In this document: positions 1 to 64,000 of the stretch, piece after piece
Layout: the number at the start of each line of letters is the position of its first letter
Position numbering within the stretch: position 1 is the stretch's first letter
DNA from: Halioglobus sp.
GTDB lineage: Bacteria > Pseudomonadota > Gammaproteobacteria > Pseudomonadales > Halieaceae
Direction: 5' to 3'
Assembly (NCBI GenBank): GCA_002699145.1
Contig: PABK01000061.1
Coordinates: forward strand, 62,001-126,000
DNA: 64,000 bases
Program-made: the position numbers and the translations under genes
The notes under the pieces: model-generated
Told to the model about the DNA's origin: nothing
The model's database searches: none
The model's input: only the letters and a program-made list of their open reading frames with translations

Positions 1-428
1 ACTACAACCGCTACGCCCAGGGTCTGGACAGCAAGGACTGGAGCATGGTGCGCGGCTGCTTCAGCGACGAGATTTACATCGACTACGGCCCGCTGAGCGC
101 GCCCACCGGCGACCCGGCGGTGCCGCGTCGGGCGGATGACTGGATGACCTACCTGCAGTACGTCATCCACCAGTTCGATATCACCCAGCACACCATCACC
201 AACCACCGGGTGAGCATCGTGGGTCACGAGGTCAGCTGCCGCGCCTACCTGAATGCGGACCACGTCAAGTTCGATGACCCGGCCGTGCGCGTGGTGGCCC
301 CGGACAACGTGGTCACCGTGGTCGGCGAGTACAACAACCACTACCGGCAGGAAGACGGCGCCTGGAAAATCTGTCGCTCCGAACTGGTGGTTAACTGGTC
401 CGCCGGTAACATGGCGCTGTTCAGCTAA
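1..428 (+). CDS. SnoaL-like / NTF2-fold protein (5' truncated by window edge)
   Basis: The frame is open from the first bases (from base 3: Tyr-Asn-Arg-Tyr-Ala...) and ends with TAA at 426-428, so the true start lies outside the window; an internal ATG at 45 is not the natural start. The visible ~141 residues show the pattern of SnoaL-like/NTF2-fold polyketide cyclase or dehydratase-like proteins: YNRYAQGLDSKDW near the start, an acidic-aromatic segment (DEIYIDYG), a middle strand ending in HEVSCRAYL, and the terminal GEYNNHYRQEDGAWKICRS segment typical of the last beta strands of the cone. Family membership is inferred from this pattern. The substrate cannot be stated. It converges on the thiolase-like gene with a 6-nt gap. 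Confidence 0.75.
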   Translation, partial: YNRYAQGLDSKDWSMVRGCFSDEIYIDYGPLSAPTGDPAVPRRADDWMTYLQYVIHQFDITQHTITNHRVSIVGHEVSCRAYLNADHVKFDDPAVRVVAPDNVVTVVGEYNNHYRQEDGAWKICRSELVVNWSAGNMALFS

Positions 429-434
429 CGAACG

Positions 435-1982
435 CTACCCGTCGGCGAAGGCGAAGCGATGCCCGCGTTCGCCGGCGCTGACTGCGACTTCGCGCCCGAT
501 TACGGTCTCGGCGTCCAGTGTGGCAAGCGCCCCCGGCTGCTCGCTGGACGCGAGGAAGCGCGCGCCGCCCGCGTCCTCGCACAGCACCACCCCCAGGTCC
601 TGTTTATCGCGGCGCGCAATCACCGTGTAGCTGATCACCCGCCCTGCCGTGGGGTGCTCGCATTCGGGGCGTTGCGCTATCGACTCGGGCGCCACAACCG
701 GTGGCTGCCAGTGGCGCCAGTCCAGCGCCGCGGCCGCGGACGCTTGCGTGCTGAGCACCGCCGCGGCGTGCTTGGACAGGAGGCCGCCGTTGGCGGTGAC
801 CAGGGCGCGCGTCCCGGCACCGCGCAAACGCCACACCATCTCGGCCAGGGCGTGCATGCTGTAGTTGTTACCGGGTCCGCCGAAATAGGGCAGGCCCCCG
901 GTGACGGTGAGCGCGCGGGAACCGTCTGTGGGTAGCTCCAGCGCTTCGCAGGCGGCGTGCACCGCGCAGGGAAAACAGCTGTAGAGGTCCAGCGGGTCCA
1001 TGTCAGCGGCAGTGCCCTCGATGCCATCCAGGACGGCGTCGAAGACCGCCGCCATGGCCGCGGAGCGCCCCGGCTCCTCGCGCCGGGACAACACGCGGTC
1101 CTCGCCCTCGGCGTAAGCGGCGACGTAGACCCAGCGCTGCGGCGCGATGCCCAGCTCCCGCGCCCGCCGCGCGCTGGTCAGCAGCAGGGCCGCGCCCTGG
1201 TTGACCGCGTCCTGGGCGACCAGGCGCCGTGTCAGGGGCAGGCTCACCGGGTAGTTGTCGCGGCTGCTCGCGGCCAGTTCATCCACGCTGTAGCGTGTGC
1301 GCTGCTGCGCGTAGGGGTTGTCCGCCGCCACCGCGCTGAACGGCGCCATCATGCACGCCATATACCGGCGGTGCTGCTCGCGGCTGTGTCCCAGCAGGTG
1401 CGCCTGGCGGGTTTCGATCAGCGCGTAGTAGTGCGCCGGCAACAGCATGCCGCTGTGTATTTCGGCGCGCGAGGCGAAGGGCTTGTCGAAGTCCCTGTTG
1501 TCCAGTGGCAGGTCGAAACTCTCGTTCCAGTCCGCTTCCAGGCCCTGGCGTAGCGCGTGGCGCTGGTTGGCGATGGCCTCGCCGCCGGCGAGCAGCACCA
1601 TGTCGCGCTCACCGCGGGCGATATCGGCCATCATTTCCAGCAGCAATTGCAGAGGGGCGGTGCCGCCGGTATGGCTGTAGATGTGGTGGGCGGGCGCGGC
1701 GCCGATGCGCGCGGCCACGGATGCCGGCGGGTTGTCGCTGCCGCCAAACGGAGAGCGCCATGCCGGGGCCGAGTCGGAGAACAGGCGCACGATGGCGATG
1801 CTGTCGATGTGGCTGGCGTCGACATCCACCTCGCGCAGCGCGTTCTGCGCGGCGCGGGCGATCATGTGCATGGGGCCGTGAATGGGCGGGGCCGCGTCCC
1901 CGGCGATGCGCTCGACGTACTGCCCGGCGGCGACGATCACCGGTGTGTGGTCTGCGATATCGCTTGTCTGTTCTGCGCTCAT
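435..1982 (-). CDS. thiolase-fold acetyl-CoA acetyltransferase-like protein
   Basis: This 515-residue protein begins with VIVAAGQYVERI, as in thiolase-superfamily acetyl-CoA acetyltransferases. It then has GGSDNPPASVAARIGA and a block HTGGTAPLQLLLEMMADIARG followed by LLAGGEA, which corresponds to the thiolase helix that normally carries the nucleophilic Cys. No Cys is visible at that site (the residues are SHTGG), so it probably belongs to the thiolase-like subfamily lacking the N-terminal catalytic Cys. A later GGLPYFGGPGNNYS motif and an OB-like C-terminal extension after residue ~410 fit that subfamily. It may act in fatty acid or sterol-type acyl-CoA metabolism, but canonical thiolysis is doubtful. 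It stands alone on this strand. Confidence 0.75.
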   Translation of the reverse strand: MSAEQTSDIADHTPVIVAAGQYVERIAGDAAPPIHGPMHMIARAAQNALREVDVDASHIDSIAIVRLFSDSAPAWRSPFGGSDNPPASVAARIGAAPAHHIYSHTGGTAPLQLLLEMMADIARGERDMVLLAGGEAIANQRHALRQGLEADWNESFDLPLDNRDFDKPFASRAEIHSGMLLPAHYYALIETRQAHLLGHSREQHRRYMACMMAPFSAVAADNPYAQQRTRYSVDELAASSRDNYPVSLPLTRRLVAQDAVNQGAALLLTSARRARELGIAPQRWVYVAAYAEGEDRVLSRREEPGRSAAMAAVFDAVLDGIEGTAADMDPLDLYSCFPCAVHAACEALELPTDGSRALTVTGGLPYFGGPGNNYSMHALAEMVWRLRGAGTRALVTANGGLLSKHAAAVLSTQASAAAALDWRHWQPPVVAPESIAQRPECEHPTAGRVISYTVIARRDKQDLGVVLCEDAGGARFLASSEQPGALATLDAETVIGREVAVSAGERGHRFAFADG

Positions 1983-2069
1983 GCACCGGCTCCGTCCGGT
2001 TTTCAGGGAGGCGCAGGATACCCCATGAACGGGCAGTGGCAGAAGCCCTGCGGCGGTCGTGCCGGCGTA

Positions 2070-2831
2070 TCAGTGCTCGACCAGTTCCGTGTAGGCGCGC
2101 CAGGTGGCGTGGGCGAGCAGCGGAAAGATGACGATCATGCCGATCAGGCCGGTGGCGAAACCGGCGGCCACGAGCAGCGCGATCAGCAGCGCCCAGACGA
2201 GCATCACGGGAAGGTCGCGCAGGGTGACGCGCAGGCTCATGCGCATCGCGGTGGCCGCGTCGACATGACGGTCGACGATCATCGGTACGGTCACCACGGA
2301 CAGGGTGAACACGGCGCCGGCCAGCACCAGCCCGACCACGCCGTAGGCGAACAACTGGTTCGCGCTGAGCTGGCGCAGCACGTCGCCGCCGACCGTGCTC
2401 GCCAGGCTGGGCGCGGGACTGCCCACAAGGCCGAAGTAGAGGCCGGCGGACAGGGCGAACCACGCCAGCGCCAGCAGCGCCAGCGTCTGCGCCACACCGA
2501 GCAGGGCCTGGCGGTTGCGCGACAGCGGGCGCAGCGAATCCTCGAAGCCGGCCGCCTGGGCGGCATCCTGCAGGCGCGACAGTTCACAGCAACCGGCGGT
2601 GAGGATCGGGCCGACCAGCAGGAAGGCGGCGCTCACCGCGGCGAGGTAAAAGGGATGCCGGCTGTAGGCGAAAATGAGCACGCCGAGCAGGGCGACCAGG
2701 ACACCGTAGGCCAGGCTGGCGGCGCGGTGGTGCATCAGGTCCGCCCAGCCCTCGCTCAGCCAGATAAAGGGTCGGGTCAGCGGAACGTTGCGTACGGCGT
2801 AGGTATCGACGGGATGGTTTGTGCTGGACAT
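2070..2831 (-). CDS. DUF2189 inner-membrane protein
   Basis: The 253-residue protein has about six hydrophobic segments (for example LAYGVLVALLGVLIF, LAAVSAAFLLVGPI, LLALAWFALSAGLYF, GVVGLVLAGAVFTLSVV, LLIALLVAAGFATGLIGMIV). The opening with PFIWLSEGWADL, then GPILTAGCCELSRLQD and PLLAHATWRAYTELV at the end, match DUF2189 membrane proteins, common in proteobacteria and of unknown function. The length is usual for the family. It has no obvious operon partner: the gap to the upstream thiolase-like gene start and to the next leftward operon is over 80 nt on each side. Confidence 0.85.
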   Translation of the reverse strand: MSSTNHPVDTYAVRNVPLTRPFIWLSEGWADLMHHRAASLAYGVLVALLGVLIFAYSRHPFYLAAVSAAFLLVGPILTAGCCELSRLQDAAQAAGFEDSLRPLSRNRQALLGVAQTLALLALAWFALSAGLYFGLVGSPAPSLASTVGGDVLRQLSANQLFAYGVVGLVLAGAVFTLSVVTVPMIVDRHVDAATAMRMSLRVTLRDLPVMLVWALLIALLVAAGFATGLIGMIVIFPLLAHATWRAYTELVEH

Positions 2832-2994
2832 GCTGCTGCCTCCTCGCGGACGGAGCCGCGATCACGCGGGGTCGTATACGGAGGTCGGGGCAGGGCGCTT
2901 ACCTGGCAGGACAACTGGCTTGCGTGCCAGGCGACGCCTGGAAGTCTCGGCCATACCGTACTGCTTTGACGCTAACTATCGTCAAAAAATCCGT

Positions 2995-3420
2995 TCAATT
3001 GAAAAAATACAGCAGCCCCAGCAGGATGGCGTAGCGAGCCGATTTGCCGATCGCCGTGAGCAGCAGGAAAACGCCGAAGCGCACTCTCATGATGCCGGCG
3101 ACGAAAGTCAGTGCGTCGCCCCCTACGGGCAGCCAGGCCATGAGCAGGGACCAAACGCCGTAGCGCTGGAACCAGCGCTGTGCCGGTCCCAAGGTCTCCT
3201 GGCGAAAGGGGAACCAGCGGCGCCCCTGGAAATGCAACAGGTAGCGGCCGATGCCCCAGTTCACCACCGAGCCCAGCGTGTTGCCGGCGCTCGCCCACAG
3301 CCACAGCGCCAGCGGGTCGTAGCCCGCGGCGACCATGCCGGCGAAGACGACCTCCGAGTAGGCCGGCAGTAGCGTGGCGGCGAGCAGGGCAGTGAAAAAC
3401 AGCGCCAGGTAGGCGCTCAC
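2995..3420 (-). CDS. YqaA-family (DedA/SNARE-associated-like) small membrane protein
   Basis: The GTG start at 3418-3420 overlaps the stop of the upstream amidotransferase gene (GTGA), so translation is probably coupled. This start gives 141 residues, the usual size of YqaA proteins. Visible features are an N-terminal hydrophobic segment (YLALFFTALLAATLLP), PAYSEVVFAGMVAAGYDP, the glycine-rich ASAGNTLGSVVNWGIGRY motif, and LPVGGDALTFVAGIMRV near the C-terminus, the typical re-entrant DedA-like pattern. It is an inner-membrane protein of undefined transport function. Longer reading in this frame upstream would run antisense through other genes and was not accepted. Confidence 0.85.
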   Translation of the reverse strand: MSAYLALFFTALLAATLLPAYSEVVFAGMVAAGYDPLALWLWASAGNTLGSVVNWGIGRYLLHFQGRRWFPFRQETLGPAQRWFQRYGVWSLLMAWLPVGGDALTFVAGIMRVRFGVFLLLTAIGKSARYAILLGLLYFFN

Positions 3421-4184
3421 GGTGCGCGCGCCGCCTGGCGCAGCAGTTCGCGGAACAGGTTTTGCTGCGCCGCGCTTTGCGGCATGTACTCCGGGTGCCA
3501 TTGCACGCCGATGAAAAAGCGCAGGGCCGGGCGCTCTATGGCCTGGATCACCCCCGCGCCCTCCCGCGCGCTGACGATCACCTCGTCGCCCAGGTCCTTT
3601 ACCGACTGCCGGTGCAGCGCATTGACCGCGCAGCGCGTCGTCCCGAGGATGCCGTACAGCCGGCTGTCGCGCTCGATGTCGATACGCTTGCGCGGCAGCA
3701 CGCTGCGCACGTTGCCGGTACTCTCGGCATAGAAGTGTGCGATATCCCGGTGCAGGGAGCCGCCCAGCACCACGTTCATCAACTGCGCCCCGCGACAGAT
3801 GCCCAGTACCGGCAGGTCGTGGTACAGCGCGTGCTGGATCAGGTGTTGTTCCAGCGCGTCCCGCTCCGGCTCGTAGTCCTGGCGCGAACCGGTGGCGAAG
3901 AGCATCCTCGAGCCGGCCAGCAGCAGGCCGACTATCCAGTCGAGCGCGTGGTCCGGCGGGTCGTCGTGTTCGACCTCGGCCGGCTCCTGTTCGTAGTGAA
4001 AGGGGTCTACGTCGGCCCCGCCGCCGATAATCAGCCCGTCCAGTGCACTGGCGTCGCAGGGCCTCGACGGCCGGATGCGCACGGGTCTGCCGCCGCCGCG
4101 GCGCACCGCCAGCGCGGTCATCCACCAGGCGAACAGTCCGCCGCGGTCGGGACCGGTGATGCCGATAACGGGTTGGTCGCGCAC
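3417..4184 (-). CDS. class-I glutamine amidotransferase / gamma-glutamyl hydrolase (peptidase C26, PuuD-like)
   Basis: The 255-residue protein opens with VIGITGPDRGG and has the class-I amidotransferase catalytic set: nucleophile Cys in PVLGICRGAQLMNV, and His-Glu in GVQWHPEYMP. GLIIGGGADVDP is typical of PuuD-type gamma-glutamyl-GABA hydrolases and related C26 peptidases. It lies 6 nt downstream of the amidoligase gene and overlaps the YqaA-like gene, forming an operon. Amidoligases and C26 hydrolases are often adjacent, which suggests that one makes and the other cleaves a gamma-glutamyl or other amide bond on a peptide or small metabolite. The actual substrate is not visible. Confidence 0.85.
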   Translation of the reverse strand: MRDQPVIGITGPDRGGLFAWWMTALAVRRGGGRPVRIRPSRPCDASALDGLIIGGGADVDPFHYEQEPAEVEHDDPPDHALDWIVGLLLAGSRMLFATGSRQDYEPERDALEQHLIQHALYHDLPVLGICRGAQLMNVVLGGSLHRDIAHFYAESTGNVRSVLPRKRIDIERDSRLYGILGTTRCAVNALHRQSVKDLGDEVIVSAREGAGVIQAIERPALRFFIGVQWHPEYMPQSAAQQNLFRELLRQAARAP

Positions 4185-4190
4185 GCCTGG

Positions 4191-5216
4191 CTACCGCTCG
4201 AAAAACTTGCAGCTCAGGATGCTGGTCAGGCGCGCCGTCCATTCCGAGCGTGGCGACAGGGAGAAATCGCCGCTGAACCTGCGCCACTCGTCCTTCAGTT
4301 CGTCGAGCAAGGCGCGGTCGGCCGCCAGCGTCTCGATGTAGACCCACAGGTTCCAGGCCTGCGCCGCCGACCAGCCGGGCACATCGACCTTGCAGTCGGG
4401 AAGGCGGTAGTGGAAGGCGGGTCGCGCGCTCACCAGGCGTTGCTCGTCCTCGCCCAGGGCCTTGCGCACGCGCTCCTCGTCCAGCGTGCAAAAGACCGGC
4501 AACATGTCCAGGGCGCGGTTGCGTGTCGGGTTGAACGCCAGGTAGTCGTCGATCAGGGTATCCAGGTCGGGCTGGTAGTCGCGCGCCAGCACCCGCTCCA
4601 TGTAGGGGCGTGGATACGGGTCGATGTACTTGGTGAGAAATCGCCGCGTCAGGTCGATCTCCGCGTACTCGATAATCCAGCCGTGCAGCAGCAGGAAAGC
4701 CTGGATGTAACGGCCCAGGATGTCGGCGCCCGCGCCCGGGATCGACGGGTTGATGTGCATGCCGAAAGCGTAGATCAGCGATTCCTGCGTGCCCTCTGCG
4801 CCCAGCGCCTTGAGGGTTTCCACCAGGTCGTCCAGGCCGGCCAGGGCGTCGAAGGGGATCGGCTCGGTCACCACCTCGCAGGGGATCAGCACACGGCTGA
4901 CGCTGTCGATGTTGGTCTCGATTTCGTGGGCCAGGGTCCCCGGTGCGAAGTTCACGCCGAACTGGGTCAGCCACTTGCGGTAGACGGTGGACTTGAGCAG
5001 CTGCGCGTCGCGCTCGATCTTCAGCTTGCCCAGGGATGATTGTGTCAGGACTGCTTCGAAGGGGCTGAGCACCTCCAGTTTGCCGCCGAGGGCGGACTGT
5101 AACGCCTGCGCCGCGCGCGTCACCTGCAGGTTGCCCATCTCGAACTCGAAGCCCACGCGGCGGGGTTCGCCCCCGGGGCCGGTCAGGGAGGGTGGTACCA
5201 GGTAGCGGGTCGGCAT
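4191..5216 (-). CDS. amidoligase family protein (putative COOH-NH2 ligase)
   Basis: The 341-residue product starts near VPPSLTGPGGEPRRVGFEFEMGNL; the GFEFEM strand is the signature metal-binding start of the glutamine-synthetase-like amidoligase fold. FGMHINPSIPG and the ARPAFHYRLPDCKVD region fit the following core strands. Start choice: ATG at 5214-5216 has GAGGA about 9 nt upstream, while the upstream in-frame ATG at 5229-5231 has no clear ribosome site. First gene of the leftward operon amidoligase, amidotransferase/hydrolase, YqaA-like protein. The family is predicted to form ATP-dependent amide bonds; the target here is unknown. Confidence 0.8.
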   Translation of the reverse strand: MPTRYLVPPSLTGPGGEPRRVGFEFEMGNLQVTRAAQALQSALGGKLEVLSPFEAVLTQSSLGKLKIERDAQLLKSTVYRKWLTQFGVNFAPGTLAHEIETNIDSVSRVLIPCEVVTEPIPFDALAGLDDLVETLKALGAEGTQESLIYAFGMHINPSIPGAGADILGRYIQAFLLLHGWIIEYAEIDLTRRFLTKYIDPYPRPYMERVLARDYQPDLDTLIDDYLAFNPTRNRALDMLPVFCTLDEERVRKALGEDEQRLVSARPAFHYRLPDCKVDVPGWSAAQAWNLWVYIETLAADRALLDELKDEWRRFSGDFSLSPRSEWTARLTSILSCKFFER

Positions 5217-5336
5217 GGGGTCGGTCCTCATACTGGCAGTGTACGCAATTGCGCGGCGCTGTTCAGCGGCGCGCTTGGCAGCATCAGCGCTCTGTGCGAG
5301 CATGTCCGTTGGCTGTGACAGAAAAAAGGGCAGGCC

Positions 5337-6872
5337 ATGGGCGTGTTCAGGGCGCTGGCGGTTGCCGTCGGGACGATGGCGGTCGCATCCGCCGCACGCG
5401 CGCAGGGCATCGACCAACGCGTCGAGGCGTTGGTGCGGCCACTGGCCGATGCGCTGTCGTCGGTGGTGTTCTTCGAGATTTCCCTGTTCGGCCAGCCCTT
5501 CCCCCTGATCGTGCTGTGGCTGGCGCTGGCGGCGCTGTTTTTCACCCTGTACCTCGGCTTCATCAATATCCGCGGCTTCGGGCTGGCCCTGCGCCACGTG
5601 CGCGGTCATTTCCACAATCCCCGGGCCAGGGGCGAGATATCGCACTTCCAGGCGGTCGCCACCGCAGTCTCGGGTACCGTGGGCATCGGCAATATCGGCG
5701 GCGTGGCGGTGGCCATCGTTATCGGCGGCCCCGGCGCCGCATTCTGGCTGGTGGTGGCGGGCTTCCTGTCCATGTCGACGAAACTGGTGGAGTGCACCCT
5801 GGGGGTCAGGTACCGGCGCCACAACGCCGACGGCTCGGTCTCCGGCGGGCCCATGTACTACCTGGAACGCTACCTGGCGGACCGCGGCGCGCCGCGCTGG
5901 GGCAAGGCCCTGGGCGGGTTTTACGCCCTGTCGCTGGTGATCGGCTGCCTGGGGATCGGCAACATGTTCCAGTCCAACCAGGCTTACGTGCAGTTTGTCA
6001 TCATCACCGGCGGCGAGCAGAGCGTCTTCGCCGGGCGCGGCTGGCTGTTCGGACTGCTCATCGCCGGCGCGGTGGCGCTGGTGATTATCGGCGGTATCCG
6101 CTCCATCGCCCGCGTCGCCTCGCGCCTGGTGCCCTTCATGGCGCTGCTGTATATCGTCTCGGCGCTGGTCATCATCGGGTTGAGCGCCGAGCACCTGCCC
6201 GCGGCGCTGCGCCTGGTGATGGACAATGCCTTCAGCCTGCAGAGCGCCACCGGCGGCATGCTCGGGGCGATCATCGTCGGCTTCCAGCGCGCGCTGTTTT
6301 CCAACGAGGCCGGGATCGGCTCCGCCTCCATCGCGCACTCCGCGGTGCAGACCGATGACCCGGCCTCGGAGGGGCTGGTGTCACTGCTGGAACCGTTCAT
6401 CGACACGGTGGTGATCTGTACGCTCACCTCGCTGGTCATTATCACCACCGCCTACCCCAACGGGCTGATGGACGGTTCGCTGGAGGGTATCGCGCTGACC
6501 TCCGCCGCCTTCGCCCATCACGTGAGCTGGGCACCGTACCCGCTGGCGGTCGCGGCCCTGCTGTTCGCGTTTTCCACCAGCATCGCCTGGTCGTACTACG
6601 GTCTCAAGGGCTGGACCTACCTGGTGGGCGAAGGGCCGGGCAGGGTGCTGGCCTTCAATACCGTGTTCTGCGGTTTTATCGCCCTGGGTTGCATGATTCA
6701 GCTCAGCGCGGTGCTGGATTTCTCCGATGCCATGGTGTTCCTCATCGCCATCCCCAACATCCTCGGCCTGTACCTGTACGCGCCGCAGGTCAAACGCGAG
6801 GTGAATGAATACATGTCGCGCCTGCGCGCGCAGGAGGCGCAGGCGAAAGCCGGGGCGGGCGGGTCTCAGTAA
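5337..6872 (+). CDS. Na+/alanine (AGCS family) symporter
   Basis: This 511-residue integral membrane protein has a hydrophobic N-terminus (a cleavable signal peptide is possible: AVASAARAQG) and about ten membrane segments. The AGCS signature region is clear: HFQAVATAVSGTVGIGNIGGVAVAIVIGGPGAAFW followed by MSTKLVECTLGVRYR and SGGPMYYLER. FSNEAGIGSASIAHSA is the second conserved loop. Members import alanine or glycine with sodium. It diverges from the amidoligase operon with a 120-nt spacer and converges on the dioxygenase gene, overlapping its end by 7 bp. Confidence 0.93.
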   Translation: MGVFRALAVAVGTMAVASAARAQGIDQRVEALVRPLADALSSVVFFEISLFGQPFPLIVLWLALAALFFTLYLGFINIRGFGLALRHVRGHFHNPRARGEISHFQAVATAVSGTVGIGNIGGVAVAIVIGGPGAAFWLVVAGFLSMSTKLVECTLGVRYRRHNADGSVSGGPMYYLERYLADRGAPRWGKALGGFYALSLVIGCLGIGNMFQSNQAYVQFVIITGGEQSVFAGRGWLFGLLIAGAVALVIIGGIRSIARVASRLVPFMALLYIVSALVIIGLSAEHLPAALRLVMDNAFSLQSATGGMLGAIIVGFQRALFSNEAGIGSASIAHSAVQTDDPASEGLVSLLEPFIDTVVICTLTSLVIITTAYPNGLMDGSLEGIALTSAAFAHHVSWAPYPLAVAALLFAFSTSIAWSYYGLKGWTYLVGEGPGRVLAFNTVFCGFIALGCMIQLSAVLDFSDAMVFLIAIPNILGLYLYAPQVKREVNEYMSRLRAQEAQAKAGAGGSQ

Positions 6873-7690
6873 GGGCGGTCGCCGTCGATGGTGATCCTGT
6901 GCAGCATGCGGTGCGCGGGGAAGTAGTCGTTGACCGGCTTGTGCTGCGTGCTGCGGTTGTCCCAGATGGCGATGCTGTGCGGCTCCCAGCGAAAGCGGCA
7001 GCTGTACTCCGCGGTGCTCACGTGCGTGAACAGGAAATCGAGCAGCGCGTCGCTCTCTGGCCGCGGCAGGCCCTCGATGTGCGTGGTGAACAGCGAGTTG
7101 ACAAACAGTACCTTCTTGCCGGACTCCGGGTGTGTGCGGATCACCGGGTGGCGCACCGGCGGGTTGGCGGCCACCGCCTCGGCCAGCCGTTCGCGACCCC
7201 CCGGTTCGGCCAGGCTTTCGCGAAAGCCGTGGCTGAAATCGTGTACCGCCTCCAGCCCCTCCAGCAGCCTGCGCAGGGGTGCGGACAGACCGTCGTAGGC
7301 GGCGGTCATGCTGGCCCACAGGGTGTCGCCGCCGCGCGGCGGCACCACCACCGAGCGCAGCACCGTGCCCATGGGCGGATGCCGGCGGAAGGTCATGTCC
7401 GAGTGCCAGGCCTCGATTTTGGTCGGTCGCTGCGCCGTGCTCTCCAGGATGGTGATCTCCGGGAAACCCGGCACCGTGTCGTAGGCGGGGTGGGTCTGCA
7501 GGGGACCGAAGGTCAGTGCCAGGGCCTTTTGCCGTGCCGGTGCGATGTCCTGGTCGCGAAAGAAAATCACCTGGTGCTCGACCAGCAGGCGCCTGATCTG
7601 CGCGGCCTGTTGTGGCTGCAGTTCCTCGCGCAGGTCGATGCCGCGGATTTCCGCGCCCAGGGCGCCGGCGATGGGGGTGACGTCAAACAT
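6866..7690 (-). CDS. TauD/TfdA-family Fe(II)/2-oxoglutarate dioxygenase
   Basis: The 274-residue protein carries the iron facial triad: AWHSDMTF supplies His-X-Asp, and the distal His lies in DNRSTQHKPVNDY. The 2-oxoglutarate-binding Arg is in RMLHRITIDGDRP. VIFFRDQDIAP and GGDTLWASM are further TauD/TfdA family marks. It would hydroxylate a sulfonate, phenoxyacid or related acidic substrate in the cytoplasm; the exact substrate cannot be told from sequence. The start is the ATG at 7688-7690, which gives the normal family length. The 3' end overlaps the convergent symporter gene by 7 bp. Confidence 0.9.
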   Translation of the reverse strand: MFDVTPIAGALGAEIRGIDLREELQPQQAAQIRRLLVEHQVIFFRDQDIAPARQKALALTFGPLQTHPAYDTVPGFPEITILESTAQRPTKIEAWHSDMTFRRHPPMGTVLRSVVVPPRGGDTLWASMTAAYDGLSAPLRRLLEGLEAVHDFSHGFRESLAEPGGRERLAEAVAANPPVRHPVIRTHPESGKKVLFVNSLFTTHIEGLPRPESDALLDFLFTHVSTAEYSCRFRWEPHSIAIWDNRSTQHKPVNDYFPAHRMLHRITIDGDRPY

Positions 7691-7743
7691 GCTGTCGCTC
7701 GTGTTTACAACAGGCGCGATTCTACCACCGGCGCAGCGCCGCG

Positions 7744-9099
7744 CTAGTCCCCGGCGGGGAGTTCCACCTGCACTACCAGCCCGCTGCCGGTATTGCGCGC
7801 GCGCACCGAGCCGCCGTGCTGCTCGATGGCGCGGCGGGCGATGGACAGCCCCAGCCCGTAGCCGCCGGAGTCGCGGGTGCGCGCGGTGTCGACGCGGTAC
7901 AGGGCGTCGAATATATTGTCCAGCTCGCCCTCGGGCACGCCCGGGCCGTGATCTTCCACCGCCACGCTGAAGCCGCCCGCGGTGGCCGCGAGCGTCACCC
8001 GTACGGTGCTGCCCTGGGCGGTGTGCGCCAGGGCGTTGCGCAGCAGGTTCTCGAAGCTCTTGTGCAGCAGGTCGCCGCTGCTGCGCACCACCGCTTGCTG
8101 TAGCGTTGATTCGAAGCGCACCTGCGTATCGCGGGCCTGGCCCTCGAAGCCGGCGTCGTCGCACAGTCGTTCTAGCAGGGCGACCAGGTCGACGTGGCTG
8201 TCCAGGCGCACCTGGCCGGCCTGGCTGGAGAGCAACTGCCCGATGAGTTCCTCCAGGCGCTCCGCCTCCTGCTCGATGCGCGCCAGGTGCGCCGCGCGCC
8301 CGGCGTCGTCCTGCTGCGCCAGCGCCAGCGCGATGCGCAGGCGCGCCAGCGGCGAACGCAACTCGTGGGAGACATCGGACAGCAACCGCCGCTGGGACTG
8401 GATGCGCGCCTGCAGCTCAGCGGCCATGGTGTTGAAATCGCGCGCCAGCTCGTCGGTCTCGTCGCCGCCGCGCTCGCGCACCTGCAGGCGCGTGTCCAGT
8501 TCGCCGTCGGCAATGCGCCGGGCCGCCTGCTGTAGCGCCTTGAGGCGGTTGGTGAGCAGGCGCGACAGGGCGAAACACACCAGCCCGCTGACCAGGATGG
8601 CCAGGACGATGCGCAGGGCGGGGCTGGCGCCCAGCGCTCGCAGCAGCGGGCTGCGGCGGTGCTCGTGCACGAATACCGCGCGCAGCGGGCCGGTGTCCTG
8701 GCGGTAGAGCGCGTAGGCCACCAGGCGGCCGTCGCGGGCGTAACGCACCGCGCGGCGCTGCCGGCCGTCCAGTTGCGCCGCCAGCGTGCCCACGGCGTCG
8801 GGCACCGGCCGTTCGAGGATATCCCGGCCCGCATGGTCCAGCAGGTATACCTCCAGACCCGAGCGCTGGCGGGTCTCGGCGATGAGCGGGGCCAGGTCCT
8901 CGCGCGCCAGGCTCTGCAGGTCGTACATCATGCGCAGCACGAAGCGGTGCGGTGGCCCGGCGGGCTGCTCCCCGGCGACTCCCGCCGGCGGCCGCGAATC
9001 GAAATAGTCCGCGGTCAGCATCCAGCTGCCGAGGATGGCGCAGGTCACCAGCCAGAAGGCGATGAAGACCTTGACGAACAGGTTGCCGCGCAGGCGCAT
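7744..9099 (-). CDS. cpxA: CpxA-like sensor histidine kinase
   Basis: The 451-residue kinase has an N-terminal membrane segment (FVKVFIAFWLVTCAILGSWM), a periplasmic domain of about 130 residues, a second membrane segment (LRIVLAILVSGLVCFALSRL) and HAMP. The HisKA box LLSDVSHELRSPLARLR carries the phospho-His, and the HATPase domain has N box NLLRNALAHT, DHGPGVPE and GGYGLGLSIA. The gene is 3 nt downstream of the response regulator. Architecture, the FVKVFIAFW start and the neighbouring CpxP-like gene with a CpxR box support a CpxA-type envelope stress sensor. The symbol is by context and similarity, not proven orthology. Confidence 0.88.
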   Translation of the reverse strand: MRLRGNLFVKVFIAFWLVTCAILGSWMLTADYFDSRPPAGVAGEQPAGPPHRFVLRMMYDLQSLAREDLAPLIAETRQRSGLEVYLLDHAGRDILERPVPDAVGTLAAQLDGRQRRAVRYARDGRLVAYALYRQDTGPLRAVFVHEHRRSPLLRALGASPALRIVLAILVSGLVCFALSRLLTNRLKALQQAARRIADGELDTRLQVRERGGDETDELARDFNTMAAELQARIQSQRRLLSDVSHELRSPLARLRIALALAQQDDAGRAAHLARIEQEAERLEELIGQLLSSQAGQVRLDSHVDLVALLERLCDDAGFEGQARDTQVRFESTLQQAVVRSSGDLLHKSFENLLRNALAHTAQGSTVRVTLAATAGGFSVAVEDHGPGVPEGELDNIFDALYRVDTARTRDSGGYGLGLSIARRAIEQHGGSVRARNTGSGLVVQVELPAGD

Positions 9100-9102
9100 G
9101 CC

Positions 9103-9798
9103 TCAGTCCCCCGCGTCGCCGGGACGGAACTGGTAGCCGGCCCCGCGCACGCTGACGATCAGCGACTCGCCGCCGAGGCTGGCCAGTTTCCTGCGGATCT
9201 TGCTCACGTGCACGTCCACGCTGCGGTCGTAGGCGGCCAGCGGACGCCCCAGGGCTTGCTGGCACAGCGTCTCCTTGTCGACCACGTGACCGGCGTTGGC
9301 AACCAGCACCGACAGCACGTTGAACTCCGCGCTGGTCAGGCCCAGGTCCTGCCCCGCGTAGGTGGCGCTGCGGTTGGCCCTGTCGATGCGCGTCGCGGCG
9401 ACCTCGTAGGCGCCGTCGCGGCCGTTGTCGGCGCCGCCGGCGCGGCGCAGGATGGCGCGCAGGCGCGCGGCCAGTTCGCGCGGGTTGCAGGGTTTGGGCA
9501 GGTAGTCATCCGCGCCCAGCTCCAGGCCGAGGATGCGGTCCGTGTCCTCACCGCGGGCGGTGAGCATGAGGACCGGGACCGGGGAAAACCTGCGCAGCTG
9601 GCGCAGCACGTCCAGGCCCTGCAGCCCGGGCAGCATGATGTCGAGCACCACGGCGTCGTAGGCGTGGCTGCGCAGGTGGGTGACCGCCTCGGCGCCGTCG
9701 TGCACCGCCGTGGTGGCGAAACCCTCCAGGCGCAGGAACTCGTCCAGGAGGTGACACAGCTCCTGGTCGTCGTCGACGATGAGTATCTTCGGGTGCAT
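9103..9798 (-). CDS. cpxR: CpxR-like OmpR-family response regulator
   Basis: The receiver (ILIVDDDQELCHLL; phospho-Asp in VVLDIMLPG; switch Thr in LMLTARGE; Lys in YLPKPCNP) is followed by a winged-helix domain with LTSAEFNVLSVL and DRSVDVHVSKIRRKL. MHPKILIVDDD from the ATG at 9796-9798 is preferred over an in-frame ATG 18 nt upstream: it gives the normal OmpR-family N-terminus, and neither has a strong ribosome site. Product about 231 residues. It is transcribed with the sensor kinase and diverges from the CpxP-like gene. The CpxR box in the shared intergenic region suggests it controls both directions. Confidence 0.9.
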   Translation of the reverse strand: MHPKILIVDDDQELCHLLDEFLRLEGFATTAVHDGAEAVTHLRSHAYDAVVLDIMLPGLQGLDVLRQLRRFSPVPVLMLTARGEDTDRILGLELGADDYLPKPCNPRELAARLRAILRRAGGADNGRDGAYEVAATRIDRANRSATYAGQDLGLTSAEFNVLSVLVANAGHVVDKETLCQQALGRPLAAYDRSVDVHVSKIRRKLASLGGESLIVSVRGAGYQFRPGDAGD

Positions 9799-9881
9799 GC
9801 CTGTCCATTGCCGCAAAGTCAGCCGCTAGTGTGGCCAAGGCCGCGGGGCTTGTCACCCGACTTAACCCGGGCGAGCGCTTC

Positions 9882-9896
9882 TTTACGTTTCTTTAC
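9882..9896. promoter_or_regulatory. CpxR box
   Basis: On the minus strand this reads GTAAA-GAAAC-GTAAA, an exact match to the published CpxR consensus GTAAA-N5-GTAAA. It lies in the 199-bp divergent intergenic region between the CpxR-like regulator (start 9798) and the CpxP-like gene (start 9998). A TATGCT hexamer at 9931-9936 could be the rightward -10, which would put the box about 50-60 bp upstream of the transcription start, an activating position. The -35 is poor, as expected for an activated promoter. Confidence 0.85.
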
Positions 9897-9997
9897 CGCC
9901 ATGTTGCGGAGCTTAACAGGCTCCCGGCGCTATGCTGGACCCCAGTTCGGCGACGGCAGGTACGTTCGCCGGCAGCCCACAACAGGAGGACAAGCTT

Positions 9998-10498
9998 ATG
10001 ACCCTTACCACGACTCGAACCTGGAACCGTTCCCTGCTCGGCGCGCTGTCCGCCGGCGTGCTCACGCTGTGTTTTGCACTGGCGGGGTGGTCCATGCCCC
10101 CGGGCGGGGAGCCCGACCCGGGGCGGATGGTGCGCCACCTCGAACGGCACCTGGACCTGAGTGAAGAACAGCTTGCCGCGGTCGAGCCCGCCGTGGCCGA
10201 CCTGGAGGCGGCCACCGCCGGCGACCGCGGACGCCTGCACGAGTTGCGCGAGGCGCTGCGCGACACCCGCGACAGTTTTGACGCCGGGCAGGCGCAACAG
10301 CTGGCGGACGAGCTCGGCGAGATCTCCACGCGGCTGGCCTTCAACATGGCCCGGGCGCAGGCGACGATCTACGGTGAACTGAACACCGAGCAGCGGGCGC
10401 AGATGGACGAGCTGCTGCAGCGACGCAAGCATCACCGGCGCCACTGGCGCAAGCGCGGCGGCGAAGCTTTCGCGCCGGTCGAGGGTGCAGACCTCTGA
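9998..10498 (+). CDS. cpxP: CpxP/Spy-like periplasmic protein
   Basis: The ATG at 9998 follows a strong AGGAGG 8 nt upstream; an in-frame ATG at 9932 lacks one. The 166-residue product has a Sec signal peptide (LLGALSAGVLTLCFALAGWS), then an acidic/basic helical region of the Spy/CpxP type, with DLSEEQLAAVEPAV and ELNTEQRAQMDELLQRRK resembling the LTxxQ motifs. It ends with a His/Arg-rich tail. CpxP-type proteins bind the sensor and misfolded periplasmic proteins and dampen CpxA. The upstream CpxR box and the divergent cpxRA genes support this assignment. Confidence 0.85.
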   Translation: MTLTTTRTWNRSLLGALSAGVLTLCFALAGWSMPPGGEPDPGRMVRHLERHLDLSEEQLAAVEPAVADLEAATAGDRGRLHELREALRDTRDSFDAGQAQQLADELGEISTRLAFNMARAQATIYGELNTEQRAQMDELLQRRKHHRRHWRKRGGEAFAPVEGADL

Positions 10499-10548
10499 GC
10501 CGCGCAATGACCCACCCAACCCGGGGCTTCCCTGTCACCGGGTCCCTT

Positions 10549-10574
10549 GAGGCGGCCTGGCCGCCTCTTTTTTT
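10549..10574 (+). terminator. intrinsic terminator of the CpxP-like gene
   Basis: A perfect 8-bp stem GAGGCGGC / GCCGCCTC with loop CTG is followed by seven T residues (10568-10574). It lies 50 nt after the CpxP-like stop codon and before the convergent M16 peptidase gene. Confidence 0.92.
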
Positions 10575-10693
10575 GCCGAGCTGCGCGTGTTGCTGTGCGG
10601 TTTCCCTGGCCTGGCGGCAGGCTCGCCGGGCACCGAATCTCGCCACCGAGCAGGTACACCCCGTGCAGATTGCGCGGCGTGCCCCGCGACAGG

Positions 10694-13636
10694 CTACAGC
10701 TCGAAAACCTCCAGCTCGTAGCGCGAACACAGTTCGGCGCACTGTTCGCGTTGGCCGGCCGGGGCGATCACCGCGGTGCTGGCCCGTTCCGGACGCAGGT
10801 AGGTCTGGGTGACGCGACGCAGGTCATCCAGGGTCACGTCCAGTATGTCGCGGCGAAAGCGTTCGCGCTCGTCGTGGCTGCGCCCGTACAGCTTGTTGTG
10901 GAAGTGCTGTTTCGCTTCACCGGCAGGGGAGCTCGGTTTGTCGATGCTGCCGATGACGCCGAGGATGGCTTCTTCCAGGGCGCGGAAGTCATGCGCCTGG
11001 CCCAGCATCCACTCCACCGCCGCGTCGAAGTCCGCCAGGGTCTCGGCGCGGCGCGGGTCGCGGTAGGAATAGAAGCGGAACGCGGCGATGCCCGAATCCT
11101 GGGACGCACCGCCGCCGTAGGCGCCGCCCTGTTCGCGAATCGCCCGGTGCAGGAAACCGTTGCGCAGGAAGCCGCCCAGCACGGTGAGGGCCGGGGCGTC
11201 CGGATGCCGCGGCGGCACCGTGGGATAGGCGCGGGCGCAGAAGTTCACCTGGGTGTTGCACAACCACAGCTGGCCGCTGCGCTCGCGCAGGGCCGGCAGC
11301 GTATAGCTGCTGTCGGCGTCGCCGCTGGCGGCGTCTTGCCAGGTGCTCTCGATGTCGTCCAACAGCGCCGGCAGGTGCGGCTCGTCCGCTATTGCAAGAA
11401 CTTGCAAAGGCGCCTGGCGCAGCTTTTCGTGCAGCGCCCGCAGGCCTGCGCCGAACGCCTGCGCGCCCTCATTGGCGGTCACGCCCTGGTGCAGCTCGCG
11501 CAATCGGCGAATACCCTCCAGGCCGGACTGCTGGTGACTGAGTCGCGCCAGCGGACTCATACCAGCGCAGGCCGCGGCCATGGCCAGGCCGTGGCCGTTG
11601 CCGGTGATGCCCTGTTCGCGGCGCGCCAGTTGCTGCTGCAGCAGGTCGCGCTGGCGCTCGTGCTCGTCGAAGCGCGTGCTGTCCAGCACGTCGCGCATGA
11701 GTCGCGACTGCGCCGCGCTGTTGCGCACCAGGGCCTTGGAGGAGAGATTGAAGTGCCCCTGCACCACCTGCTCGTCCTCGACGCCGCCGCGCGCGGTGAC
11801 GAAGGCGTGAATGGCGCCGACTTCCGCCGCCTGGCGCTGCTGCGCCTGCAGGTACGACTGTTCGCCCAGCCCCATCTCGGTGAGGAAGCTCGCGTACAGC
11901 GGCAGCAGCTGCAGTTCCTCCGCGTCCAGCTGCGGCAGCGGCGCGATCAACTGCTGGTAGGCAATGCCGTTGGTGCCCCGGGCGTAGCTGGTAACCGGCA
12001 GTCCGCCGCGCTGTCCTGCATGGTATTCCAGGTCCGGCAGTTGCGCCGGGACATCGGCCAGTTCGACGCGCGGCAACACGCTGTCGTCGTCCTCCTGGGC
12101 CTGGCGCTGCAGCAGATCGGCGGCCAGCTTCACCGTCGCGGCCCTCTGCTGCTCGTCCATGGACGCCTTGATGGCGGCCAGCCGCGCCTCCTCGCGGGCC
12201 TGGCGCTCCCCCGACAGCGCGCGGTCGGGGTACATGACCAGCGTGACCCGGTGCGGGTTGTCCAGCAGCAGTTTGCGCGCCAGCGCGGGCAGATACTGCG
12301 GGTCGCGAATCTTCTCCCGCAGGCGCTCTATCACCGGATCGAGGTTGAGCACCGCGATGGGATCGCTGTAGTGCGTCGCCGGGCCCAGGGCCTGCAGGAT
12401 CAGCTGCAGGCCGTAGGGATAGCTGTCGCCGCTGATCTCGCGCTGGTGCAGTTCCAGCTGGTGCAGCACGGCCTCCACCGTTTCCAGCGCGACGCCCTGC
12501 GTCGCGACCTGCTCGATGACCTCCAGTACCTGCTGTTCCAGGGCCCCGGCGTGTTCGCGTTCACTGCCCTCGATGCCGCAGCAGAACACCATCTCGCGCA
12601 TGGAGTCCTCCAGCCCGCACAGCGGTGAGGGGGCACGCCCCAGTCCGGTGGTCTCCAGCAGGTGCTGCAGCGGCGAGGCGCTGTTGTCTGTGAGTACGCT
12701 GGACAGCAATTGCGCCTCGAGCAGGCCCTCCAGGTCGGCGCTCTCGCCGAGCATCCAGCCGATGACGATGTGCGTGCGATTGTCGCTGCTGTCGTTGTCG
12801 TCGAAGGCGTAGGGGCGCTCGATGCGCAGCGGCTGCGTCAGGCGCTGTTCCGGCTGCACGCGAATGTCCTGGTCCAGGCGGCTGAAATGTCGCAGTGCTT
12901 TGTCCTGGAATACCGCCTGGTGATCGCGCGCGCAGATGTCGCCGAAGGTCATGAAGATCGCGTTGCCGGGGTGGTAGTGGCTGCGGTAGAAATCGCGCAG
13001 TTGTTCGTAGCTCAGGTCGGGAATGTGCTCCGGGTCGCCGCCGCTGTTGTAGTGGTAGGTCGATGTGGGGAACAGGTGTTCGCACAGGGTGTGCCACAGT
13101 GTGCTGCTGATGGAACTCATGGCGCCCTTCATCTCGTTGAACACCACGCCCTTGAACACCAGTTCGCTGTCCGGGTTGTCCGGCTCGGCGAATTCCACAC
13201 GGTGTCCTTCCTGGGCGAAATCCAGCGGGTCGAGGCGCGAGAAAAACACCGCGTCCAGGTAGACATCGAGCAGGTTGTCGAAGTCCTTGCGGTTCTGGCT
13301 GGCGAAGGGGTACGCGGTCCAGTCGGAACTGGTGAACGCGTTCATGAAGGTGTTCAGGGAACGTCGCAGCATCATGAAGAAGGGGTCGCGAACCGGGAAG
13401 CGTTCGCTGCCGCACAGCGCCGTGTGCTCCAGGATATGGGCCACGCCGGTGGAGTCCCGGGGCACCGTGCGCAGGGCCACCAGGAACACGTTTTCCGGGC
13501 TGTCGGTGGCCAGGTGGTAGTGCACCGCGCCGGTTTCCCGGTGTTCGTAGTGCTCCACGTCCAGGTTCAGCGATTCGATGTTTTCGCGGCGAATGAATTC
13601 AAAGGCGGGATGGGCGCCGCCGGCGCTCTGGTTCAT
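10694..13636 (-). CDS. M16-family zinc metallopeptidase (presequence protease / PreP-like)
   Basis: The 980-residue protein has the inverted zinc motif HILEH (HXXEH) within VAHILEHTALCGSERFPVRDPFF, followed by SLNTFMNAFTSSDWTAYPF, the diagnostic start of the M16C/PreP group. The downstream Glu is expected in the EGHRVEF to GVVFNEMKG region. Length and the four-lobed organisation (two M16 halves with a helical M16C-associated linker) agree with PreP-like oligopeptidases that degrade peptides in a closed chamber. No signal peptide is visible, so it is probably cytoplasmic. It is a single gene with the convergent terminator 10549-10574 downstream. Confidence 0.92.
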   Translation of the reverse strand: MNQSAGGAHPAFEFIRRENIESLNLDVEHYEHRETGAVHYHLATDSPENVFLVALRTVPRDSTGVAHILEHTALCGSERFPVRDPFFMMLRRSLNTFMNAFTSSDWTAYPFASQNRKDFDNLLDVYLDAVFFSRLDPLDFAQEGHRVEFAEPDNPDSELVFKGVVFNEMKGAMSSISSTLWHTLCEHLFPTSTYHYNSGGDPEHIPDLSYEQLRDFYRSHYHPGNAIFMTFGDICARDHQAVFQDKALRHFSRLDQDIRVQPEQRLTQPLRIERPYAFDDNDSSDNRTHIVIGWMLGESADLEGLLEAQLLSSVLTDNSASPLQHLLETTGLGRAPSPLCGLEDSMREMVFCCGIEGSEREHAGALEQQVLEVIEQVATQGVALETVEAVLHQLELHQREISGDSYPYGLQLILQALGPATHYSDPIAVLNLDPVIERLREKIRDPQYLPALARKLLLDNPHRVTLVMYPDRALSGERQAREEARLAAIKASMDEQQRAATVKLAADLLQRQAQEDDDSVLPRVELADVPAQLPDLEYHAGQRGGLPVTSYARGTNGIAYQQLIAPLPQLDAEELQLLPLYASFLTEMGLGEQSYLQAQQRQAAEVGAIHAFVTARGGVEDEQVVQGHFNLSSKALVRNSAAQSRLMRDVLDSTRFDEHERQRDLLQQQLARREQGITGNGHGLAMAAACAGMSPLARLSHQQSGLEGIRRLRELHQGVTANEGAQAFGAGLRALHEKLRQAPLQVLAIADEPHLPALLDDIESTWQDAASGDADSSYTLPALRERSGQLWLCNTQVNFCARAYPTVPPRHPDAPALTVLGGFLRNGFLHRAIREQGGAYGGGASQDSGIAAFRFYSYRDPRRAETLADFDAAVEWMLGQAHDFRALEEAILGVIGSIDKPSSPAGEAKQHFHNKLYGRSHDERERFRRDILDVTLDDLRRVTQTYLRPERASTAVIAPAGQREQCAELCSRYELEVFEL

Positions 13637-13674
13637 AGGGGTCTCGTAGCCGGGGAAATATGCAGGGAGCTATT

Positions 13675-14469
13675 CTAGCGCGATTGTGCAGGCAGTGGGG
13701 GCTTTTCGCCCACCTCCAGCAGTTCGATGCGGTACAGCCAGGGCCAGCGCTTGCCGGTGACCCAGATGGCGCCGCTGGCCGGGTCGCGCGCTATGCCGTT
13801 GAGGACGTCGGTGTCGCTGCGCCGCTCTGCCGCGGGCAGCAGGCCGCTGAGATCGATGCTGGCGGTCACCTGTCCGCTGTCCGGGTCGATGATGACGATG
13901 CGATCTGAGCGCCATACGTTGGCCCAGACCTGGCCGTCCACCCATTCCAGTTCGTTCAGCAGGCGCAGGGGCCGGCCGTCCTCGCGCACCTCGACCGAGT
14001 GCAGGTGGCGACCGTCCTCGGCCGCGAGGAAGTGTAGCTGCGCGCTGCCGTCGGAGACGACCAGGCGCCGGCCGTCGTTGGTCAGGCCCCAGCCTTCGCC
14101 GCGCAGGGGCATGCCACCGCGCGGGCGCAGGCTGTCGCGGTCGTAGACCAGGATGCGGCCGTTGCGCCAGGTCAGCTGGTAGATGCGCTCGCCGAGCACG
14201 GTCACACCCTCGGCGAAAATGCGCCGGTCCAGGCGCCGCGCCCCCTGCGGGCGCATATCGTCGAAGTCGTAGCGATACAGGCCGGAACCGCCGTAGGTGC
14301 CGGTGCTGACGTAGAGCTTGTCGTCGACGATTTCCAGCCCCTGCACGAAGTGCTCGCGCGATTGCGGCTTGCGCTCCAGCACGCGCACCTCGTAGTCCTG
14401 CACCGCGCCCGCCGCGGCGCACAGCGGCAGCAGCAGGCAGGCCGCCGCGTGGCGCAGCGCGGCGTTCAC
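13675..14469 (-). CDS. glutaminyl-peptide cyclotransferase (plant/bacterial type)
   Basis: The GTG start at 14467-14469 overlaps the mnmC stop (GTGA). It gives a signal peptide (ALRHAAACLLLPLCAAAGA) and a mature protein of about 245 residues. The five-bladed propeller pattern of bacterial/plant glutaminyl cyclase (PF05096 type) is visible: HFVQGLEI, STGTYGGSGLYRYD, FAEGVTVLGERIYQLTWRNG, GEGWGLTNDGRRLVVSDGS, LNELEWVDGQVWANVW, and DVLNGIARDPASGAIWVTGKRWP. It would convert N-terminal Gln to pyroglutamate on exported proteins. A longer in-frame reading exists upstream within mnmC, but the signal peptide favours this start. Confidence 0.87.
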   Translation of the reverse strand: MNAALRHAAACLLLPLCAAAGAVQDYEVRVLERKPQSREHFVQGLEIVDDKLYVSTGTYGGSGLYRYDFDDMRPQGARRLDRRIFAEGVTVLGERIYQLTWRNGRILVYDRDSLRPRGGMPLRGEGWGLTNDGRRLVVSDGSAQLHFLAAEDGRHLHSVEVREDGRPLRLLNELEWVDGQVWANVWRSDRIVIIDPDSGQVTASIDLSGLLPAAERRSDTDVLNGIARDPASGAIWVTGKRWPWLYRIELLEVGEKPPLPAQSR

Positions 14470-16475
14470 CGGCGGCCCCGCGCGAGATCGCGCAGCAGGA
14501 AACGCGCCGGCGCCAGGGCGCGGCACAGCTCGCGCTCCAGCGGTGGCGGTTCATCGCAGATCATCGCCGTCAGCAACTCTGCGGCCAGCGGTGTGGAGGT
14601 GAGGCCGCGTGAACCGTGTCCCGTGCTCAGGTACAGCCCCTGCAGGTAGCGGCCGCGGCGCTCGATGGGGCGCTTCGCGTTGCGGCGCAGCCCGGCGTAG
14701 TCGGCGCAAAACGCCTGCACATCCGGTACCGGCCCCACCAGCGGCAGGTAGTCGGGACTGGCGCAGCGCTGGCCGACCCGTGCGGGCAGGGTATCCGCGT
14801 CCAGGCTGTCCAGGTGTGCTCGCCAGGCCGGCACCGCGCTGGCCAGCCGCTGCAGGTTGTGCCGGTTGTCCTGTGCGCGCACCTCGTCGCCGTCGTCACC
14901 TACGGTGAAGGTCGCACCGATGCAGTGCCCGTCGGCGCCGGCCGGTGCGATATAGCCGTCGTGGCAAAAGGCGGCGCGCAGCGCATCCAGCGGTGGCCCG
15001 CCGGGCAGCGTGGTGGTCTGGCCGCGCACCCGGCGCAGGGGCAGCCAGTCCAGCCCGGCCAGTCTGCCGCTGTCGCCGCCGGCGGCGATGATCGCGCAGG
15101 GCGCCTCGGCGAGGACGCCGCGCGCACCGCATGCCTGCCAGGTGTCGCCGCGCTGGCGCAGTGAAATCGGGCCGCAATCCTGCATGAGGTCAATCATGTC
15201 ATGCTGCAGCAGGGCGGTACATACCGCCGGCGGGTGCAGCCAGCCCGAGCCGGGATACCAGTAGCCGGCCTCGGCCTGTTCGACGCCGAGCAGTTGTGAG
15301 GCGGTTGCGGCATCCACCACCTGGGCCAGTTGCGCCAGCGGCGGCAGCAGCGCGCGCAGCGCCTCGCGTTCGGCCGCGTCGCGCTGCACGGCGAAGCAGC
15401 CGCACAGGTCGCCGTCGCGGCCGCGCCGCAGCGCCGCGCTGTCGAACAGGTCGCGGTAGTGCCGCAGTGCGTGGCTGAAACTGTGCAGGGCGAAATCGCC
15501 CAGCGCGGAGTGTTGTCGCGACAGGCGGGTATACAGAATGCCCTGTGCGTTGCCCGAGGCGCCGCAGGCCACCGCTCCGGCGTCCAGCACCGTGGTCGCG
15601 ATGCCGCGCCGCGCCAGGGACGCCGCCGCCGCGCAGCCGGCCAGGCCCGCGCCCAGCACCAGCACACGGGACGGTGTCGCCGCCTGTCGCGCCGGCAGGT
15701 CCCAGGGCGTCTCGGCCGCCGCGGGCGGCGCCGCGACCGGCGCGCGCAAAACCCCGCGCAGGGCCTCGCGCTTGGCGCCGTGCCCGGGCACCTTGCGCAT
15801 GGCGAAGCCCGCCGCGTCCAGTGTGCGGCGCACCGCACCCGCGGCGGTAAAGGTCGCCAGGGTCGCCCCGGGACGACTCAGCGGCGCCAGCAGGGCGAGC
15901 AACTGCGCCGACCACAGGGCGGCGTTCTTCGCCGGGGCGAAACCGTCCAGGTACCAGGCGTCGACCCAGCGCCGCTGGCGCGATGCCAGGTCGGCGAGGG
16001 TGTCACTGGCCTCGCCCCAGCACAGGTCCAGGCACACACGTCCCCCTTCCAGGTGCAGGCGATGGCGACCGGGCAGGGGCGGCGGGTAGGCCTGCTGCAG
16101 GGCGCGCGCCAAAGGCGCCAGGCGCGGGAAGGCCTGCAGGGCGCGTTCCAGGTCCGCCGGCGCCAGGGGGTACTTCTCCAGCGACAGGTAGTGCAGGTCG
16201 GGGCGGCGCGGGCCGCAGCTGCGCCAGGCCTCCCAGGTGAGCAGGAAGTTCAGCCCGGTGCCGAAGCCCGTTTCCGCCACGCGGAAGCTGCGCGCGCTGT
16301 GGCGTGTGAAGCGCGCCGGCAGGTCGTTGCCCTGCAGGAAGGTGTAGGTGCTTTCGTCCAGGCCGTCGCTGCGGGAGAAGTAGACATCGTCGAAGCGGCG
16401 CGCGCTGGGCAGCGCCCCGCTCCAGTCGATGTCGGCTTCTGGCTGGGCCTGGAAGGGCGCCCCCTCGCGCCTCAT
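14466..16475 (-). CDS. mnmC: bifunctional tRNA 5-methylaminomethyl-2-thiouridine biosynthesis protein MnmC
   Basis: The 669-residue protein has both expected modules. The N-terminal SAM methyltransferase domain (MnmC2, residues ~1-245) shows VAETGFGTGLNFLLTWEAW, YLSLEKYPL and VDAWYLDGFAPAKNAALW. The C-terminal FAD oxidoreductase (MnmC1) starts with the dinucleotide motif VLVLGAGLAGCAAAASLARRG and includes GNAQGILYTRLSRQHS and TGHGSRGLTSTPLAAELL. It completes mnm5s2U34 in tRNA wobble positions. The ATG overlaps the stop of the upstream coiled-coil gene (ATGA) and its stop overlaps the glutaminyl cyclase start. Confidence 0.96.
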   Translation of the reverse strand: MRREGAPFQAQPEADIDWSGALPSARRFDDVYFSRSDGLDESTYTFLQGNDLPARFTRHSARSFRVAETGFGTGLNFLLTWEAWRSCGPRRPDLHYLSLEKYPLAPADLERALQAFPRLAPLARALQQAYPPPLPGRHRLHLEGGRVCLDLCWGEASDTLADLASRQRRWVDAWYLDGFAPAKNAALWSAQLLALLAPLSRPGATLATFTAAGAVRRTLDAAGFAMRKVPGHGAKREALRGVLRAPVAAPPAAAETPWDLPARQAATPSRVLVLGAGLAGCAAAASLARRGIATTVLDAGAVACGASGNAQGILYTRLSRQHSALGDFALHSFSHALRHYRDLFDSAALRRGRDGDLCGCFAVQRDAAEREALRALLPPLAQLAQVVDAATASQLLGVEQAEAGYWYPGSGWLHPPAVCTALLQHDMIDLMQDCGPISLRQRGDTWQACGARGVLAEAPCAIIAAGGDSGRLAGLDWLPLRRVRGQTTTLPGGPPLDALRAAFCHDGYIAPAGADGHCIGATFTVGDDGDEVRAQDNRHNLQRLASAVPAWRAHLDSLDADTLPARVGQRCASPDYLPLVGPVPDVQAFCADYAGLRRNAKRPIERRGRYLQGLYLSTGHGSRGLTSTPLAAELLTAMICDEPPPLERELCRALAPARFLLRDLARGRR

Positions 16476-17521
16476 CCCCGCCCGGGTTCGATGTTCAATT
16501 CCTGCGGCAGCCAGGCGGGAATATACGGGTACTCCAGCGCCAGCAGCTCGTCGACCGCGACCACGTGCAACTCCGCGGGGGCCTGCTGCGGCCGGTAGAA
16601 CGTGACCAGGTAGTCGCGGCGTTTCGTGCCGTCGGGCAGGTGGACTTCCCAGCGGTCGTCCAGGATCGACAGGGTGGTGTCGCCGGGCGGCAGGCTGATG
16701 CGCGCCACGTAGTGGTTTTTACCCACGGGGGTCAGGCTGCGGTTATCGCTGCTGACCAGTACGTCCATCCTGCGCGTGCGAATCGAGCAGATGGGCGCGA
16801 TGTCGCGGCGGCTCTCCGGGATGCGCGGATCCATCAGGCGCCGGGTGATGTGGGTCAGCGCCGTGCTGCCCTCCGCACCGCTGAGGCGCACCTTGTCCAC
16901 GCTGAAGGGTATGCGTGAGAGTTTTTCCGCGTCGCGCTGGGCCTGCTCGCGCTGCCGCAGTTCCTCCTCGGTGGGGAGTACCTGCGACGACTCCTGGATG
17001 TCCGCATGGTAGCTTTCCAGCAGCGCGTGCAGACGCTCCACTTCCTGCATCTCCTGCTTCTGCGTGTAGTCGACGTTGATCGTGCGCAGCGGCTTGCTCT
17101 CGATCGCCCGCTGCCGCGCCTGCTCCTGTTCTTCCAGGGTGGCGGTGACCTGCTGCTCACGGCTCCTCGCGTCGGTGATCTGCTGCTGCAGCAGGGTAAC
17201 TTCCTCCTCGGCGAGCGCCACCAGCCGCTCTTTCAGGTGCAGTACCTCGCGCGCCAGCTTGCGCACGGCGGGGTTGGCGCTCTCCTCGGGGGCGCCGCCC
17301 TCGGGGAGCAGGATGGCCAGGGTCTGCCGGTACTGCTCCAGCTCGGCGGTGAGCAGTTCGCGCTCCGTGGCCAGGGCCTGCAGGGCGAGGGTTTTTTCCA
17401 CCGATTGCGCGTGGCCGCCGGTGGGGCCGAGTAGCAGCAGGCAGCATACGGTGAGGGTGCGACGCCATCGCGGCGCGCGAACCCTGCGCTGCCGGCGCGG
17501 GTTCAAATGTAAAAAATGCAT
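16472..17521 (-). CDS. exported or membrane-anchored coiled-coil protein of unknown function
   Basis: From the ATG at 17519-17521 the product is 349 residues. An Arg-rich start and one hydrophobic segment (LTVCCLLLLGPTGGHAQ) make a signal peptide or anchor. A Glu/Gln/Leu-rich coiled coil follows (about residues 40-215, for example REVLHLKERLVALAEEEVTLLQQQ), and then a beta-rich C-terminal domain with VSSDNRSLTPVGKNHYVARISLPPGDTTLSILDDRW. I do not recognise a family. It overlaps mnmC by 4 bp (ATGA) and heads the three-gene leftward operon. Longer in-frame starts upstream give no sensible N-terminus. Confidence 0.7.
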   Translation of the reverse strand: MHFLHLNPRRQRRVRAPRWRRTLTVCCLLLLGPTGGHAQSVEKTLALQALATERELLTAELEQYRQTLAILLPEGGAPEESANPAVRKLAREVLHLKERLVALAEEEVTLLQQQITDARSREQQVTATLEEQEQARQRAIESKPLRTINVDYTQKQEMQEVERLHALLESYHADIQESSQVLPTEEELRQREQAQRDAEKLSRIPFSVDKVRLSGAEGSTALTHITRRLMDPRIPESRRDIAPICSIRTRRMDVLVSSDNRSLTPVGKNHYVARISLPPGDTTLSILDDRWEVHLPDGTKRRDYLVTFYRPQQAPAELHVVAVDELLALEYPYIPAWLPQELNIEPGRG

Positions 17522-17721
17522 AAGTTTCAGGCAGATATCCGCTGAACGACGGGGAAATAATAGCAGATCGGGCGCCTGCCCGGCGGCGCCGGCGGCGACA
17601 ATCTCGACTTTTCGACACATTTTTTCGTGTGCCGGTGATAAATGGCCAGGGCGTGGCTGTGCGCGTTGCCTGCGCCCGCCGTCGCCAGTAGACTGCGCGC
17701 ATCCACGCATACGAGACTGCC

Positions 17722-18222
17722 ATGGCACACGCGCAAACCCTGCCCCTGTCACGGGACAAATTCCTGGTCATCGCCATCAACCTGCTGCACCGCGCCCTGC
17801 TGAAACCGGGCCGCACCCAGACCAAGCGGATGTTTCGCGAACTGGCCGATGGCCGCTCGCTACCCCTGGAGACGGTGGAAATGGAGGACAGCTCCGTCGC
17901 CCGTTTCGGGGTGTCGCTGGACCACAGCGAGTTTCGCGGGCGGCTCAACTACGGGGCGTTTCGCGCCAGCCTCGAGACCCTGCTGTCGAATACGGCGGCA
18001 CAGTTGAAAGAGGGCCGGGAGGTGCCGGTGTTCAACGCCCAGGACGGCGCGGGAGCGATGCTGTTCGGTGTGCCCGGCGCCACCGTGGAGGGCGAGCAGG
18101 CCAACCTGCTGCTGCTCGGCACGGACACCGACAGTGGTGGCGCCACCATGTTGCGCCTGATGTACCTGGACCCGGAGCAGTTCCGCGAGCAGTCCCCGCA
18201 GCAGGCGGACCAGACGGCCTAG
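17722..18222 (+). CDS. hypothetical protein
   Basis: The 166-residue product begins MAHAQTLPLSRDKFLVIAINLL and has no signal peptide or membrane segment. It contains a polar N-terminal helix with RTQTKRMFRELADG and a beta-rich middle (SSVARFGVSLDHSEFRGRLNYGAF). I do not recognise the family. Its TAG stop overlaps the TAG stop of the convergent MaoC gene through a shared CTAG (18219-18222). Composition is like the surrounding chromosome, so it is likely a lineage-specific chromosomal gene. Confidence 0.65.
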   Translation: MAHAQTLPLSRDKFLVIAINLLHRALLKPGRTQTKRMFRELADGRSLPLETVEMEDSSVARFGVSLDHSEFRGRLNYGAFRASLETLLSNTAAQLKEGREVPVFNAQDGAGAMLFGVPGATVEGEQANLLLLGTDTDSGGATMLRLMYLDPEQFREQSPQQADQTA

Positions 18223-18710
18223 CCGGCGGACGCGGACGGCTCGACACTCGCCCGCGGCGCGGCCGGCCGTTCGATCTCCAGTTTGTCGCGCGGCGCCATG
18301 ACGTCCGCGCTGCCGCTGGCGACCTCGTCACCGTGCTGGTTGCGCGCGCGGCACTGCAGGGTGACGAACTGGCGCCGATCCTTTTTCTCCACCACCTCCA
18401 GTTCCACGGTGACGGTATCGCCGATCTTCACCGGCAGCCGAAAGCGCAGCGACTGGCCGAGGTAGACGGTGCCGGGCCCGGGCAGTTCCATCGCCAGCGC
18501 CGCGGAGATGATGGCGCCGGTGAGCATGCCGTGGGCGATGCGCTCGCCGAACTGCGTGCCGGCGGCGAAGTCCGCGTCCAGGTGCACCGGGTTGACGTCG
18601 CCCGATACGGCGGCGAACAGCAGCACGTCGCGCTCCTCGACGCGCTTGGAATAGGTCGCGGTTTGCCCTATGGTTATCTCGTCATAGGTGTAGTTGCTAA
18701 GCGTAGGCAT
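18219..18710 (-). CDS. MaoC-like (R)-specific enoyl-CoA hydratase
   Basis: The 163-residue hot-dog-fold protein carries the MaoC hydratase motif in VSGDVNPVHLDADFAAGTQFGERIAHGML: catalytic Asp and His in DVNPVHLD, and the AHGM turn. PGPGTVYLGQSLRFRLPVKIGDTVTVELEV is the following typical strand set. It resembles PhaJ-type hydratases that supply (R)-3-hydroxyacyl-CoA. The ATG at 18708-18710 gives the normal length. It is convergent with the hypothetical gene 17722-18222 and divergent from hrpA with a 77-nt spacer. Confidence 0.88.
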   Translation of the reverse strand: MPTLSNYTYDEITIGQTATYSKRVEERDVLLFAAVSGDVNPVHLDADFAAGTQFGERIAHGMLTGAIISAALAMELPGPGTVYLGQSLRFRLPVKIGDTVTVELEVVEKKDRRQFVTLQCRARNQHGDEVASGSADVMAPRDKLEIERPAAPRASVEPSASAG

Positions 18711-18787
18711 GCCACTGGTCCCCCTGGAAAACACCGGCACAGCATAACCCAACCCGGCGCCCCCGCGCGCGATAACCGACCGGCACA

Positions 18788-21700
18788 ATGAGCAGCATGC
18801 AGCAGCAACAGGACGGTGCAAGCGTCTTACCACCCATCACTTATCCCTCGAGCCTGCCCGTCGCCGAGCGACGCGAGGAGATCGCCCGCGCCATTGCCGG
18901 GCACCAGGTGGTGGTCATCGCCGGTGAAACCGGTTCGGGCAAGACGACCCAGTTACCGAAGATCTGCCTTGAGCTGGGCCGCGGCAGCGCCGGGCTGATC
19001 GGGCATACCCAGCCGCGACGCCTGGCCGCGCGCACCGTGGCGGCGCGCATCGCCGAAGAACTGGGCGGCAGCACCGGCGACCTGGTCGGCTACCAGGTGC
19101 GTTTCGGCGAGAGCGTGTCGGCGCAGACGCGCGTCAAACTGATGACCGATGGCATCCTGCTCAACGAGATGCAGCGCGACCGCCTGTTGCGGCGCTACGA
19201 CACGCTGATCATCGACGAGGCCCACGAGCGCAGCCTGAACATCGATTTCCTGCTCGGCTACCTCAAGCGTATCCTGCCGCGCCGTCCCGACCTGAAGCTG
19301 ATTGTCACCTCGGCGACCATCGACGTGGACAGCTTCGCGCGGCATTTCGACGACGCGCCGGTGATCGAGGTGTCCGGGCGCACCTACCCGGTGCAGACCC
19401 ACTACCTCGATGAGCCGGCGGCCCAGGACGAGCTGGCGACCACGGTCGCCCGGCTGGTCGCGGAAATCGAGTCCAGCGCCTGGGGGCCGCGCGGCGATGT
19501 GCTGGTGTTCCTGCCGGGCGAGCGCGAGATCCGCGAACTGTCGCGCGAGTTGCGCGGCGCCGGCGCGCTGCAGGTGCTGCCGCTCTATGCCCGCCTGAGC
19601 CAGGCGGAGCAACAGCGCGTGTTCGCCGGCGACAGGAGCGGTCCGGGCCTGCGCGTGGTGCTGGCCACCAACGTGGCCGAGACCTCGCTGACGGTGCCCG
19701 GCATCCGCTACGTCATCGACCCGGGCGACGCGCGCATCTCCCGCTACAGTCACCGCACGAAACTACAGCGCCTGCCGGTGGAGCCGATCTCCCAGGCCAG
19801 CGCGGACCAGCGCCGCGGGCGCTGCGGCCGCGTCGGCCCCGGTGTATGCCTGCGCCTGTACAGCGAAGACGATTACAACGCCAGACCAGAGTTCACCGAC
19901 CCTGAAATCCGCCGCACCAACCTGGCCTCGGTCATCCTGCAAATGCTGCTGCTGGGCCTGGGCGAGGTGCAGAAATTTCCCTTTCTCGATCCCCCCGACG
20001 GGCGCATGGTGCGCGACGGCTACCGCCTGCTGGAGGAACTGGGCGCGGTCACCGACGAGGGCCGGCTGACCGGCGCGGGCAAGCGTATGGCGCGCTTCCC
20101 GGTGGACCCGCGGCTGGCGCGCATGGTGCTGGCGGCGGCAGAGCAGGGTTGCCTGGAGGAGGTGCTGGTCATCGCCAGCGCGCTGAGCGTGCAGGACCCG
20201 CGCGAGCGGCCCGCGGACAAGCGCACCCAGGCGGACCAGGCGCACGCGCGCTTCCGTCACCCGCGCTCGGATTTCTGCGCCTGGCTGAACCTGTGGCGCT
20301 ACTTCGAGGAGCAGCGCCAGGCGCTTAGCCAGAGCCAGTTGCGCAAGCTGTGCCGGCGCGAGTTCCTGTCCTATGCGCGCATGCGCGAGTGGCGCGATAT
20401 CCACGCGCAACTGTGTATCGCCTGCCGGCAGCAGTCCCTGCGGCCGGCGCGCGAGCTGCCGCAGGAGGAAAATTACAACGGTGTGCACCGCGCCCTGCTC
20501 AGCGGGTTGCTGGGCAATATTGCGCAGTGGCAGGAGGGGCGCGAATACCTGGGCGCGCGCAACCGCCGCCTGCAGGTCTTTCCCGGTTCGGGACAGGCGC
20601 GTAAATCGCACAAGTGGCTGGTGGCGGCGGAGATCGTCGAGACCACGCGCGTTTACGCGCGCGAGGTGGCGGCCATCGACCCGGGCTGGGCGCTGCAGGT
20701 CAACCCGCGGCTGCTCAAGCGCCACTACTACCAGCCGCGCTGGCAGGCGCGCACGGGGCGCGTGGTGGCCTACGAGCGCGCCACCCTGTACGGCCTGACC
20801 CTGGCGGACAAGCGCAGCGTGCACTACGGGCCTATCGCGCCGCAAGAGAGCCGCCAGCTGATGATTCGCGAGGGACTGGTGGCCGGCAATTACCGCCAGC
20901 CGCCACCGTTCCTGCGCGCCAACCTGGCGCTGGTGGCCGAGCTGGAGACGCTGGAGGCACGCACCCGGCGGCGCGATATCGTCGCCGAGGAACAGGTCAT
21001 CTACGACTTTTACGACGAGCACCTGCCGCCGGACATGTACACCGCGCGGCGCCTGGCGGCGTGGCTGAAAAAAGAGCCGCAGGCGGACGCGCGCCTGCGC
21101 CTGCCGCGCGAACTGTTGCTGGCCCGGGACCCGGGCGACCTGGAGGGGCAGTTTCCCTCGACCCTGGAATGGCAGGGCACCGGCTACCGGCTGCACTACG
21201 AGTTCGATCCCGGGCACGCCAGCGACGGCGTCTCGGTGACCGTGCCGGTGGCGCTGTTGAACCGTGCGCCGCGCTACCGCTTCGACTGGCTGGTGCCGGG
21301 GCTGCTGCGGGAGAAATGCATTGCCCTGGTCAAGGGCCTGCCCAAGGAGAAGCGCAAGCGTCTGGTGCCGGTGCCGGATTTCGTCGACCGCGCCCTGGCC
21401 GAACTGACCGCGGGCGAACACGACCTGCTGCAGGCGCTGGCCACGACGCTGTCGCGCCTGGGCGGTGTGCCCCTGGTGCGGGAGGACTGGGACGTGGCGG
21501 CGCTGGACGATTACTACCGCATGAACATTCGCGTGGTGGACGCCCAGGGCAAGCTGCTGGGGCAGGGCAGGGACCTGGTACGGCTGGTCGAGACCTACCG
21601 CGAGGACACGCGCCACAGCCTGGGCGCAGACGGGCAGGCATCCCCGGCGCGCGAGGGGTTGACGCGCTGGGACTTCGACGAGTTGCCGCAACAGTGGCGC

Positions 21701-22537
21701 TTCCGGCAGGCCGGGGGGGAGGTGCAGGCGTGGCTGGCGCTGGTCGACTGTGGCGAGACGGTGGCCATTCGCCTGTGTGATTACGCCGGCCAGGCGCGGC
21801 TGCAGCACCGCCTGGGCGTACTGCGCCTGCTGCGCCTGGGCGCCGCGCAGCAGGTGCGCTACCTGCGCAAACAGCTGTTGCGCGGCAATGACGCCAGCCT
21901 GTTGCTGGCCGCCGCGGCGTTGCAGCGGCCGGTGCTGGTGGAGGATATGATCGACGCCGCCTTCGTGCACGCCGCGTGCCTGGACGATGAGCTGCCGCGC
22001 CGGCGCGCGGACTTTGCAGCGCTGCGCGAGGGCGCCGCGGCGCAGGTCGTCGAGCGCGCCACGGATATCGAAGCCACGGTGCTGGCGGCGCTGACCGCGC
22101 TGGGCGAGGTGCGCGCCATCCTGGCCGCGCAGGAGGCGCGGAAGTGGACAGAAGCGCGACAGGATATCGCGGGCCAGCTCGACGCGCTGCTGGCATCGGG
22201 CTTCGTGCGCGATACGCCGGCCCAGTGGTTCACCCAGTACCCGCGCTACTTCAAGGCGCTGCTCAACCGGGTGCAGCGCCTGCCGGGCCAGTATGGCAAG
22301 GACCAGAAGTACACAGGCATGCTGGGCGCGTTGCAGGAGCCCCTGGACCAGGCGCTGGCCGCACGCCCGGAGCTCGTGCAGCTCAGTCCGCCGGCCCAGG
22401 CCTACCGCTGGATGCTGGAGGAGTTTCGCGTTTCGCTGTTCGCGCAGAACCTCGGCACGCGCCAGGCGGTGTCGGAGAAACGCCTGCGCGCGCAGTGGCA
22501 GGAGGTGGACGCCTGGCTGCTCGCAAATCCGCAGTAA
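18788..22537 (+). CDS. hrpA: ATP-dependent RNA helicase HrpA
   Basis: The 1249-residue DEAH helicase has motif I GETGSGKTTQLPK, motif Ia TQPRRLAARTVAARIA, motif II DEAHERSLN, motif III SAT, motif V ATNVAETSLTVPGIRYVID and motif VI QRRGRCGRV. The helicase-associated and OB domains and the long DUF3418 C-terminal region typical of bacterial HrpA follow (DFVDRALAEL, ending in EKRLRAQWQEVDAWL). The size matches HrpA. It acts in mRNA processing and stalled ribosome rescue. It stands alone and is followed by a 236-nt spacer with an 8-bp tandem repeat. Confidence 0.96.
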   Translation: MSSMQQQQDGASVLPPITYPSSLPVAERREEIARAIAGHQVVVIAGETGSGKTTQLPKICLELGRGSAGLIGHTQPRRLAARTVAARIAEELGGSTGDLVGYQVRFGESVSAQTRVKLMTDGILLNEMQRDRLLRRYDTLIIDEAHERSLNIDFLLGYLKRILPRRPDLKLIVTSATIDVDSFARHFDDAPVIEVSGRTYPVQTHYLDEPAAQDELATTVARLVAEIESSAWGPRGDVLVFLPGEREIRELSRELRGAGALQVLPLYARLSQAEQQRVFAGDRSGPGLRVVLATNVAETSLTVPGIRYVIDPGDARISRYSHRTKLQRLPVEPISQASADQRRGRCGRVGPGVCLRLYSEDDYNARPEFTDPEIRRTNLASVILQMLLLGLGEVQKFPFLDPPDGRMVRDGYRLLEELGAVTDEGRLTGAGKRMARFPVDPRLARMVLAAAEQGCLEEVLVIASALSVQDPRERPADKRTQADQAHARFRHPRSDFCAWLNLWRYFEEQRQALSQSQLRKLCRREFLSYARMREWRDIHAQLCIACRQQSLRPARELPQEENYNGVHRALLSGLLGNIAQWQEGREYLGARNRRLQVFPGSGQARKSHKWLVAAEIVETTRVYAREVAAIDPGWALQVNPRLLKRHYYQPRWQARTGRVVAYERATLYGLTLADKRSVHYGPIAPQESRQLMIREGLVAGNYRQPPPFLRANLALVAELETLEARTRRRDIVAEEQVIYDFYDEHLPPDMYTARRLAAWLKKEPQADARLRLPRELLLARDPGDLEGQFPSTLEWQGTGYRLHYEFDPGHASDGVSVTVPVALLNRAPRYRFDWLVPGLLREKCIALVKGLPKEKRKRLVPVPDFVDRALAELTAGEHDLLQALATTLSRLGGVPLVREDWDVAALDDYYRMNIRVVDAQGKLLGQGRDLVRLVETYREDTRHSLGADGQASPAREGLTRWDFDELPQQWRFRQAGGEVQAWLALVDCGETVAIRLCDYAGQARLQHRLGVLRLLRLGAAQQVRYLRKQLLRGNDASLLLAAAALQRPVLVEDMIDAAFVHAACLDDELPRRRADFAALREGAAAQVVERATDIEATVLAALTALGEVRAILAAQEARKWTEARQDIAGQLDALLASGFVRDTPAQWFTQYPRYFKALLNRVQRLPGQYGKDQKYTGMLGALQEPLDQALAARPELVQLSPPAQAYRWMLEEFRVSLFAQNLGTRQAVSEKRLRAQWQEVDAWLLANPQ

Positions 22538-22572
22538 ACGTGGGGATTCGTGCGGCGGCGGGGCAGTCTGCC

Positions 22573-22652
22573 CGGCGTTCCGGCGTTCCGGCGTCCCGGC
22601 GCTCCGGCGTCCCGGCGTCCCGGCGTCCCGGCGTCCCGGCGTCCCGGCGCTC
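22573..22652. repeat. 8-bp tandem repeat, ten units
   Basis: Ten contiguous copies of an 8-bp unit, consensus CGGCGTCC, with variants CGGCGTTC (units 1-2) and CGGCGCTC (units 4 and 10). The array is in the spacer between hrpA and the RiPP precursor gene. The spacer also holds TATAAC at 22738-22743, a candidate -10 for the precursor gene. Confidence 0.92.
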
Positions 22653-22773
22653 CGGTTGTGAAACTATTGGTTAACTGCTATGTCATAACCACACGAACGC
22701 CGCCACGGGCCCCGCTGGTCCGCAGCGCTTCGGGTGGTATAACACAAGACTCAATTCAGACAGGGATTCAATT

Positions 22774-23235
22774 ATGGCAACGATGAAAAAACCTCTGGCG
22801 GCTGCTCTGGGCGCGGCGTTCCTGGCCTCTTCGGTGGTGCCGCTGGCATCCGCGGAGTCCAACCCGTTTTCCGCGCAGCAACTCAGCGGCGGGTACGACC
22901 TGCCCAATTACGCCGGCCACAAGGAAGGTGGTTGTGGCGAAGGCAAGTGCGGTGAAGGCAAGTGTGGCGAAGGGAAGTCCGATCACGAGGGCAGTTGCGG
23001 TGAAGGCAAGTCCGCTCACGAAGGCAGCTGCGGCGAAGGCAAGTCCGCCGACGAAGGCAAGTGCGGCGAAGGTCGCTGCGGCGAGGACAAGGCCGAGGGT
23101 GAAGGCAAGTGCGGCGAAGGCAAGTCCGGGGACGAAGGCAAGTGCGGTGAAGGCAAGTGCGGCGGCGCCGACGCGGGCGACCACGACAAGTCCGGGGGTG
23201 AGGGCAAGTGCGGCGAAGGTAAGTGCGGCGGCTAG
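22774..23235 (+). CDS. RiPP precursor of the HvfA / bufferin type (EGKCG-repeat protein)
   Basis: The 153-residue protein has a Sec signal peptide (ALGAAFLASSVVPLASA then ESNPF) and a mature region made almost wholly of short repeats. These are 12 Cys-containing pentads (EGKCG, plus EGGCG, EGSCG, EGRCG) alternating with Ser variants such as EGKSDH and EGKSAH. In characterised HvfA and BufA1 precursors, the EGKC cysteines are converted to thiooxazole-type heterocycles by the DUF692-DUF2063 enzyme pair and bind copper. The two downstream genes here are exactly that pair. The Cys count and repeat layout are seen; modification and copper buffering are inferred from the family. Confidence 0.9.
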   Translation: MATMKKPLAAALGAAFLASSVVPLASAESNPFSAQQLSGGYDLPNYAGHKEGGCGEGKCGEGKCGEGKSDHEGSCGEGKSAHEGSCGEGKSADEGKCGEGRCGEDKAEGEGKCGEGKSGDEGKCGEGKCGGADAGDHDKSGGEGKCGEGKCGG

Positions 23236-23237
23236 CC

Positions 23238-24089
23238 ATGCCTGGAGAACGCCGGGAACTCCACGGAGCGGGTCTCGGTCTGCGGCGGGCCCTCATGGGC
23301 CCGCTGTTGTCCATGGAGCGGACATCAGTGGATTTCATGGAGGCGGCGCCGGAAAACTGGATCGGTGTCGGCGGTCGCTTCGAGAAACAGTTCCGCCAGC
23401 TGGCCGAGCGCTACCCGCTGGCCTTCCACGGCCTGTCCCTGGACATCGGAGGCCCCGACCCCATCGACACGGAACTGGTCGCGGCGGTGCGCGAGTTGAT
23501 GGACGCGGCGCAGGTCGCCATCTACAGTGAGCACCTGACCTACTGCGCCGCCGAGGGGCACCTCTACGACCTGTTGCCCATACCGTTCACAACGGAGGCG
23601 GTGCAACATGTGGCGGCTCGCGTGCGGCAGGTGCAGGATATCGTCGGCCAGCCCATCGCACTGGAGAACGCGTCCTACTACGCGCAGCCCCACGCGGAGC
23701 TGAGCGAGGCCGAGTTCATCGACGCGGTCGTGCGTGAGAGTGGCTGCGACCTGCTGCTGGACGTCAACAACATCTACGTCAACAGCGTCAATCACCGTTA
23801 CGACCCCATCGAGTTCATGCAGGCGCTGCCGCTGGAGCGGGTGCGCTATATCCACATCGCCGGCCACTACGACGAGGCGCCGGATCTCAAGGTGGATACC
23901 CACGGCGCCGACGTTATCGACCCGGTGTGGTCACTGCTGGAGGAGGCCTACCGGCGCGTCGGCCCGCTGCCGACGTTGCTGGAACGCGACTTCAACCTGC
24001 CGCCGCTGCCCGTCCTGCTGCAGGAAGTCGACCGGATTCGCTCCCTGCAGGGGCTGGCGCCGGCGGCCGTCGCGGAAGCGGTGGGCTAG
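23238..24089 (+). CDS. DUF692 multinuclear non-heme iron oxidase (HvfB/BufB1/MbnB-like)
   Basis: The 283-residue TIM-barrel enzyme starts from the ATG at 23238, 2 nt after the precursor stop; a GTG at 23223 inside the precursor gene is less likely. GAGLGLRRALMGPLL, MEAAPENWIGVGG, LAFHGLSLDIGG, SEHLTYC, ALENASYYAQP, LDVNNIYVNSVNHRYDP, IHIAGHYDEA and LLERDFNLPPL match the DUF692 metal ligands (His, Asp, Glu, Asn). The family uses a di- or tri-iron site and oxygen to rearrange Cys residues of the precursor. Operon order precursor-oxidase-DUF2063 is the usual one. Confidence 0.93.
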   Translation: MPGERRELHGAGLGLRRALMGPLLSMERTSVDFMEAAPENWIGVGGRFEKQFRQLAERYPLAFHGLSLDIGGPDPIDTELVAAVRELMDAAQVAIYSEHLTYCAAEGHLYDLLPIPFTTEAVQHVAARVRQVQDIVGQPIALENASYYAQPHAELSEAEFIDAVVRESGCDLLLDVNNIYVNSVNHRYDPIEFMQALPLERVRYIHIAGHYDEAPDLKVDTHGADVIDPVWSLLEEAYRRVGPLPTLLERDFNLPPLPVLLQEVDRIRSLQGLAPAAVAEAVG

Positions 24090-24092
24090 GCC

Positions 24093-24848
24093 TTGGGCGG
24101 CTCCTCCCTCAAGGCCAGCCAGATGGCCATGGCGCGCTTCCTGCGCGCCCCGGATACGGCGCCGCCGCCGGCGGGCGTCGAGGCGCGCCGCCTGAAGATC
24201 TACCAGGACCTGGTGTACAACAACATCGAGGGCTTTATCAGCAGTGGCTTCCCGGTGTTGCGCAGCCTGTACACGGACAGCGACTGGCACGCGCTGGTGC
24301 GCGCTTTCATGCAGCAGCACCGCTGCCGTTCCCCCTATTTCCTGGAGATCAGCCAGGAATTTCTGCAGTTCCTCATGCAGGACTTCCAGCCGCGCGACTG
24401 CGACCCGCCGTTCATGACCGAACTCGCCCACTACGAGTGGGTGGAGCTGGCCCTGGACGTGTCGCAGGAGACGCTGCCGGCGCCGGCGCCGGCGCCGGTC
24501 ACCGATATCGCCGCGGCGATCCCCGCCCTGTCGCCGCTGGCCTGGGTGCTGGCCTACCGCTTCCCGGTGCACCACATTGGTGCCGGGCGCCGTCCCGAGA
24601 CTGCCGCCGGGCCGACCTACCTGGCGGTGTATCGCGATCGCAATGACCGCGTGCGCTTTATGGAAATCAACGCCGCCAGCGCCCGCCTGCTGGAACTGGT
24701 GCGCGACAACGATGGCGCCACCGTGCTGCAGTTGCTCGATACCCTGGCCGCGGAGCTGGGCATGGACAGCGACGCCGTGCGCAGTTTCGGCCTGGCGCAG
24801 GTCGAGCAGTTCGCCGGCGAATCTGTGCTGTTTGTCACAGAAGGGTAA
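24093..24848 (+). CDS. DUF2063 RiPP partner protein (HvfC/BufC1/MbnC-like)
   Basis: The start is taken as the TTG at 24093, which gives SSLKASQMAMARFLRAPD, the usual first helix of the domain; an ATG at 24123 would cut it. The DUF2063 N-terminal domain shows RRLKIYQDLVYNNIEGFISSGFPVLRSLY and DWHALVRAFMQQHRCRSPYFLEI. The remainder (HYEWVELALDV to the C-terminus) fits the second domain of HvfC-type proteins. It binds the precursor and presents it to the iron oxidase. It is 3 nt downstream of the DUF692 gene. No DoxX-like membrane protein (HvfD/BufD) follows. Confidence 0.88.
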   Translation: MGGSSLKASQMAMARFLRAPDTAPPPAGVEARRLKIYQDLVYNNIEGFISSGFPVLRSLYTDSDWHALVRAFMQQHRCRSPYFLEISQEFLQFLMQDFQPRDCDPPFMTELAHYEWVELALDVSQETLPAPAPAPVTDIAAAIPALSPLAWVLAYRFPVHHIGAGRRPETAAGPTYLAVYRDRNDRVRFMEINAASARLLELVRDNDGATVLQLLDTLAAELGMDSDAVRSFGLAQVEQFAGESVLFVTEG

Positions 24849-24924
24849 GCACGGGCGCTTGCCCGGCCCCCCCGCAGCGGCGTAACATTCCCGTTCCCGC
24901 GCCGCGACCCGCATCAGGATCAGG

Positions 24925-25674
24925 ATGGTGTTCCTACGTTTGTTCATGGCCATTGCAATGGCGTTGCCCCTGTCGTGCTGGGCCCAGCAGGAGGGCGAGC
25001 CCGTGGGCCTGCTCTACGACGAGGTCAATCCGGACGACCCCTGGGAACCGCTGAACCGCAAGATATTCGCTTTCAACGAGGCGGCTGACGCCTACGTGTT
25101 GCGACCGATCGCCCGGGGTTACCGCCACGTCACGCCGGACCCGGTGGAAAACGGGGTGAGCAATTTCATCAGCAACATCTACGAGTTCAACACCATCCTC
25201 AATTCCATCCTGCAGGGCAGGGTGGATAACACCATACACAGCCTGGGCCGCTTCCTGATCAATTCCACCATCGGCCTGGCCGGTTTCCTCGACGTCGCCA
25301 CGCCGATGGGGGTGGCGCGCAGGCCGGCGGATTTCGGCCAGACGCTGGCCGTGTGGGGTTTTGATTCCGGCCCCTTCCTGATGGTGCCCATCGCCGGCCC
25401 GCGCACCCTGCGCAGTGGCACGGGCCTGGCCGTGGACAGTTTCGCCACCATCCCCTCGCTGCAGAAGGAGACCCTGTATAACTGGACCTTCCTCGGCGCG
25501 GAGGCGATCGATACCCGCGCCCAGTTGCTGCGGGCGGACGAGCTGATCTCGGGCGACAAGTACATATTCCTGCGCCAGGCCTACCTCAGCCAGCGCGAGT
25601 TTTTCCTCAATGACGGCGTGGTGGAGGACGATTTCTCCGATTTCGGCGACGGCGAGGGCTTCGAGGATTTCTGA
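24925..25674 (+). CDS. mlaA: MlaA (VacJ) outer-membrane phospholipid-removal lipoprotein
   Basis: The 249-residue protein has a short signal with a candidate lipobox ending at Cys18 (LPLSCW; imperfect at -3). The MlaA family signature follows: DPWEPLNRKIFAFNEAAD, GVSNFISNIYEFNTILNSILQG, LGRFLINSTIGLAGFLDVAT, ADFGQTLAVWGF and GPFLMVPIAGPRTLR. It removes phospholipids from the outer leaflet of the outer membrane and passes them to the Mla retrograde system. It ends with an acidic tail. The other mla genes are not in this window. Confidence 0.93.
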   Translation: MVFLRLFMAIAMALPLSCWAQQEGEPVGLLYDEVNPDDPWEPLNRKIFAFNEAADAYVLRPIARGYRHVTPDPVENGVSNFISNIYEFNTILNSILQGRVDNTIHSLGRFLINSTIGLAGFLDVATPMGVARRPADFGQTLAVWGFDSGPFLMVPIAGPRTLRSGTGLAVDSFATIPSLQKETLYNWTFLGAEAIDTRAQLLRADELISGDKYIFLRQAYLSQREFFLNDGVVEDDFSDFGDGEGFEDF

Positions 25675-25807
25675 GCGCTGGCGGCCGCGTCGACGCGCTG
25701 CAATATATTTGTAAAATCCTGCCAAAAGCGCCTGTTTTCAGGTTGCCTGGGCCAGCCGATGCGCGTACTGTCACGACCAATGCCCCAACCGCCGCATACC
25801 CTCCTGG

Positions 25808-26989
25808 ATGGCCTCCCAAGGTAACGTACTCATAGTCGATGACCAGCCCGAACGGGCCGAGGAAATGGCATCGTTCCTGCAGACCGCCGGCTTCGATGTG
25901 CAGGTGGTCACCGACGTGTCCAACTCCAATTATTCCCTGGGCGGCAACAGCGACCTGGACGTGATCCTGTGCGAACTGGACCTGCAGGGCGTCTCCTGGG
26001 GCGACGCGCGGCGTTCCCTGCGCGAGATGGACGTGCAGGTACCCGCCATCATGTTCAGCGAGGTCGCCGATGTCGAGCACATGATGACCGCCCTGCGCCT
26101 GGGCGCCCACGATTTCTTCCCGCGCCCGGTGGAGGACACCGATGCGCTGGTGCGCTCCATTGAACGCTGTGTGCGCCAGCGCCAGTTGCGGCGCGAGCTG
26201 CAGGACTCACGCACCCGCCTGGAGGCCGCCAACCGCGAGCTCAAGGGCACCGTGCAGCTGCTGGAGCAGGATCAACAGGCCGGGCGCCAGGTGCAGCTGC
26301 GCATGCTACCCGCCACGCCGCTGGTGCTGGACGACTACGTGTTCAGCCACACGGTCATCCCCTCGCTGTATCTCAGCGGCGATTTCACCGACTATTTCAC
26401 CGTGGGCGATCACTGCGTGGCGTTTTTCATGGCCGACGTGTCCGGCCACGGCAGCTCCTCGGCGTTCGCCACCGTGTTGCTGAAGAACCTGTTCGCGCGC
26501 AAGCGCTCCGACCTGCTGCGCCGTTCGGACCCGGCCATCATGAGCCCGGTGGAGATGCTGCAGCGCGCCAACCGCGAATTGCTGGGACTGGCCGTGGGCA
26601 AGTTCGCCACCATGGTGGTGGGGGTGCTGGACATGCGCGATAACAGCCTGCGCTACAGTGTCGCCGGCCACCTGCCGCTGCCGGTCATGGTCTCGGACGA
26701 GGGCGCCCGCTACCTGCAGGGGGAGGGCTCGGCGGTGGGCCTGGTGGAGGACGCGGACTACACTGAGTACAACATCTCTTTGCCGGACAGTTTCATGCTC
26801 GCACTGTTTTCTGACGGTATCCTGGAGATACTGCCGCCGAAGAACCTCATCGAAAAGGAAAAGTACTTTCTCGATGTCTTCGAGCAGAGCGCCGATACGC
26901 CCGACGAACTGGTCACCCGCCTGGGGCTGGACCACGTCGAGACCGCGCCGGACGATATCGCGGCGCTGTTCCTGAGCAAGCGAGGTTGA
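25808..26989 (+). CDS. PP2C (SpoIIE-type) phosphatase with degenerate receiver domain (HsbR-like)
   Basis: The 393-residue protein has an N-terminal receiver (residues 1-125), a coiled-coil linker (~130-160) and a SpoIIE/PP2C phosphatase (~180-390) with the metal Asp in MADVSGHGSSSAF and a second set in ALFSDGILEI. In the receiver, the usual phospho-Asp site reads Cys-Glu-Leu-Asp (Glu56) and the switch Lys is Arg106 in DFFPRPVED, so phosphorylation as in normal receivers is doubtful. The STAS gene starts 1 nt after it. The pair resembles the HsbR-HsbA partner switch of pseudomonads, in which the phosphatase acts on the STAS protein. Confidence 0.88.
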   Translation: MASQGNVLIVDDQPERAEEMASFLQTAGFDVQVVTDVSNSNYSLGGNSDLDVILCELDLQGVSWGDARRSLREMDVQVPAIMFSEVADVEHMMTALRLGAHDFFPRPVEDTDALVRSIERCVRQRQLRRELQDSRTRLEAANRELKGTVQLLEQDQQAGRQVQLRMLPATPLVLDDYVFSHTVIPSLYLSGDFTDYFTVGDHCVAFFMADVSGHGSSSAFATVLLKNLFARKRSDLLRRSDPAIMSPVEMLQRANRELLGLAVGKFATMVVGVLDMRDNSLRYSVAGHLPLPVMVSDEGARYLQGEGSAVGLVEDADYTEYNISLPDSFMLALFSDGILEILPPKNLIEKEKYFLDVFEQSADTPDELVTRLGLDHVETAPDDIAALFLSKRG

Positions 26990-26990
26990 T

Positions 26991-27473
26991 ATGCGCGAGG
27001 GACGCATTCTTGCAGCCAGCCACAAGGGCGCCTATGTCATCCGCCTGGTGGGGGACGTGCGCCTGAACCTGTGCACGACCATCGATGAGTACTTCGAGAG
27101 GATGTGCGACGACCCGGCGTTCGCCAGCGTCTGGGTGGACCTGTGCGACGCCGAGGGCGTGGACAGCACCACCCTGGGCCAGCTCGCCAAGCTGGCCCTG
27201 AAAGTACACGAGCGCTTCGGCTTCTACCCGGCGATCTATTCCTGCGACCCGGGTATCGTGCGCCTGCTGCGCAGTATGGGTTTCCATCGCCTGTTCGAGT
27301 TACACGAGGAGGTGTGCAGCAACCCGGACGACATCGCCGAGATTCCGGTGGTGGCCGGCAGCGAGGAGGCGGTAAGGGAAAAGGTGATGGAGGCGCACCG
27401 GGTCCTGATGGGCCTGTCCGAGGAAAACCGCGAGCGCTTCCAGGACCTGGTGACCGCCATGGAGCACGGCTGA
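26991..27473 (+). CDS. STAS-domain anti-sigma-factor-antagonist-like protein (HsbA-like)
   Basis: The 160-residue protein contains a STAS domain (residues ~1-105) with VIRLVGDVRLNLCTTIDEYF and the phospho-acceptor loop DAEGVDSTTLGQLAKLAL, where Ser in DST is the likely phosphorylation site. A helical C-terminal extension of about 50 residues follows. It lies 1 nt after the PP2C phosphatase gene, so the two are a probable partner-switch pair. The kinase/anti-sigma component (FlgM-like or HsbR-type kinase) is not encoded next to it. The stop codon touches that of the convergent TerB-like gene. Confidence 0.88.
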   Translation: MREGRILAASHKGAYVIRLVGDVRLNLCTTIDEYFERMCDDPAFASVWVDLCDAEGVDSTTLGQLAKLALKVHERFGFYPAIYSCDPGIVRLLRSMGFHRLFELHEEVCSNPDDIAEIPVVAGSEEAVREKVMEAHRVLMGLSEENRERFQDLVTAMEHG

Positions 27474-27920
27474 CTACGGCGCCGCGGCCAGCTTGCTGCG
27501 GATGTAGTCGGCGTGGGGTACGTAGGTGAGTTCTGCCACCTGGCGGATGAGGTGCTCCTCGTACTTGTCCAGGTCGCCGTCGGCGTAGGCCACTGACCAC
27601 ATCGCATCGATCAGCTGCAGCTTTTGCTGCGCGCTGTAGTGATCGTTGATCACCCGTGTGAATTCGTACAGGGAAGTGGATTCGTCCACCCGCGCCTGCG
27701 CCGCCGCGACCAGTTCGTGGACTTCCTCGGTGTCCAGTTGCAGCGCGCGCGACAGCAGTTGCTCCAGCGCCTGTTCCTCTTGCGCGTCCTGGGTGAAATC
27801 CGCACGCGCCGTCTCGATCAGCAGCGCCGCGGCCGCCAGGCGTATGCGGCGCTGGCGTTGCGCCTCGCTGTCCTCGCGCCGGCTGTCGGTTTCAAATAGT
27901 GCCTTGAGTGCGCCGATCAT
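27474..27920 (-). CDS. TerB-like (tellurite resistance TerB family) helical protein
   Basis: The 148-residue all-helical protein matches the cytoplasmic TerB-like pattern: IRLAAAALLIETARADFTQDAQEEQALEQLLSRALQL, then VINDHYSAQQKLQLIDAMWSVAYADGDLDKYEEHLIRQVAELTYVPHADYI. The acidic DGDLDKYEE loop is the metal-binding-type motif of the family. Its stop overlaps nothing on the left, but its ATG overlaps the dusA-side operon logic: dusA stop codon TGA (27917-27919) overlaps this ATG (ATGA), so this gene is translated after dusA on the same strand. Its function is unknown. Confidence 0.87.
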   Translation of the reverse strand: MIGALKALFETDSRREDSEAQRQRRIRLAAAALLIETARADFTQDAQEEQALEQLLSRALQLDTEEVHELVAAAQARVDESTSLYEFTRVINDHYSAQQKLQLIDAMWSVAYADGDLDKYEEHLIRQVAELTYVPHADYIRSKLAAAP

Positions 27921-28972
27921 AGGGTAGTGCTCGCTGCTTCGGTCGTTGTCGTTGGTCGCCGGCCGCGCTCGCCCACCAGTTGCTGCGCGCGACGCAGGAC
28001 GTCGGCGCCGGCTTCTGGCCGGAAGGCGTTCTCGCTCAGGTGGCGGCGGAAGCGCCGCGCCCCGGGCACGCCCTGGTACAGGCCCAGCAGGTGGCGCGTC
28101 ACGTGGTTCAGCCGGCCGCCCCCGGCCAGGTGCGTCTCGATGTAGGGCAGCAGCGCGCGCAGCACATCATCGCGGCAGGCGGCGGGATTGTCCACGCCGA
28201 ACAGGCGCCGGTCCGCGTCCGCCAGCAGCCAGGGGTTCTGGTAGGCTTCCCGGCCCAGCATCACGCCGTCCACGTGGCGCAGGTGTTCCTCGCATTCCTC
28301 CAGGGACTGGATACCGCCGTTGAGGACGATGGTCAGCTGGGGGAAGTCACGCTTGAGGCGGTACACCCAGGGGTAGTTCAGCGGCGGGATCTCGCGATTT
28401 TCCTTCGGCGACAGGCCCTGCAGCCAGGCCTTGCGCGCGTGCACGATAAATACCTCGCAGCCCGCCGCGGCCACCGGTTCGACGAACGCGGCCAGTTCCT
28501 CGTAGTGCTCCATGGCGTCGATACCGATGCGGTGCTTCACCGTCACCGGCAGGTCGCAGGCGTCGCGCATCGCCGCCACGCAGTCGGCCACCAGTTGCGG
28601 CCGCGCCATCAGGCAGGCGCCGAACATCCCCGACTGCACCCGGTCCGAGGGGCAGCCGCAGTTCAGGTTGACCTCGTCGTAGCCCCAGTCCTGCGCCCAG
28701 CGCGCGCAGCGCGCCAGCTCCGCCGGGTCTGAACCGCCCAGTTGCAGCGCCACCGGGTGCTCGGCGTCGTTGTAATGCAGGAAGCGTTCGCGCTCGCCGT
28801 GGATCAGCGCGCCGGTGGTGACCATCTCGGTGTAGAGCAGGGCGCGGCGCGTCAGCAGCCGCCAGAAAAAGCGGCAGTGGCGGTCGGACCAGTCCATCAT
28901 AGGAGCAATGCAGAACCTCCGCTCCACGGATGTTGTTGATATTCCTGTATTTTCCCTTGTTTTTCCTGACAT
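27917..28972 (-). CDS. dusA: tRNA-dihydrouridine synthase DusA with a prophage-derived N-terminal extension
   Basis: The FMN-dependent TIM-barrel enzyme shows FCIAPMMDWSDRHCRFFWRLL, LYTEMVTTGALIHG, ALQLGGSDP, EVNLNCGCPSDRVQSGMFGACLM (catalytic Cys), VKHRIGID, VFIVHARKAWLQGLSPKENREIPPL and LNGGIQSLEE, all diagnostic of DusA. It reduces U20/U20a in tRNA. The first ~20 codons from the ATG at 28970-28972 are A-rich and unlike the rest. They lie beyond the known dusA phage att region and are probably contributed by the prophage. A GTG at 28925-28927 is an alternative start. Its stop overlaps the TerB-like ATG. Confidence 0.93.
   Translation of the reverse strand: MSGKTRENTGISTTSVERRFCIAPMMDWSDRHCRFFWRLLTRRALLYTEMVTTGALIHGERERFLHYNDAEHPVALQLGGSDPAELARCARWAQDWGYDEVNLNCGCPSDRVQSGMFGACLMARPQLVADCVAAMRDACDLPVTVKHRIGIDAMEHYEELAAFVEPVAAAGCEVFIVHARKAWLQGLSPKENREIPPLNYPWVYRLKRDFPQLTIVLNGGIQSLEECEEHLRHVDGVMLGREAYQNPWLLADADRRLFGVDNPAACRDDVLRALLPYIETHLAGGGRLNHVTRHLLGLYQGVPGARRFRRHLSENAFRPEAGADVLRRAQQLVGERGRRPTTTTEAASTTL
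28876..28905. other. candidate attL (integration site inside the 5' end of dusA)
   Basis: This is the stretch encoding the IAPMMDWSDR region of DusA, the segment known to be used as attB by many dusA-integrating phages. Left of it the DNA is chromosome-like and reads as intact dusA. Right of it the sequence becomes A/T-richer and leads into the integrase gene, which is next to dusA as in other dusA-integrated elements. The exact core cannot be defined because the right end of the element is outside the window. Confidence 0.55.
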
Positions 28973-29021
28973 TGCGCTTGGACGTTACCGGGTGTTTTTC
29001 AGGGGTTTTCTGGTGTTTTTG

Positions 29022-29063
29022 TGTCCCGGGTGTCCCTATAATGTCCCTGTCATTTTGGGGACA
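29022..29063 (+). promoter_or_regulatory. integrase promoter with repeated TGTCCC motif
   Basis: A perfect TATAAT -10 lies at 29037-29042, with only a weak T-rich -35. Around it are three direct TGTCCC copies (29022, 29031, 29042) and one inverted copy GGGACA (29058-29063), placed over the -10 and downstream. The start codon of the integrase is at 29079. The repeats could be binding sites for integrase, an excisionase or a repressor. Confidence 0.6.
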
Positions 29064-29078
29064 CTGGGAAAACGCCGT

Positions 29079-30128
29079 ATGGCGAGTATTGTCGCGCGCC
29101 CGAGAAAGTCGGGCACAGTATATCAGGCCAAGATACGCATCAAGCGAGACGGGAAGATTGTCTGGCAGGAGTCCGAGACCTTCAGCAAGCGGGCCCTGGC
29201 GAAGGAATGGGCTGCCCGACGCGAAGTCGAGCTGCGCGCGCCTGGCGTGCTTGAACGTCTGACCCACGTGGGGCTGACCATCCGGACGGTGCTGGAGTGG
29301 TACCTCGAGGACTTCGACGGCGCGACCCAGTTTGGCCGCACGAAGCTGTCGCATATCAACTTTCTGATGGGGCAGCCGATTGCCGACCTCGATGCGATCG
29401 CGCTGACCTCTCGCCAGGTCCTGGCCCATCTGCGGGAGAGGCGGCAGACTGCATCCGCGGCGACGGTGAACAACGACGTGATCTGGCTGAGCAATGCCTT
29501 CCGGTCGGCCCGGGTGGACCGTGGAGCGCCTGTGAATTCTCAGGCCCTGGACGACGCGGCATACCTGGCGCGGAAGGAGAGATTGATCGGCAAATCCAAG
29601 GAGCGCAACCGCCGGCCGACCATGGACGAACTCGAGCGCCTTGTGCGCTACTTCCAAGCGCAGCGTCGGAACAAAATTCCGATGGTCGATATTATCGGCT
29701 TCGCGATTTTTTCCACCCGGCGCCAGGAGGAAATTTGCGAGATTCGGCGCAGCGATATGACCAATGGTGGCGTGTGGGTGCGGGATATGAAGCACCCGAC
29801 TGAGAAGAAGGATACCTTCGTCTTTCTGCCTGAGCGCGCCCAGGCGATCGCTGACCGACAGCCGGCCGGCGACGTGGTGTTTCCCTACAATTCGAAGAGC
29901 GTGTCGGCGGCGTTCACCAAGGCATGCAGGTACCTTGGCATCGAGGACCTGAGATTCCACGACTTGCGCCATGAAGGGATCAGCTACCAGTTCGAACTCG
30001 GCAAACAGATCCCCGAAGTGGCCATGATATCCGGCCACCGGTCCTGGGCGAGCCTCAAGCGGTATGCCCACATTCGGGAAATGGAGGATCGGTATGCGAA
30101 CTGTGAGCTGTTCAGCCATTGCAGCTAG
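29079..30128 (+). CDS. int: tyrosine recombinase (phage integrase)
   Basis: The 349-residue protein starts MASIVARPRKSGTVYQAKIRIK, a usual integrase N-terminal (arm-binding-like) segment. Catalytic residues are visible: Arg in FAIFSTRRQEEICEI, His-X-X-Arg in FHDLRHEGISYQFELG, His in ISGHRSWASLKRY, and the nucleophile Tyr in KRYAHI. A SAM-like core-binding domain precedes the catalytic half. The frame is open upstream to 28908, but the ATG at 29079 is preferred because the upstream part has no family character. It is next to dusA, as is typical for dusA-targeting integrases. Its 3' end overlaps the convergent PrtN-like gene by 17 nt. Confidence 0.93.
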   Translation: MASIVARPRKSGTVYQAKIRIKRDGKIVWQESETFSKRALAKEWAARREVELRAPGVLERLTHVGLTIRTVLEWYLEDFDGATQFGRTKLSHINFLMGQPIADLDAIALTSRQVLAHLRERRQTASAATVNNDVIWLSNAFRSARVDRGAPVNSQALDDAAYLARKERLIGKSKERNRRPTMDELERLVRYFQAQRRNKIPMVDIIGFAIFSTRRQEEICEIRRSDMTNGGVWVRDMKHPTEKKDTFVFLPERAQAIADRQPAGDVVFPYNSKSVSAAFTKACRYLGIEDLRFHDLRHEGISYQFELGKQIPEVAMISGHRSWASLKRYAHIREMEDRYANCELFSHCS

Positions 30129-30420
30129 CACCTGTCGTTCGTGGCGCATGCTTGGGATCACGGTGCTGGGCTGCTTGAATGCGACGCCAATCCGTCCTCG
30201 CTTGCTCCTTAACTTGATCAAGGTACTTCGCAAGGTCTGTTGCCGCGACCAGCCATGGTGATTTCTGAGAGCCGGCACGATAGGCAGGCACTGGAAGTGT
30301 TTGCTTGCGAGCGCGTGTGCTTGCCTCGGCCGCGGACAAGCCCAGGTACTTGGGTGCCACTTGATCGAGCGGTATCTCGCCGGTTTCAAATTCCGCCATG
30401 AGAAGCCACAGGGTATTCAT
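30112..30420 (-). CDS. PrtN-like (pyocin activator family) transcriptional activator
   Basis: The 102-residue protein starts MNTLWLLMAEFETGEIPLDQV and continues with YLGLSAAEASTRARKQTLPVPAYRAGSQKSPWLVAATDLAKYLDQ, closely following the pyocin activator PrtN pattern (short, N-terminal LLM-Q/E-F, middle LP.PAYR.GSQKS, C-terminal DLA.YLD). PrtN in Pseudomonas turns on pyocin genes after DNA damage. Here it is the last gene of the leftward exonuclease operon, overlapping the upstream stop by 4 bp (ATGA). It may activate late phage genes; this is inferred. Confidence 0.8.
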   Translation of the reverse strand: MNTLWLLMAEFETGEIPLDQVAPKYLGLSAAEASTRARKQTLPVPAYRAGSQKSPWLVAATDLAKYLDQVKEQARTDWRRIQAAQHRDPKHAPRTTGASCNG

Positions 30421-30854
30421 ATCGATTGCGGACCCCCCAAGATTGCGGCCTTTGCGGCGTTAGCGGCGGAATTTTCGATAGAGTCTGCCTGGTCTATCCG
30501 ATGCAGAGGCGGCGGCACGATGTCATTGAATGCCATCCGCGCCGCCTGGGTGATTGCTGCCCAACGGAGTATCCGGTTCGGGTGCGTATGTCCGCCTTCC
30601 TCCTGCCAGAGGGCTTCCTGCATGTACTCTCTGGCGACGAATGGATGCGTGCGATCTTTGCAGTGAATGCTGCACTCGATCCACTCATGCACCAGTCCGC
30701 CACCGAGGATTGCGATCCGGGTCTTGCTGTAGCGGATATTCATGCCGCAGAAAGCATCCTGCTCATTGAGCTTCTGCAAAATCATATCGATTTGGCGTGG
30801 CTGCGCGGTCGGCTCTGGCGAGTCCAAGCTGGTGGTTTCGTGCTGATCAGCCAT
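30417..30854 (-). CDS. hypothetical phage early protein
   Basis: The ATG at 30852-30854 has GGAGG 8 nt upstream, giving 145 residues; the frame is open further but without a better start. It has a polar N-terminus and a middle with MNIRYSKTRIAILGGGLVHEWIECSIHCKDRTHPFVAREYMQEALWQEEGG, which could be a small alpha/beta domain. The C-terminus is Ala-rich. I do not recognise it. Being between a nuclease and a PrtN-like activator, it is a candidate accessory of the recombination module, but no annealing-protein motif is visible. Confidence 0.65.
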   Translation of the reverse strand: MADQHETTSLDSPEPTAQPRQIDMILQKLNEQDAFCGMNIRYSKTRIAILGGGLVHEWIECSIHCKDRTHPFVAREYMQEALWQEEGGHTHPNRILRWAAITQAARMAFNDIVPPPLHRIDQADSIENSAANAAKAAILGGPQSI

Positions 30855-31116
30855 TTGAGGCCTCCGTATCTCGAAAGCGCAGCACAACCTGTGCGAACTG
30901 TATTTCGGTCGCCACTTCCAGGGCTTCCTCCAGGGCGTCGAACAGCGGCTGCGCATCTTTCACGTCCGTGACGTTATCTCGAACCAGCATTGCCGCGGCC
31001 AAGATAACTGCACCCATCACCTGTTCTGGGGGCAGATCGAGACCGTCGCCCAGTTCGGCAAGCTCCGCGACGTAACTACGGATTCGAGGCTGTAGCAGGG
31101 TGAGATTGCTCATCAT
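30847..31116 (-). CDS. hypothetical small acidic phage protein
   Basis: From the ATG at 31114-31116 (AGGAAG just upstream) the product is 89 residues, acidic and helical: RIRSYVAELAELGDGLDLPPEQVMGAVILAAAMLVRDNV and LFDALEEALEVATEIQF. The next ATG (31111-31113) is immediately adjacent. Its start overlaps the exonuclease stop (ATGA) and its stop overlaps the start of the next gene by 8 nt, so it is part of the same operon. No family recognised. Confidence 0.65.
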   Translation of the reverse strand: MMSNLTLLQPRIRSYVAELAELGDGLDLPPEQVMGAVILAAAMLVRDNVTDVKDAQPLFDALEEALEVATEIQFAQVVLRFRDTEASNG

Positions 31117-31958
31117 TGCATCTTCCTGGCCCAGCTCGGTGGGCACAGCACGGCCGGGCCGCGACCTGTGCGCGGGGGCCAATCGCCGGTCGACAATCCA
31201 GTCGCAATAACATCCAGGCCGCGGCGGTTCTCGTGCCGCCCGAGGTTGATAAACGCTTGGTCAAGCACAAAAAGTTCTGCGACGTAGGGCGGGTCCTTCT
31301 CCTGCGCAATGAAGATGAAAGGCTTCTCGCCTGGCTCGTCCGCGTGAAGCGCTGCTTCTCCGTCAAGGTAGTGTGCCGCCGATTGGTGGTAGCCGTACTT
31401 CATAATCTCGCGCACGAAACCGGCAGGAGAAGAGTCAATTGTGGTTTTGTAGTCCACCAAGTACCTGGGCGTGCGATAGTCGGGTCGATATTTCAGCAGC
31501 AGGCCAGTGCGCGCATCCGTCCAGAAGCCAGATACTTCGGATTCCCCGCCTTTCAGAGCTTCGGCAATCCATGGATGCTCGCGGGCCGCGTCAGCCATCC
31601 GTTCGGCTAGGTCACGCCGCTTCTGGTCAATCACCAGTTTCCCGGCGGCTTTGGCTTCTTGAACCTTCCCAGCAAGTTTCTGCGTTTTGCCCCAGTCTCC
31701 CAGTGCAACACCTTTGGGCAAGGTGAAGTACTCCGAGTCGAACAGGTCAGGCTCCAAGATCACCTTGTGCACCAATGAACCAAAGGCCATCGATTCGGTC
31801 TCGGTTCGTTCGGGTCGATCCGGGTTGATGTAGGCGTGCCAGAACCGCTGCGGCGAAGTGCTCGCCAGCTTGATTTGCGATGATGACCACCCTTCCCAAG
31901 CGTGGTAATCGGCATTGCTGATTTGCTTAAAACCGGTGATTAATTCGGTCTGGGCCAT
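31113..31958 (-). CDS. PD-(D/E)XK exonuclease (RecE / exodeoxyribonuclease VIII-like)
   Basis: The 281-residue protein starts with ISNADYHAWEGWSSSQIKLASTSPQRFWHAYI and MAFGSLVHKVILEPDLF, the N-terminal pattern of DUF3799/RecE-like phage nucleases. The PD-(D/E)XK core is in LLLKYRPDYRTPRYLVDYKTTID (Asp, then Asp-Tyr-Lys), followed by the helix GYHQSAAHYLDGE. It would resect double-stranded ends for phage recombination. The genes downstream in the operon contain no recognisable RecT/Beta annealing protein. It is driven by the leftward promoter at 31984-32013. Confidence 0.85.
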   Translation of the reverse strand: MAQTELITGFKQISNADYHAWEGWSSSQIKLASTSPQRFWHAYINPDRPERTETESMAFGSLVHKVILEPDLFDSEYFTLPKGVALGDWGKTQKLAGKVQEAKAAGKLVIDQKRRDLAERMADAAREHPWIAEALKGGESEVSGFWTDARTGLLLKYRPDYRTPRYLVDYKTTIDSSPAGFVREIMKYGYHQSAAHYLDGEAALHADEPGEKPFIFIAQEKDPPYVAELFVLDQAFINLGRHENRRGLDVIATGLSTGDWPPRTGRGPAVLCPPSWARKMQ

Positions 31959-31983
31959 GGCACGTTCCCCCTAACGTGCCCAG

Positions 31984-32013
31984 ATAGTAGAACTATAGGT
32001 TATGCACTGTCAA
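31984..32013 (-). promoter_or_regulatory. early leftward promoter of the exonuclease operon with operator
   Basis: On the minus strand: TTGACA (32008-32013), 18-nt spacer, TACTAT (31984-31989). The spacer holds the 11-bp element AACCTATAGTT (31991-32001), part of a 21-bp stretch matching 18 of 21 positions with the cro promoter stretch at 32716-32736. This indicates a shared repressor operator between -35 and -10. The exonuclease ATG is 26 nt further. Confidence 0.75.
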
Positions 32014-32086
32014 CAATTATGAGTTATACTCGAATCTGAGCCGTGTGATTTTTGTCAAGCTTTTTGTGCTGCGCTACAGGGTGTGA

Positions 32087-32116
32087 TTGACAGCCCAGTT
32101 GTTGCGGGATTTTAAT
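32087..32116 (+). promoter_or_regulatory. candidate rightward promoter for a small ORF / antisense to the repressor
   Basis: TTGACA (32087-32092), 18-nt spacer, TTTAAT (32111-32116). The sequence 31959-32151 otherwise holds only the exonuclease promoter. Transcription from here would cross the small ORF 32152-32358 and enter the 3' end of the repressor gene in antisense orientation. Confidence 0.5.
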
Positions 32117-32151
32117 ACATTGCCAAGGCAGGAAAGGAATGGCTGTTTCGT

Positions 32152-32358
32152 ATGCTAATTAATGACGATAACAGGCCGGATACGGGTCGGGTTTTGTTGA
32201 GGCGGGTGATCGAAACGAAAGACCGCACGCGCATTGAGAGGGTCTTCGAAATGCTGGTGGTTGCTCTTAACGCCCCGGCTCGCGTTTTGCGACCATCGCG
32301 CGCATCTGAGTCTCAAGAGCCGCCTGTACATCGGGGGACAGGCGGTCCCACAGAGTAA
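32152..32358 (+). CDS. possible small phage protein (overlaps repressor 3' end)
   Basis: A 68-codon ORF begins 36 nt after a candidate promoter. The first ~45 residues (NRPDTGRVLLRRVIETKDR, then IERVFEMLVVALNA) look protein-like, while the last third lies antisense to the end of the repressor gene. There is no strong ribosome site (AAGGA is 14-18 nt upstream). It may be a small regulator or simply an untranslated antisense transcript. Weakly supported. Confidence 0.35.
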   Translation: MLINDDNRPDTGRVLLRRVIETKDRTRIERVFEMLVVALNAPARVLRPSRASESQEPPVHRGTGGPTE

Positions 32359-32638
32359 GCAAGGGGTGCTGGGCGCCTTCGGGGGCTTGTGCCGCCGCAT
32401 CAGATGCTAGGCGGGGTCCGCGGCCGGTCATCAGGTATTCAAAGCCCAGTCCGTAGCGATCTGCGATTTCCAGGCAGCGGGCGAGCTCTGGCAGCGTAAT
32501 GCCGTCGAGCCACTTTTTCGCTGCCTGGTAGCTAACGCCAAAGTCTCTGCCCACGGCTGTGTAGCGCCCGCGTTTCTCGGCCGAGGGATAATTGAGTTCG
32601 TCCAGCCTGGCGTGCAGCCTGCTCGCAAACGCCATCAT
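32267..32638 (-). CDS. short CI-like phage repressor (HTH)
   Basis: The product from the ATG at 32636-32638 is 123 residues. The HTH is in AVGRDFGVSYQAAKKWLDG, followed by LARCLEIADRYGLGFEYLMTGRGP, a common ending of Xre/Cro-CI DNA-binding domains. The C-terminal part is short and Ala/Glu-rich, with no S24 peptidase (no Ser-Lys dyad), so it would not be cleaved through RecA in the LexA/CI manner. It is divergent from the Cro-like gene with a 134-nt operator region. A longer in-frame reading to 32758 crosses that operator region and was not accepted. Confidence 0.85.
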   Translation of the reverse strand: MMAFASRLHARLDELNYPSAEKRGRYTAVGRDFGVSYQAAKKWLDGITLPELARCLEIADRYGLGFEYLMTGRGPRLASDAAAQAPEGAQHPLLTLWDRLSPDVQAALETQMRAMVAKREPGR

Positions 32639-32674
32639 GGCGATTTCTTTTTGCGTATGTCTAGACACGGATGC

Positions 32675-32703
32675 ACTATCCCTGATAACTCCTGAATTGT
32701 CAG
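32675..32703 (-). promoter_or_regulatory. candidate repressor-maintenance promoter
   Basis: On the minus strand: CTGACA (32698-32703), 17-nt spacer, GATAGT (32675-32680). The start codon of the repressor is 37 nt further. Within it lies an imperfect inverted repeat, CTGACAA and TTATCAG separated by 8 nt, which could be a second operator. Confidence 0.55.
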
Positions 32704-32707
32704 TTGC

Positions 32708-32736
32708 TTTACAAACATAACCTAGGGTTCTAGTAT
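32708..32736 (+). promoter_or_regulatory. early rightward promoter (cro) with operator
   Basis: TTTACA (32708-32713), 17-nt spacer, TAGTAT (32731-32736). The spacer contains AACCTAGGGTT (32719-32729), the same type of element found between -35 and -10 of the exonuclease promoter. The Cro-like GTG start is at 32773, so the leader is about 30 nt. Confidence 0.75.
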
Positions 32737-32772
32737 AGCCCACAAAATTAGTAAGCAAAGGGGCTATTTCAC

Positions 32773-33021
32773 GTGCTGACCGAGGCGATCAAAGTACTTG
32801 GACTTCAATCCGTTGCACAGGCCTGTGGTGTGACTTACCAGGCCGTGCGCAAGTGGGAGGATCGTGGATTTCCTCGGACAGAGTGGACTGGCGAAACGGA
32901 GCACGCCAAGCGAATCGAAGCGCTCAGTCGTGCTCGTCACGCCGAGGACCCCGGTATTCCGGTATTTGAGGCTCCTGACCTCATGCAGCACGCCAGGTCC
33001 TTGGACGCAGTAGCAAATTAG
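32773..33021 (+). CDS. Cro-like HTH regulator (YdaS/Cro type)
   Basis: The 82-residue protein begins at GTG with AAAGGGG about 11 nt upstream. LTEAIKVLGLQSVAQACGVTYQAVRKWEDRGFPRTEWTGET is a YdaS/Cro-type HTH, including the typical short linker to the wing. It is the first gene of the rightward early operon and faces the CI-like repressor. It probably competes for the same operators and opens the lytic pathway. It is followed after 75 nt by the replication gene. Confidence 0.85.
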   Translation: MLTEAIKVLGLQSVAQACGVTYQAVRKWEDRGFPRTEWTGETEHAKRIEALSRARHAEDPGIPVFEAPDLMQHARSLDAVAN

Positions 33022-33096
33022 ATCACGGGGAGGGGTTGCTGTGCATGGGGCTCGCGCACGATCTGTCGTCCATCGGCTAGAGGGGGGGGCCGCGCA

Positions 33097-33915
33097 ATGA
33101 AATGGTACAAGCACTACGCTGACGCACACGATAACAATTCCCTGACGAAGGTGAGGATGCGCTATGGCGCCGACGGCTATGCCATTTACTGGTATTGCCT
33201 GGAACTCATTGCCGGGGATCTGGGCACCACCGAAGAGATCAACTTTGAACTGGCGCACGATGCCGAAGTGATCGGGTTCAATCTCAAAGTTGATAGTAGT
33301 CGTGTCGAAGAGATTATGCGATACATCGTGAATTTAGGGCTGTTCGAGAACAACGAGGGCACCATTTCCTGTATCAAACTCGCCAAATATCTGGACAAAA
33401 AGACCACGCGAAATAAGCGTATACACCAGATAATTGACGCGGCCAATGCGCTTCAAGGTGATGGGGGCGACTGTCCGCGACTGTCGGGGACAGTCCCGGA
33501 CAACTCCGGACGGTCCCCCGACAGCGGGAGTTATCCACAGGGGCGCCCACCTGTCCGCGACAAAGAGTCAATTGTCGCGGACAAATCGCAGTATGTCCCC
33601 GACGGTCCCCCGACTGTCCGGACATGTCCGGATTTGTCGCCGCTAGATACAGATACAGATACAGATACAGATACTCTCCCTGATCCTGTCGGATCAGGGA
33701 GAGAGAGAGCACCCGCTCCCGTGAAATATCCGCTACCTCTGGATTTCACCGTTTCCGATTCAATGCGGCAATGGGCAGCCGATCGAGGCATCAACGAGGT
33801 CGAAATTCAAATGGAAACGGAAAAATTTATGGACCACCACCGCGCCAAGGGAGAGCCGTGTGCGGACTGGGAGTCGCAGTGGCGCATGTGGATGCACCGA
33901 TTTATCGAACGCTGA
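33097..33915 (+). CDS. phage replication initiation protein (Lin1244-like N-terminus, DnaT/O-like C-terminus)
   Basis: The 272-residue protein has an N-terminal winged-helix-like Lin1244/Lin1753 domain (MKWYKHYADAHDNNSLTKV, YGADGYAIYWYCLEL). A long disordered linker follows (~120-200) that contains five Asp-Thr repeats and encodes the origin candidate. The C-terminal segment ADRGINEVEIQMETEKFM, then HHRAKGEPCADWESQWRMWMHRF, is of the type found in phage O/DnaT-like helicase-loading proteins. It would bind the phage origin and recruit host DnaB. No phage helicase or polymerase is seen. RBS AGAGGGGGGG precedes the ATG. Confidence 0.85.
   Translation: MKWYKHYADAHDNNSLTKVRMRYGADGYAIYWYCLELIAGDLGTTEEINFELAHDAEVIGFNLKVDSSRVEEIMRYIVNLGLFENNEGTISCIKLAKYLDKKTTRNKRIHQIIDAANALQGDGGDCPRLSGTVPDNSGRSPDSGSYPQGRPPVRDKESIVADKSQYVPDGPPTVRTCPDLSPLDTDTDTDTDTLPDPVGSGRERAPAPVKYPLPLDFTVSDSMRQWAADRGINEVEIQMETEKFMDHHRAKGEPCADWESQWRMWMHRFIER
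33472..33703. other. candidate phage replication origin inside the replication gene
   Basis: Within 232 bp: TGTCCGCGAC at 33472 and 33552 with an inverted copy at 33574; GTCCCCGAC at 33595 with an inverted copy at 33483; GTCCCCCGAC at 33513 and 33605; the palindrome TGTCCGGACA at 33615; a consensus DnaA box TTATCCACA at 33531-33539; five AGATAC hexamers at 33645-33674; and a perfect 13-bp inverted repeat (33674-33686 with 33691-33703, loop TGTC). All are inside the linker-coding part of the gene, as in lambda O. Confidence 0.7.
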
Positions 33916-33927
33916 AAGGAGTGATCA

Positions 33928-34254
33928 GTGAGCAAAACGACGGTTGAAGGCGCTTTGCGCAGGATCGAAGTAGCCCCCGAGCACAGCCCTGTTGCGGTAT
34001 TTCTCCACCCGCAGGAGGGGTATCTGGAGACCATGTTCGCGGACTCCATGCACACCCAGAACCTCATTGAGCAGGCCGGGGATGACCTCGTCGGTGAATA
34101 TACATCCCGCGACTTTCGCTTCACCGAAGAGCAGTTGGTTGACACTCTCCGGGGTGCCGCAATGCGAGCGCCGGCGGCGGACAGCGTGTTGTATCTCGGC
34201 ATCAAGCGCCGGGCCAGACGTGAATCCCGGGCAGCACAGGCGCAAGCCCGATGA
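33928..34254 (+). CDS. hypothetical phage early protein
   Basis: The 108-residue product begins at GTG with AAAGGAG 7 nt upstream. An acidic alpha/beta-looking N-terminal part (PVAVFLHPQEGYLETMFADSM) is followed by a helical part and a strongly basic Arg/Ala-rich tail (LGIKRRARRESRAAQAQAR). I do not recognise it. Its stop overlaps the start of the next gene (ATGA), and it follows the replication gene by 12 nt. Confidence 0.65.
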   Translation: MSKTTVEGALRRIEVAPEHSPVAVFLHPQEGYLETMFADSMHTQNLIEQAGDDLVGEYTSRDFRFTEEQLVDTLRGAAMRAPAADSVLYLGIKRRARRESRAAQAQAR

Positions 34255-34838
34255 GCGCAGGCGGCAAGAGAGGCGACGACCAGGCCGGGTCCGCGCTCCG
34301 TTACAGCGATGGCAAGCCGCGCTTTGATCTGATCCCGGTGCGAGTGTGGTTGCATCGGTGGGGTGCTGCGTTCAAAGAGCAGAACCTCGGCATACTTCAC
34401 GGCATGATGATTGACCTGCGTGACTTTCAAGAGGGGGATAATCAGGCGCTGCGAAATAGTCTGGTGAACATGCAGCCGTCGGATTGGATGTCGACAGTGG
34501 CAGTCCTCGAGTACGGTGCGACGAAGTACGACGCCTGGAATTGGGCCAAAGGCATGGCATGGTCGAAGTGCATCGGCAGTGCGCTGCGCCACGCATACAA
34601 CCTGCTCGACGGTCGCTCGACGGACAGTGAGTCCGGGCTATCGAACATTGGGCATATCGGTGCGAACTTTGTGTTTCTCGACTGGTATGCAGAGTACTGG
34701 CGCCCTGGCGATGATCGACCGCCAATTGCTCAGGCAGAAGGCTGCAAGCCCACCTTCTCTGTGAAAGATGCACTCCTACCCGTGATGGCGATGCCGAGGT
34801 TTGATGCATACTCACAGCGAGTTGCGAGCGATGAGTGA
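34251..34838 (+). CDS. dATP/dGTP diphosphohydrolase N-terminal-domain protein (DUF5664-like)
   Basis: The 195-residue protein has the family marks LRYSDGKPRFDLIPVRVW near the start, VLEYGATKYDAWNWAKG in the middle, and the helical block IGSALRHAYNLLDGRSTDSESGLSNIGHIGANFVFLDWY with the Glu/Asp/His pattern of MazG-like nucleotide diphosphohydrolases. It probably hydrolyses dATP or dGTP in infected cells. No PurZ-like or DpoZ-like gene is present in the window, so a Z-genome role is not supported. It overlaps both neighbours and is part of the early rightward operon. Confidence 0.75.
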   Translation: MSAGGKRGDDQAGSALRYSDGKPRFDLIPVRVWLHRWGAAFKEQNLGILHGMMIDLRDFQEGDNQALRNSLVNMQPSDWMSTVAVLEYGATKYDAWNWAKGMAWSKCIGSALRHAYNLLDGRSTDSESGLSNIGHIGANFVFLDWYAEYWRPGDDRPPIAQAEGCKPTFSVKDALLPVMAMPRFDAYSQRVASDE

Positions 34839-35541
34839 GAAGTTTGCTGGGGCCATCGGGGCGGCCACCCAGGACAAGATTTTCAAAGACGGTACGATCC
34901 GGTTGAAAATCGACATTGAGCCCGCCTATGCCGAAATGGTGACTCTGGGGTTGCGCTGTCGGCCCGACGTGCCTGTGATTGTCGCGTTTCTGTCGGATGA
35001 CGAGGCGAGAGAGGCGGCGCAGGAGCGAACCATCGCACAGGCCGAGCCAGATCCCGCAGCGGATTATGGGCAACAAGCGCGAGGGTTGAAGTTGTCGGCG
35101 TTCTTCAAGCGCAAGGATGTCTGGATGTCGGTCGGTACAGACGAGGAATTTCTTGCCTGGCTTCGAGATCAACCTTGTGCGCTGGCCAAGGAGCCCCACG
35201 CTTCCCTGCAAGCAGCTGGACAGTGTGCCGGCGACGTGGTCGCGGCCCACTATCGATCTGTTGCCGCTGGTGCGGGCATAGGGATCAAGCCACCCTACAG
35301 CGCAATTCCACTTTGCGACCGGCATCATCAGCTGCAGCACCAACAGGGCTACTCGGCGCTCCGACCGAAGGAGTGGTGGCCGCGCCAGGTGGTTCGCTAC
35401 GTGAGTGATTGGGCCTGGGAAAAACTCAAGACCGACTTGGGCTATGAGTCCTGGCGCGAGGTTCCTCCTTCTGTGCTCCAGGCCTGGGCCCGGACTGCCG
35501 GTGTAGAGCGCTGCCTACCCTACGAATATCGACCTGATTAG
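34831..35541 (+). CDS. DUF968-like HNH-type phage recombination protein
   Basis: From the ATG at 34831 the product is 236 residues; starts at 34801 and 34804 are in frame but extend inside the previous gene. The C-terminal half has LRDQPCALAKEPHASL, then VAAHYRSVAAGAGIG and YSAIPLCDRHHQLQHQQGYSAL, which matches DUF968/HNH-like zinc or metal fingers with conserved Cys, His and the CxxHH pair. The N-terminal half (~120 residues, KDGTIRLKIDIEPAYAEMV) looks like a separate small domain. A role in phage recombination or DNA processing is likely from the family. Confidence 0.7.
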   Translation: MSEKFAGAIGAATQDKIFKDGTIRLKIDIEPAYAEMVTLGLRCRPDVPVIVAFLSDDEAREAAQERTIAQAEPDPAADYGQQARGLKLSAFFKRKDVWMSVGTDEEFLAWLRDQPCALAKEPHASLQAAGQCAGDVVAAHYRSVAAGAGIGIKPPYSAIPLCDRHHQLQHQQGYSALRPKEWWPRQVVRYVSDWAWEKLKTDLGYESWREVPPSVLQAWARTAGVERCLPYEYRPD

Positions 35542-35580
35542 GAGTCGCGGAATGCAGCAGCTGCCAGGGGAATCCTACTG

Positions 35581-36120
35581 ATGGCGGTCGACACGCCCTA
35601 TGCGTCCTTGGATCATGCGTTACGTCGCGCCTACAGTGACCCTCGCGTGAACTATGGAAAGACGCTCAGCGACGCTGCGGGGGCAGGCCAGATGACGCTG
35701 TTAGATCAAATCGCTCAGGATGGATTGGTCCGCCAGGTCCTCGATACAAACCTGAACCCCGGGCAGCGGCTCATCCTGTATTTGGTGTACGACACGACTC
35801 GCCAGAAATACAACGCCATGGTGGCCCTGGATGCGTATACGGAACTGTTCAGCGAGCGCGCTGATCGCTACTTTGTGCTGGAGTCGATTGCGCGGTGGAG
35901 CTACCGACAGTGGCCTGAGCGAGACCCGTTGCTGCCTCGTAAGTACTTGCGCAGCATAGATTATTGGTGCGAGCGGTTCCACGTGAAACGCTGGCGGCTT
36001 TACGAGCAGCGCCGCGAAATCGCAGCCCAGCTGGATGATATGTTCGCGGCGGCGCAGGCATCAGCTTCCACGGTCCTTGGGGAAAAGGCGCTGATCCCGG
36101 GCGACGGCAAATGTTCATAG
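35581..36120 (+). CDS. hypothetical protein, candidate late-gene regulator
   Basis: The 179-residue product has helical segments and a possible HTH region near YLRSIDYWCERFHVKRWRLYEQRREIAAQLD. I do not recognise the family. It is the last early gene, directly before the late leader and terminator, the usual place of an antitermination (Q-type) or late activator gene. A 9-codon mini-ORF (ATG 35552) with its own AGGAG site ends in TGATG, whose ATG is this start, so translation may be coupled. Confidence 0.6.
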   Translation: MAVDTPYASLDHALRRAYSDPRVNYGKTLSDAAGAGQMTLLDQIAQDGLVRQVLDTNLNPGQRLILYLVYDTTRQKYNAMVALDAYTELFSERADRYFVLESIARWSYRQWPERDPLLPRKYLRSIDYWCERFHVKRWRLYEQRREIAAQLDDMFAAAQASASTVLGEKALIPGDGKCS

Positions 36121-36249
36121 TTGCGCAATTCCAAACTCGCCCGTAGCATTTCAGGCAGGGTGGTCGTAGTACCCCCTGTGTCGTGTGTATGGCGCGCGTG
36201 TCCCCTGCATGACGTGCCAGCAATAATAATCACCCTGTCCCCTACAATT

Positions 36250-36277
36250 CCCCCGGGCTTACCACCCGGGGGTTTTT
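36250..36277 (+). terminator. intrinsic terminator in the late leader
   Basis: A perfect 8-bp stem CCCCCGGG / CCCGGGGG, loop CTTACCA, followed by TTTTT. It lies 13 nt upstream of the first late gene and 130 nt after the last early gene. The 169-nt leader (36121-36289) otherwise shows only a possible weak promoter (TTGCGC at 36121 and TAGCAT at 36144, 17-nt spacing). Confidence 0.9.
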
Positions 36278-36289
36278 ATTGGTGCCCCA

Positions 36290-36724
36290 ATGATATTCAA
36301 CAAAGCACGTGGCTTCGCGCTTGGGATGGCCGAGGGCAATATCGTAGTCTCGCCGCCTCCTGGCACAGCACAATTGGAGTACCGGTTTACTACCGCGGCC
36401 GATGTGCTGTGGAATTCCCAGCTCACGCCTGGCTTCGGGGCTGCGTTGGTCGCGGACACCTTTCCGGACAAGTCAGCTTCCGTAGCCGACTCTGGGTGGA
36501 ATCTCGGCGGAACCAACCAATTCGATGTCGTGCTCAACGACAAGACGGTGGTTGCCACCGGTGGCCAGGTCATCTTCCAGTATGTGTGGCTTGTAGAGCA
36601 GGGGGCGCCTCAGAAGCGCCTATTGGGTTTCTGGGACTTCGGTGAACCGCAGACGGTCCTTGATGGACAATCAATGCTCTTGGATTTACAAGATGAGAAC
36701 AATGTTGCGTTTTCTCTCAACTAG
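36290..36724 (+). CDS. hypothetical late phage protein
   Basis: The 144-residue, beta-rich product begins MIFNKARGFALGMAEGNIVV and contains QLEYRFTTAADVLWNSQL and QVIFQYVWLVEQG. Its ending GFWDFGEPQTVLDGQSMLL resembles small virion decoration or fibre-base proteins, but no family is recognised. It is the first gene after the leader terminator. Its last 32 nt overlap the start of the giant HzsA-like gene, so the two are translationally linked. It has no signal peptide. Confidence 0.6.
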   Translation: MIFNKARGFALGMAEGNIVVSPPPGTAQLEYRFTTAADVLWNSQLTPGFGAALVADTFPDKSASVADSGWNLGGTNQFDVVLNDKTVVATGGQVIFQYVWLVEQGAPQKRLLGFWDFGEPQTVLDGQSMLLDLQDENNVAFSLN

Positions 36725-39700
36725 CCTGCTGCTGCTGGCCGCGGTTGCGGCGCATGGCATGCCTCTCGGTGGGGGGCAGACGGCGCACGCAGAGGCCAAC
36801 ATCGCATCGTTCGACCCAACGACCTATCCCATCACGCGCGTCGGCCTGACTCTGCAGTTCGATGAGTCTGATCCGATGGATGTGGGGGAGCAGATACTGC
36901 TGCGGGTATACAACGGCGCAGGTGTTGAGGTCGCTACCGCGCAATGCACCAATGACTTTGCGCAACCGATCTATACGGCGTCCTGTCTCTCTGCGATCCT
37001 GAGCGCGGCTGTGCCGGATTCGACCTTCGATGTTGCACTTGAGTCCCTGGCGGGCACGATGGAGATCGATTCCGCCGCGCTGGTCGTTCACAGCGCGCCA
37101 GGCGTGAATCGCAAGCGCGAGTCAGCAACCCTCACGCTGGAATCGGGTTCGCCGGGTGCACTCGACCCGATCGATTGGAGCCCCGGGGTCATCTTTGATC
37201 TTGGCGGCTTCGACGTGTATCAGGGCTATTTCCCCGACACTGGCCCATACGTGCCGTCCGGTGTCACCGTCGCATCATCCAGCTACCCGACCACGCTCAG
37301 TGCAGTACATCCCAGCGGCGTTGATCAGCCAGCGAACGAGAACCCCGCCCGTTACCCCATTGCCTACAACCTGAATGAAGGCGCGCAATCCAACAGTCAG
37401 CGCCTGGTCATGGTGTTGCATGGTGATGGCGCAGGCGAAGAGGCCTGCCATGGCTATGGCGTGAATGTGGCAGACGAGATGAGGGTACGACTGTGCAACT
37501 CGGAATATCCGAGTCGTGATAGCGTGGACTATCAATCGCAAGGGCTCGGGGGAACCGCTGGGTGGTGGACCTACTGGGGCGGTACCCCGTCCTGTCCGCA
37601 GTGTTCATCCAACGCCGCGGGCCAGAGAATTGCCCAGGCCATCGTCGAACTACAGGCAGATCACGCTGGCATACTGGATGTGGCCGCAGGTGTCATGCTG
37701 ACGGGGAGCGACTACGGCGGTATCGGGTCGATCAATCAGTCCATGGTGCTACCGCGCGTGCGGGATCAGGTCGCGATTGTTTATTCCACCGCGTCGTGGA
37801 CGAATCTCGTAGAGCATCCCAGTGGATACGATGCTAGTACCGAGATACAAACTGCCTGGGGCAGCAATGACCCTGACTCGGTAAACTTCAACGTGCAGGC
37901 CGCCACCGGCGCGCTCGATCACATTTTCTATCGGGTCCACGGCTCAACGCAGGACAATGAGACGCCGCTCTCACAGAGTTTTTTCACAGCCTGTAACGAC
38001 TACAAAATCGCTTGCCTTGGCACGTGGCATGCGGCGGTACCGCATGGCGGCGACCCTGGCCACCAGGGAGGGGAGGACGGGATCGATCTGCCCAGCATTC
38101 TGTTCCCTGACGCGAATATGGATGTTCGCCTCGACCAGCCATTAATCGTTTATACGAACTCGACCGGGAACCAATTCGGGCTTCGAGGACATTACAACCT
38201 GGGGCTCAGCTGGGATAGCGCAGGTATCGTTGCCGATACGGACAGCCTTACCGTACCGCTGAAATACACCCACGCCACTGGCCTCTCCAGCGATCCGGAG
38301 AAAGCCTTGCCAGATCAGCCGACCGATATCACAGTGAGTGTGACGATACGGCGCAGCAACACGTTTATCATCCAACCCAGCCAGAGCGTTGAATGGTCCT
38401 ATGGTGGTCAGGGAGGCATTGTAACCGCGAATAACCAGGGCGAGGTGACTATTGACGGCCTGGCGATGAGTAGCAGTAGTGCCTACTCCGATCTCGTTCT
38501 ATCACGGCCTGAATCTCAAGCAGGAATCATCTATACGCGATCGCTGATTGCATCCAATCCGGTGCCACAAAATGGCTGGGATGATGCCTCCGCGGCGCAG
38601 AAAGTTACGGATGTAAAATCGATTCACGGTGATTTTACAGAGGCCGATATCGTCTATGACGATTTGAACGGTAACGTCTATGTCGTTTTCAATTGCACGG
38701 GCGATCCGATGCTCGACTGTGTCGCCCAGGAGCCGCGCGTCAGCCCGGACGGAACGAAGGCGCTTTTCACGGTCGGGATTGCAGATCAGATGGGCGGGTT
38801 CGGGCAGACAGAGTTCATCCAGACACTCAAGACATCACAACTCTACCTGTACGACATTACCAACCCATCTGCACCGCCAGTACCGGTAGACACTTTGCCT
38901 GGACCAGACGCCATGGCCAGGATGCCGGATTGGATCAACAATGAAACATTCGTGTTTATGGCAACGTATGCACAGAAACATCCGATCAAAGGCACATCGG
39001 AAATGTACACGTTCCCCGATCAGTTTGGACACACACACTATGGGGCCGATCGCTGGGGTATTTCCCAAGAATACTACACCGGCAACGTAGACCCATACGG
39101 TATCAGCGCCAAAGGTGGGGCGCATTCCCTGCAGCTCTACAAGATGAACATTGATGGTACCGGAGAGTGCGGAGCCAGCTATCTCAATCCAGGCACTGGC
39201 AACCAGCCGTGTCTGCTTACGCCCCATGAGTACATGGCCCTTCGCCCAACGGTGTTAACGACGGGCGATATAGTGTATTCGTCACTGCAATCGCATTCCG
39301 ATAAGGCGCGGGACTCTGCATCACCAGGGCATGGTACGAGGATGAACAAGTGGTGGATCGCCCGGACGGACCAGTGGGGTGGGGACGCGACGATACTTGT
39401 GAATGCGCACTCCAAAACGCCGGTCATCGAAACCAAGTCACTGCTGAATCCGGTACTGTATAGCGGTGGCGAGGGGTCGGATCAGTTTCGCGCATTGCGG
39501 GCCATCGGTGAGGATGACCAAGGCAGGCTGTACGTTACCAACTACTATCGCGGCAATCACAGGGGCTTGGGTATCATCTTCCGTTTCTCGATCACGGACC
39601 CGCACGTGGAAGGATGCAGCATTCTCGACAATATCCCTGCGGCAGTGTTCAGTAGTTCCACTCCCGGCAGTGGCGGCTATATGCCGTGTGATATCGAGTC

Positions 39701-41300
39701 GTTCACGCCTGCAGGTAATTCTCAGGATGGAGAACCGCGGCGATTCGACAACCCGTTCACGCCAGAAGACGACAATATCGTGGTCGGAAAGGCAGGTTAC
39801 TTCGCGGCGGGGCCCAATGGACAGAAAATTATTACCTGGGGGCGAGGTCACTGCTTTTCGCCGTATGCGTACGAGGGTTCTCCCTATATGAGGCATTCTT
39901 GGTCGAACCTAGATACGACCTGTGACAGTGGTATTTACGAAGTTGGTGTTGACCAGCTGCTGAATCCTTTCGATGGCGTCAATGAACTCATCCCGATCGT
40001 GGATTCGCCTGATTATCACGAGTGGGATGCGGTATCGGTAGCCACGTATCAGGATCGATACGGGCAGCCCATGCCCACTCAGCAGCCCAACCCGCACACG
40101 AATCCTGGCGGTGCTTGTTATCTCGAGGTCGCGGATGCCACGGAAGCTGAGTTGGCGTCTCGCTACGGATATGTCTACGACTTCCTCACGAAACGCTGGT
40201 CGAACTGTGGTGTACAGGGCTGCGCGGTCAAGTCGGAAGATCCGGCATTCCACGCCAACACCATCGCTGGGTTCAAGATTCTCAAAGCTGACCTCTGGGA
40301 TACCTACTACCCCAGCACCTTATTCAAGGGCACGATGAATGCGTTTGGCTTCAAAAAGGTCACGGACCTGGGCACGCAGCCCCTCGAGGCAGATGGATCA
40401 GTGAAGGTGCGCGTGCCTTGCGATACGCCCTTGCTCATGGCGGGTGTAGATTCGGATGATCTGGCTATCGCCTATGACCACATGCTGCAGTCCTTGAGGC
40501 CTGGCGAGACGCGGACCTGCCATGGGTGCCATGCGCGGCACGGCCAAGAGGCGTGGGAGGCTGGAGGTAGTATTACTGCCGCAGCACACTTTGACGGCAA
40601 GGATGCAGAGGGTACTACGCCGCCTCTTCTGGCTGGTACTGAATCGCTGGATTTTGCTACGGATATCGCCCCGATACTGGATACGCGCTGCAAGTCCTGT
40701 CACGCAGAAATGAATGCGTCCGATCCCCACCTGTATGCAAAAGTCGCCCAGGACTTCCAGCAAAGAGGCTTCAATTTCCTTGAGCGCACATATCAAGGTG
40801 CTCGAACCGGGACTGGTGTCAAGCACATAAGGATCAAGTCCGGGGGCACTGGCTACGCACCTGGGGAAGCGATATCAGTTGCCGGAGGCAATGGTGCCGC
40901 TACGGGGTTTGTCGCGTCAGTTGACGGCTCCGGTGCGATCACAGCGATCACTATGAATGGTGCCGAAGGCTATGGCTACGACAATGGTGCTGTCGCGACC
41001 GTGACGACGGCGGGGGGCTCCGGCGCCGAGTTGATTGCGCAAACCGAAGTCGTCTTTCTTGTGCGGCCGCAGATGTCGAAACTGGTAGCAAGATTTGGCC
41101 GCGAATCACTGTTGTACTGGGCTTGTATGGGATCGCGGCAGGATGGGCGGACCAACGAGCAGTATGCGACCGATATCGATTTTGATGTGCCCTCGCATCC
41201 GGATGCTGGTGATCCTGGCTATGCCACGGTGGCAGAGTGTCGGAAAATCGCCCGCTGGATTGACCAGGGTGCGCATGGGTATGTGGCTCCGAATCTATGA
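36693..41300 (+). CDS. giant secreted HzsA-related diheme protein carried by the phage
   Basis: From the ATG at 36693 the product is 1535 residues with a Sec signal peptide (FLSTSLLLLAAVAAHG). An N-terminal beta region is followed by an alpha/beta-hydrolase-like stretch (LVMVLHGDGAGEEACHGYGV, LTGSDYGGIG) and then, from about residue 640 to 1290, a propeller-like region resembling hydrazine-synthase-alpha-related proteins, ending with VRVPCDTPLLMAGVDSDD and LRPGETRTCHGCH. Two haem motifs are seen, C1276-HG-C1279-H and C1333-KS-C1336-H (in DIAPILDTRCKSCH). Between the second motif and the end is a GGTGY-type repeat domain common in phage virion proteins. The ATG of the next gene overlaps its stop (ATGA). 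Haem attachment and a redox role are inferred. Confidence 0.8.
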   Translation: MRTMLRFLSTSLLLLAAVAAHGMPLGGGQTAHAEANIASFDPTTYPITRVGLTLQFDESDPMDVGEQILLRVYNGAGVEVATAQCTNDFAQPIYTASCLSAILSAAVPDSTFDVALESLAGTMEIDSAALVVHSAPGVNRKRESATLTLESGSPGALDPIDWSPGVIFDLGGFDVYQGYFPDTGPYVPSGVTVASSSYPTTLSAVHPSGVDQPANENPARYPIAYNLNEGAQSNSQRLVMVLHGDGAGEEACHGYGVNVADEMRVRLCNSEYPSRDSVDYQSQGLGGTAGWWTYWGGTPSCPQCSSNAAGQRIAQAIVELQADHAGILDVAAGVMLTGSDYGGIGSINQSMVLPRVRDQVAIVYSTASWTNLVEHPSGYDASTEIQTAWGSNDPDSVNFNVQAATGALDHIFYRVHGSTQDNETPLSQSFFTACNDYKIACLGTWHAAVPHGGDPGHQGGEDGIDLPSILFPDANMDVRLDQPLIVYTNSTGNQFGLRGHYNLGLSWDSAGIVADTDSLTVPLKYTHATGLSSDPEKALPDQPTDITVSVTIRRSNTFIIQPSQSVEWSYGGQGGIVTANNQGEVTIDGLAMSSSSAYSDLVLSRPESQAGIIYTRSLIASNPVPQNGWDDASAAQKVTDVKSIHGDFTEADIVYDDLNGNVYVVFNCTGDPMLDCVAQEPRVSPDGTKALFTVGIADQMGGFGQTEFIQTLKTSQLYLYDITNPSAPPVPVDTLPGPDAMARMPDWINNETFVFMATYAQKHPIKGTSEMYTFPDQFGHTHYGADRWGISQEYYTGNVDPYGISAKGGAHSLQLYKMNIDGTGECGASYLNPGTGNQPCLLTPHEYMALRPTVLTTGDIVYSSLQSHSDKARDSASPGHGTRMNKWWIARTDQWGGDATILVNAHSKTPVIETKSLLNPVLYSGGEGSDQFRALRAIGEDDQGRLYVTNYYRGNHRGLGIIFRFSITDPHVEGCSILDNIPAAVFSSSTPGSGGYMPCDIESFTPAGNSQDGEPRRFDNPFTPEDDNIVVGKAGYFAAGPNGQKIITWGRGHCFSPYAYEGSPYMRHSWSNLDTTCDSGIYEVGVDQLLNPFDGVNELIPIVDSPDYHEWDAVSVATYQDRYGQPMPTQQPNPHTNPGGACYLEVADATEAELASRYGYVYDFLTKRWSNCGVQGCAVKSEDPAFHANTIAGFKILKADLWDTYYPSTLFKGTMNAFGFKKVTDLGTQPLEADGSVKVRVPCDTPLLMAGVDSDDLAIAYDHMLQSLRPGETRTCHGCHARHGQEAWEAGGSITAAAHFDGKDAEGTTPPLLAGTESLDFATDIAPILDTRCKSCHAEMNASDPHLYAKVAQDFQQRGFNFLERTYQGARTGTGVKHIRIKSGGTGYAPGEAISVAGGNGAATGFVASVDGSGAITAITMNGAEGYGYDNGAVATVTTAGGSGAELIAQTEVVFLVRPQMSKLVARFGRESLLYWACMGSRQDGRTNEQYATDIDFDVPSHPDAGDPGYATVAECRKIARWIDQGAHGYVAPNL

Positions 41301-44203
41301 CGGAGTTCGTCAATACACTCAAGCCGTCAGGAGGTCACTACTCAGTCATACAGGACTGGATCGATGATCTTGCCACGACCGTGGGCTCGCCGGATTGGTC
41401 AGCCCATCCCGTTGTCATACTCAATTTTGCGAACTATGGCGACAGTCATGGAACCGGCAAGACCAAGCCGACCGTGGGAAGCGTCTGGATAGGTCAAACG
41501 TCTGGAGCGGTCGCGGTGGTGCTCACTGAGTCGCAGGACTCCAGTTGCCTGGCGATTCGCACCAGTGGTGCGGCCTTCGTATCTGGTGAGCCGTGCGTTC
41601 AGTATGGCGTCAACGATACCCTCGATTTGGTTGGTTCGCCCGCTGCTTGCTCAGGCGCGGTGCTGGAGTGTTACGACGGCGACTATGGTGGGGTCAACGG
41701 CGCATACACCCAGTCGACACTAATCCCCGACGAGATTGGCAATGCCAACACCCAGATCGTGATACGGGCCGCGGCCGGACAAGATCATGCCGGCGAACTC
41801 GATGCCGGTTTCAAAATTCGGTCAGTGAACGAGTGCTTTCACGTTGAAGGTAAGTACGTCACGTTGGACCGGCTGCAGCTGAAGGTAACGGGTGGCGGGC
41901 AATACGCGGTCGAGCTCTATGCGCCGCAGTCGGTTGTGCTTTCGCGGCTACTCGGTCAATGCCAGACCGACTGCGGGTTCATCGTCATGTACGGCTCGCT
42001 CAACCAGGCAGAGGACGATGTCATCATTGATCGTTGCGTCGGTTATGATTCACCGACCTGGCCAGTGTTTAACCTGGGGCGAGGCGTGACGATGCGCAAC
42101 TGCGGTGCCTATGGTAGCGCGACCGGTATATCGTTCATCAATAACTGCCGCATTGAGAATTGTGTCGCTTTTGGCAACGGCACAGATTTCGCTTTCTCAG
42201 CTGCGAACGCAGGGAGCGGCCACAACGCCAGTGGGGATATGACGGCACCCGGGTCGGCCAGCCAAACTGGCTTGGACAATGCGGATTTCGTCGACTACCC
42301 GGGTGACAATTTCCGGCCCGCGTTGACGCAGCAGCTGGCCGGGAACGGCGCTGACCTGTCTGCGCACTTCACTGCGGATATTGCGGGCCAGGACTATGTC
42401 AACTGGGATATTGGACCCTACGTCAATGCGTCTGGCACTTCGAGCCTGAGCTTCGATGGTCCGAATATCCCCGACCAACAGGCCACAGGCCACGATCCCT
42501 ACAGTTTTTCGGTTGCGGGCAGGTGGTCCAGCGATGATGAACCACTGACGTACAGTGAGTCACCCGCCGGCGCTGCATGGCCGTCCTGGCTGAGTATCGA
42601 TGCGAATTCAGGCATCCTCACCGGTATGGTCTCGGATAACGCGCAGATCGGCACAACAGCTGGCCTGATCGTTCGTGTGACAGATAATTTGGGGGCGGAG
42701 GCCGATTCCAACGCCTTCTCCATGGAAGCGGTGAAGCCCGCGCCGGCCAGTTTTAACCCATCGTTGCCGGCGGATGTGCAGGTCGGGCTTGGTGCGATGG
42801 TGAGTTTGGCCTATCAGATGAACGCACCCGCGCCGCCACTTGCAGCCGTATGGCAGGTTGATGTGGACGGTCTCGGCTCCTGGGAGACCGTCGATCCTGC
42901 TACCTCGGACAACCCGTATGAATTCACCAGCGTAGCAGGCGACGATGGTGACAAGTACCGCTTCCTCTACTGGGATGTGTACCAGCAGATCGTCACGACC
43001 CGAGAAGCGACCATTACGGTCATAGCCGCAGCACCGGTGATTAATGCAAGTTCGCCGGCAGATCAAGCGGTGCTGCAAGGCAACAATGCAGTGTTTGCGG
43101 TTATCGTGGATGACGGCACCCCACCATACAATTTCCAGTGGTATGAGGTCGGCGTAGGGGTGATGCCAGGCGAGACGGGCGACTCGTTAACGATCGCTGG
43201 TGTAGCGTACCCTGGCGACGATGAGCGGCAGTTCTACTGCGAAGTGACAGATCAGTTCCTGAATATGTCGCAGTCTCGAACTGCGACGCTCGTTGTGCCA
43301 TCAACTCCGGTCGATGCCGATCCAAGCAAGCCCGCTGACGCGGCCACCATACCTGGCCAGGCGGTCGTCTTTGAGTCGGATATCACCAATGCAGACGGCG
43401 GCTTGATGTACCTCTGGGAGTACAACGACGGCGTGTCGGGTTGGCTGCCGATGGCAGGCGAGGACCAGGCTACTCTCACCTATACGCCGTCCGCACCATC
43501 AGAGCATGGCTGGCAGTTCCGGTGCCTCTACGGTGATGGGTACGAGCAGACAGGGTATACCCGCGAGGCCACACTCGATGTTGCGGTCTACGCGGAGCTT
43601 GAGCGTGGTGTGCTCACCATCAATGGCGATTACGACCTGTACCTGTACGTGTTGGGTAGCCCGCCGGCACCATCTAACATTGTGGCCGACAGTACTGCCC
43701 AGGTGCAGGAAGCCGAACAACCAGCGCTCGCCCAGGACTATCAAGTGGTTGTCCTCGGCGCTGAGCAGACCCAGGCTCAGGACGCGGTACTGCTCTCTCT
43801 GGAGCATGTTTATCCTGATGACAGTGCTCAGCAGCAGACGATGTCAGAGCCTGACGTGTGGATTGAGCTCATCACGCCGGAGCATTCCGAGCAGGAGCAG
43901 TCACTGGACCCTGGGGGCGTCATTCCATCGTATGTGCCTCTGGTCGTGGTCGACAGTGCCGAGCAATCGCAGTCGCTCGAGCAGGCGGTATTCACCCAGA
44001 ACTATGTACTTTCCGTGGATGATACTGAGCAGGCGCAACTGCTCAGTACCGCCACGCTTACCGTGGCCCAGGCGGTCGCGATTCATAACACCGTCCAGCG
44101 CCAATTTGCGGATCAGGCTGGCTTTGCGTTCGTCGTGGGGCTCAAGTTGGAGGGAGAAATCATCACCTACGCCGCTCTGGGCGGTGAGATCGTTACCTAC
44201 TAG
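41297..44203 (+). CDS. phage adhesin / tail-spike-like protein (beta-helix, Ig-like and AEQ-rich repeats)
   Basis: The 968-residue protein has no signal peptide. Residues ~60-340 form a right-handed beta-helix pattern (HVEGKYVTLDRLQLKV, VIIDRCVGYDS, VTMRNCGAYGSATGISFINN). A putative-Ig (He_PIG-like) domain follows (SSLSFDGPNIPDQQATGHDP, GILTGMV), then Ig-like segments (NFQWYEVG, LMYLWEYND). The C-terminus has about five ~35-residue repeats rich in Ala-Glu-Gln, for example DSAEQSQSLEQAVFTQNYVL, a repeat type common in phage fibre or tail proteins. It is translationally coupled to the HzsA-like gene (ATGA). Confidence 0.8.
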   Translation: MTEFVNTLKPSGGHYSVIQDWIDDLATTVGSPDWSAHPVVILNFANYGDSHGTGKTKPTVGSVWIGQTSGAVAVVLTESQDSSCLAIRTSGAAFVSGEPCVQYGVNDTLDLVGSPAACSGAVLECYDGDYGGVNGAYTQSTLIPDEIGNANTQIVIRAAAGQDHAGELDAGFKIRSVNECFHVEGKYVTLDRLQLKVTGGGQYAVELYAPQSVVLSRLLGQCQTDCGFIVMYGSLNQAEDDVIIDRCVGYDSPTWPVFNLGRGVTMRNCGAYGSATGISFINNCRIENCVAFGNGTDFAFSAANAGSGHNASGDMTAPGSASQTGLDNADFVDYPGDNFRPALTQQLAGNGADLSAHFTADIAGQDYVNWDIGPYVNASGTSSLSFDGPNIPDQQATGHDPYSFSVAGRWSSDDEPLTYSESPAGAAWPSWLSIDANSGILTGMVSDNAQIGTTAGLIVRVTDNLGAEADSNAFSMEAVKPAPASFNPSLPADVQVGLGAMVSLAYQMNAPAPPLAAVWQVDVDGLGSWETVDPATSDNPYEFTSVAGDDGDKYRFLYWDVYQQIVTTREATITVIAAAPVINASSPADQAVLQGNNAVFAVIVDDGTPPYNFQWYEVGVGVMPGETGDSLTIAGVAYPGDDERQFYCEVTDQFLNMSQSRTATLVVPSTPVDADPSKPADAATIPGQAVVFESDITNADGGLMYLWEYNDGVSGWLPMAGEDQATLTYTPSAPSEHGWQFRCLYGDGYEQTGYTREATLDVAVYAELERGVLTINGDYDLYLYVLGSPPAPSNIVADSTAQVQEAEQPALAQDYQVVVLGAEQTQAQDAVLLSLEHVYPDDSAQQQTMSEPDVWIELITPEHSEQEQSLDPGGVIPSYVPLVVVDSAEQSQSLEQAVFTQNYVLSVDDTEQAQLLSTATLTVAQAVAIHNTVQRQFADQAGFAFVVGLKLEGEIITYAALGGEIVTY

Positions 44204-44215
44204 GAGGAACGACCA

Positions 44216-44575
44216 ATGGGAAAGGCAGTACCTCAAGTTCACATGGATGCATACCTGTCCAGCCTGGAGGGCAGCAGAATACACTTCTGCTCCGCCGAGC
44301 CCGCGGATTACGCGGACATTGCCAACTACGAGTTGGCGGCTCAAGACGTGGTGGGTGCGCACGCCAAAGCCAATGGCGACATCGATGGCCGCAAAACCAC
44401 CTGCCCCGCGCAGACGGCCGTGCCTATTACGACCTCGGGAGTCGCGAGTCACGTTGTCTTGTCCGACGGCGTGGGCGGGATCGCCAGGATTACGACCTGT
44501 TCGCCGCAGGCGCTCACTGCCGGTGGCACGCTCAACAGCAATTCGTTCGCGCACACGCTGCGCGCTGTGACCTGA
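44216..44575 (+). CDS. small virion protein (phage 'SAEP'-type)
   Basis: The 119-residue product begins at the ATG after AGGAGG. It shows the recurring phage pattern IHFCSAEPADYADIANYELA, then an IDGRKTTCPAQTAV strand, SGVASHVVLSDGVGGIARITTCSPQALTAGGTLNSNSF. Proteins of this type are common in marine phages beside fibre genes and are taken as virion components of unknown role. It lies 12 nt downstream of the adhesin gene. Confidence 0.7.
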   Translation: MGKAVPQVHMDAYLSSLEGSRIHFCSAEPADYADIANYELAAQDVVGAHAKANGDIDGRKTTCPAQTAVPITTSGVASHVVLSDGVGGIARITTCSPQALTAGGTLNSNSFAHTLRAVT

Positions 44576-44615
44576 GCAACCGACAGACTACTCAACCACA
44601 CAGAAGGAGTGATCC

Positions 44616-44882
44616 ATGACAGCAGTACGTCGCGTTGAAATTACCGAGCCTGGCGGAGTCAAACTGGGTGCCAGGCATTATCAGGGCCCCACAACTGATC
44701 CCGACACGGGAGAGACCATTCCGGGCGATATCGCGACCATGCCCAAGCAGGACGCCGATCTTGTGATCGGCCAGGGATGGGGTCGCGACCCGATCACCGG
44801 TGAACAGGGTGAGCGGGTAGAGGGTGCGGTGGCGCTGGAGGTTGATGACTCCGAAAGCGCAGCATCCGCCGCGGACGCCTGA
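44616..44882 (+). CDS. small hypothetical late phage protein
   Basis: The 88-residue product starts after AAGGAG. It is acidic at the C-terminus (EVDDSESAASAADA) and contains VEITEPGGVKLGARHYQGP and DADLVIGQGWGRDP. No family recognised. It belongs to the virion-protein operon; the next gene starts 2 nt after its stop. Confidence 0.65.
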   Translation: MTAVRRVEITEPGGVKLGARHYQGPTTDPDTGETIPGDIATMPKQDADLVIGQGWGRDPITGEQGERVEGAVALEVDDSESAASAADA

Positions 44883-44884
44883 GC

Positions 44885-45196
44885 ATGCTGAAACTGTACG
44901 TCGGCGAAACGGGCACCGTAGTAGCCATGGTGCGGTTTCGCGGCGTGCTGTCGGGACTGTCCATAACGGGCGGTACCTGTACGCTCAAGCACATCAAGAC
45001 GTTAGCCGGGGCGACTGTCGTTGGCACGGAAGGTGTTGATATGCCGGAAGTGGAGCCTGGCCACCATCGTGTTGTGTTGCCCAATGCCGTTGGAGAGAAC
45101 ATCGTGGAGGGTTCCTTCTACGAGATCACAGTTCACGGGGAAATTTCCGGCATTGGGCGCGATTTTCACGCGGTGGCGTTGGCAGAGAAGGGGTAG
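44885..45196 (+). CDS. small hypothetical late phage protein
   Basis: The 103-residue, beta-rich product (MLKLYVGETGTVVAMVRFRGV, CTLKHIKTLAGATVVGTEGVDMPEVEPGHHRVVL, GSFYEITVHGEISG) follows the previous gene by 2 nt and precedes the endolysin by 2 nt. It may be an Ig-like or beta-sandwich virion or fibre-associated protein; the family is not recognised. Confidence 0.65.
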   Translation: MLKLYVGETGTVVAMVRFRGVLSGLSITGGTCTLKHIKTLAGATVVGTEGVDMPEVEPGHHRVVLPNAVGENIVEGSFYEITVHGEISGIGRDFHAVALAEKG

Positions 45197-45198
45197 CT

Positions 45199-45705
45199 GT
45201 GAACCTGGCGGACAATCGTTGGGATCACGACTTCCGCCTGGCCTCGGTGCAGTATCTGCCTGATCTGGACTGGCGATGGCTCAAGGCGCAGTGCTATCAG
45301 GAATCGCGCTACAACAATCGAGCGGTGTCGCCGGCCGGAGCACAGGGCCTCATGCAGATTATGCCCGCAACCTGGCGCATGCTGGTGGAGCGCGAGAAGA
45401 TACCGCCGACCGCCGATCCTTTCTGCGGGCGCGACAGTATCCATGCCGGCGCGATCTATCTGGCGATGTGCCGCAAAACATGGTGGTGGCAACGGCCAGA
45501 GATTGATCGCCTCGCGCTTGCATTGGCCAGCTACAACGCGGGCTCCGGGCATCTACTCACCGCGCAGCGCAATCAAGGCGACCCGAGCGACTACGCCGGC
45601 ATCATTGCGGGTCTCCCTGCCGTCACCGGCGATCACTCCAAGGAGACGATCGCATACGTGCGTAGGATATTTACCTATTTCCGCCAGCTGGTGGTGGGCA
45701 GTTAG
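45199..45705 (+). CDS. SLT-domain lytic transglycosylase (endolysin)
   Basis: The 168-residue protein begins at GTG after AAGGGG. The SLT catalytic motif is clear: AQCYQESRYNNRAVSPAGAQGLMQIMPATW (catalytic Glu in QESR) and LASYNAGSGHLL. There is no signal peptide, so release needs the holin encoded next. It cleaves murein glycan at the end of infection, or less likely acts as a virion lysin. Confidence 0.9.
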   Translation: MNLADNRWDHDFRLASVQYLPDLDWRWLKAQCYQESRYNNRAVSPAGAQGLMQIMPATWRMLVEREKIPPTADPFCGRDSIHAGAIYLAMCRKTWWWQRPEIDRLALALASYNAGSGHLLTAQRNQGDPSDYAGIIAGLPAVTGDHSKETIAYVRRIFTYFRQLVVGS

Positions 45706-45714
45706 GAGCGCAGC

Positions 45715-45972
45715 ATGACGAACCTACAGAAGTTCATGGAGGAGCGTTTCTGGACGCGCAAATTCCTGCTGGCGGCTTTCGTACAGGTGACAGTGACGCT
45801 GTTGATGTCGGTGAGCAAAATCGACGGCAGTGTGTACCAGGCGATCACAATCACAGTGATGGGTTCTTTCGCTCTCGCCAATCCAGCTGAGCACTGGGTA
45901 CAGATGCGAAGGCTCGAGATCGAGGCCGAGAAGGAGGCGCGCAATGCTCAGCATGCTCCCAGCACCAGTTAA
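45715..45972 (+). CDS. holin-like small membrane protein
   Basis: The 85-residue product begins after AGGAG and has two membrane segments (FLLAAFVQVTVTLLMSV and AITITVMGSFALANPAEHW), with a charged C-terminus (EIEAEKEARNAQH). Position between the endolysin and the Rz gene supports a holin. Its last 29 nt overlap the Rz start. Confidence 0.75.
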   Translation: MTNLQKFMEERFWTRKFLLAAFVQVTVTLLMSVSKIDGSVYQAITITVMGSFALANPAEHWVQMRRLEIEAEKEARNAQHAPSTS

Positions 45973-46540
45973 GGCCTGGGCCAGCCAGTACGCGATCTGG
46001 CTAAAGGTAGCTGCGGCATTGTGCGTCGTGGTGGGCGGTGCTGCGGCAGGCTGGCAAGCCAGGTCCGTACTGGCGGATAGGGAACTGGCCAACAAGGATT
46101 TAATACTCGCAACGCTGCGCGCCAGCGCAAGTAAGGCCTATGCCGAGAGCCTGTCGGGAGCCCGCGAATTGGAGAAGCAGCGCGAGATCAATGCGCAGTT
46201 GCTGGATCGCAATCGTGTGCAGCGCGAGCAGGCCCTGCGCTTGCACAGCGTAGCACTATCCCAAGAGGTACTGTCCTATGCGCAAGCTGATACTGGTCGC
46301 GGTTGTGGCCTTGATCCTCGAGGCGTGCAGCTCCACGACCAAGCCGCTGCCGGTCCCTCCGGAGTGCCCGAGGCCTCCGGTGGCGCCAGCCGATCTGATG
46401 GCCCCGCCGCCAGGGCTCCGGCGGCTCGGATAGTCGCCGTGGTGACGGAGAACTATACAACCTATCACGCAGTCGCCGGGCAACTGGCCGACCTGCAGGC
46501 CTGGGTTCGCGACGTGTGTGAGGTGAGCGGGCGTGGGTAG
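45944..46540 (+). CDS. Rz-like inner-membrane spanin subunit
   Basis: The 198-residue product has one N-terminal membrane segment (IWLKVAAALCVVVGGAAAGW), then a periplasmic helical region (ELANKDLILATLRASASKAYAESLSGARELEKQREINAQLLDRN) typical of i-spanins. It contains the Rz1 gene in another frame (46278-46433), so its C-terminal half codes for both proteins. It joins inner and outer membranes at lysis. It starts inside the holin gene. Confidence 0.8.
   Translation: MLSMLPAPVKAWASQYAIWLKVAAALCVVVGGAAAGWQARSVLADRELANKDLILATLRASASKAYAESLSGARELEKQREINAQLLDRNRVQREQALRLHSVALSQEVLSYAQADTGRGCGLDPRGVQLHDQAAAGPSGVPEASGGASRSDGPAARAPAARIVAVVTENYTTYHAVAGQLADLQAWVRDVCEVSGRG
46278..46433 (+). CDS. Rz1-like outer-membrane spanin lipoprotein (embedded in Rz)
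   Basis: A 51-codon gene in another frame inside Rz. It has a short signal with a lipobox ending at Cys17 (ILVAVVALILEAC), followed by a small Pro-rich mature part (LPVPPECPRPPVAPADLMAPPP). An AGAGGT ribosome site precedes the ATG. This is the classical lambda arrangement, where Rz1 lies in the +1 frame of Rz, and together they fuse the membranes. Confidence 0.88.
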   Translation: MRKLILVAVVALILEACSSTTKPLPVPPECPRPPVAPADLMAPPPGLRRLG

Positions 46541-46832
46541 CGATCGCAAAGTGACGAAACTGTCGGAGTATACCGACGATACGCTATACGCGGACGTGCC
46601 GGGCGTGCTCGATGAGGCGGCGCGCGACTTTGCACCGGGCGGCGCGTGGGAAGACAGGGACAATATCTTCGTTTTCACGTTGCGTCGTGGGTCGGGGGCA
46701 TTTGATGTCAGGCACAACAGTGCAGGTTTGACCTGCACGGATGTCATTTTGGCATGTCGTATTCTTGAGGCGCGGATGCTTCGCTACATGGGCGAATCGC
46801 TTGGGCCTGGAGATATCGAGATCGTGGACTAA
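46533..46832 (+). CDS. hypothetical small phage protein
   Basis: The 99-residue product starts at GTG overlapping the Rz end (8 nt). It is acidic and contains YADVPGVLDEAARDFAPGGAWEDRDNIFVFTLRRG. No family recognised. It sits between the lysis cassette and the terminase genes, and may be a small regulator or lysis accessory; nothing in the sequence says which. Confidence 0.55.
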   Translation: MGSDRKVTKLSEYTDDTLYADVPGVLDEAARDFAPGGAWEDRDNIFVFTLRRGSGAFDVRHNSAGLTCTDVILACRILEARMLRYMGESLGPGDIEIVD

Positions 46833-46842
46833 CGGTTGCTTC

Positions 46843-47412
46843 ATGGACTACGAACAGCGAAAAGCCCGGGTCAAGGAACTCAAGCAGCAGATGCTGGAAA
46901 CCCCCACGGGGCGAAAGCACCTGGCTGTGGCAGACGCGATCATGGCTGGGAAGACCAATGGCGAGGCTTACATGAGCCAGTATCCACGCACCCAGAATCT
47001 CGATACCGCCTGCGCCAGTTGCCACAATTTACTAAAAAATACTAAATACTGCGCCGGTGAGTACCTTGAGCACATGCGCTGGCTCGCCAATGCCTCAGCA
47101 TGCGAAAAACTCGCTATAGATCAAGAGTTTGTGCTCGGAAATCTAAAGTCGATCAGCCAGCGTTGTATGCAGCGTGAGGCCGTTTTGACCAAGAAAGGCG
47201 AGCACGTGGTCATCGAGGACGAAAACGGGGATCTGGCTCACGCCTGGACCTTCAATGCCGCCGGCGCGCTGCGGGCGAATGAACTGCTCGGGAAAGAACT
47301 CGGGATGTTCAAGGATCGCGTCGAGCACGACGCCAGCGACCCGCTGCGCGACATTATGGAACGCATCGGGCGCTCCCGGGAGGGGGCCAGCCCGCTGCCC
47401 AGCGGTGAATAG
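46843..47412 (+). CDS. terS: terminase small subunit
   Basis: From the ATG at 46843 the product is 189 residues; the frame is open upstream but without a good start. The pattern VADAIMAGKTNGEAYMSQYPRTQNLDTACASCHNLLKN, then EYLEHMRWLANASACEKLAIDQEFVLGNLKSISQRCMQREAV resembles Terminase_2-type small subunits (HTH-like N-terminus, helical oligomerisation region). A CASCH in the middle is not a haem motif here: the protein has no signal peptide. It lies directly before the large subunit. Confidence 0.75.
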   Translation: MDYEQRKARVKELKQQMLETPTGRKHLAVADAIMAGKTNGEAYMSQYPRTQNLDTACASCHNLLKNTKYCAGEYLEHMRWLANASACEKLAIDQEFVLGNLKSISQRCMQREAVLTKKGEHVVIEDENGDLAHAWTFNAAGALRANELLGKELGMFKDRVEHDASDPLRDIMERIGRSREGASPLPSGE

Positions 47413-47415
47413 TGC

Positions 47416-48999
47416 GTGTCAGCCCTGCCCAGTGGACTCAACCATGACCCGGAATCGCCCCAGGTCACTGATGCGCTGTTGCAGGAGGTCGAGGCCCATC
47501 TGCACGACTGGCACTGGCGGATCAATAATTTATACCGGATCACCGACAAGCGCGGGGTCGAAGTCCAGTTCCAGCTGAACGCCGCGCAGCAGCGATTCTT
47601 CGAGGATATGTGGTACCGCAACCTGATCCTCAAGGCCCGGCAGCTGGGCTTCACCACGTTCATGCTGATCTTCATGCTGGACGCGGCCCTGTTCACCCCG
47701 AATACCCGGTGCGGCCTGATCGCGCACACCCAGCTCGATGCGAAACGCCTGTTTCGGGACAAGCTGCGGTACGCCTACGACCGGCTGCCGGAATGGCTCA
47801 GGCAAAGGTGCCCGGCGCGGAACGATAGCGCCGGCGAACTGGTTTTCGACAACGGGTCCAGCGTCACTGTCGGTACCAGCTACCGCGGCGGTACCTTGCG
47901 CTACCTGCACGTCTCCGAATTCGGGAAGATTTGCCGGCAGTACCCGCACAAGGCCACGGAAATCGTCACCGGTGCGTTCGAGTCCGTCGGCCTGGATTGC
48001 GTCATCACGATCGAGAGCACGGCCGAAGGCCGGCAGGGCCACTTCTACGAGTACGCCCAGCAGGCCGAGCGCGATCACCTGGCCGGTGTTCAGCTGACGC
48101 GCCTGGATCAGAAATTCTTCTTCTATCCGTGGTACGACGATCCGGCCTATACCGTCTCGGAGGATGAGGGGCGCGATGTCGTGATCCCCAGGCGGCTGAT
48201 CGACTATTTCGTCGACCTCCGCAAGAAGCACGGGATCAAGCTCAGCAAGGGCCAGATGCTGTGGTACACGCTCAAGGAAAAGTCCTTGGGCGGACACATC
48301 AAGCAGGAATACCCGACCACCCCGGCTGAGGCATTCTGGCAGTCACTCGAAGGCTCCTACTACAAGGAGCAGTTCGATGCCATCTTCGAGCAGAAGCGCA
48401 TTTGCCGGGTGCCGCACCAGCCAGGCGTGCTGGTGCATACCATCTGGGACCTGGGCGTCAATGACGCCAATGCAATCTGGTTTGTCCAGCGATCGGGCCG
48501 TGAGTGGCACCTGATCGACTACTACGAGAATAACGATGTTGGCGTGGATCACTACGCCAAGGTGCTGCATAAGAAGCACACCGAGCTTGGTTACGAGTAC
48601 GGTCTGCACGTCGGCCCGCATGATCTGGAGGTCCGGGAATGGGGCAACGACGGCAAGACCCGGCGCCAGGCTGCGAGAGACGCCGGCATCCACTTCTTGC
48701 CGGAGCCGGCAAAGATGGGGCTGGTCGATGGCATCGAGGCCGCCAGGACCATCCTGCCGCGATGCTACTTCGATGAGGAACGCACCGCGGACGGTACGGC
48801 GCACCTGCAGGCGTATCGCAAGGAATGGGATGACAAGCGCGGTATGTGGAAAGACAAGCCGTTTCACGGCCCGGAGAGTAACGGTGCCGACTCGTTCCGC
48901 TACTTTGCCGTCAACGCCTCGATCATAGATCAGTTTATGCACAACACCAGTAAACCGGCGATGCAAAAGCCGGCAGGCCCGGGAGGCTACTACGCATGA
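47416..48999 (+). CDS. terL: terminase large subunit
   Basis: The 527-residue packaging ATPase/nuclease begins at GTG 3 nt after the small subunit stop. Visible parts: adenine/Walker A-like region NLILKARQLGFTTFM; the ATPase region with GTLRYLHVSEFGKI and ITIESTAEGRQGHFYEY; and the nuclease half with HTIWDLGVNDANAIWFVQ and the HVGPHDLEVREW segment, including the acidic Asp residues. It cuts and packages DNA at the portal. The next gene overlaps its stop (ATGA). Confidence 0.92.
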   Translation: MSALPSGLNHDPESPQVTDALLQEVEAHLHDWHWRINNLYRITDKRGVEVQFQLNAAQQRFFEDMWYRNLILKARQLGFTTFMLIFMLDAALFTPNTRCGLIAHTQLDAKRLFRDKLRYAYDRLPEWLRQRCPARNDSAGELVFDNGSSVTVGTSYRGGTLRYLHVSEFGKICRQYPHKATEIVTGAFESVGLDCVITIESTAEGRQGHFYEYAQQAERDHLAGVQLTRLDQKFFFYPWYDDPAYTVSEDEGRDVVIPRRLIDYFVDLRKKHGIKLSKGQMLWYTLKEKSLGGHIKQEYPTTPAEAFWQSLEGSYYKEQFDAIFEQKRICRVPHQPGVLVHTIWDLGVNDANAIWFVQRSGREWHLIDYYENNDVGVDHYAKVLHKKHTELGYEYGLHVGPHDLEVREWGNDGKTRRQAARDAGIHFLPEPAKMGLVDGIEAARTILPRCYFDEERTADGTAHLQAYRKEWDDKRGMWKDKPFHGPESNGADSFRYFAVNASIIDQFMHNTSKPAMQKPAGPGGYYA

Positions 49000-49385
49000 A
49001 GCAGAAACGACACTTCGATGCTACAGCTATTTTCAAGGTGCTGGTCGAGGCGGTGGCGGTATTCCGTGGGCCCCAGGAGTACAAGCATCCGCAGGCCAAC
49101 TTCATGGGCTGTTACGTGGGGCCGTGCACCAACGCGGAGGGAACCAAGCGCAAGCGGATGAGCCGCAATTTCGCGTTCGTCTCCAGGCATGGCCATGAAG
49201 TCATCATGGAGATTGACTTCGCCCTGGCCGCGCGCAACCCCGAGCTCTATTTCACCAACCTGATGGAGCATCTGGATCGGGCCATGCGACAGGTCAACGC
49301 GGGCGGCACGATCTTCCTGCCGGCCAAATCTGCCGTGATGAGTAAAGCGGTGCGGCAGGCCTCCAATGACGCGATGAGGGCATAG
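48996..49385 (+). CDS. hypothetical phage protein between terminase and portal
   Basis: The 129-residue product overlaps the terminase stop (ATGA). It contains EYKHPQANFMGCYVGPCT and FVSRHGHEVIMEIDFALAARNPELYFTNLMEHLDRAM. No family recognised. Position suggests a role in packaging or head assembly, but this is inference only. Confidence 0.6.
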   Translation: MKQKRHFDATAIFKVLVEAVAVFRGPQEYKHPQANFMGCYVGPCTNAEGTKRKRMSRNFAFVSRHGHEVIMEIDFALAARNPELYFTNLMEHLDRAMRQVNAGGTIFLPAKSAVMSKAVRQASNDAMRA

Positions 49386-49388
49386 ATC

Positions 49389-51368
49389 ATGCAGCTTGTG
49401 GCAGTGCAAACCCCGGCCCAGGTCACGGAGCGGATCGAGGCCGAGAAAGCGCGGCGGATCGCCAATGGTCGGGTACAGTACCAGCAGCCGGAAATCGTGG
49501 ATGCCCTGGCCAACAAGGTGCGCGGCGACTGGCAGATCGCCAAGAGCACGAAGCAGGTCGTCACGCAGCGGCTGGTGGACTGCCTCGAGCGCCGCAGCGG
49601 GGAGTACTCCGCACAGAAACGCCAGGAGATTGCCCAGACGCAGGGCAGCGGTATCTACATGCAGCTGACAGCGGCCAAGTGCCGCGCGGCGAAAGCCTAC
49701 CTGTCGGACCTCTACACACCTTCTGGCGACCGGCCTTTCACGATTAAGCCAACGCCGATCCCCGAACTGCCGCCTCAAATCCAGCAGAAGCTGATGGCCG
49801 AGGCCATGGCGGTGCTGAATCAGTCGCAGATCGAACCGGCCGCGGTCGCACAGATCCTCGAAAAGCACAAAGAGCGGTTGATCGGCGAACTGATGCACCA
49901 GGCAGAGAAGCGGGCGGAGAAGATGGCCGACCATGTCGAGGATATGCTGGTCGAGGGCAAGTTCCGCACGGAGTTCGACGCCTTCCTCGATGATCTGGTG
50001 ACGTACCCGGCGGCGATTATAAAGGGTCCTGTCTTTGCCAATCGGGCCAAGATCAAGTGGGTTGAAGTCCAGGGTCAGTACGCGCCCCAGCGCTCACATG
50101 AGATCGTGCCGGAGGTTCGTCGGGTGTCGCCGTTCGACTCCTATCCAAGTCCTGGCGCGCGAGCGGAGCTCGGCGGACATTGGCACATCGAGCACCGCCG
50201 CTTTACCTTTTCCGAGCTGGCATCTATGCGGGGCGCGCCAGGCTACAACACGCTCGCGATCACCAGAGCGCTGCATGAATATCGCCAGGGCGGGCTGCAT
50301 GAGTGGATCTGGTCGGAGGAAGAGCACCGCCGTCTGTCGGGCCAGAACAGCGTCTACGGTCGGCGGGAGACAATCGATGCACTGGAGTGGACCGGCACGA
50401 TGTCCGGCCAGATGCTGGTCGACTGGGGCATGAACCCGCAGTCAGTCCCTGATCTGGTCAACGAGTACCCGGTGTCCGTTATCGTGGTCGGGAACTTTGC
50501 GATCCGTGCGCTGGTGAACCCCGATCCGGCGGGCAAGCCCGACTACTTCAAGGCGTGCTGGGAGAATGTACCGGGCTCATGGTGGGGCCGCGGCCTGCCG
50601 GAGATCATGGCCGACTGCCAGGATATGTGTAACGGCGTGGCCAGGGCGCTGGCCAACAACCTGGGCCTGGCGAGCGGTCCGCAGGTCTGGGTGAACAACG
50701 CCTACGCGGAGGATGGCGCAGACTACCAGACCATCTATCCCTGGAAAATATGGTATTTCCGCACGCCGACCACGAACAGCGGGCAGCAGCAGAAGCCGAT
50801 GGACTTCTTTCAGCCAAACAGCCACGCCAGCGAGCTGATGGAGGTCTACGAGCGGTTTGCGAAGTACGCCGATGAGGTCACGGGCATGCCGGCTTTCGCC
50901 TACGGATCGGACAGCGGTGCCGGCGCGGCCAAGACCGCATCCGGCCTGTCGATGCTGCTCAATGCTTCGAGCAAGACCATCAAGTCGGTTGTGCACAATA
51001 TCGATATCCACGTCATCGAGCCGCTGGTCGAGAAGTTCTACAACCACGTGATGATGACCCACCCGGACAACAGTATCAAAGGGGATGCTGTCGCGAAGGC
51101 CCGCGGTTCCGAGTCGCTGATCCACAAGGAAGCCGCACAGGCCCGGGCCCAGGAACTGCTAGGCATTCTGAGCAACCCCGTGGATCAGCAGATCATTGGC
51201 CTTGACGGCCGCCTCGAGTTGCTGAAGGAAGTGCTGAATACCGGGGATATGCCGGTAGAGCGCATCCTGCCATCGCTCGAAGAGCTGGCGGCGAGGCTGC
51301 AACCGGCTCCCCCGGAAGCTGGCCCTGGCGATAAATCCGAGCAGCAGCCCCAGGCGGCCGCGGCATGA
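49389..51368 (+). CDS. portal protein
   Basis: The 659-residue protein has GAGGG about 10 nt upstream of the ATG. Features of podovirus-type portals are visible: a long helical N-terminal region, then IKGPVFANRAKIKWV, RRVSPFDSYPSPGAR, CWENVPGSWWGRGLPEIMADCQDMCNGVARAL, and the C-terminal crown with SKTIKSVVHNIDIHVIEPLVEKFYNHVM. The C-terminus is Pro/Glu/Gln-rich. Position directly after the terminase agrees. It forms the dodecameric DNA channel. Its end overlaps the next gene (ATGA). Confidence 0.88.
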   Translation: MQLVAVQTPAQVTERIEAEKARRIANGRVQYQQPEIVDALANKVRGDWQIAKSTKQVVTQRLVDCLERRSGEYSAQKRQEIAQTQGSGIYMQLTAAKCRAAKAYLSDLYTPSGDRPFTIKPTPIPELPPQIQQKLMAEAMAVLNQSQIEPAAVAQILEKHKERLIGELMHQAEKRAEKMADHVEDMLVEGKFRTEFDAFLDDLVTYPAAIIKGPVFANRAKIKWVEVQGQYAPQRSHEIVPEVRRVSPFDSYPSPGARAELGGHWHIEHRRFTFSELASMRGAPGYNTLAITRALHEYRQGGLHEWIWSEEEHRRLSGQNSVYGRRETIDALEWTGTMSGQMLVDWGMNPQSVPDLVNEYPVSVIVVGNFAIRALVNPDPAGKPDYFKACWENVPGSWWGRGLPEIMADCQDMCNGVARALANNLGLASGPQVWVNNAYAEDGADYQTIYPWKIWYFRTPTTNSGQQQKPMDFFQPNSHASELMEVYERFAKYADEVTGMPAFAYGSDSGAGAAKTASGLSMLLNASSKTIKSVVHNIDIHVIEPLVEKFYNHVMMTHPDNSIKGDAVAKARGSESLIHKEAAQARAQELLGILSNPVDQQIIGLDGRLELLKEVLNTGDMPVERILPSLEELAARLQPAPPEAGPGDKSEQQPQAAAA

Positions 51369-51652
51369 GATTGACGAATCACGGCGACACGCGCGAACAG
51401 TGTCGGCTGGTTAGCGCCATTCAGCGGATCAAGATCGATCAGCTTGACGCCTACGAAAAGCTGCGCGCCGCGTTAACTCGCGAGCTCCAGCTGATCAACC
51501 GACATCTGCGCGAACTGGAAGGCCCCGAACTCCACAGGGCTCAAGGTCGTGCGGTGTTTCTCGATGATCTGTGCGATCTACTCGACCAGAGCGAGCATAA
51601 GCATGCACAGCTTCGGGAAAAACTCGAACGCGAGCGGAATACCAGTAGCTAG
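51365..51652 (+). CDS. hypothetical small helical phage protein
   Basis: The 95-residue product overlaps the portal stop (ATGA). It is helical with coiled-coil character: LDAYEKLRAALTRELQLINRHLRELEGPEL and LLDQSEHKHAQLREKLERE. No family recognised. It may be an assembly or scaffold accessory. A terminator follows it at 51678. Confidence 0.6.
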   Translation: MRLTNHGDTREQCRLVSAIQRIKIDQLDAYEKLRAALTRELQLINRHLRELEGPELHRAQGRAVFLDDLCDLLDQSEHKHAQLREKLERERNTSS

Positions 51653-51677
51653 GCTCCGCACGCGCTCACCCACCTGA

Positions 51678-51699
51678 CCCGCCACCCGGCGGGTTTTTT
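51678..51699 (+). terminator. intrinsic terminator between portal-side and scaffold/capsid genes
   Basis: A 6-bp GC stem CCCGCC / GGCGGG with loop ACCC and six T residues. It sits 25 nt after the small helical protein stop and 73 nt before the scaffold gene. No good promoter is obvious between it and the scaffold gene. Confidence 0.85.
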
Positions 51700-51772
51700 G
51701 TTTGCGAATACCAAGAATCCGGCTCCCGGCGGGGAATACCGGACGGACTGGCTCGCCAAGGAGAAAAATGAA

Positions 51773-52795
51773 ATGACTGGCATACACAGCGCCGCCTCTC
51801 GAAGGCAGGCGGAAGCAAGCGTTGATGCGATGATCGCGGCGCAGACAGGAAATACCGATGAGCCCGGCCAGGCTCCGGCTTCCGATCCCGCACCGGCAGA
51901 ATCACCGGACAATGCACTGGCAACACCGGATGCGCCACCGCAGGCGACCCCGGCTGCCGGAGAAGTTCCCACTGACACACCCTCGCCCGGCGAAACGCCG
52001 CCTGGCGAACCTGTAGATTGGAAGGCCCGCGCCGAAGCATCCGAGGCGCGCTTCGCGGTACTCAAAGGCAAGTACGACACCGAAGTTCCCGCGCTTCACG
52101 CCGAGGTCAAAGAGCTCAAGAAACAGCTGGCGCATGGCGCCCCCAGTGCCGAACTCGAGTCGCTTCGGGCTGAGGTAGCAGCGCTTCGAGCCGGACAGAC
52201 CACCGCAGAAACTCCTTCCCCCGACACCCCGCCACCCGCCAGCGCGCCGGACCTCCAAAGTCTGCGCGATCAGTACGGCGATGACTGGGTTGACGGCCTG
52301 ATCGGTGTTGTTCGCTCAGAGCTGAGCACCGTACAGGAAAGGATGGCCAACCAGCAGCCGCAGGGGCTCTCGTTCAGCGACAAGCTGGATGTGTCGCTCA
52401 GCAGCGCTGGCATCGATCTGCAGACCATGAACCGCGACAAGGGGTTTCTCTACTGGCTGGCTCAGTACGACTCGCCAGAGTCACTGAATACCAGGCAGGA
52501 GCTTCTGAACGCGGCTGTGAACGACGGGAATGTGAATGCGGCCGCCGACTTCTTCCGGCGCTACGTCAGTCTTGGCTCCGGCTCCCCCGCCGGCGCGCCC
52601 AACCCCATGCAGGAACACGCCCAGGTACCCGACGGCGGGGCAGGGGACTCTCCCCCGGCCCAGCAGGTCAGTCTCGAACAGGCCTTTCAGGAGTACATCG
52701 CGGGCAGTGATGCCTACACCCGGGGGAAGATCAGCGCTGCCGAGTTGGAGGAACTGGAAAGAAGGTATTACGCCCTCCAGGCTCCCCAACAGTAG
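51773..52795 (+). CDS. scaffolding protein
   Basis: From the ATG at 51773 (AAGGAG upstream) the product is 340 residues. It is Pro/Ala/Glu-rich and largely disordered for the first ~110 residues, followed by a coiled coil (RFAVLKGKYDTEVPALHAEVKELKKQL) and a helical C-terminal part (FQEYIAGSDAYTRGKISAAELEELERRYYAL). This composition and position directly before the capsid gene are typical of phage scaffolds. The frame is open upstream to 51698 but the ribosome site sets the start. Confidence 0.8.
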   Translation: MTGIHSAASRRQAEASVDAMIAAQTGNTDEPGQAPASDPAPAESPDNALATPDAPPQATPAAGEVPTDTPSPGETPPGEPVDWKARAEASEARFAVLKGKYDTEVPALHAEVKELKKQLAHGAPSAELESLRAEVAALRAGQTTAETPSPDTPPPASAPDLQSLRDQYGDDWVDGLIGVVRSELSTVQERMANQQPQGLSFSDKLDVSLSSAGIDLQTMNRDKGFLYWLAQYDSPESLNTRQELLNAAVNDGNVNAAADFFRRYVSLGSGSPAGAPNPMQEHAQVPDGGAGDSPPAQQVSLEQAFQEYIAGSDAYTRGKISAAELEELERRYYALQAPQQ

Positions 52796-52813
52796 CCGAA
52801 ATCGGCTCAGGGA

Positions 52814-52834
52814 ACGCCTGGCTGGCGTCTTTTT
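52814..52834 (+). terminator. weak terminator-like hairpin before the capsid gene
   Basis: A 5-bp stem ACGCC / GGCGT with loop TGGCT, then C and TTTTT. It lies between the scaffold stop and the capsid start codon. The stem is short, so it may give only partial termination. Confidence 0.5.
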
Positions 52835-52848
52835 GAGGATCCAGTCAA

Positions 52849-53781
52849 ATGGCAAAGTTTCCCGTATCAGGGGTACCGTCTCTCGCTTCGGACAGTACCT
52901 CGAAGTTTATCCCGGCCATCTGGTCGACGAAGCTGGTCACGAAGTTCTACGATTCCACCGTATTCACGGAGATCGCGAACACTGACTACGAGGGCGAGAT
53001 CAAGGCCCATGGTGACGAAGTCATCATCCGCACTGTCCCGTCCATCACCATCAACAACTACCAGAAGGGTGGCGGTCTCAACTACGAGGACCCGGAATCC
53101 CCGAACGTCACGCTGACGATCGACCAGGGCAAGTATTTTGCCTTCAACTGCTGGGACATCGACAAGCACCAGTCGGACATCGATCTGATGAACAAATGGT
53201 CTGAAGATGCCTCCGAGCAGATGAAGATCGCTATCGATACCGACATCCTGGCGGCGATCGGTGCCAGTGCGCACGCGGACAACTCGGGGGATTCCGCTGG
53301 CCGTATCTCTGGCGATATTGACCTGGGTGAGGCTGCTGCCGGCGTCGGTACCAACGCCGTACAGCTGACCAAGGCCAACATCCTTGATCATCTGGTCGAC
53401 TGGGGTACGGTGCTCGACGAACAGTCGGTGCCGGAGTCCAATCGTTGGGTGGTTCTGCCGGCCAAAGCCTGCGGTCTCATCAAGAAGTCTGACCTTCGCG
53501 ATGCGTCCATCGCCGGTGATGGCACCAGCATCCTGCGCAACGGTCGCCTGGGGATGATCGATCGGTTCACGATCTATCGCTCCAACAACCTGAACGTCAA
53601 CAACACGGAGATCGATATCCTCTTCGGACATCCCTCCGCGCTGACGTTCGCCGCGCAGATCACGGAAATGGAGACCATCAAGAACCCCGATGACTTTGGT
53701 GATCTGGTTCGCGGTCTGGAGGTCTACGGCTTCGAGGTCATCAAGCCGGAAGCCCTGGGCCACGTGGTAGCCAAGTACTAG
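52849..53781 (+). CDS. major capsid protein
   Basis: The 310-residue protein begins MAKFPVSGVPSLASDSTSKFIPAIWSTKLVTKFYDSTVFTEIANTDYEGEI. GDEVIIRTVPSITINNYQKG, YFAFNCWDIDKHQSDIDLM, NRWVVLPAKACGLIKKSDLRDASIAGDGT and RSNNLNVNNTEIDILFGHPSALTFAAQI follow the HK97-fold pattern of podovirus-type major coat proteins. Position after scaffold confirms it. A GAGGA ribosome site precedes the ATG. Confidence 0.9.
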   Translation: MAKFPVSGVPSLASDSTSKFIPAIWSTKLVTKFYDSTVFTEIANTDYEGEIKAHGDEVIIRTVPSITINNYQKGGGLNYEDPESPNVTLTIDQGKYFAFNCWDIDKHQSDIDLMNKWSEDASEQMKIAIDTDILAAIGASAHADNSGDSAGRISGDIDLGEAAAGVGTNAVQLTKANILDHLVDWGTVLDEQSVPESNRWVVLPAKACGLIKKSDLRDASIAGDGTSILRNGRLGMIDRFTIYRSNNLNVNNTEIDILFGHPSALTFAAQITEMETIKNPDDFGDLVRGLEVYGFEVIKPEALGHVVAKY

Positions 53782-53803
53782 GTCTCGGCCTAGTTCACTG
53801 AGT

Positions 53804-53827
53804 ATGGCCGGCCAGCTGGTCGGCCAT
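53804..53827 (+). terminator. 24-nt near-palindromic hairpin after the capsid gene
   Basis: The half sites ATGGCCG and CGGCCAT flank the inner palindrome CCAGCTGG; the whole pairs except one G-T wobble. The stem is strong, but the following GCTTTC is only weakly U-rich. It may be a partial terminator or an mRNA-stabilising end for the capsid transcript. Confidence 0.45.
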
Positions 53828-53866
53828 GCTTTCGAACTTCGATTCAATTCACCGGGAGAGATCAAT

Positions 53867-54409
53867 ATGCCCCCCAGGAAAGCACCGGATAAATCCGGGT
53901 CACAGTCCCCACCCAACAACGAGGCGGGGGAAACACAACAGGTCGCGCAGCAGGAGGCCGCAGCCGAAGCGGAGCAGGGCGAAGAACCGTCGAATGCGGA
54001 GGATGCTGTGCTGCGTGAGCTCGGCTTGTCCGCCGAGGGGGCGAGTGCCGAAATGGACGCGCCGCCCGCCGAGGCAGTCGTCACCGATGCCGCCCCCGCG
54101 GACAACCACGGCAATCGCCGCAAGGCCGCCAACGCTCGCAAGCGGGCGCAGCAGGAGGCCAAGCGTAAGGCAAAGGCGGATGCCGAGGCCGCGCGCGAGC
54201 GTGACCATGGCGTGGTGCAGGGCAGCATCCAGAACGCGGACATTCCGCTGGACGCGGACGGCAATCCGCTGTGGTATCACAGCCGCAAATCCGGTCGTGT
54301 CGTCGCAGCGAACCCCGTGCTGAATCGTCCGGATATCCGCCGGCGCGAACAGCTGGTGCCCTGCAATGCGCCCGAGCGGCTGCGCGTGCAGGCCTCCGGC
54401 GACGAGTAA
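53867..54409 (+). CDS. acidic/basic low-complexity phage protein
   Basis: From the ATG at 53867 (GGGAGAG upstream) the product is 180 residues. The N-terminal half is Glu/Gln/Ala-rich (TQQVAQQEAAAEAEQGEE), and the middle is a charged helix (NRRKAANARKRAQQEAKRKAKADAEAARERD). The C-terminal part has PLDADGNPLWYHSRKSGRVVAANPVLNRPDIRRREQ. No family recognised; it may be a virion or head-completion protein. Hairpins flank it on both sides. Confidence 0.65.
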   Translation: MPPRKAPDKSGSQSPPNNEAGETQQVAQQEAAAEAEQGEEPSNAEDAVLRELGLSAEGASAEMDAPPAEAVVTDAAPADNHGNRRKAANARKRAQQEAKRKAKADAEAARERDHGVVQGSIQNADIPLDADGNPLWYHSRKSGRVVAANPVLNRPDIRRREQLVPCNAPERLRVQASGDE

Positions 54410-54413
54410 CACC

Positions 54414-54432
54414 TGGCGGGCTTGGCCCGCCA
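54414..54432 (+). terminator. 8-bp GC hairpin before the tail adaptor gene
   Basis: TGGCGGGC / GCCCGCCA with loop TTG follows the stop of the low-complexity protein and is followed by ATCAATTCT rather than a T run. It resembles a transcript-stabilising hairpin more than a full terminator. Confidence 0.4.
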
Positions 54433-54451
54433 TCAATTCTAGGAGTCTGGT

Positions 54452-55087
54452 ATGCCGACCGTACTAGCCCACGATGTCGTTGAGCGCGCCAATGACGTGC
54501 TCAATGACGTGCTCTCGGCGCGGTGGGGAGATGACACCCTGCTCAATTACCTCAACGAGGCGCAGTATGCCGTCGTTGCCGCCAGGCCAGACGCCAACGC
54601 GGTTAATGCGACGATGGGCTGCTTGCCGAGTGCCAAGCAGGTACTTCCCGCCGGCGGACTGCGCCTGATCGAGGTAATGTCCAATACCGATACGGGTAAG
54701 CCGGTCACGCTGATCGATGTCGACCTGCTTAACGAACAGGTGCCCGAGTGGCGCAAGGTTGATCCGCCTGTGCGGGCGATCGACCACTACGTCTATGACG
54801 ATCGGGACCCCAAGACCTTCTACGTCTACCCGACCCCGGAGCAGGGGCACCAGATCGATCTGGTGTATGCCGCCGTACCAGAGCGTGTCGCAGGCCTGGG
54901 CGACACCATCACGGTGGATGACATCTACTTCAACCCGCTGGTCGATCACATGCTGTGGCGAGCATTCTCGCGCGACACAGCCAACCCTGCCGGCGCTTCC
55001 CAGGCATCCATTCACTGGCAAGCCTTTGCGACCGCGCTGGGTCTCAAAGTGAAGGCTGACGCCGCAATGAGTCCGAACAATGGCTGA
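54452..55087 (+). CDS. head-tail adaptor-like protein (DUF6682-like)
   Basis: The 211-residue product starts after AGGAG. It shows the pattern ERANDVLNDVLSARWGDDTLLNYLNEAQYAVVAARPDAN, then GGLRLIEVMSN, KVDPPVRAIDHYVYDDRDPKTFYVYPTPEQGHQIDLVYAAVPERV and NPLVDHMLWRAFSRDT, as seen in DUF6682 phage proteins and related adaptors. Position after the capsid and before the nozzle-like genes fits a head-tail connection role. Its end overlaps the next gene by 8 nt. Confidence 0.75.
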   Translation: MPTVLAHDVVERANDVLNDVLSARWGDDTLLNYLNEAQYAVVAARPDANAVNATMGCLPSAKQVLPAGGLRLIEVMSNTDTGKPVTLIDVDLLNEQVPEWRKVDPPVRAIDHYVYDDRDPKTFYVYPTPEQGHQIDLVYAAVPERVAGLGDTITVDDIYFNPLVDHMLWRAFSRDTANPAGASQASIHWQAFATALGLKVKADAAMSPNNG

Positions 55088-55691
55088 TCTAGCTGACCTT
55101 ACTCCCCGTGTTACCCGGTACGTCCGGAACTGCCCGTCACTCATGGTGCACCAGGCTCTCAGCGATGCCGCCCGCGAGTTCTGCCAGCGGACGCGCACAT
55201 ACACAATCGAGCATCCCCTGACGCTGAGCCAGAACAGCTACGAGTATGCCATCGCGTTGCCTGATCTTGATTGGTATGAAATCAAGTGGGCCAAGATTGA
55301 TGGCAAACCGCTCGATCCAGGGCGGCTGGACGGCCCCGTTAACTGGGCCGATCGCACCGATAGGCCGCTGCAGTACGCGAGCATTGATGGCGAGTCCATT
55401 CGTTTCTGGCCGCGGCCGGATCAGCAATATACCGTGCAGATCAAACTGGCCGTGTCTCCGCAGCTGGGCAAGACAGCTTTGCCGGCAGGGCTGTACAACC
55501 GTTATGGCCAGGAGATTGCCCGGGGCGCGGCCGCTGATCTGCTCGAGATGGAAGGGTACCCCTGGTACAACCCGAACATGGCCCCGAGGCACCGCACCGC
55601 GTTTGCCTCAGCCATCCAACAGGCGGTAGCTGACCGGGACCGCAATCTCACCAGTGCCAGCCCCAGCGTGCGGATGCGACCGATCGCATGA
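55080..55691 (+). CDS. podovirus tail tube/adaptor-like protein
   Basis: The 203-residue product overlaps its upstream neighbour by 8 nt. LTPRVTRYVRNCPSLMVHQALSDAAREFCQRTRTYT is a helical start, followed by a beta-rich middle with YAIALPDLDWYEIKWAKIDGKPLDP and a helical end (EIARGAAADLLEMEGYPWYNP, then AFASAIQQAVADRD). This layout is common for short-tail adaptor proteins, but the family is not certain. Its stop overlaps the next gene (ATGA). Confidence 0.65.
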   Translation: MADLADLTPRVTRYVRNCPSLMVHQALSDAAREFCQRTRTYTIEHPLTLSQNSYEYAIALPDLDWYEIKWAKIDGKPLDPGRLDGPVNWADRTDRPLQYASIDGESIRFWPRPDQQYTVQIKLAVSPQLGKTALPAGLYNRYGQEIARGAAADLLEMEGYPWYNPNMAPRHRTAFASAIQQAVADRDRNLTSASPSVRMRPIA

Positions 55692-57307
55692 AGATCGAGA
55701 TCACGCATTTCCGCGGCGAAATGCCCATGCTGGCAAGCCATCGCCTCCCGCCCGAATATGCGGAATACGCATACAACTGTCGATACGAGGGCGGCGACTT
55801 ACAGCCGCGCTATGGCATGGCGCAGGACGTGGCCGGTTCCGCCCAGCTGCGCACTGGCGGCGATGTGAAGTCCATCTTCCCCTACGGCGATGGTGCATTC
55901 TGGTTCAGTTGGCTGAACGAAGTGGATGCGGTGAACAGCCCCATCGCCGACGATCCGTATGACCGCGTTTACTACACCGGTGAAGCGGACGGCATCGTGC
56001 GGCTGACCAGCAACTTGATTGCCACAGGGTCCAGTCCCTACCCGGCCGCCTTTCATTTTCTGGGCGTGCCGGCGCCAGCGAGCGCGCCCACCCCGACAGT
56101 GAACTATGGGCTCGATGACGAGGACCCGGCCACCGATGAAAGTCGCGCCTACGTGATGACCTATGTCACCGAGTACGGCGAAGAGGGTCCGCCCAGCGCT
56201 GCCTCGAGCATCGTGACGCTCAATGACCCTTCGGTCGACACCGTCTCCCTCTCCCTGCCGATCCTCAATCCGAACTATCACAACGTCACGCATAAGCGCA
56301 TCTATCGCACGCAAACCAGCGGTGGAGATACCAGCTTCTACTTTGTCGCCGAAGTGCCCCTGGCAACGGCTACCTATCTGGATGGCCTTGAGGCCGACCA
56401 GCTGGGTGATGTCATCTCTACAGAGGAGTACGTCGGCCCGCCGGTTGGTATGAAGGGCCTGTGCGCGGGTAGTAACGGCATGCTGGCCGGCTACTACAAG
56501 AACGAGTTCATTGTTTGTGAGCCCTACCTGCCATACGCCTGGCCGCTGCGGTACCGACGTTCCCTCAACTACGATATCCGGGCCATCATGCCGATCTCTA
56601 CAGGTTTCGTGATCGGCACCAGCGGGCACCCCTACGTGATGTCCGGGGTACACCCTGATGCGTTGTCTGATCGCAAGCTCGAGCTGAATCAGGCCTGCAT
56701 GGGCTGGCGCTCGATGGTTGATATGGGCGATTACGTGATCTACGCAAGCCCGGATGGGCTGGTGGGTGTGTCCGAGACACAGGCGCAGTTGCTGACCAAG
56801 GACATTATCGATCGCAGGACCTGGCAGGCCGAGTTCGCCCCGGCGCTGATCCGGGGGTGCCGGTACGAGGATAAGTACCTGGGGTACGGCAACGGGACCC
56901 CATTTATCTACGATCTGACGAACAACGCGATCACCCGGATCGGGCTCGATGACATCACTGCTGCGCACAACGACTTGCTGACGGATACTCTTTGGCTCGT
57001 CGATGACGATCGGAACTTGTATACGTTCGATTCCGATGCGCAGAATTTGCCGCCTTACACCTGGCGATCGAAAGAGTTCCAGACCCCTGATACCACCTTC
57101 GCGGTGCTCAAAGTCTGGACCACCCAGCCCGATCTGGTCGGGGTGAAGATCACTGCTGATGGCTACACAGTATTCGAGCGATCGAGCTTGCCCCAGGAGG
57201 CCATGAAGATACCTCCAGCGCGGGGCACTCGTTGGCAGGTCGAGCTTACTGGCGTCGGTGTGGTGCAGCGCGTGGCGCTGGCCCAGAGCATGTCAGAGGT
57301 AGGCTGA
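55688..57307 (+). CDS. podovirus tail nozzle-like protein
   Basis: The 539-residue product overlaps its upstream neighbour (ATGA). It is propeller-like: NCRYEGGDLQPRYGMAQDVAG, SIFPYGDGAFWFSWLNEVDAV, RVYYTGEADGIVRLTSN, an inserted fibronectin-like region (YVMTYVTEYGEEGPPSAAS, ILNPNYHNVTHKRIYRTQ), and repeating blades (GMKGLCAGSNGMLAGYYKNEFIVCEPYLPYAWP, ISTGFVIGTSGHPYVMSGVHPD). Such proteins form the nozzle/hub in short tails. Its stop overlaps the next start (TGATG). Confidence 0.7.
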   Translation: MKIEITHFRGEMPMLASHRLPPEYAEYAYNCRYEGGDLQPRYGMAQDVAGSAQLRTGGDVKSIFPYGDGAFWFSWLNEVDAVNSPIADDPYDRVYYTGEADGIVRLTSNLIATGSSPYPAAFHFLGVPAPASAPTPTVNYGLDDEDPATDESRAYVMTYVTEYGEEGPPSAASSIVTLNDPSVDTVSLSLPILNPNYHNVTHKRIYRTQTSGGDTSFYFVAEVPLATATYLDGLEADQLGDVISTEEYVGPPVGMKGLCAGSNGMLAGYYKNEFIVCEPYLPYAWPLRYRRSLNYDIRAIMPISTGFVIGTSGHPYVMSGVHPDALSDRKLELNQACMGWRSMVDMGDYVIYASPDGLVGVSETQAQLLTKDIIDRRTWQAEFAPALIRGCRYEDKYLGYGNGTPFIYDLTNNAITRIGLDDITAAHNDLLTDTLWLVDDDRNLYTFDSDAQNLPPYTWRSKEFQTPDTTFAVLKVWTTQPDLVGVKITADGYTVFERSSLPQEAMKIPPARGTRWQVELTGVGVVQRVALAQSMSEVG

Positions 57308-59022
57308 TGGCGAGCCGTACCCGCAAGAAAAACCGCTGGCGCGCTATTCCCACGATTGCCGGCGCATCGCCGGATGTGCAGGCGATCCGCGAGGTCATCG
57401 AGGTGATGACAGGGGCGCGGGGTGATGAGCTGAACCGGGTTTTGACCTATGGCGACCTGCTGGATGCCGATATCTTGCAGTTGATCGACGGCGGCATCAG
57501 TGTCCGCCCGCCAGGCGATCCGACGATTCCGCCAATCACCCCGCCCCCTTCGGGCACGCCAACGGTTGAAAGGCCTACTCAGCCGACCGGCTTTGACGCC
57601 ACAGGTACCTTTTCCGCGGTCAATCTGTACTGGGACCAGGCACCATACTACGGCCATGCCTACACCGAAGTGTGGCGATCGCAGACGGATGAGTTTGGTA
57701 CCGCAGTCCTGATTGCCACTGTCACGGGCCGGTTTTTCTCAGACCCGGTGAATCCCGGCCAGGTGTTTTACTACTGGGTGCGATTCGTCAACGTGAGTGG
57801 CCAGAAGGGCCCGCTGCACGCCCTGGGCGGCTTCTACGCAGAAACCGCCACGCCAGTCACTGAGATCATCCAGTCCATGCAGGACTTGCTGCAGCCGGAT
57901 GACCTGGCGCAATCGTTACAGGATGATATTCAGGTCGGCCTGGCGGTCGAGACCTTCCTCGAGGCGAACTGGAGCATCGAGAGCGCCATCGACAACGGCG
58001 GGAATGTCCGCGTAACAGGCATGAAGCTGATCAATGGCCAGGGCGATCTGTCCAAGATCATCTTCAACACCGATGTCTTTGCAGTGGCCCCGCCGTTTGA
58101 CCCGCAATCCGACGAGGAAGGCGAGGCGATCTTCGTGATCGGGCCATACACCCACCCGATTACACAACAAACCACCAACAAGGTGATCATCACCAGCGCG
58201 GCGATCGGCGACCTCACCGTGGGTGAGGCCGCGATTCAAGAGCTCCGCGCGGACAAGATCACGGTCGGCGGCATCCCCGGCAACCCATCCAGTATCGCCG
58301 AAGTTATTATCGGCTCCGGGCACATCGACGACGCCATGATCGGCAACTACATCCAGAGTTCTGACTGGAACCCGACGAACAAGACGGGCTGGAAGCTCGG
58401 TCGCGGCGGCGTTGAGGGCACGACATTCGAGGCCTTTGGTGCGGCATTCAAGCTCTACGACAGTGGTGGCAACGTCATTATCGACGCTGGCGGCAATTCT
58501 TACGCAGCAGCGATCGCCAATATCAATCAGGACTGGTACGACGTGCAGAACCAGCCCTTTCCGCTCACCAACAGCCCTGGGCCGAGCAATATCGGCACCT
58601 ACATCGCCAATGCGGCCGTGGGCACGCTATTGCTGGGCAACGACATTCTCGTTGTACCCACTCTGGATGAGGGCGGCAGCGGGAATGTCGGGCCAGGCCA
58701 GCAGATGGACTTGTGCACCATCAGCATCACCGTACCCAATGTCGGCCAGGGGCTCACGCAGTCCACGGTGATGATCACGTGGTATCTGGCCATTGTCGGG
58801 TCGAATAGTAATGATCCCAACATGACATTGCGCCTGTACCGCGGTGCACAGCTGTGGAGCCAGGACACCGAGGGGCGTGACGATTTTCTCAGTGGCGTCT
58901 GGATGGACACTCGTCCTCCTGGGACGTGGACCTACGTGCTCCGGCTGGACAGGACTTCCGCCAACGAGGGCACGATACAGGTGCTCAGTAGCGCGATGGT
59001 CGCCGCGCTGGTCAAGAAGTAG
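57307..59022 (+). CDS. phage tail tip/host-specificity-like protein (fibronectin-like + DUF1983-like)
   Basis: The product from the ATG at 57307 is 571 residues; the open frame upstream lies inside the nozzle gene. N-terminal part is a short basic start followed by a helical segment and a Pro-rich linker. A fibronectin-type domain (GTFSAVNLYWDQAPYYGHAYTEVWRS) follows, then a DUF1983-like region with DIQVGLAVETFLEANWSIESAIDNGG, KIIFNTDVFAV and AIQELRADKITVGGI. The C-terminal ~200 residues look like a jelly-roll receptor-binding part (VPNVGQGLTQSTVMITWYL). A host-binding role is inferred. Confidence 0.7.
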   Translation: MASRTRKKNRWRAIPTIAGASPDVQAIREVIEVMTGARGDELNRVLTYGDLLDADILQLIDGGISVRPPGDPTIPPITPPPSGTPTVERPTQPTGFDATGTFSAVNLYWDQAPYYGHAYTEVWRSQTDEFGTAVLIATVTGRFFSDPVNPGQVFYYWVRFVNVSGQKGPLHALGGFYAETATPVTEIIQSMQDLLQPDDLAQSLQDDIQVGLAVETFLEANWSIESAIDNGGNVRVTGMKLINGQGDLSKIIFNTDVFAVAPPFDPQSDEEGEAIFVIGPYTHPITQQTTNKVIITSAAIGDLTVGEAAIQELRADKITVGGIPGNPSSIAEVIIGSGHIDDAMIGNYIQSSDWNPTNKTGWKLGRGGVEGTTFEAFGAAFKLYDSGGNVIIDAGGNSYAAAIANINQDWYDVQNQPFPLTNSPGPSNIGTYIANAAVGTLLLGNDILVVPTLDEGGSGNVGPGQQMDLCTISITVPNVGQGLTQSTVMITWYLAIVGSNSNDPNMTLRLYRGAQLWSQDTEGRDDFLSGVWMDTRPPGTWTYVLRLDRTSANEGTIQVLSSAMVAALVKK

Positions 59023-59447
59023 TGAAGCGTTACGTCGTCTACAACACGTCGAGCGGCGCCGTTATACGCATGGCGACCGGTCCCGATGATATGCCCGTTC
59101 CCACGCCCCCGGCCGGCCACGCCGTCACCGCAACTACCGACTTTGATACGCCGCTCAAAAGCCTCTGGTACAACACCGTCACGGAAGAACTGGAAGCCAG
59201 GCCGGTGATGAGCCTGGTGTTCGATCCCGTCGGGAAGGAGGCGGACGCGGATGGCATAGACGAGATCGTAGTGACCGGTATACCCAACCCAACGTGGGTT
59301 GTAGCCGCGCTGCCTGACGGATATGTGGTCGAGACTGTCGAGGACGGGCAGATCGAAATTTCGTGCACGGTGGCAGGCAAGGGCTACATCCATTTTATCA
59401 ATAACACCCACCAGTGGGTCATGGCGGAGGAAGTTGAGTTCGTATGA
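59022..59447 (+). CDS. hypothetical phage tail-associated protein
   Basis: The 141-residue product starts at GTG overlapping the previous stop (TAGTG). It is beta-rich (KRYVVYNTSSGAVIRMATGPDD, LVFDPVGKEADADGIDEIVVTGIPNPTWVVAALPDG, EDGQIEISCTVAGKGYIHFIN). No family recognised. Location after the tail-tip gene suggests a tail or fibre accessory. Its stop overlaps the next gene (ATGA). Confidence 0.6.
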   Translation: MKRYVVYNTSSGAVIRMATGPDDMPVPTPPAGHAVTATTDFDTPLKSLWYNTVTEELEARPVMSLVFDPVGKEADADGIDEIVVTGIPNPTWVVAALPDGYVVETVEDGQIEISCTVAGKGYIHFINNTHQWVMAEEVEFV

Positions 59448-59656
59448 CAAGAATCAAGGCTTCCAGAGATCCCGAACATGAGCAGTTTGCACACACAGCT
59501 GCGCGCTCCGCCCTGATCAAGGCCAGCGATGCGGAGATCGATCGCTACATCGACAACAACATCAACTCCCTGGCTGAGGCAAAGGCCTACCTCAAGCAGA
59601 TCACCAAGATCACGCGCGATACGGCCCGCTATGTCCGTCGGATTCGCAGACAGTAA
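59444..59656 (+). CDS. small helical phage protein
   Basis: The 70-residue product overlaps the previous gene (ATGA). It is helical and basic at the end: FAHTAARSALIKASDAEIDRYIDNNINSLAEAKAYLKQITK, ending YVRRIRRQ. No family recognised. It may be a small assembly chaperone or accessory. Confidence 0.6.
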   Translation: MTRIKASRDPEHEQFAHTAARSALIKASDAEIDRYIDNNINSLAEAKAYLKQITKITRDTARYVRRIRRQ

Positions 59657-59682
59657 TGCATAAGCAATCAGGAGACGTATCG

Positions 59683-60015
59683 ATGAACGAGGGCGATCAT
59701 AGCCTGGTTCAATGGATGATGAACGGCCTCTTTATCATCCTGACGGGCCTTGGAAGTTTCGTGCTGCGCAATGTGCATCAGCGATTGAACGAAACTGAGG
59801 GTCAGGCGGAGCGAAATACCCGACGAATCATCGCGCTGGAAAAAACATCGCTCGATGAGGGCAGAATTCGGCAGATCATGGCCGAGCATACCGCGCCAAT
59901 CAATGACACCCACCGGCAGATCGTCGACAAGCTCGAAGGCCTGAGCACTCAGATCGGCGACCTGCGCGTCGACCTTGCAAGCCACCTGGGGCCGGAGTCA
60001 GGGCGAAAAAAGTGA
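59683..60015 (+). CDS. single-pass membrane protein with coiled coil
   Basis: The ATG at 59683 has AGGAGA 8 nt upstream and is preferred over the in-frame ATG at 59656, which overlaps the previous stop. The 110-residue product has one membrane segment (MMNGLFIILTGLGSFVL) and a long helical part (HQRLNETEGQAERNTRRIIALEK, IVDKLEGLSTQIGDLRVDL). Could be a second holin-like or antiholin-like protein, but it is separate from the lysis cassette. Confidence 0.65.
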   Translation: MNEGDHSLVQWMMNGLFIILTGLGSFVLRNVHQRLNETEGQAERNTRRIIALEKTSLDEGRIRQIMAEHTAPINDTHRQIVDKLEGLSTQIGDLRVDLASHLGPESGRKK

Positions 60016-60464
60016 TTATTCGCCCCGCCAAAGATGCGGATGACCTGGCCTCCTTCATCGATATCGTCGCCTCGATGCACCATGAGAGCAACTTCCGCGG
60101 TATGACATTCTCCCCGGAATTTTCCGCCAATCGTGTCGCCGGAATGATGGCGTCCGACGATTACCTTGTGCTGGTGGCCGAGGACGCGGGTCGCATCGTG
60201 GGTGGCCTGCTCGCCTGCATTGGCCCCAGTGACTTCGGGCCTGATCTCATGGCGCACGATCGAGGCGTATTTATTTATCCCGAACGGCGAGGCGGCTTTG
60301 CCGCTGTGCACCTGATCCGGGCCTACGTGGAGTGGGCGCAAAGCCGAGGCGCGAAGAGGATCAGCTTTGATGTGAAGGCGGGCATACGGCCAAAGCGTAC
60401 AGCCCGGTTGCTCGAGTGGCTGGGGTTCCAGTCTGTTGGAACCTGTCATGTATACGGAGGTTAG
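60012..60464 (+). CDS. GNAT-family N-acetyltransferase
   Basis: The 150-residue product starts at GTG overlapping the previous stop. MIIRPAKDADDLASFIDIVASMH, YLVLVAEDAGRIVGGLLACIG, GVFIYPERRGGFAAVHLIRAYVEWAQSRGAKRISFDV and LLEWLGFQSVGTCHVYGG are a complete GNAT fold with the acetyl-CoA-binding region (RRGGFA; the motif is RRGG rather than the usual Q/RxxGxA). Such acetyltransferases are frequent in podophage genomes just before internal virion genes, with unknown targets. Confidence 0.82.
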   Translation: MIIRPAKDADDLASFIDIVASMHHESNFRGMTFSPEFSANRVAGMMASDDYLVLVAEDAGRIVGGLLACIGPSDFGPDLMAHDRGVFIYPERRGGFAAVHLIRAYVEWAQSRGAKRISFDVKAGIRPKRTARLLEWLGFQSVGTCHVYGG

Positions 60465-60466
60465 TC

Positions 60467-61048
60467 ATGTGTGGCGGTGGTAGCCCGGAGATCAAGGAAA
60501 CACCCGAGCAGAAGGAGCTTGCACGGATCGCGATGGAGCGCTGGCGTTCCTACGAGGAAATGTACCTGCCAGCTGAAAAAATGTACTTCGACTATGTCGA
60601 CAACATGGACAGCGCGGGCAGACAGCAGTTTGCGCGTGGGGCGGCCAGTGCTGGGGTTGAGAGCGCCTTTGGAGAGGCCGTGCAGGCCGACGCAGCCCGC
60701 CTTGCGACGCAAGGGCAGGGCGTTGACCCCTCGTCTGGTCGCTTCCAGACCGCATTGCAGGACCGGAGCGTCGAAAAGGCCGCGGTGCGTGCCGATGTCG
60801 CCTCCCGTGCCGACCAGGCGCTGCAGGACGCCAAGATTGCGGGGAAACAGAACATCGTGGCGATGGGCAATAACCAGGCGGGGCAGGCAGTCGCTGGTCT
60901 GACGGATGTTGCTCAGGCGGCAGGCCAGGAGGCGCGCGGCGAGGCGATTGCTGATCTCAACTCCGACCTGAGTAACCAGGCCGCGGCCGGGATGGCGGTT
61001 GGTGCCGGCTATGGCGCATACCAGAATCTGGAGGATCGAGCGGTATGA
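60467..61048 (+). CDS. internal virion protein (MCGGG-type, T7 gp14-like)
   Basis: From the ATG at 60467 (GGAGG upstream) the product is 193 residues. It begins MCGGGSPEIKETPEQKELA, a start found in podophage internal core proteins. A helical part (ERWRSYEEMYLPAEKMYFDYVDNM) follows, then an Ala/Gln-rich region (FGEAVQADAARLATQGQGVDPSSGRFQ). The C-terminus is Gly/Ala-rich and mildly hydrophobic. Role inferred: ejected into the cell envelope with the DNA. Its stop overlaps the next gene. Confidence 0.72.
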   Translation: MCGGGSPEIKETPEQKELARIAMERWRSYEEMYLPAEKMYFDYVDNMDSAGRQQFARGAASAGVESAFGEAVQADAARLATQGQGVDPSSGRFQTALQDRSVEKAAVRADVASRADQALQDAKIAGKQNIVAMGNNQAGQAVAGLTDVAQAAGQEARGEAIADLNSDLSNQAAAGMAVGAGYGAYQNLEDRAV

Positions 61049-61569
61049 GCGCGAACGACACCTATTTGCAGAACCTGAGCCCCACGGACCAGATGATGCT
61101 GTCGCGTTTCGGCCAGGGCGGCGAAACGGCGGTGCCGGAGGGGTTCAGCGGCGGACCTTATGACATCCCGTATATCAACCCCCGCGACAAGAAGTATGCC
61201 AGCAAGACCAGGGCGGCAATGTCGCGCGCGGCCTGGGAGGATTATCAGGCTCGATTCCAGCCCGTAGAAGCGGAATTGCTGGATATGGTGCAGAACCCGG
61301 AGGCAATGCTCGAGGAACGGCTTGGTGCGATTCGCATCGGCACTGACCGGGCGTTCGCCAACTCTGCGGCCGCACTGGAGCGCCAGGAGGGTCGCTATGG
61401 TGTCGCGGCCGACCCGCAGCAGCACTACGCCCGGGCGGTCGACCAGCAACGCGCCCAGACCACCGCCCAGATCAACGCCGAGAACAACACCCGCGCGCAC
61501 ATCACCGATCGCAATATGGCGGTCCTGGGCGGTGGCACCGGCACCCGGCAGGCCATACAGGAGGTATAG
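61045..61569 (+). CDS. probable internal virion protein
   Basis: The 174-residue product overlaps the previous gene (ATGA). It is helical and Ala/Gln-rich: NLSPTDQMMLSRFGQGG, ALERQEGRYGVAADPQQHYARAVDQQRAQTTAQINAENNTRAH. This composition is similar to the neighbouring internal virion proteins. No specific family recognised. Confidence 0.6.
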   Translation: MSANDTYLQNLSPTDQMMLSRFGQGGETAVPEGFSGGPYDIPYINPRDKKYASKTRAAMSRAAWEDYQARFQPVEAELLDMVQNPEAMLEERLGAIRIGTDRAFANSAAALERQEGRYGVAADPQQHYARAVDQQRAQTTAQINAENNTRAHITDRNMAVLGGGTGTRQAIQEV

Positions 61570-61571
61570 CG

Positions 61572-62228
61572 ATGTACTCATTGATCAATCAGGGGCGAGG
61601 CCAGCGAGCGCAGGCTGAGGCGATTATGTCCAATCTCGCGCGGCAGGAAGCGCAGCGCAACTACACGCAGGAGCAGTTGGACGCGCGCGAGGATGCTGCG
61701 CAGTCGCAGAGCATGGGTGCTTTGGCCGGTATGGGGCTGGGCGAGGATGTGCGCCGTTGGCGCAACTTGCCGGATACCGCTATCCCCCAGCAATCGAATG
61801 TCGGCGCGACCGGACAGGAAATCATCACCAACGAGGCGATCAGCAGCGAAGTACTCGGCCAGGGTCCTGGCACCGCAGATGCTTTTCTGTCGAACGAGGC
61901 CGCGATCAGCGCGGTAGCGGAAGGCGGTGGAGCCAACCTGGGCACGGCCGGCGCCCCGATCCTCGAGGCGGCGGCGGTGGAGGGGGCGGCAACGGGCGCA
62001 GCTACCGGCGCAGCTACCGGCGCAGCTACCGGGGCGGCTACCGGGGCGGCTACCGGGGCGGCTACCGGGGCGGCTACCGGGGCGGCTACCGGGGCGGCCG
62101 CGGGGACTGGAGCCGCAGCTGGTGGTGCATCCGGAGCAGCAACAGGCGCGCAGGCCGGCGCGGCGTGGGGGCCATGGGGGGCTCTCGCAGGCCTCGCCGT
62201 GGGCTATCTCGTCCCGAAACTCTTCTAG
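61572..62228 (+). CDS. probable internal virion protein with GAAT repeats
   Basis: The 218-residue product begins after AGGAGGT. The first ~110 residues are helical and Gln/Ala-rich (SNLARQEAQRNYTQEQLDAR). The C-terminal third is a Gly/Ala tract with nine Gly-Ala-Ala-Thr repeats and ends with a hydrophobic segment (PWGALAGLAVGYLVPKLF). Glycine-zipper-like tracts of this type could insert into membranes, suiting a DNA-ejection role. The repeat length may vary between related phages. Confidence 0.65.
   Translation: MYSLINQGRGQRAQAEAIMSNLARQEAQRNYTQEQLDAREDAAQSQSMGALAGMGLGEDVRRWRNLPDTAIPQQSNVGATGQEIITNEAISSEVLGQGPGTADAFLSNEAAISAVAEGGGANLGTAGAPILEAAAVEGAATGAATGAATGAATGAATGAATGAATGAATGAATGAAAGTGAAAGGASGAATGAQAGAAWGPWGALAGLAVGYLVPKLF
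61983..62090 (+). repeat. 12-bp tandem repeat coding Gly-Ala-Ala-Thr, nine units
   Basis: Nine contiguous in-frame 12-bp units. The first is GGGGCGGCAACG, the next three are GGCGCAGCTACC and the last five are identical GGGGCGGCTACC. The identical block suggests recent expansion by slippage. It ends in GGGGCGGCCGCG. Confidence 0.95.
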
Positions 62229-62237
62229 GAGTCCAGT

Positions 62238-63470
62238 ATGCAGGCTATCAACTTTGGTTCCGGCGTCATGGCCGGCTACAACACGGTCGATCGTTCCTTC
62301 CAGCGTGAGCGCGCCCTGGACCTCGATGAGGCACGATTGGCAGAGGCCAGTAAACGCAGTGACCAGCGTGACGATCTCGCCCGGGAACGCCTGGCCATCG
62401 ATCAGCAGCGCCTGGACAATCAAGCCGGCTACCAGCAGGAAAGCCTCGCGATTCAGCGCGACAACGCGGCAAACCAGCAGGACTACCGTCAGTTTCAGAT
62501 GGACCGCACGCAGCGTGCCGAGCAGATGGCGATGCTTCAGCAGCGCGCCAAAGCTCACTTCCAGAATGTGCTCAGTGGTGGCGCATACGACCGCGAGACG
62601 GATGAGCAGGCTGTCGCCATGGGTATGCCGCACCTGTCAGTCCAGTACTGGCTGAATGACCAGAACGTGCGCGACAACCTGGCATTGCGGCCCATGCTGG
62701 TGAACGCAGGGAAAGGTGATTTCTCGGACCTCAAAACCGAAGAAGGTATGGCCCTGCTTCACAACGTCTACCGGGACCAGATCGAGCAGGGTATTGGCGA
62801 AGTGTCCGCCACGAACGGCAAGCAGATCGCGAGCAAGCAGCTGATCAGCCTCGATGCGGCCCCTCGCGGACAAGGCGTTACCGCCAGCGTGAGGGTTCAG
62901 TACGCCGATGGCAGTAGCGACGTGAAGCCGGTAACGCTCAATCGCAGCAGCGCCGGGGATGACCCCGTGTCTATCTACTCCGTAGAAGAGATGCTGGACG
63001 ATGTGCAAGGCCGTGTGCGGCTGGCCGAAATCTTTCAGCAGGAGGATGTGCGCAAGTCCCTGTCCTCTGCGCTGGGTACCTTTGGCGGGGCCGATGATGC
63101 AGATTCTGATTTGCCGGCAGAAGCGAAGCTGATCAAGTTCTACATGAAAATGGGCATGAGCCAGGACGAGGCCATCGCCCATGCCAAGGAAGGTAAGAAC
63201 TCGCCCGAGAAAATGATCTCTGATATGGCCGAGGCGATCCTGGACGCTGATATGAGCGGTAAGACGACGCTGCAGGATGCCTTGCGCCAGGCCAAGGCGG
63301 CCGCGGCGAGTGAGCTGGGAATTTCCGTGGGTGGCGGTGCGCCGGCTGATGATGGCTGGACTCCCGAAATGGAGAAGGCCTACCGGGTCATGCGCGAAAA
63401 CCCGAACAACCGGAAGTACGGCGACGATGACCTGAAAGCCGCCATTACGCAACGGATGGGCGGTCAGTAG
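62238..63470 (+). CDS. internal virion protein (large, Gln-rich helical)
   Basis: The 410-residue product starts after AGGAG. Residues 1-110 are a Gln/Arg/Asp-rich helix (RALDLDEARLAEASKRSDQRDDLARERLAIDQQRL). Then QYWLNDQNVRDNLALRPMLVN and a beta-rich part (TASVRVQYADGSSDVKPVTLNRS) follow, with a helical C-terminus (AKLIKFYMKMGMSQDEAIAHA). It resembles podophage internal core proteins by composition and position. No enzymatic motif is visible. Confidence 0.65.
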   Translation: MQAINFGSGVMAGYNTVDRSFQRERALDLDEARLAEASKRSDQRDDLARERLAIDQQRLDNQAGYQQESLAIQRDNAANQQDYRQFQMDRTQRAEQMAMLQQRAKAHFQNVLSGGAYDRETDEQAVAMGMPHLSVQYWLNDQNVRDNLALRPMLVNAGKGDFSDLKTEEGMALLHNVYRDQIEQGIGEVSATNGKQIASKQLISLDAAPRGQGVTASVRVQYADGSSDVKPVTLNRSSAGDDPVSIYSVEEMLDDVQGRVRLAEIFQQEDVRKSLSSALGTFGGADDADSDLPAEAKLIKFYMKMGMSQDEAIAHAKEGKNSPEKMISDMAEAILDADMSGKTTLQDALRQAKAAAASELGISVGGGAPADDGWTPEMEKAYRVMRENPNNRKYGDDDLKAAITQRMGGQ

Positions 63471-63471
63471 C

Positions 63472-64000
63472 ATGCCTGTAGATATCAACGCGATAGATTT
63501 CAGCGGCACCGACATCGGGCAAGAAGCCCCTGCGGGTCCCGATTTCTCAGGGACCGGTCTTGAGGATGTCGACTTCTCTGGCACGGAGCTCGAGCAGGAG
63601 TTGCCCGAGCGCAGTGCTTTGCGTGCGGCGGGCGACCTCGGTGCCAGCTTCGGCGTGGGTGCCAATATGCTGCTCGAAACAGCCGGCAATCTCTATGGCC
63701 TGGCGTCCGGTGATATGGAGAACTGGGCGACCATGCAGGGCGAGAGCGGTCGTGAGTTCTGGCAGGACCTCAAGTCTGAGCGCCTGGTAGCCAAAGAGCA
63801 GGCCAGGCAAGCCAGGATCGATCAGGCCAACGGAGAGTGGTCGAAGGCGGGTGTGGCGTTTTGGGACACCGTGTCCGATCCGGACCTGCTGACCTCGTTC
63901 CTATTTGAGCAGGTGCCGATGATGCTGCCGATCGCCGGTGTGGGGCGCGTAGGTGCAGCGGGCGCGAAGGCCTTGGGTGGCGGCGCCAAGGCCGCTGCCA
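63472..64000 (+). CDS. large internal virion protein (3' truncated by window edge)
   Basis: The frame is open from the ATG at 63472 to the window end with no stop (176 codons). The N-terminus has three DFSGT repeats (IDFSGTDIG, PDFSGTGLE, VDFSGTELE), followed by a helical, partly amphipathic region (LGASFGVGANMLLETAGNLYGLASGD, FWQDLKSERLVAKEQARQARI) and a hydrophobic stretch (FEQVPMMLPIAGVGRVGAAGAKAL). It probably continues as the largest ejection protein, possibly with a peptidoglycan-cleaving domain further on; that part is not visible. Confidence 0.72.
   Translation, partial: MPVDINAIDFSGTDIGQEAPAGPDFSGTGLEDVDFSGTELEQELPERSALRAAGDLGASFGVGANMLLETAGNLYGLASGDMENWATMQGESGREFWQDLKSERLVAKEQARQARIDQANGEWSKAGVAFWDTVSDPDLLTSFLFEQVPMMLPIAGVGRVGAAGAKALGGGAKAAA

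Follow-up and report, generated by a model that had tools for sequence, protein, structure and literature searches.

A Halioglobus prophage carries a hydrolase-like/HzsA-like fusion gene, predicted to encode an exported haem protein, whose module recurs in four phages

The alpha subunit of hydrazine synthase (HzsA) from anammox bacteria (PDB 5C2V) contains an HZS_alpha middle domain and two CXXCH haem-binding motifs, with haem alphaII held by a His689/His772 pair in which His772 is the distal ligand. In the available text of PMC12607021, Tyr591 is the proximal ligand of haem alphaI, which is the catalytic haem. Homologues of HZS alpha in Planctomycetota and Desulfobacterota are sorted into clades I to IV in the accessible part of PMC12758564, where they are described as having lost key catalytic residues; in clades II and III, haem alphaII is missing along with roughly the last 100 residues, and His772 is said to be absent from clade I. 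No phage-encoded relative of HzsA was reported in the literature covered, which took in few subscription papers and included the accessible portions of PMC8115048, PMC9083009, and PMC8788666.

Within a 64,000-nucleotide window of Halioglobus sp. DNA, an open frame on the + strand at 36693..41300 (P0001; coding from 36693 to 41297; alternative start, GTG at 36642) encodes a 1,535-residue protein with CXXCH motifs at C1276 and C1333, as the first-pass annotation had described. Its N terminus, MRTMLRFLSTSLLLLAAVAAHG..., resembles a Sec signal peptide by eye (residues 1 to 33 or fewer, 36693..36791), also in line with that annotation, and the protein is probably exported. A hydrolase-like domain follows (residues ~216 to 606, 37338..38510), then an HzsA-like region that is perhaps a beta-propeller (residues ~610 to 1215, 38520..40337); TolB/PD40 matches to this region in relatives and in one other phage (phage D, below) were weak and mostly under the cut-off. 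The HZS_alpha middle domain (residues 1215 to 1280, 40335..40532) ends in haem motif I (C1276 to H1280, CHGCH, 40518..40532), set in VRVPCDTPLL...LRPGETRTCHGCH and aligned to C583/C586/H587 of HZS alpha. Haem motif II (C1333 to H1337, CKSCH, 40689..40703) lies within DIAPILDTRCKSCH, and a GGTGY-type insert (residues 1367 to 1455, approximately; 40791..41057) separates it from His1502 (41196..41198). All fold assignments here are predictions from sequence.

The proposed kinship with HzsA was borne out by two kinds of profile. Pfam HZS_alpha (PF18582) matched P0001 at 44.1 bits, above the gathering score of 26.6 (E = 3.1e-11), and a profile of 14 relatives searched against PDB sequences had HZS alpha (5c2v_A) as its sole match, with a whole-sequence E of 7.2e-10 that sums three stretches, each weak alone. 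P0001 used as a single sequence gave one chance-level match among PDB sequences. In an alignment of 18 sequences, among them P0001 (the copy of phage A), CXXCH I and H1283 were invariant (18/18), and CXXCH II and H1502 were invariant in 15/18, which are all the sequences long enough to reach that point. Phage D, outside this alignment, has CXXCH I and a His one residue closer. By alignment, P0001 retains the residues for a bis-His haem alphaII, namely, C1333/C1336/H1337 and H1502, with H1337/H1502 matching the His689/His772 pair. Like HzsA, it has an HZS_alpha middle domain and two CXXCH motifs in the same order. P0001 is thus HzsA-related and diheme by motif. Unlike clade I, as presented in the available part of PMC12758564, it keeps the His772 counterpart.

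Could P0001 be a working hydrazine synthase alpha subunit, a nitrogen-cycle auxiliary gene? The HZS_alpha domain, the two haem motifs, and the conserved haem alphaII pair would fit such a role. However, the NCBIfam HzsA equivalog model (NF052339) gave 32.3 bits against a cut-off of 800, and the position of Tyr591 (H+4) is taken by Gly1284 in P0001 and by Ser in the 17 remaining sequences of the 18-member alignment. No HzsB passed the model cut-off in the Halioglobus genome itself, where the best score was 36 bits against 560, and weak signals with this model also appeared in 3 of 14 control genomes. The non-anammox homologues in the accessible text of PMC12758564 likewise lack key residues. 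Because Tyr591 is replaced, no HzsB exceeds the cut-off, and the equivalog score is 32 rather than 800 bits, P0001 is very unlikely to be a hydrazine synthase, and we reject that activity on sequence grounds as having next to no chance of being correct. P0001 further differs from HzsA in its fused hydrolase-like domain, its extra N-terminal part, and its phage location. The last also separates it from clades I to IV as the available part of PMC12758564 presents them, and no HzsBC-like gene was recognized beside P0001.

A second component of the protein had been called alpha/beta-hydrolase-like. That residues ~216 to 606 form a conserved domain is clear; phage D and some relatives encode this stretch as a gene of its own. 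The fold name did not survive. Pfam matched no family to the 413-residue piece of P0001 and none of the alpha/beta-hydrolase fold to eight aligned members of the domain, and a PDB profile search with the domain returned two chance-level matches, neither of that fold. Comparison with true alpha/beta hydrolases by hhalign gave a probability of 0.3%, with the alignment confined to the GxSxGG stretch. The label was dropped, since the motif is its sole basis and none of the three methods recognizes such a fold. At the candidate nucleophile, 9 of 15 sequences have Ser, 5 have Gly, and 1, that of phage A, has Asp (Asp340, 37710..37712), where phages B, C, and D and several relatives carry the Ser of the G-x-S-x-G-G motif. 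Counterparts of candidate residues Asp421 and His500 are present in all four phages.

Relatives of P0001 occur on Halioglobus chromosomes, and many cellular genomes across the genus and its family contain them. A single-haem profile matched 1 of 369 genomes in a sample of the class at E = 1e-15, namely, the genome of origin, and 81 of 390 in a sample of the order at E = 0.001, the best beyond the genome of origin being 3.1e-43. Like P0001, the chromosomal proteins of Halieaceae (Halioglobus and Haliea metagenome-assembled genomes) span the full region from 600 to 1535, and a hydrolase-like gene is adjacent or fused. They differ in sequence (34 to 44% identity, with no long match above 44%), and of five chromosomal fusions examined, four no longer have the motif Ser (C3 of the same genome, L056, L057, and L118) and one keeps it (L055), compared with Asp in phage A and Ser in phages B, C, and D. 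The module is fused in phages A, B, and C and in L034 and split into two genes in phage D and in chromosomal L040/L041. The GGTGY-type insert was found in 7 of 14 sequences of the first relative alignment and in 6 of 18 of the larger one, P0001 included in both, with 3 of the 18 ending before the site. An insert between haem motif II and the C terminus is real, as first described, but not "phage-type," because a subset of chromosomal relatives shares it. Residues 600 to 1535, insert included, belong by sequence to a single protein family conserved within the host group rather than to a phage-made patchwork, which counts against the earlier idea of an adhesin that had borrowed a cytochrome module.

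P0001 sits within a prophage of 43 kb, for which IMG/VR has a virus entry as well. The integrase (28908..30128, + strand) adjoins dusA (27917 to 28972, − strand) and is accompanied upstream of P0001 by a replication-like protein, a member of the dATP/dGTP pyrophosphohydrolase family, and an HNH protein. Downstream, all on the + strand, are a transglycosylase-type endolysin (45199..45705), an Rz-like spanin (45944..46540), small and large terminase subunits (46741 to 47412 and 47416 to 48999), a portal/head-tail adaptor protein (49389 to 51368), and the major head protein (52849 to 53781), so the placement among phage genes reported at first pass was confirmed. Repeat searches found no attR. 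A 144-residue frame (36290..36724, + strand) overlaps the start of P0001, and a 968-residue Ig/Hoc-like phage protein (41297..44203, + strand) overlaps its stop by 4 bases. An autonomous moron would have a promoter and a terminator of its own. Ahead of this operon is a terminator-like hairpin of eight G-C pairs followed by a T-rich stretch (36250..36272, + strand), in a region where such sites number 9 against 9.2 expected in shuffles. Among the sites listed, none was a + strand sigma-70-like site between 35616 and P0001.

The position in the late region and the adjoining Ig/Hoc-like gene could suggest a virion protein, such as a tail fiber or adhesin. The N termini argue otherwise by eye, being signal-peptide-like in phage A and a lipobox (LGGC) in phage B; no signal peptide was seen by eye in the Ig/Hoc-like protein itself. 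Haem motif I is kept in every aligned copy, and the relatives in cellular genomes lie in loci that share no further gene with the prophage (25 loci compared by shared protein clusters, few of their proteins by Pfam). A structural role is accordingly improbable.

The existence of relatives on chromosomes of the host genus also raises the prospect that P0001 is a host gene acquired by recent mis-excision or joined by chimeric assembly. The low identity of the long matches and the overlaps with the frames on each flank speak against this. Codon usage of P0001 is closer to phage genes (distance, 5.1) than to the chromosome (10.3), with twelve phage genes recognized by profile match and five chromosomal genes checked with Pfam as references, and an earlier comparison with seven chromosomal ORFs, four of them without a family check, had the same outcome. 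The same module also occurs in a second prophage and two other IMG/VR phages. On codon usage and the other phages together, we reject chromosomal contamination; both support the reading of this segment as phage DNA, and mis-excision or chimerism is very improbable.

A search of other phages, a type of check that the first-pass annotation had proposed, showed that four phages in IMG/VR, from three sample numbers, carry the module of hydrolase-like and HzsA-like parts: the prophage in the window (phage A), a second prophage of the same genome (phage B, on C24, IMGVR 3300020466_000335), phage C (3300025018_000311), and phage D (3300048597_000667). Phages A and B come from a single genome and a single sample number. 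HZS_alpha passed the Pfam cut-off in phage D (32.8 bits), fell below it in phage C (22.1 bits), and had no match in phage B. The second haem domain is absent from B, C, and D, a resemblance to clades II and III as described in the available text of PMC12758564. By ORF comparison, A and C have only the module in common with the other three phages, and B and D have three more genes in common. With phage genes on both flanks and little else shared among its carriers, P0001 classes as a cargo gene (moron/AMG). Pattern-based scans of IMG/VR found only these four phages, and 50,697 GenBank phage records gave no match, so the cargo appears rare.

In a tree of the HzsA-like copies, B, C, and D group together, although the tree tool warned that joins among long phage branches, including B with D, may be false. 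When D was left out, 0% of 200 bootstrap trees placed the phage copies in a single clade; with D the figure was 2%, and an AU test did not reject such a clade (p = 0.35). The hydrolase-like tree, largely unresolved, left the phage copies ungrouped and did not recover B-C-D, and so gives no support to the module having moved as a single unit.

Retention by chance as a neutral passenger would agree with the very long phage branches (1.2 to 1.8 changes per site), with the missing second haem domain of B, C, and D, and with the change from Ser to Asp in A. The phage-copy ORFs nevertheless run from 666 to 1,535 residues with haem ligands intact despite great divergence, and this explanation is quite unlikely. 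Proximity to lysis genes would fit another possible function, in which the hydrolase-like part would help to break the envelope in time with endolysin and spanin: the nearest lysis gene found is 3.9 kb away in A, 7.5 kb in B, 0.4 kb in C, and 1.0 kb in D. Each phage, however, encodes an ordinary endolysin-type gene, the phage D module precedes a Q-like gene that directly follows it, and the haem part would be left unexplained. We regard a lysis or release factor as unlikely.

That P0001 is a phage-shared cargo module, HzsA-like but not a hydrazine synthase, we hold with high confidence. The versions in four phage genomes suggest that it is probably an enzyme used by phages in the envelope of marine bacterial hosts, most likely one acting during infection or lysogeny, and the earlier suggestion of a lysogenic-conversion or infection-time periplasmic redox protein is a reasonable possibility. 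Our favored proposal, a cargo gene for an exported hydrolase-like/HzsA-like enzyme that alters the host envelope, seems somewhat better than even. P0001 would leave the cytoplasm via Sec, with the periplasm or outer membrane as its destination, and the host Ccm system would attach haem there; CcmH is encoded in the host genome, and covalent haem at the CXXCH motifs after export is predicted from the motifs. An exported, haem-containing envelope enzyme is the probable product. Its propeller-haem part may bind a substrate and handle either electrons or some small, reactive molecule, while the hydrolase-like part may cut or free that substrate, with coupling of hydrolysis to redox chemistry a rather doubtful step. 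Hydrazine would not be made. The phage could benefit from an altered host envelope or extracellular chemistry during infection or lysogeny.

Accessory kinase and phosphatase genes of the lambda-like Cronobacter phage phiES15 likewise lie between the Q/replication region and lysis genes, unlike P0001 in encoding those enzymes rather than a predicted exported haem protein. Known phage accessory genes are mostly for cytoplasmic enzymes or small toxins. It would be unusual if several distinct phages did keep a haem protein that is both large and exported. The recurrence of the hydrolase-like plus HzsA-like module in four phages is new. More tentatively, temperate phages of marine gammaproteobacteria may carry an undescribed class of exported haem enzymes that joins the HzsA-like superfamily to a hydrolase-like domain, with the B, C, and D lineage pared down to one catalytic-type haem, and may use it to reshape envelope or periplasmic redox chemistry during infection, for example, by altering receptors or oxidizing a released substrate. 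The phage set is a collection of natural HzsA-like proteins without Tyr591 and with one or two haem motifs, and cultured Halieaceae bearing such prophages, if found, could allow tests. The set offers a means to ask what role the wide non-anammox HzsA-like family plays.

The P0001 gene (36693 to 41300, forward strand) encodes a protein of 1,535 residues with CXXCH motifs at C1276 and C1333, as claimed in the first-pass annotation. Residues 1215 to 1280 match HZS_alpha (PF18582) with an E value of 3.1e-11, and the single PDB sequence found by a profile of 14 relatives was HZS alpha (5c2v), at an E value of 7.2e-10 for the whole sequence, spread over three weak stretches. Using a numbering offset of 27, inferred by agreement with residue numbers in passages of PMC12607021 and PMC12758564, C1276, C1279, and H1280 align with the 5c2v chain residues corresponding to C583, C586, and H587 of haem alphaI. 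C1333, C1336, and H1337, together with H1502, align with haem alphaII, His689 and His772. In an alignment of 18 sequences, H1283 is invariant, as is H1502 in all 15 that extend to it; the phage B and C copies end earlier, and L061 is cut by a contig end. P0001 is HzsA-like by these sequence criteria. However, the position of Tyr591 is occupied by Gly1284 in P0001 and by Ser in the other 17 of the 18 sequences, the NCBI HzsA model gave P0001 32 bits versus a cut-off of 800, and the HzsB model found nothing above its cut-off in the same genome, all of which makes hydrazine production by P0001 very unlikely.

The window belongs to contig C4 of a 5.2-Mb genome, where the integrase open reading frame (ORF) of prophage A (28908 to 30128) adjoins dusA, described in passages of PMC4482086 as a known integration site. 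Between integrase and P0001 lie genes for three proteins: one of replication type, one from the dATP/dGTP pyrophosphohydrolase family, and an HNH protein. On the 3' side are genes for a 968-residue Ig/Hoc-like protein, a transglycosylase endolysin, an Rz-like spanin, and terminase subunits, followed farther on by a portal-type protein, head proteins, and a tail fibre protein. The last large ORF, encoding 2,912 residues, starts at 63472, runs past the window end at 64000, and stops at 72210 in window numbering, closing the prophage. Directly after it is an IS21-like transposase pair (72293 to 74588; labeled by eye from translations), and the right flank from 74600 to 83900 has 52% G+C versus 68% in the left flank; attR was not found. 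IMG/VR record 3300020466_000336 (43,132 bases) is not an independent copy, since the 22,219 bases compared all match positions 29079 to 51297 with 100% identity.

P0001 seems to be the second gene of a late operon, because a terminator-like hairpin (36250 to 36272) is followed by a 144-residue ORF overlapping the P0001 gene, whose stop in turn overlaps the start of the next gene. A scan found 9 terminator-like sites versus 9.2 in shuffled sequences, no excess, so the terminator reading rests on hairpin quality rather than count. The next gene encodes the Ig/Hoc-like protein (41297 to 44203), in which a signal peptide is not visible.

Three more phages carry the hydrolase-like and HzsA-like module. 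Phage B, on contig C24 of the same genome (IMG/VR 3300020466_000335), encodes a 1,116-residue fusion that has a lipobox and a single CXXCH; its prophage also contains a terminase small subunit, an endolysin, a ParB-like gene, and an integrase, with tRNA-Pro at the prophage end. In phage C (IMG/VR 3300025018_000311), a phage lysozyme gene immediately precedes the one-haem copy; genes for head-closure and DNA-ejection proteins lie upstream, and one for a DNA methyltransferase lies downstream. At about 9800 to 10262 of locus L054, the phage C HzsA-like ORF is without a clear in-frame start, and a signal-peptide-like stretch lies just ahead of it in another frame. Phage D (IMG/VR 3300048597_000667) has a hydrolase-like gene, a small ORF, and a one-haem HzsA-like gene, followed by a Q-like antiterminator and an amidase. 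The HzsA-like copies of B, C, and D stop at almost one common place past the first haem motif, and the distance from the module to the closest lysis gene identified is 3.9, 7.5, 0.4, and 1.0 kb in A, B, C, and D, respectively. When ORFs were compared (39 in A, 54 in B, and 19 in C and 31 in D, each from part of a contig), the module was the sole thing A and C had in common with other phages. B and D had three more common genes, for a protein of terminase size, a replication-type ORF (both labels our own), and an ORF of 220 to 255 residues.

The origin of these copies was addressed with trees and composition. A tree built from 24 HzsA-like cores placed B, C, and D in one clade with support of 100/100, a grouping in which the joining of long branches may be false, and A stood apart on a long branch. 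A single all-phage clade appeared in 2% of 200 bootstrap trees, yet was not rejected by the AU test (P = 0.35), so the phage copies may stem from one capture or from several. The hydrolase-like domain tree (15 rows) was largely unresolved, with phage copies ungrouped. Codon usage of P0001 is closer to twelve phage genes (distance 5.1) than to five chromosomal genes (10.3), whereas chromosomal copies show the reverse (6.7 phage and 3.9 chromosomal for contig C3, 6.0 and 2.8 for C42), and the P0001 gene has 57% G+C versus 68% in the left flank. Both measures argue against a recent slip from the host, and P0001 looks like an old phage gene.

Relatives also occur in cellular genomes. The full-length P0001 query found them in 18 of 37 near genomes, a profile of six in 34 of 140 genomes of the family, and PF18582 in 94 of 390 genomes sampled across the order, each count including the genome studied here, in which contig C3 encodes one more HZS_alpha protein (G000:C3:355455; 942-residue frame). 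Queries with the A and B copies found no relatives in 50,697 GenBank phage records, and 4 of 72,556 plasmid records gave weak matches, in the haem region only (residues 1211 to 1367); proteins annotated as SUMF1/EgtB/PvdO family in NZ_AP025309, NZ_OY725748, and NZ_AP025307 match these residues. Passages of PMC12758564 describe HZS homologues in Planctomycetota and Desulfobacterota, and passages of PMC10732223 a wider hzs-like family; no report of a phage-encoded HzsA relative was found in the openly licensed literature, judged by titles, abstract starts, and passages.

Architecture varies among these relatives. P0001 and L034 carry the hydrolase-like domain fused to the HzsA-like part; in L040 and L041, a gene of its own immediately upstream of the HzsA-like gene encodes it. 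A GGTGY-type insert occurs in 7 of 14 aligned sequences, including P0001. Genes near some relatives encode DUF3604, sulfatase-like (labeled by eye), Abhydrolase_3, and molybdopterin oxidoreductase proteins, DUF3604 being found in L037 (by Pfam) and in L038, L039, L035, and L049 (by similarity). In L118, a 1,203-residue fusion (10230 to 13841) lies amid glycosyltransferase- and polysaccharide-type genes, as read by eye.

The first-pass annotation also described an alpha/beta-hydrolase-like N-terminal part. Ser, Asp, and His do occur in the right order, and many members have G-x-S-x-G-G, but searches gave no match to a family or fold, and P0001 has Asp in place of Ser. Among five chromosomal fusions examined, the motif Ser is gone in four (the C3 copy, L056, L057, and L118), three of which have also lost the His, and L055 keeps both. 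The hydrolase label is thus weak, and a coupled hydrolysis-redox step is a guess that we consider doubtful. From N termini read by eye, we infer that P0001 is exported; CcmH is present in the host. P0001 is somewhat likely to be an exported haem enzyme, which would act in the cell envelope during infection or lysogeny.
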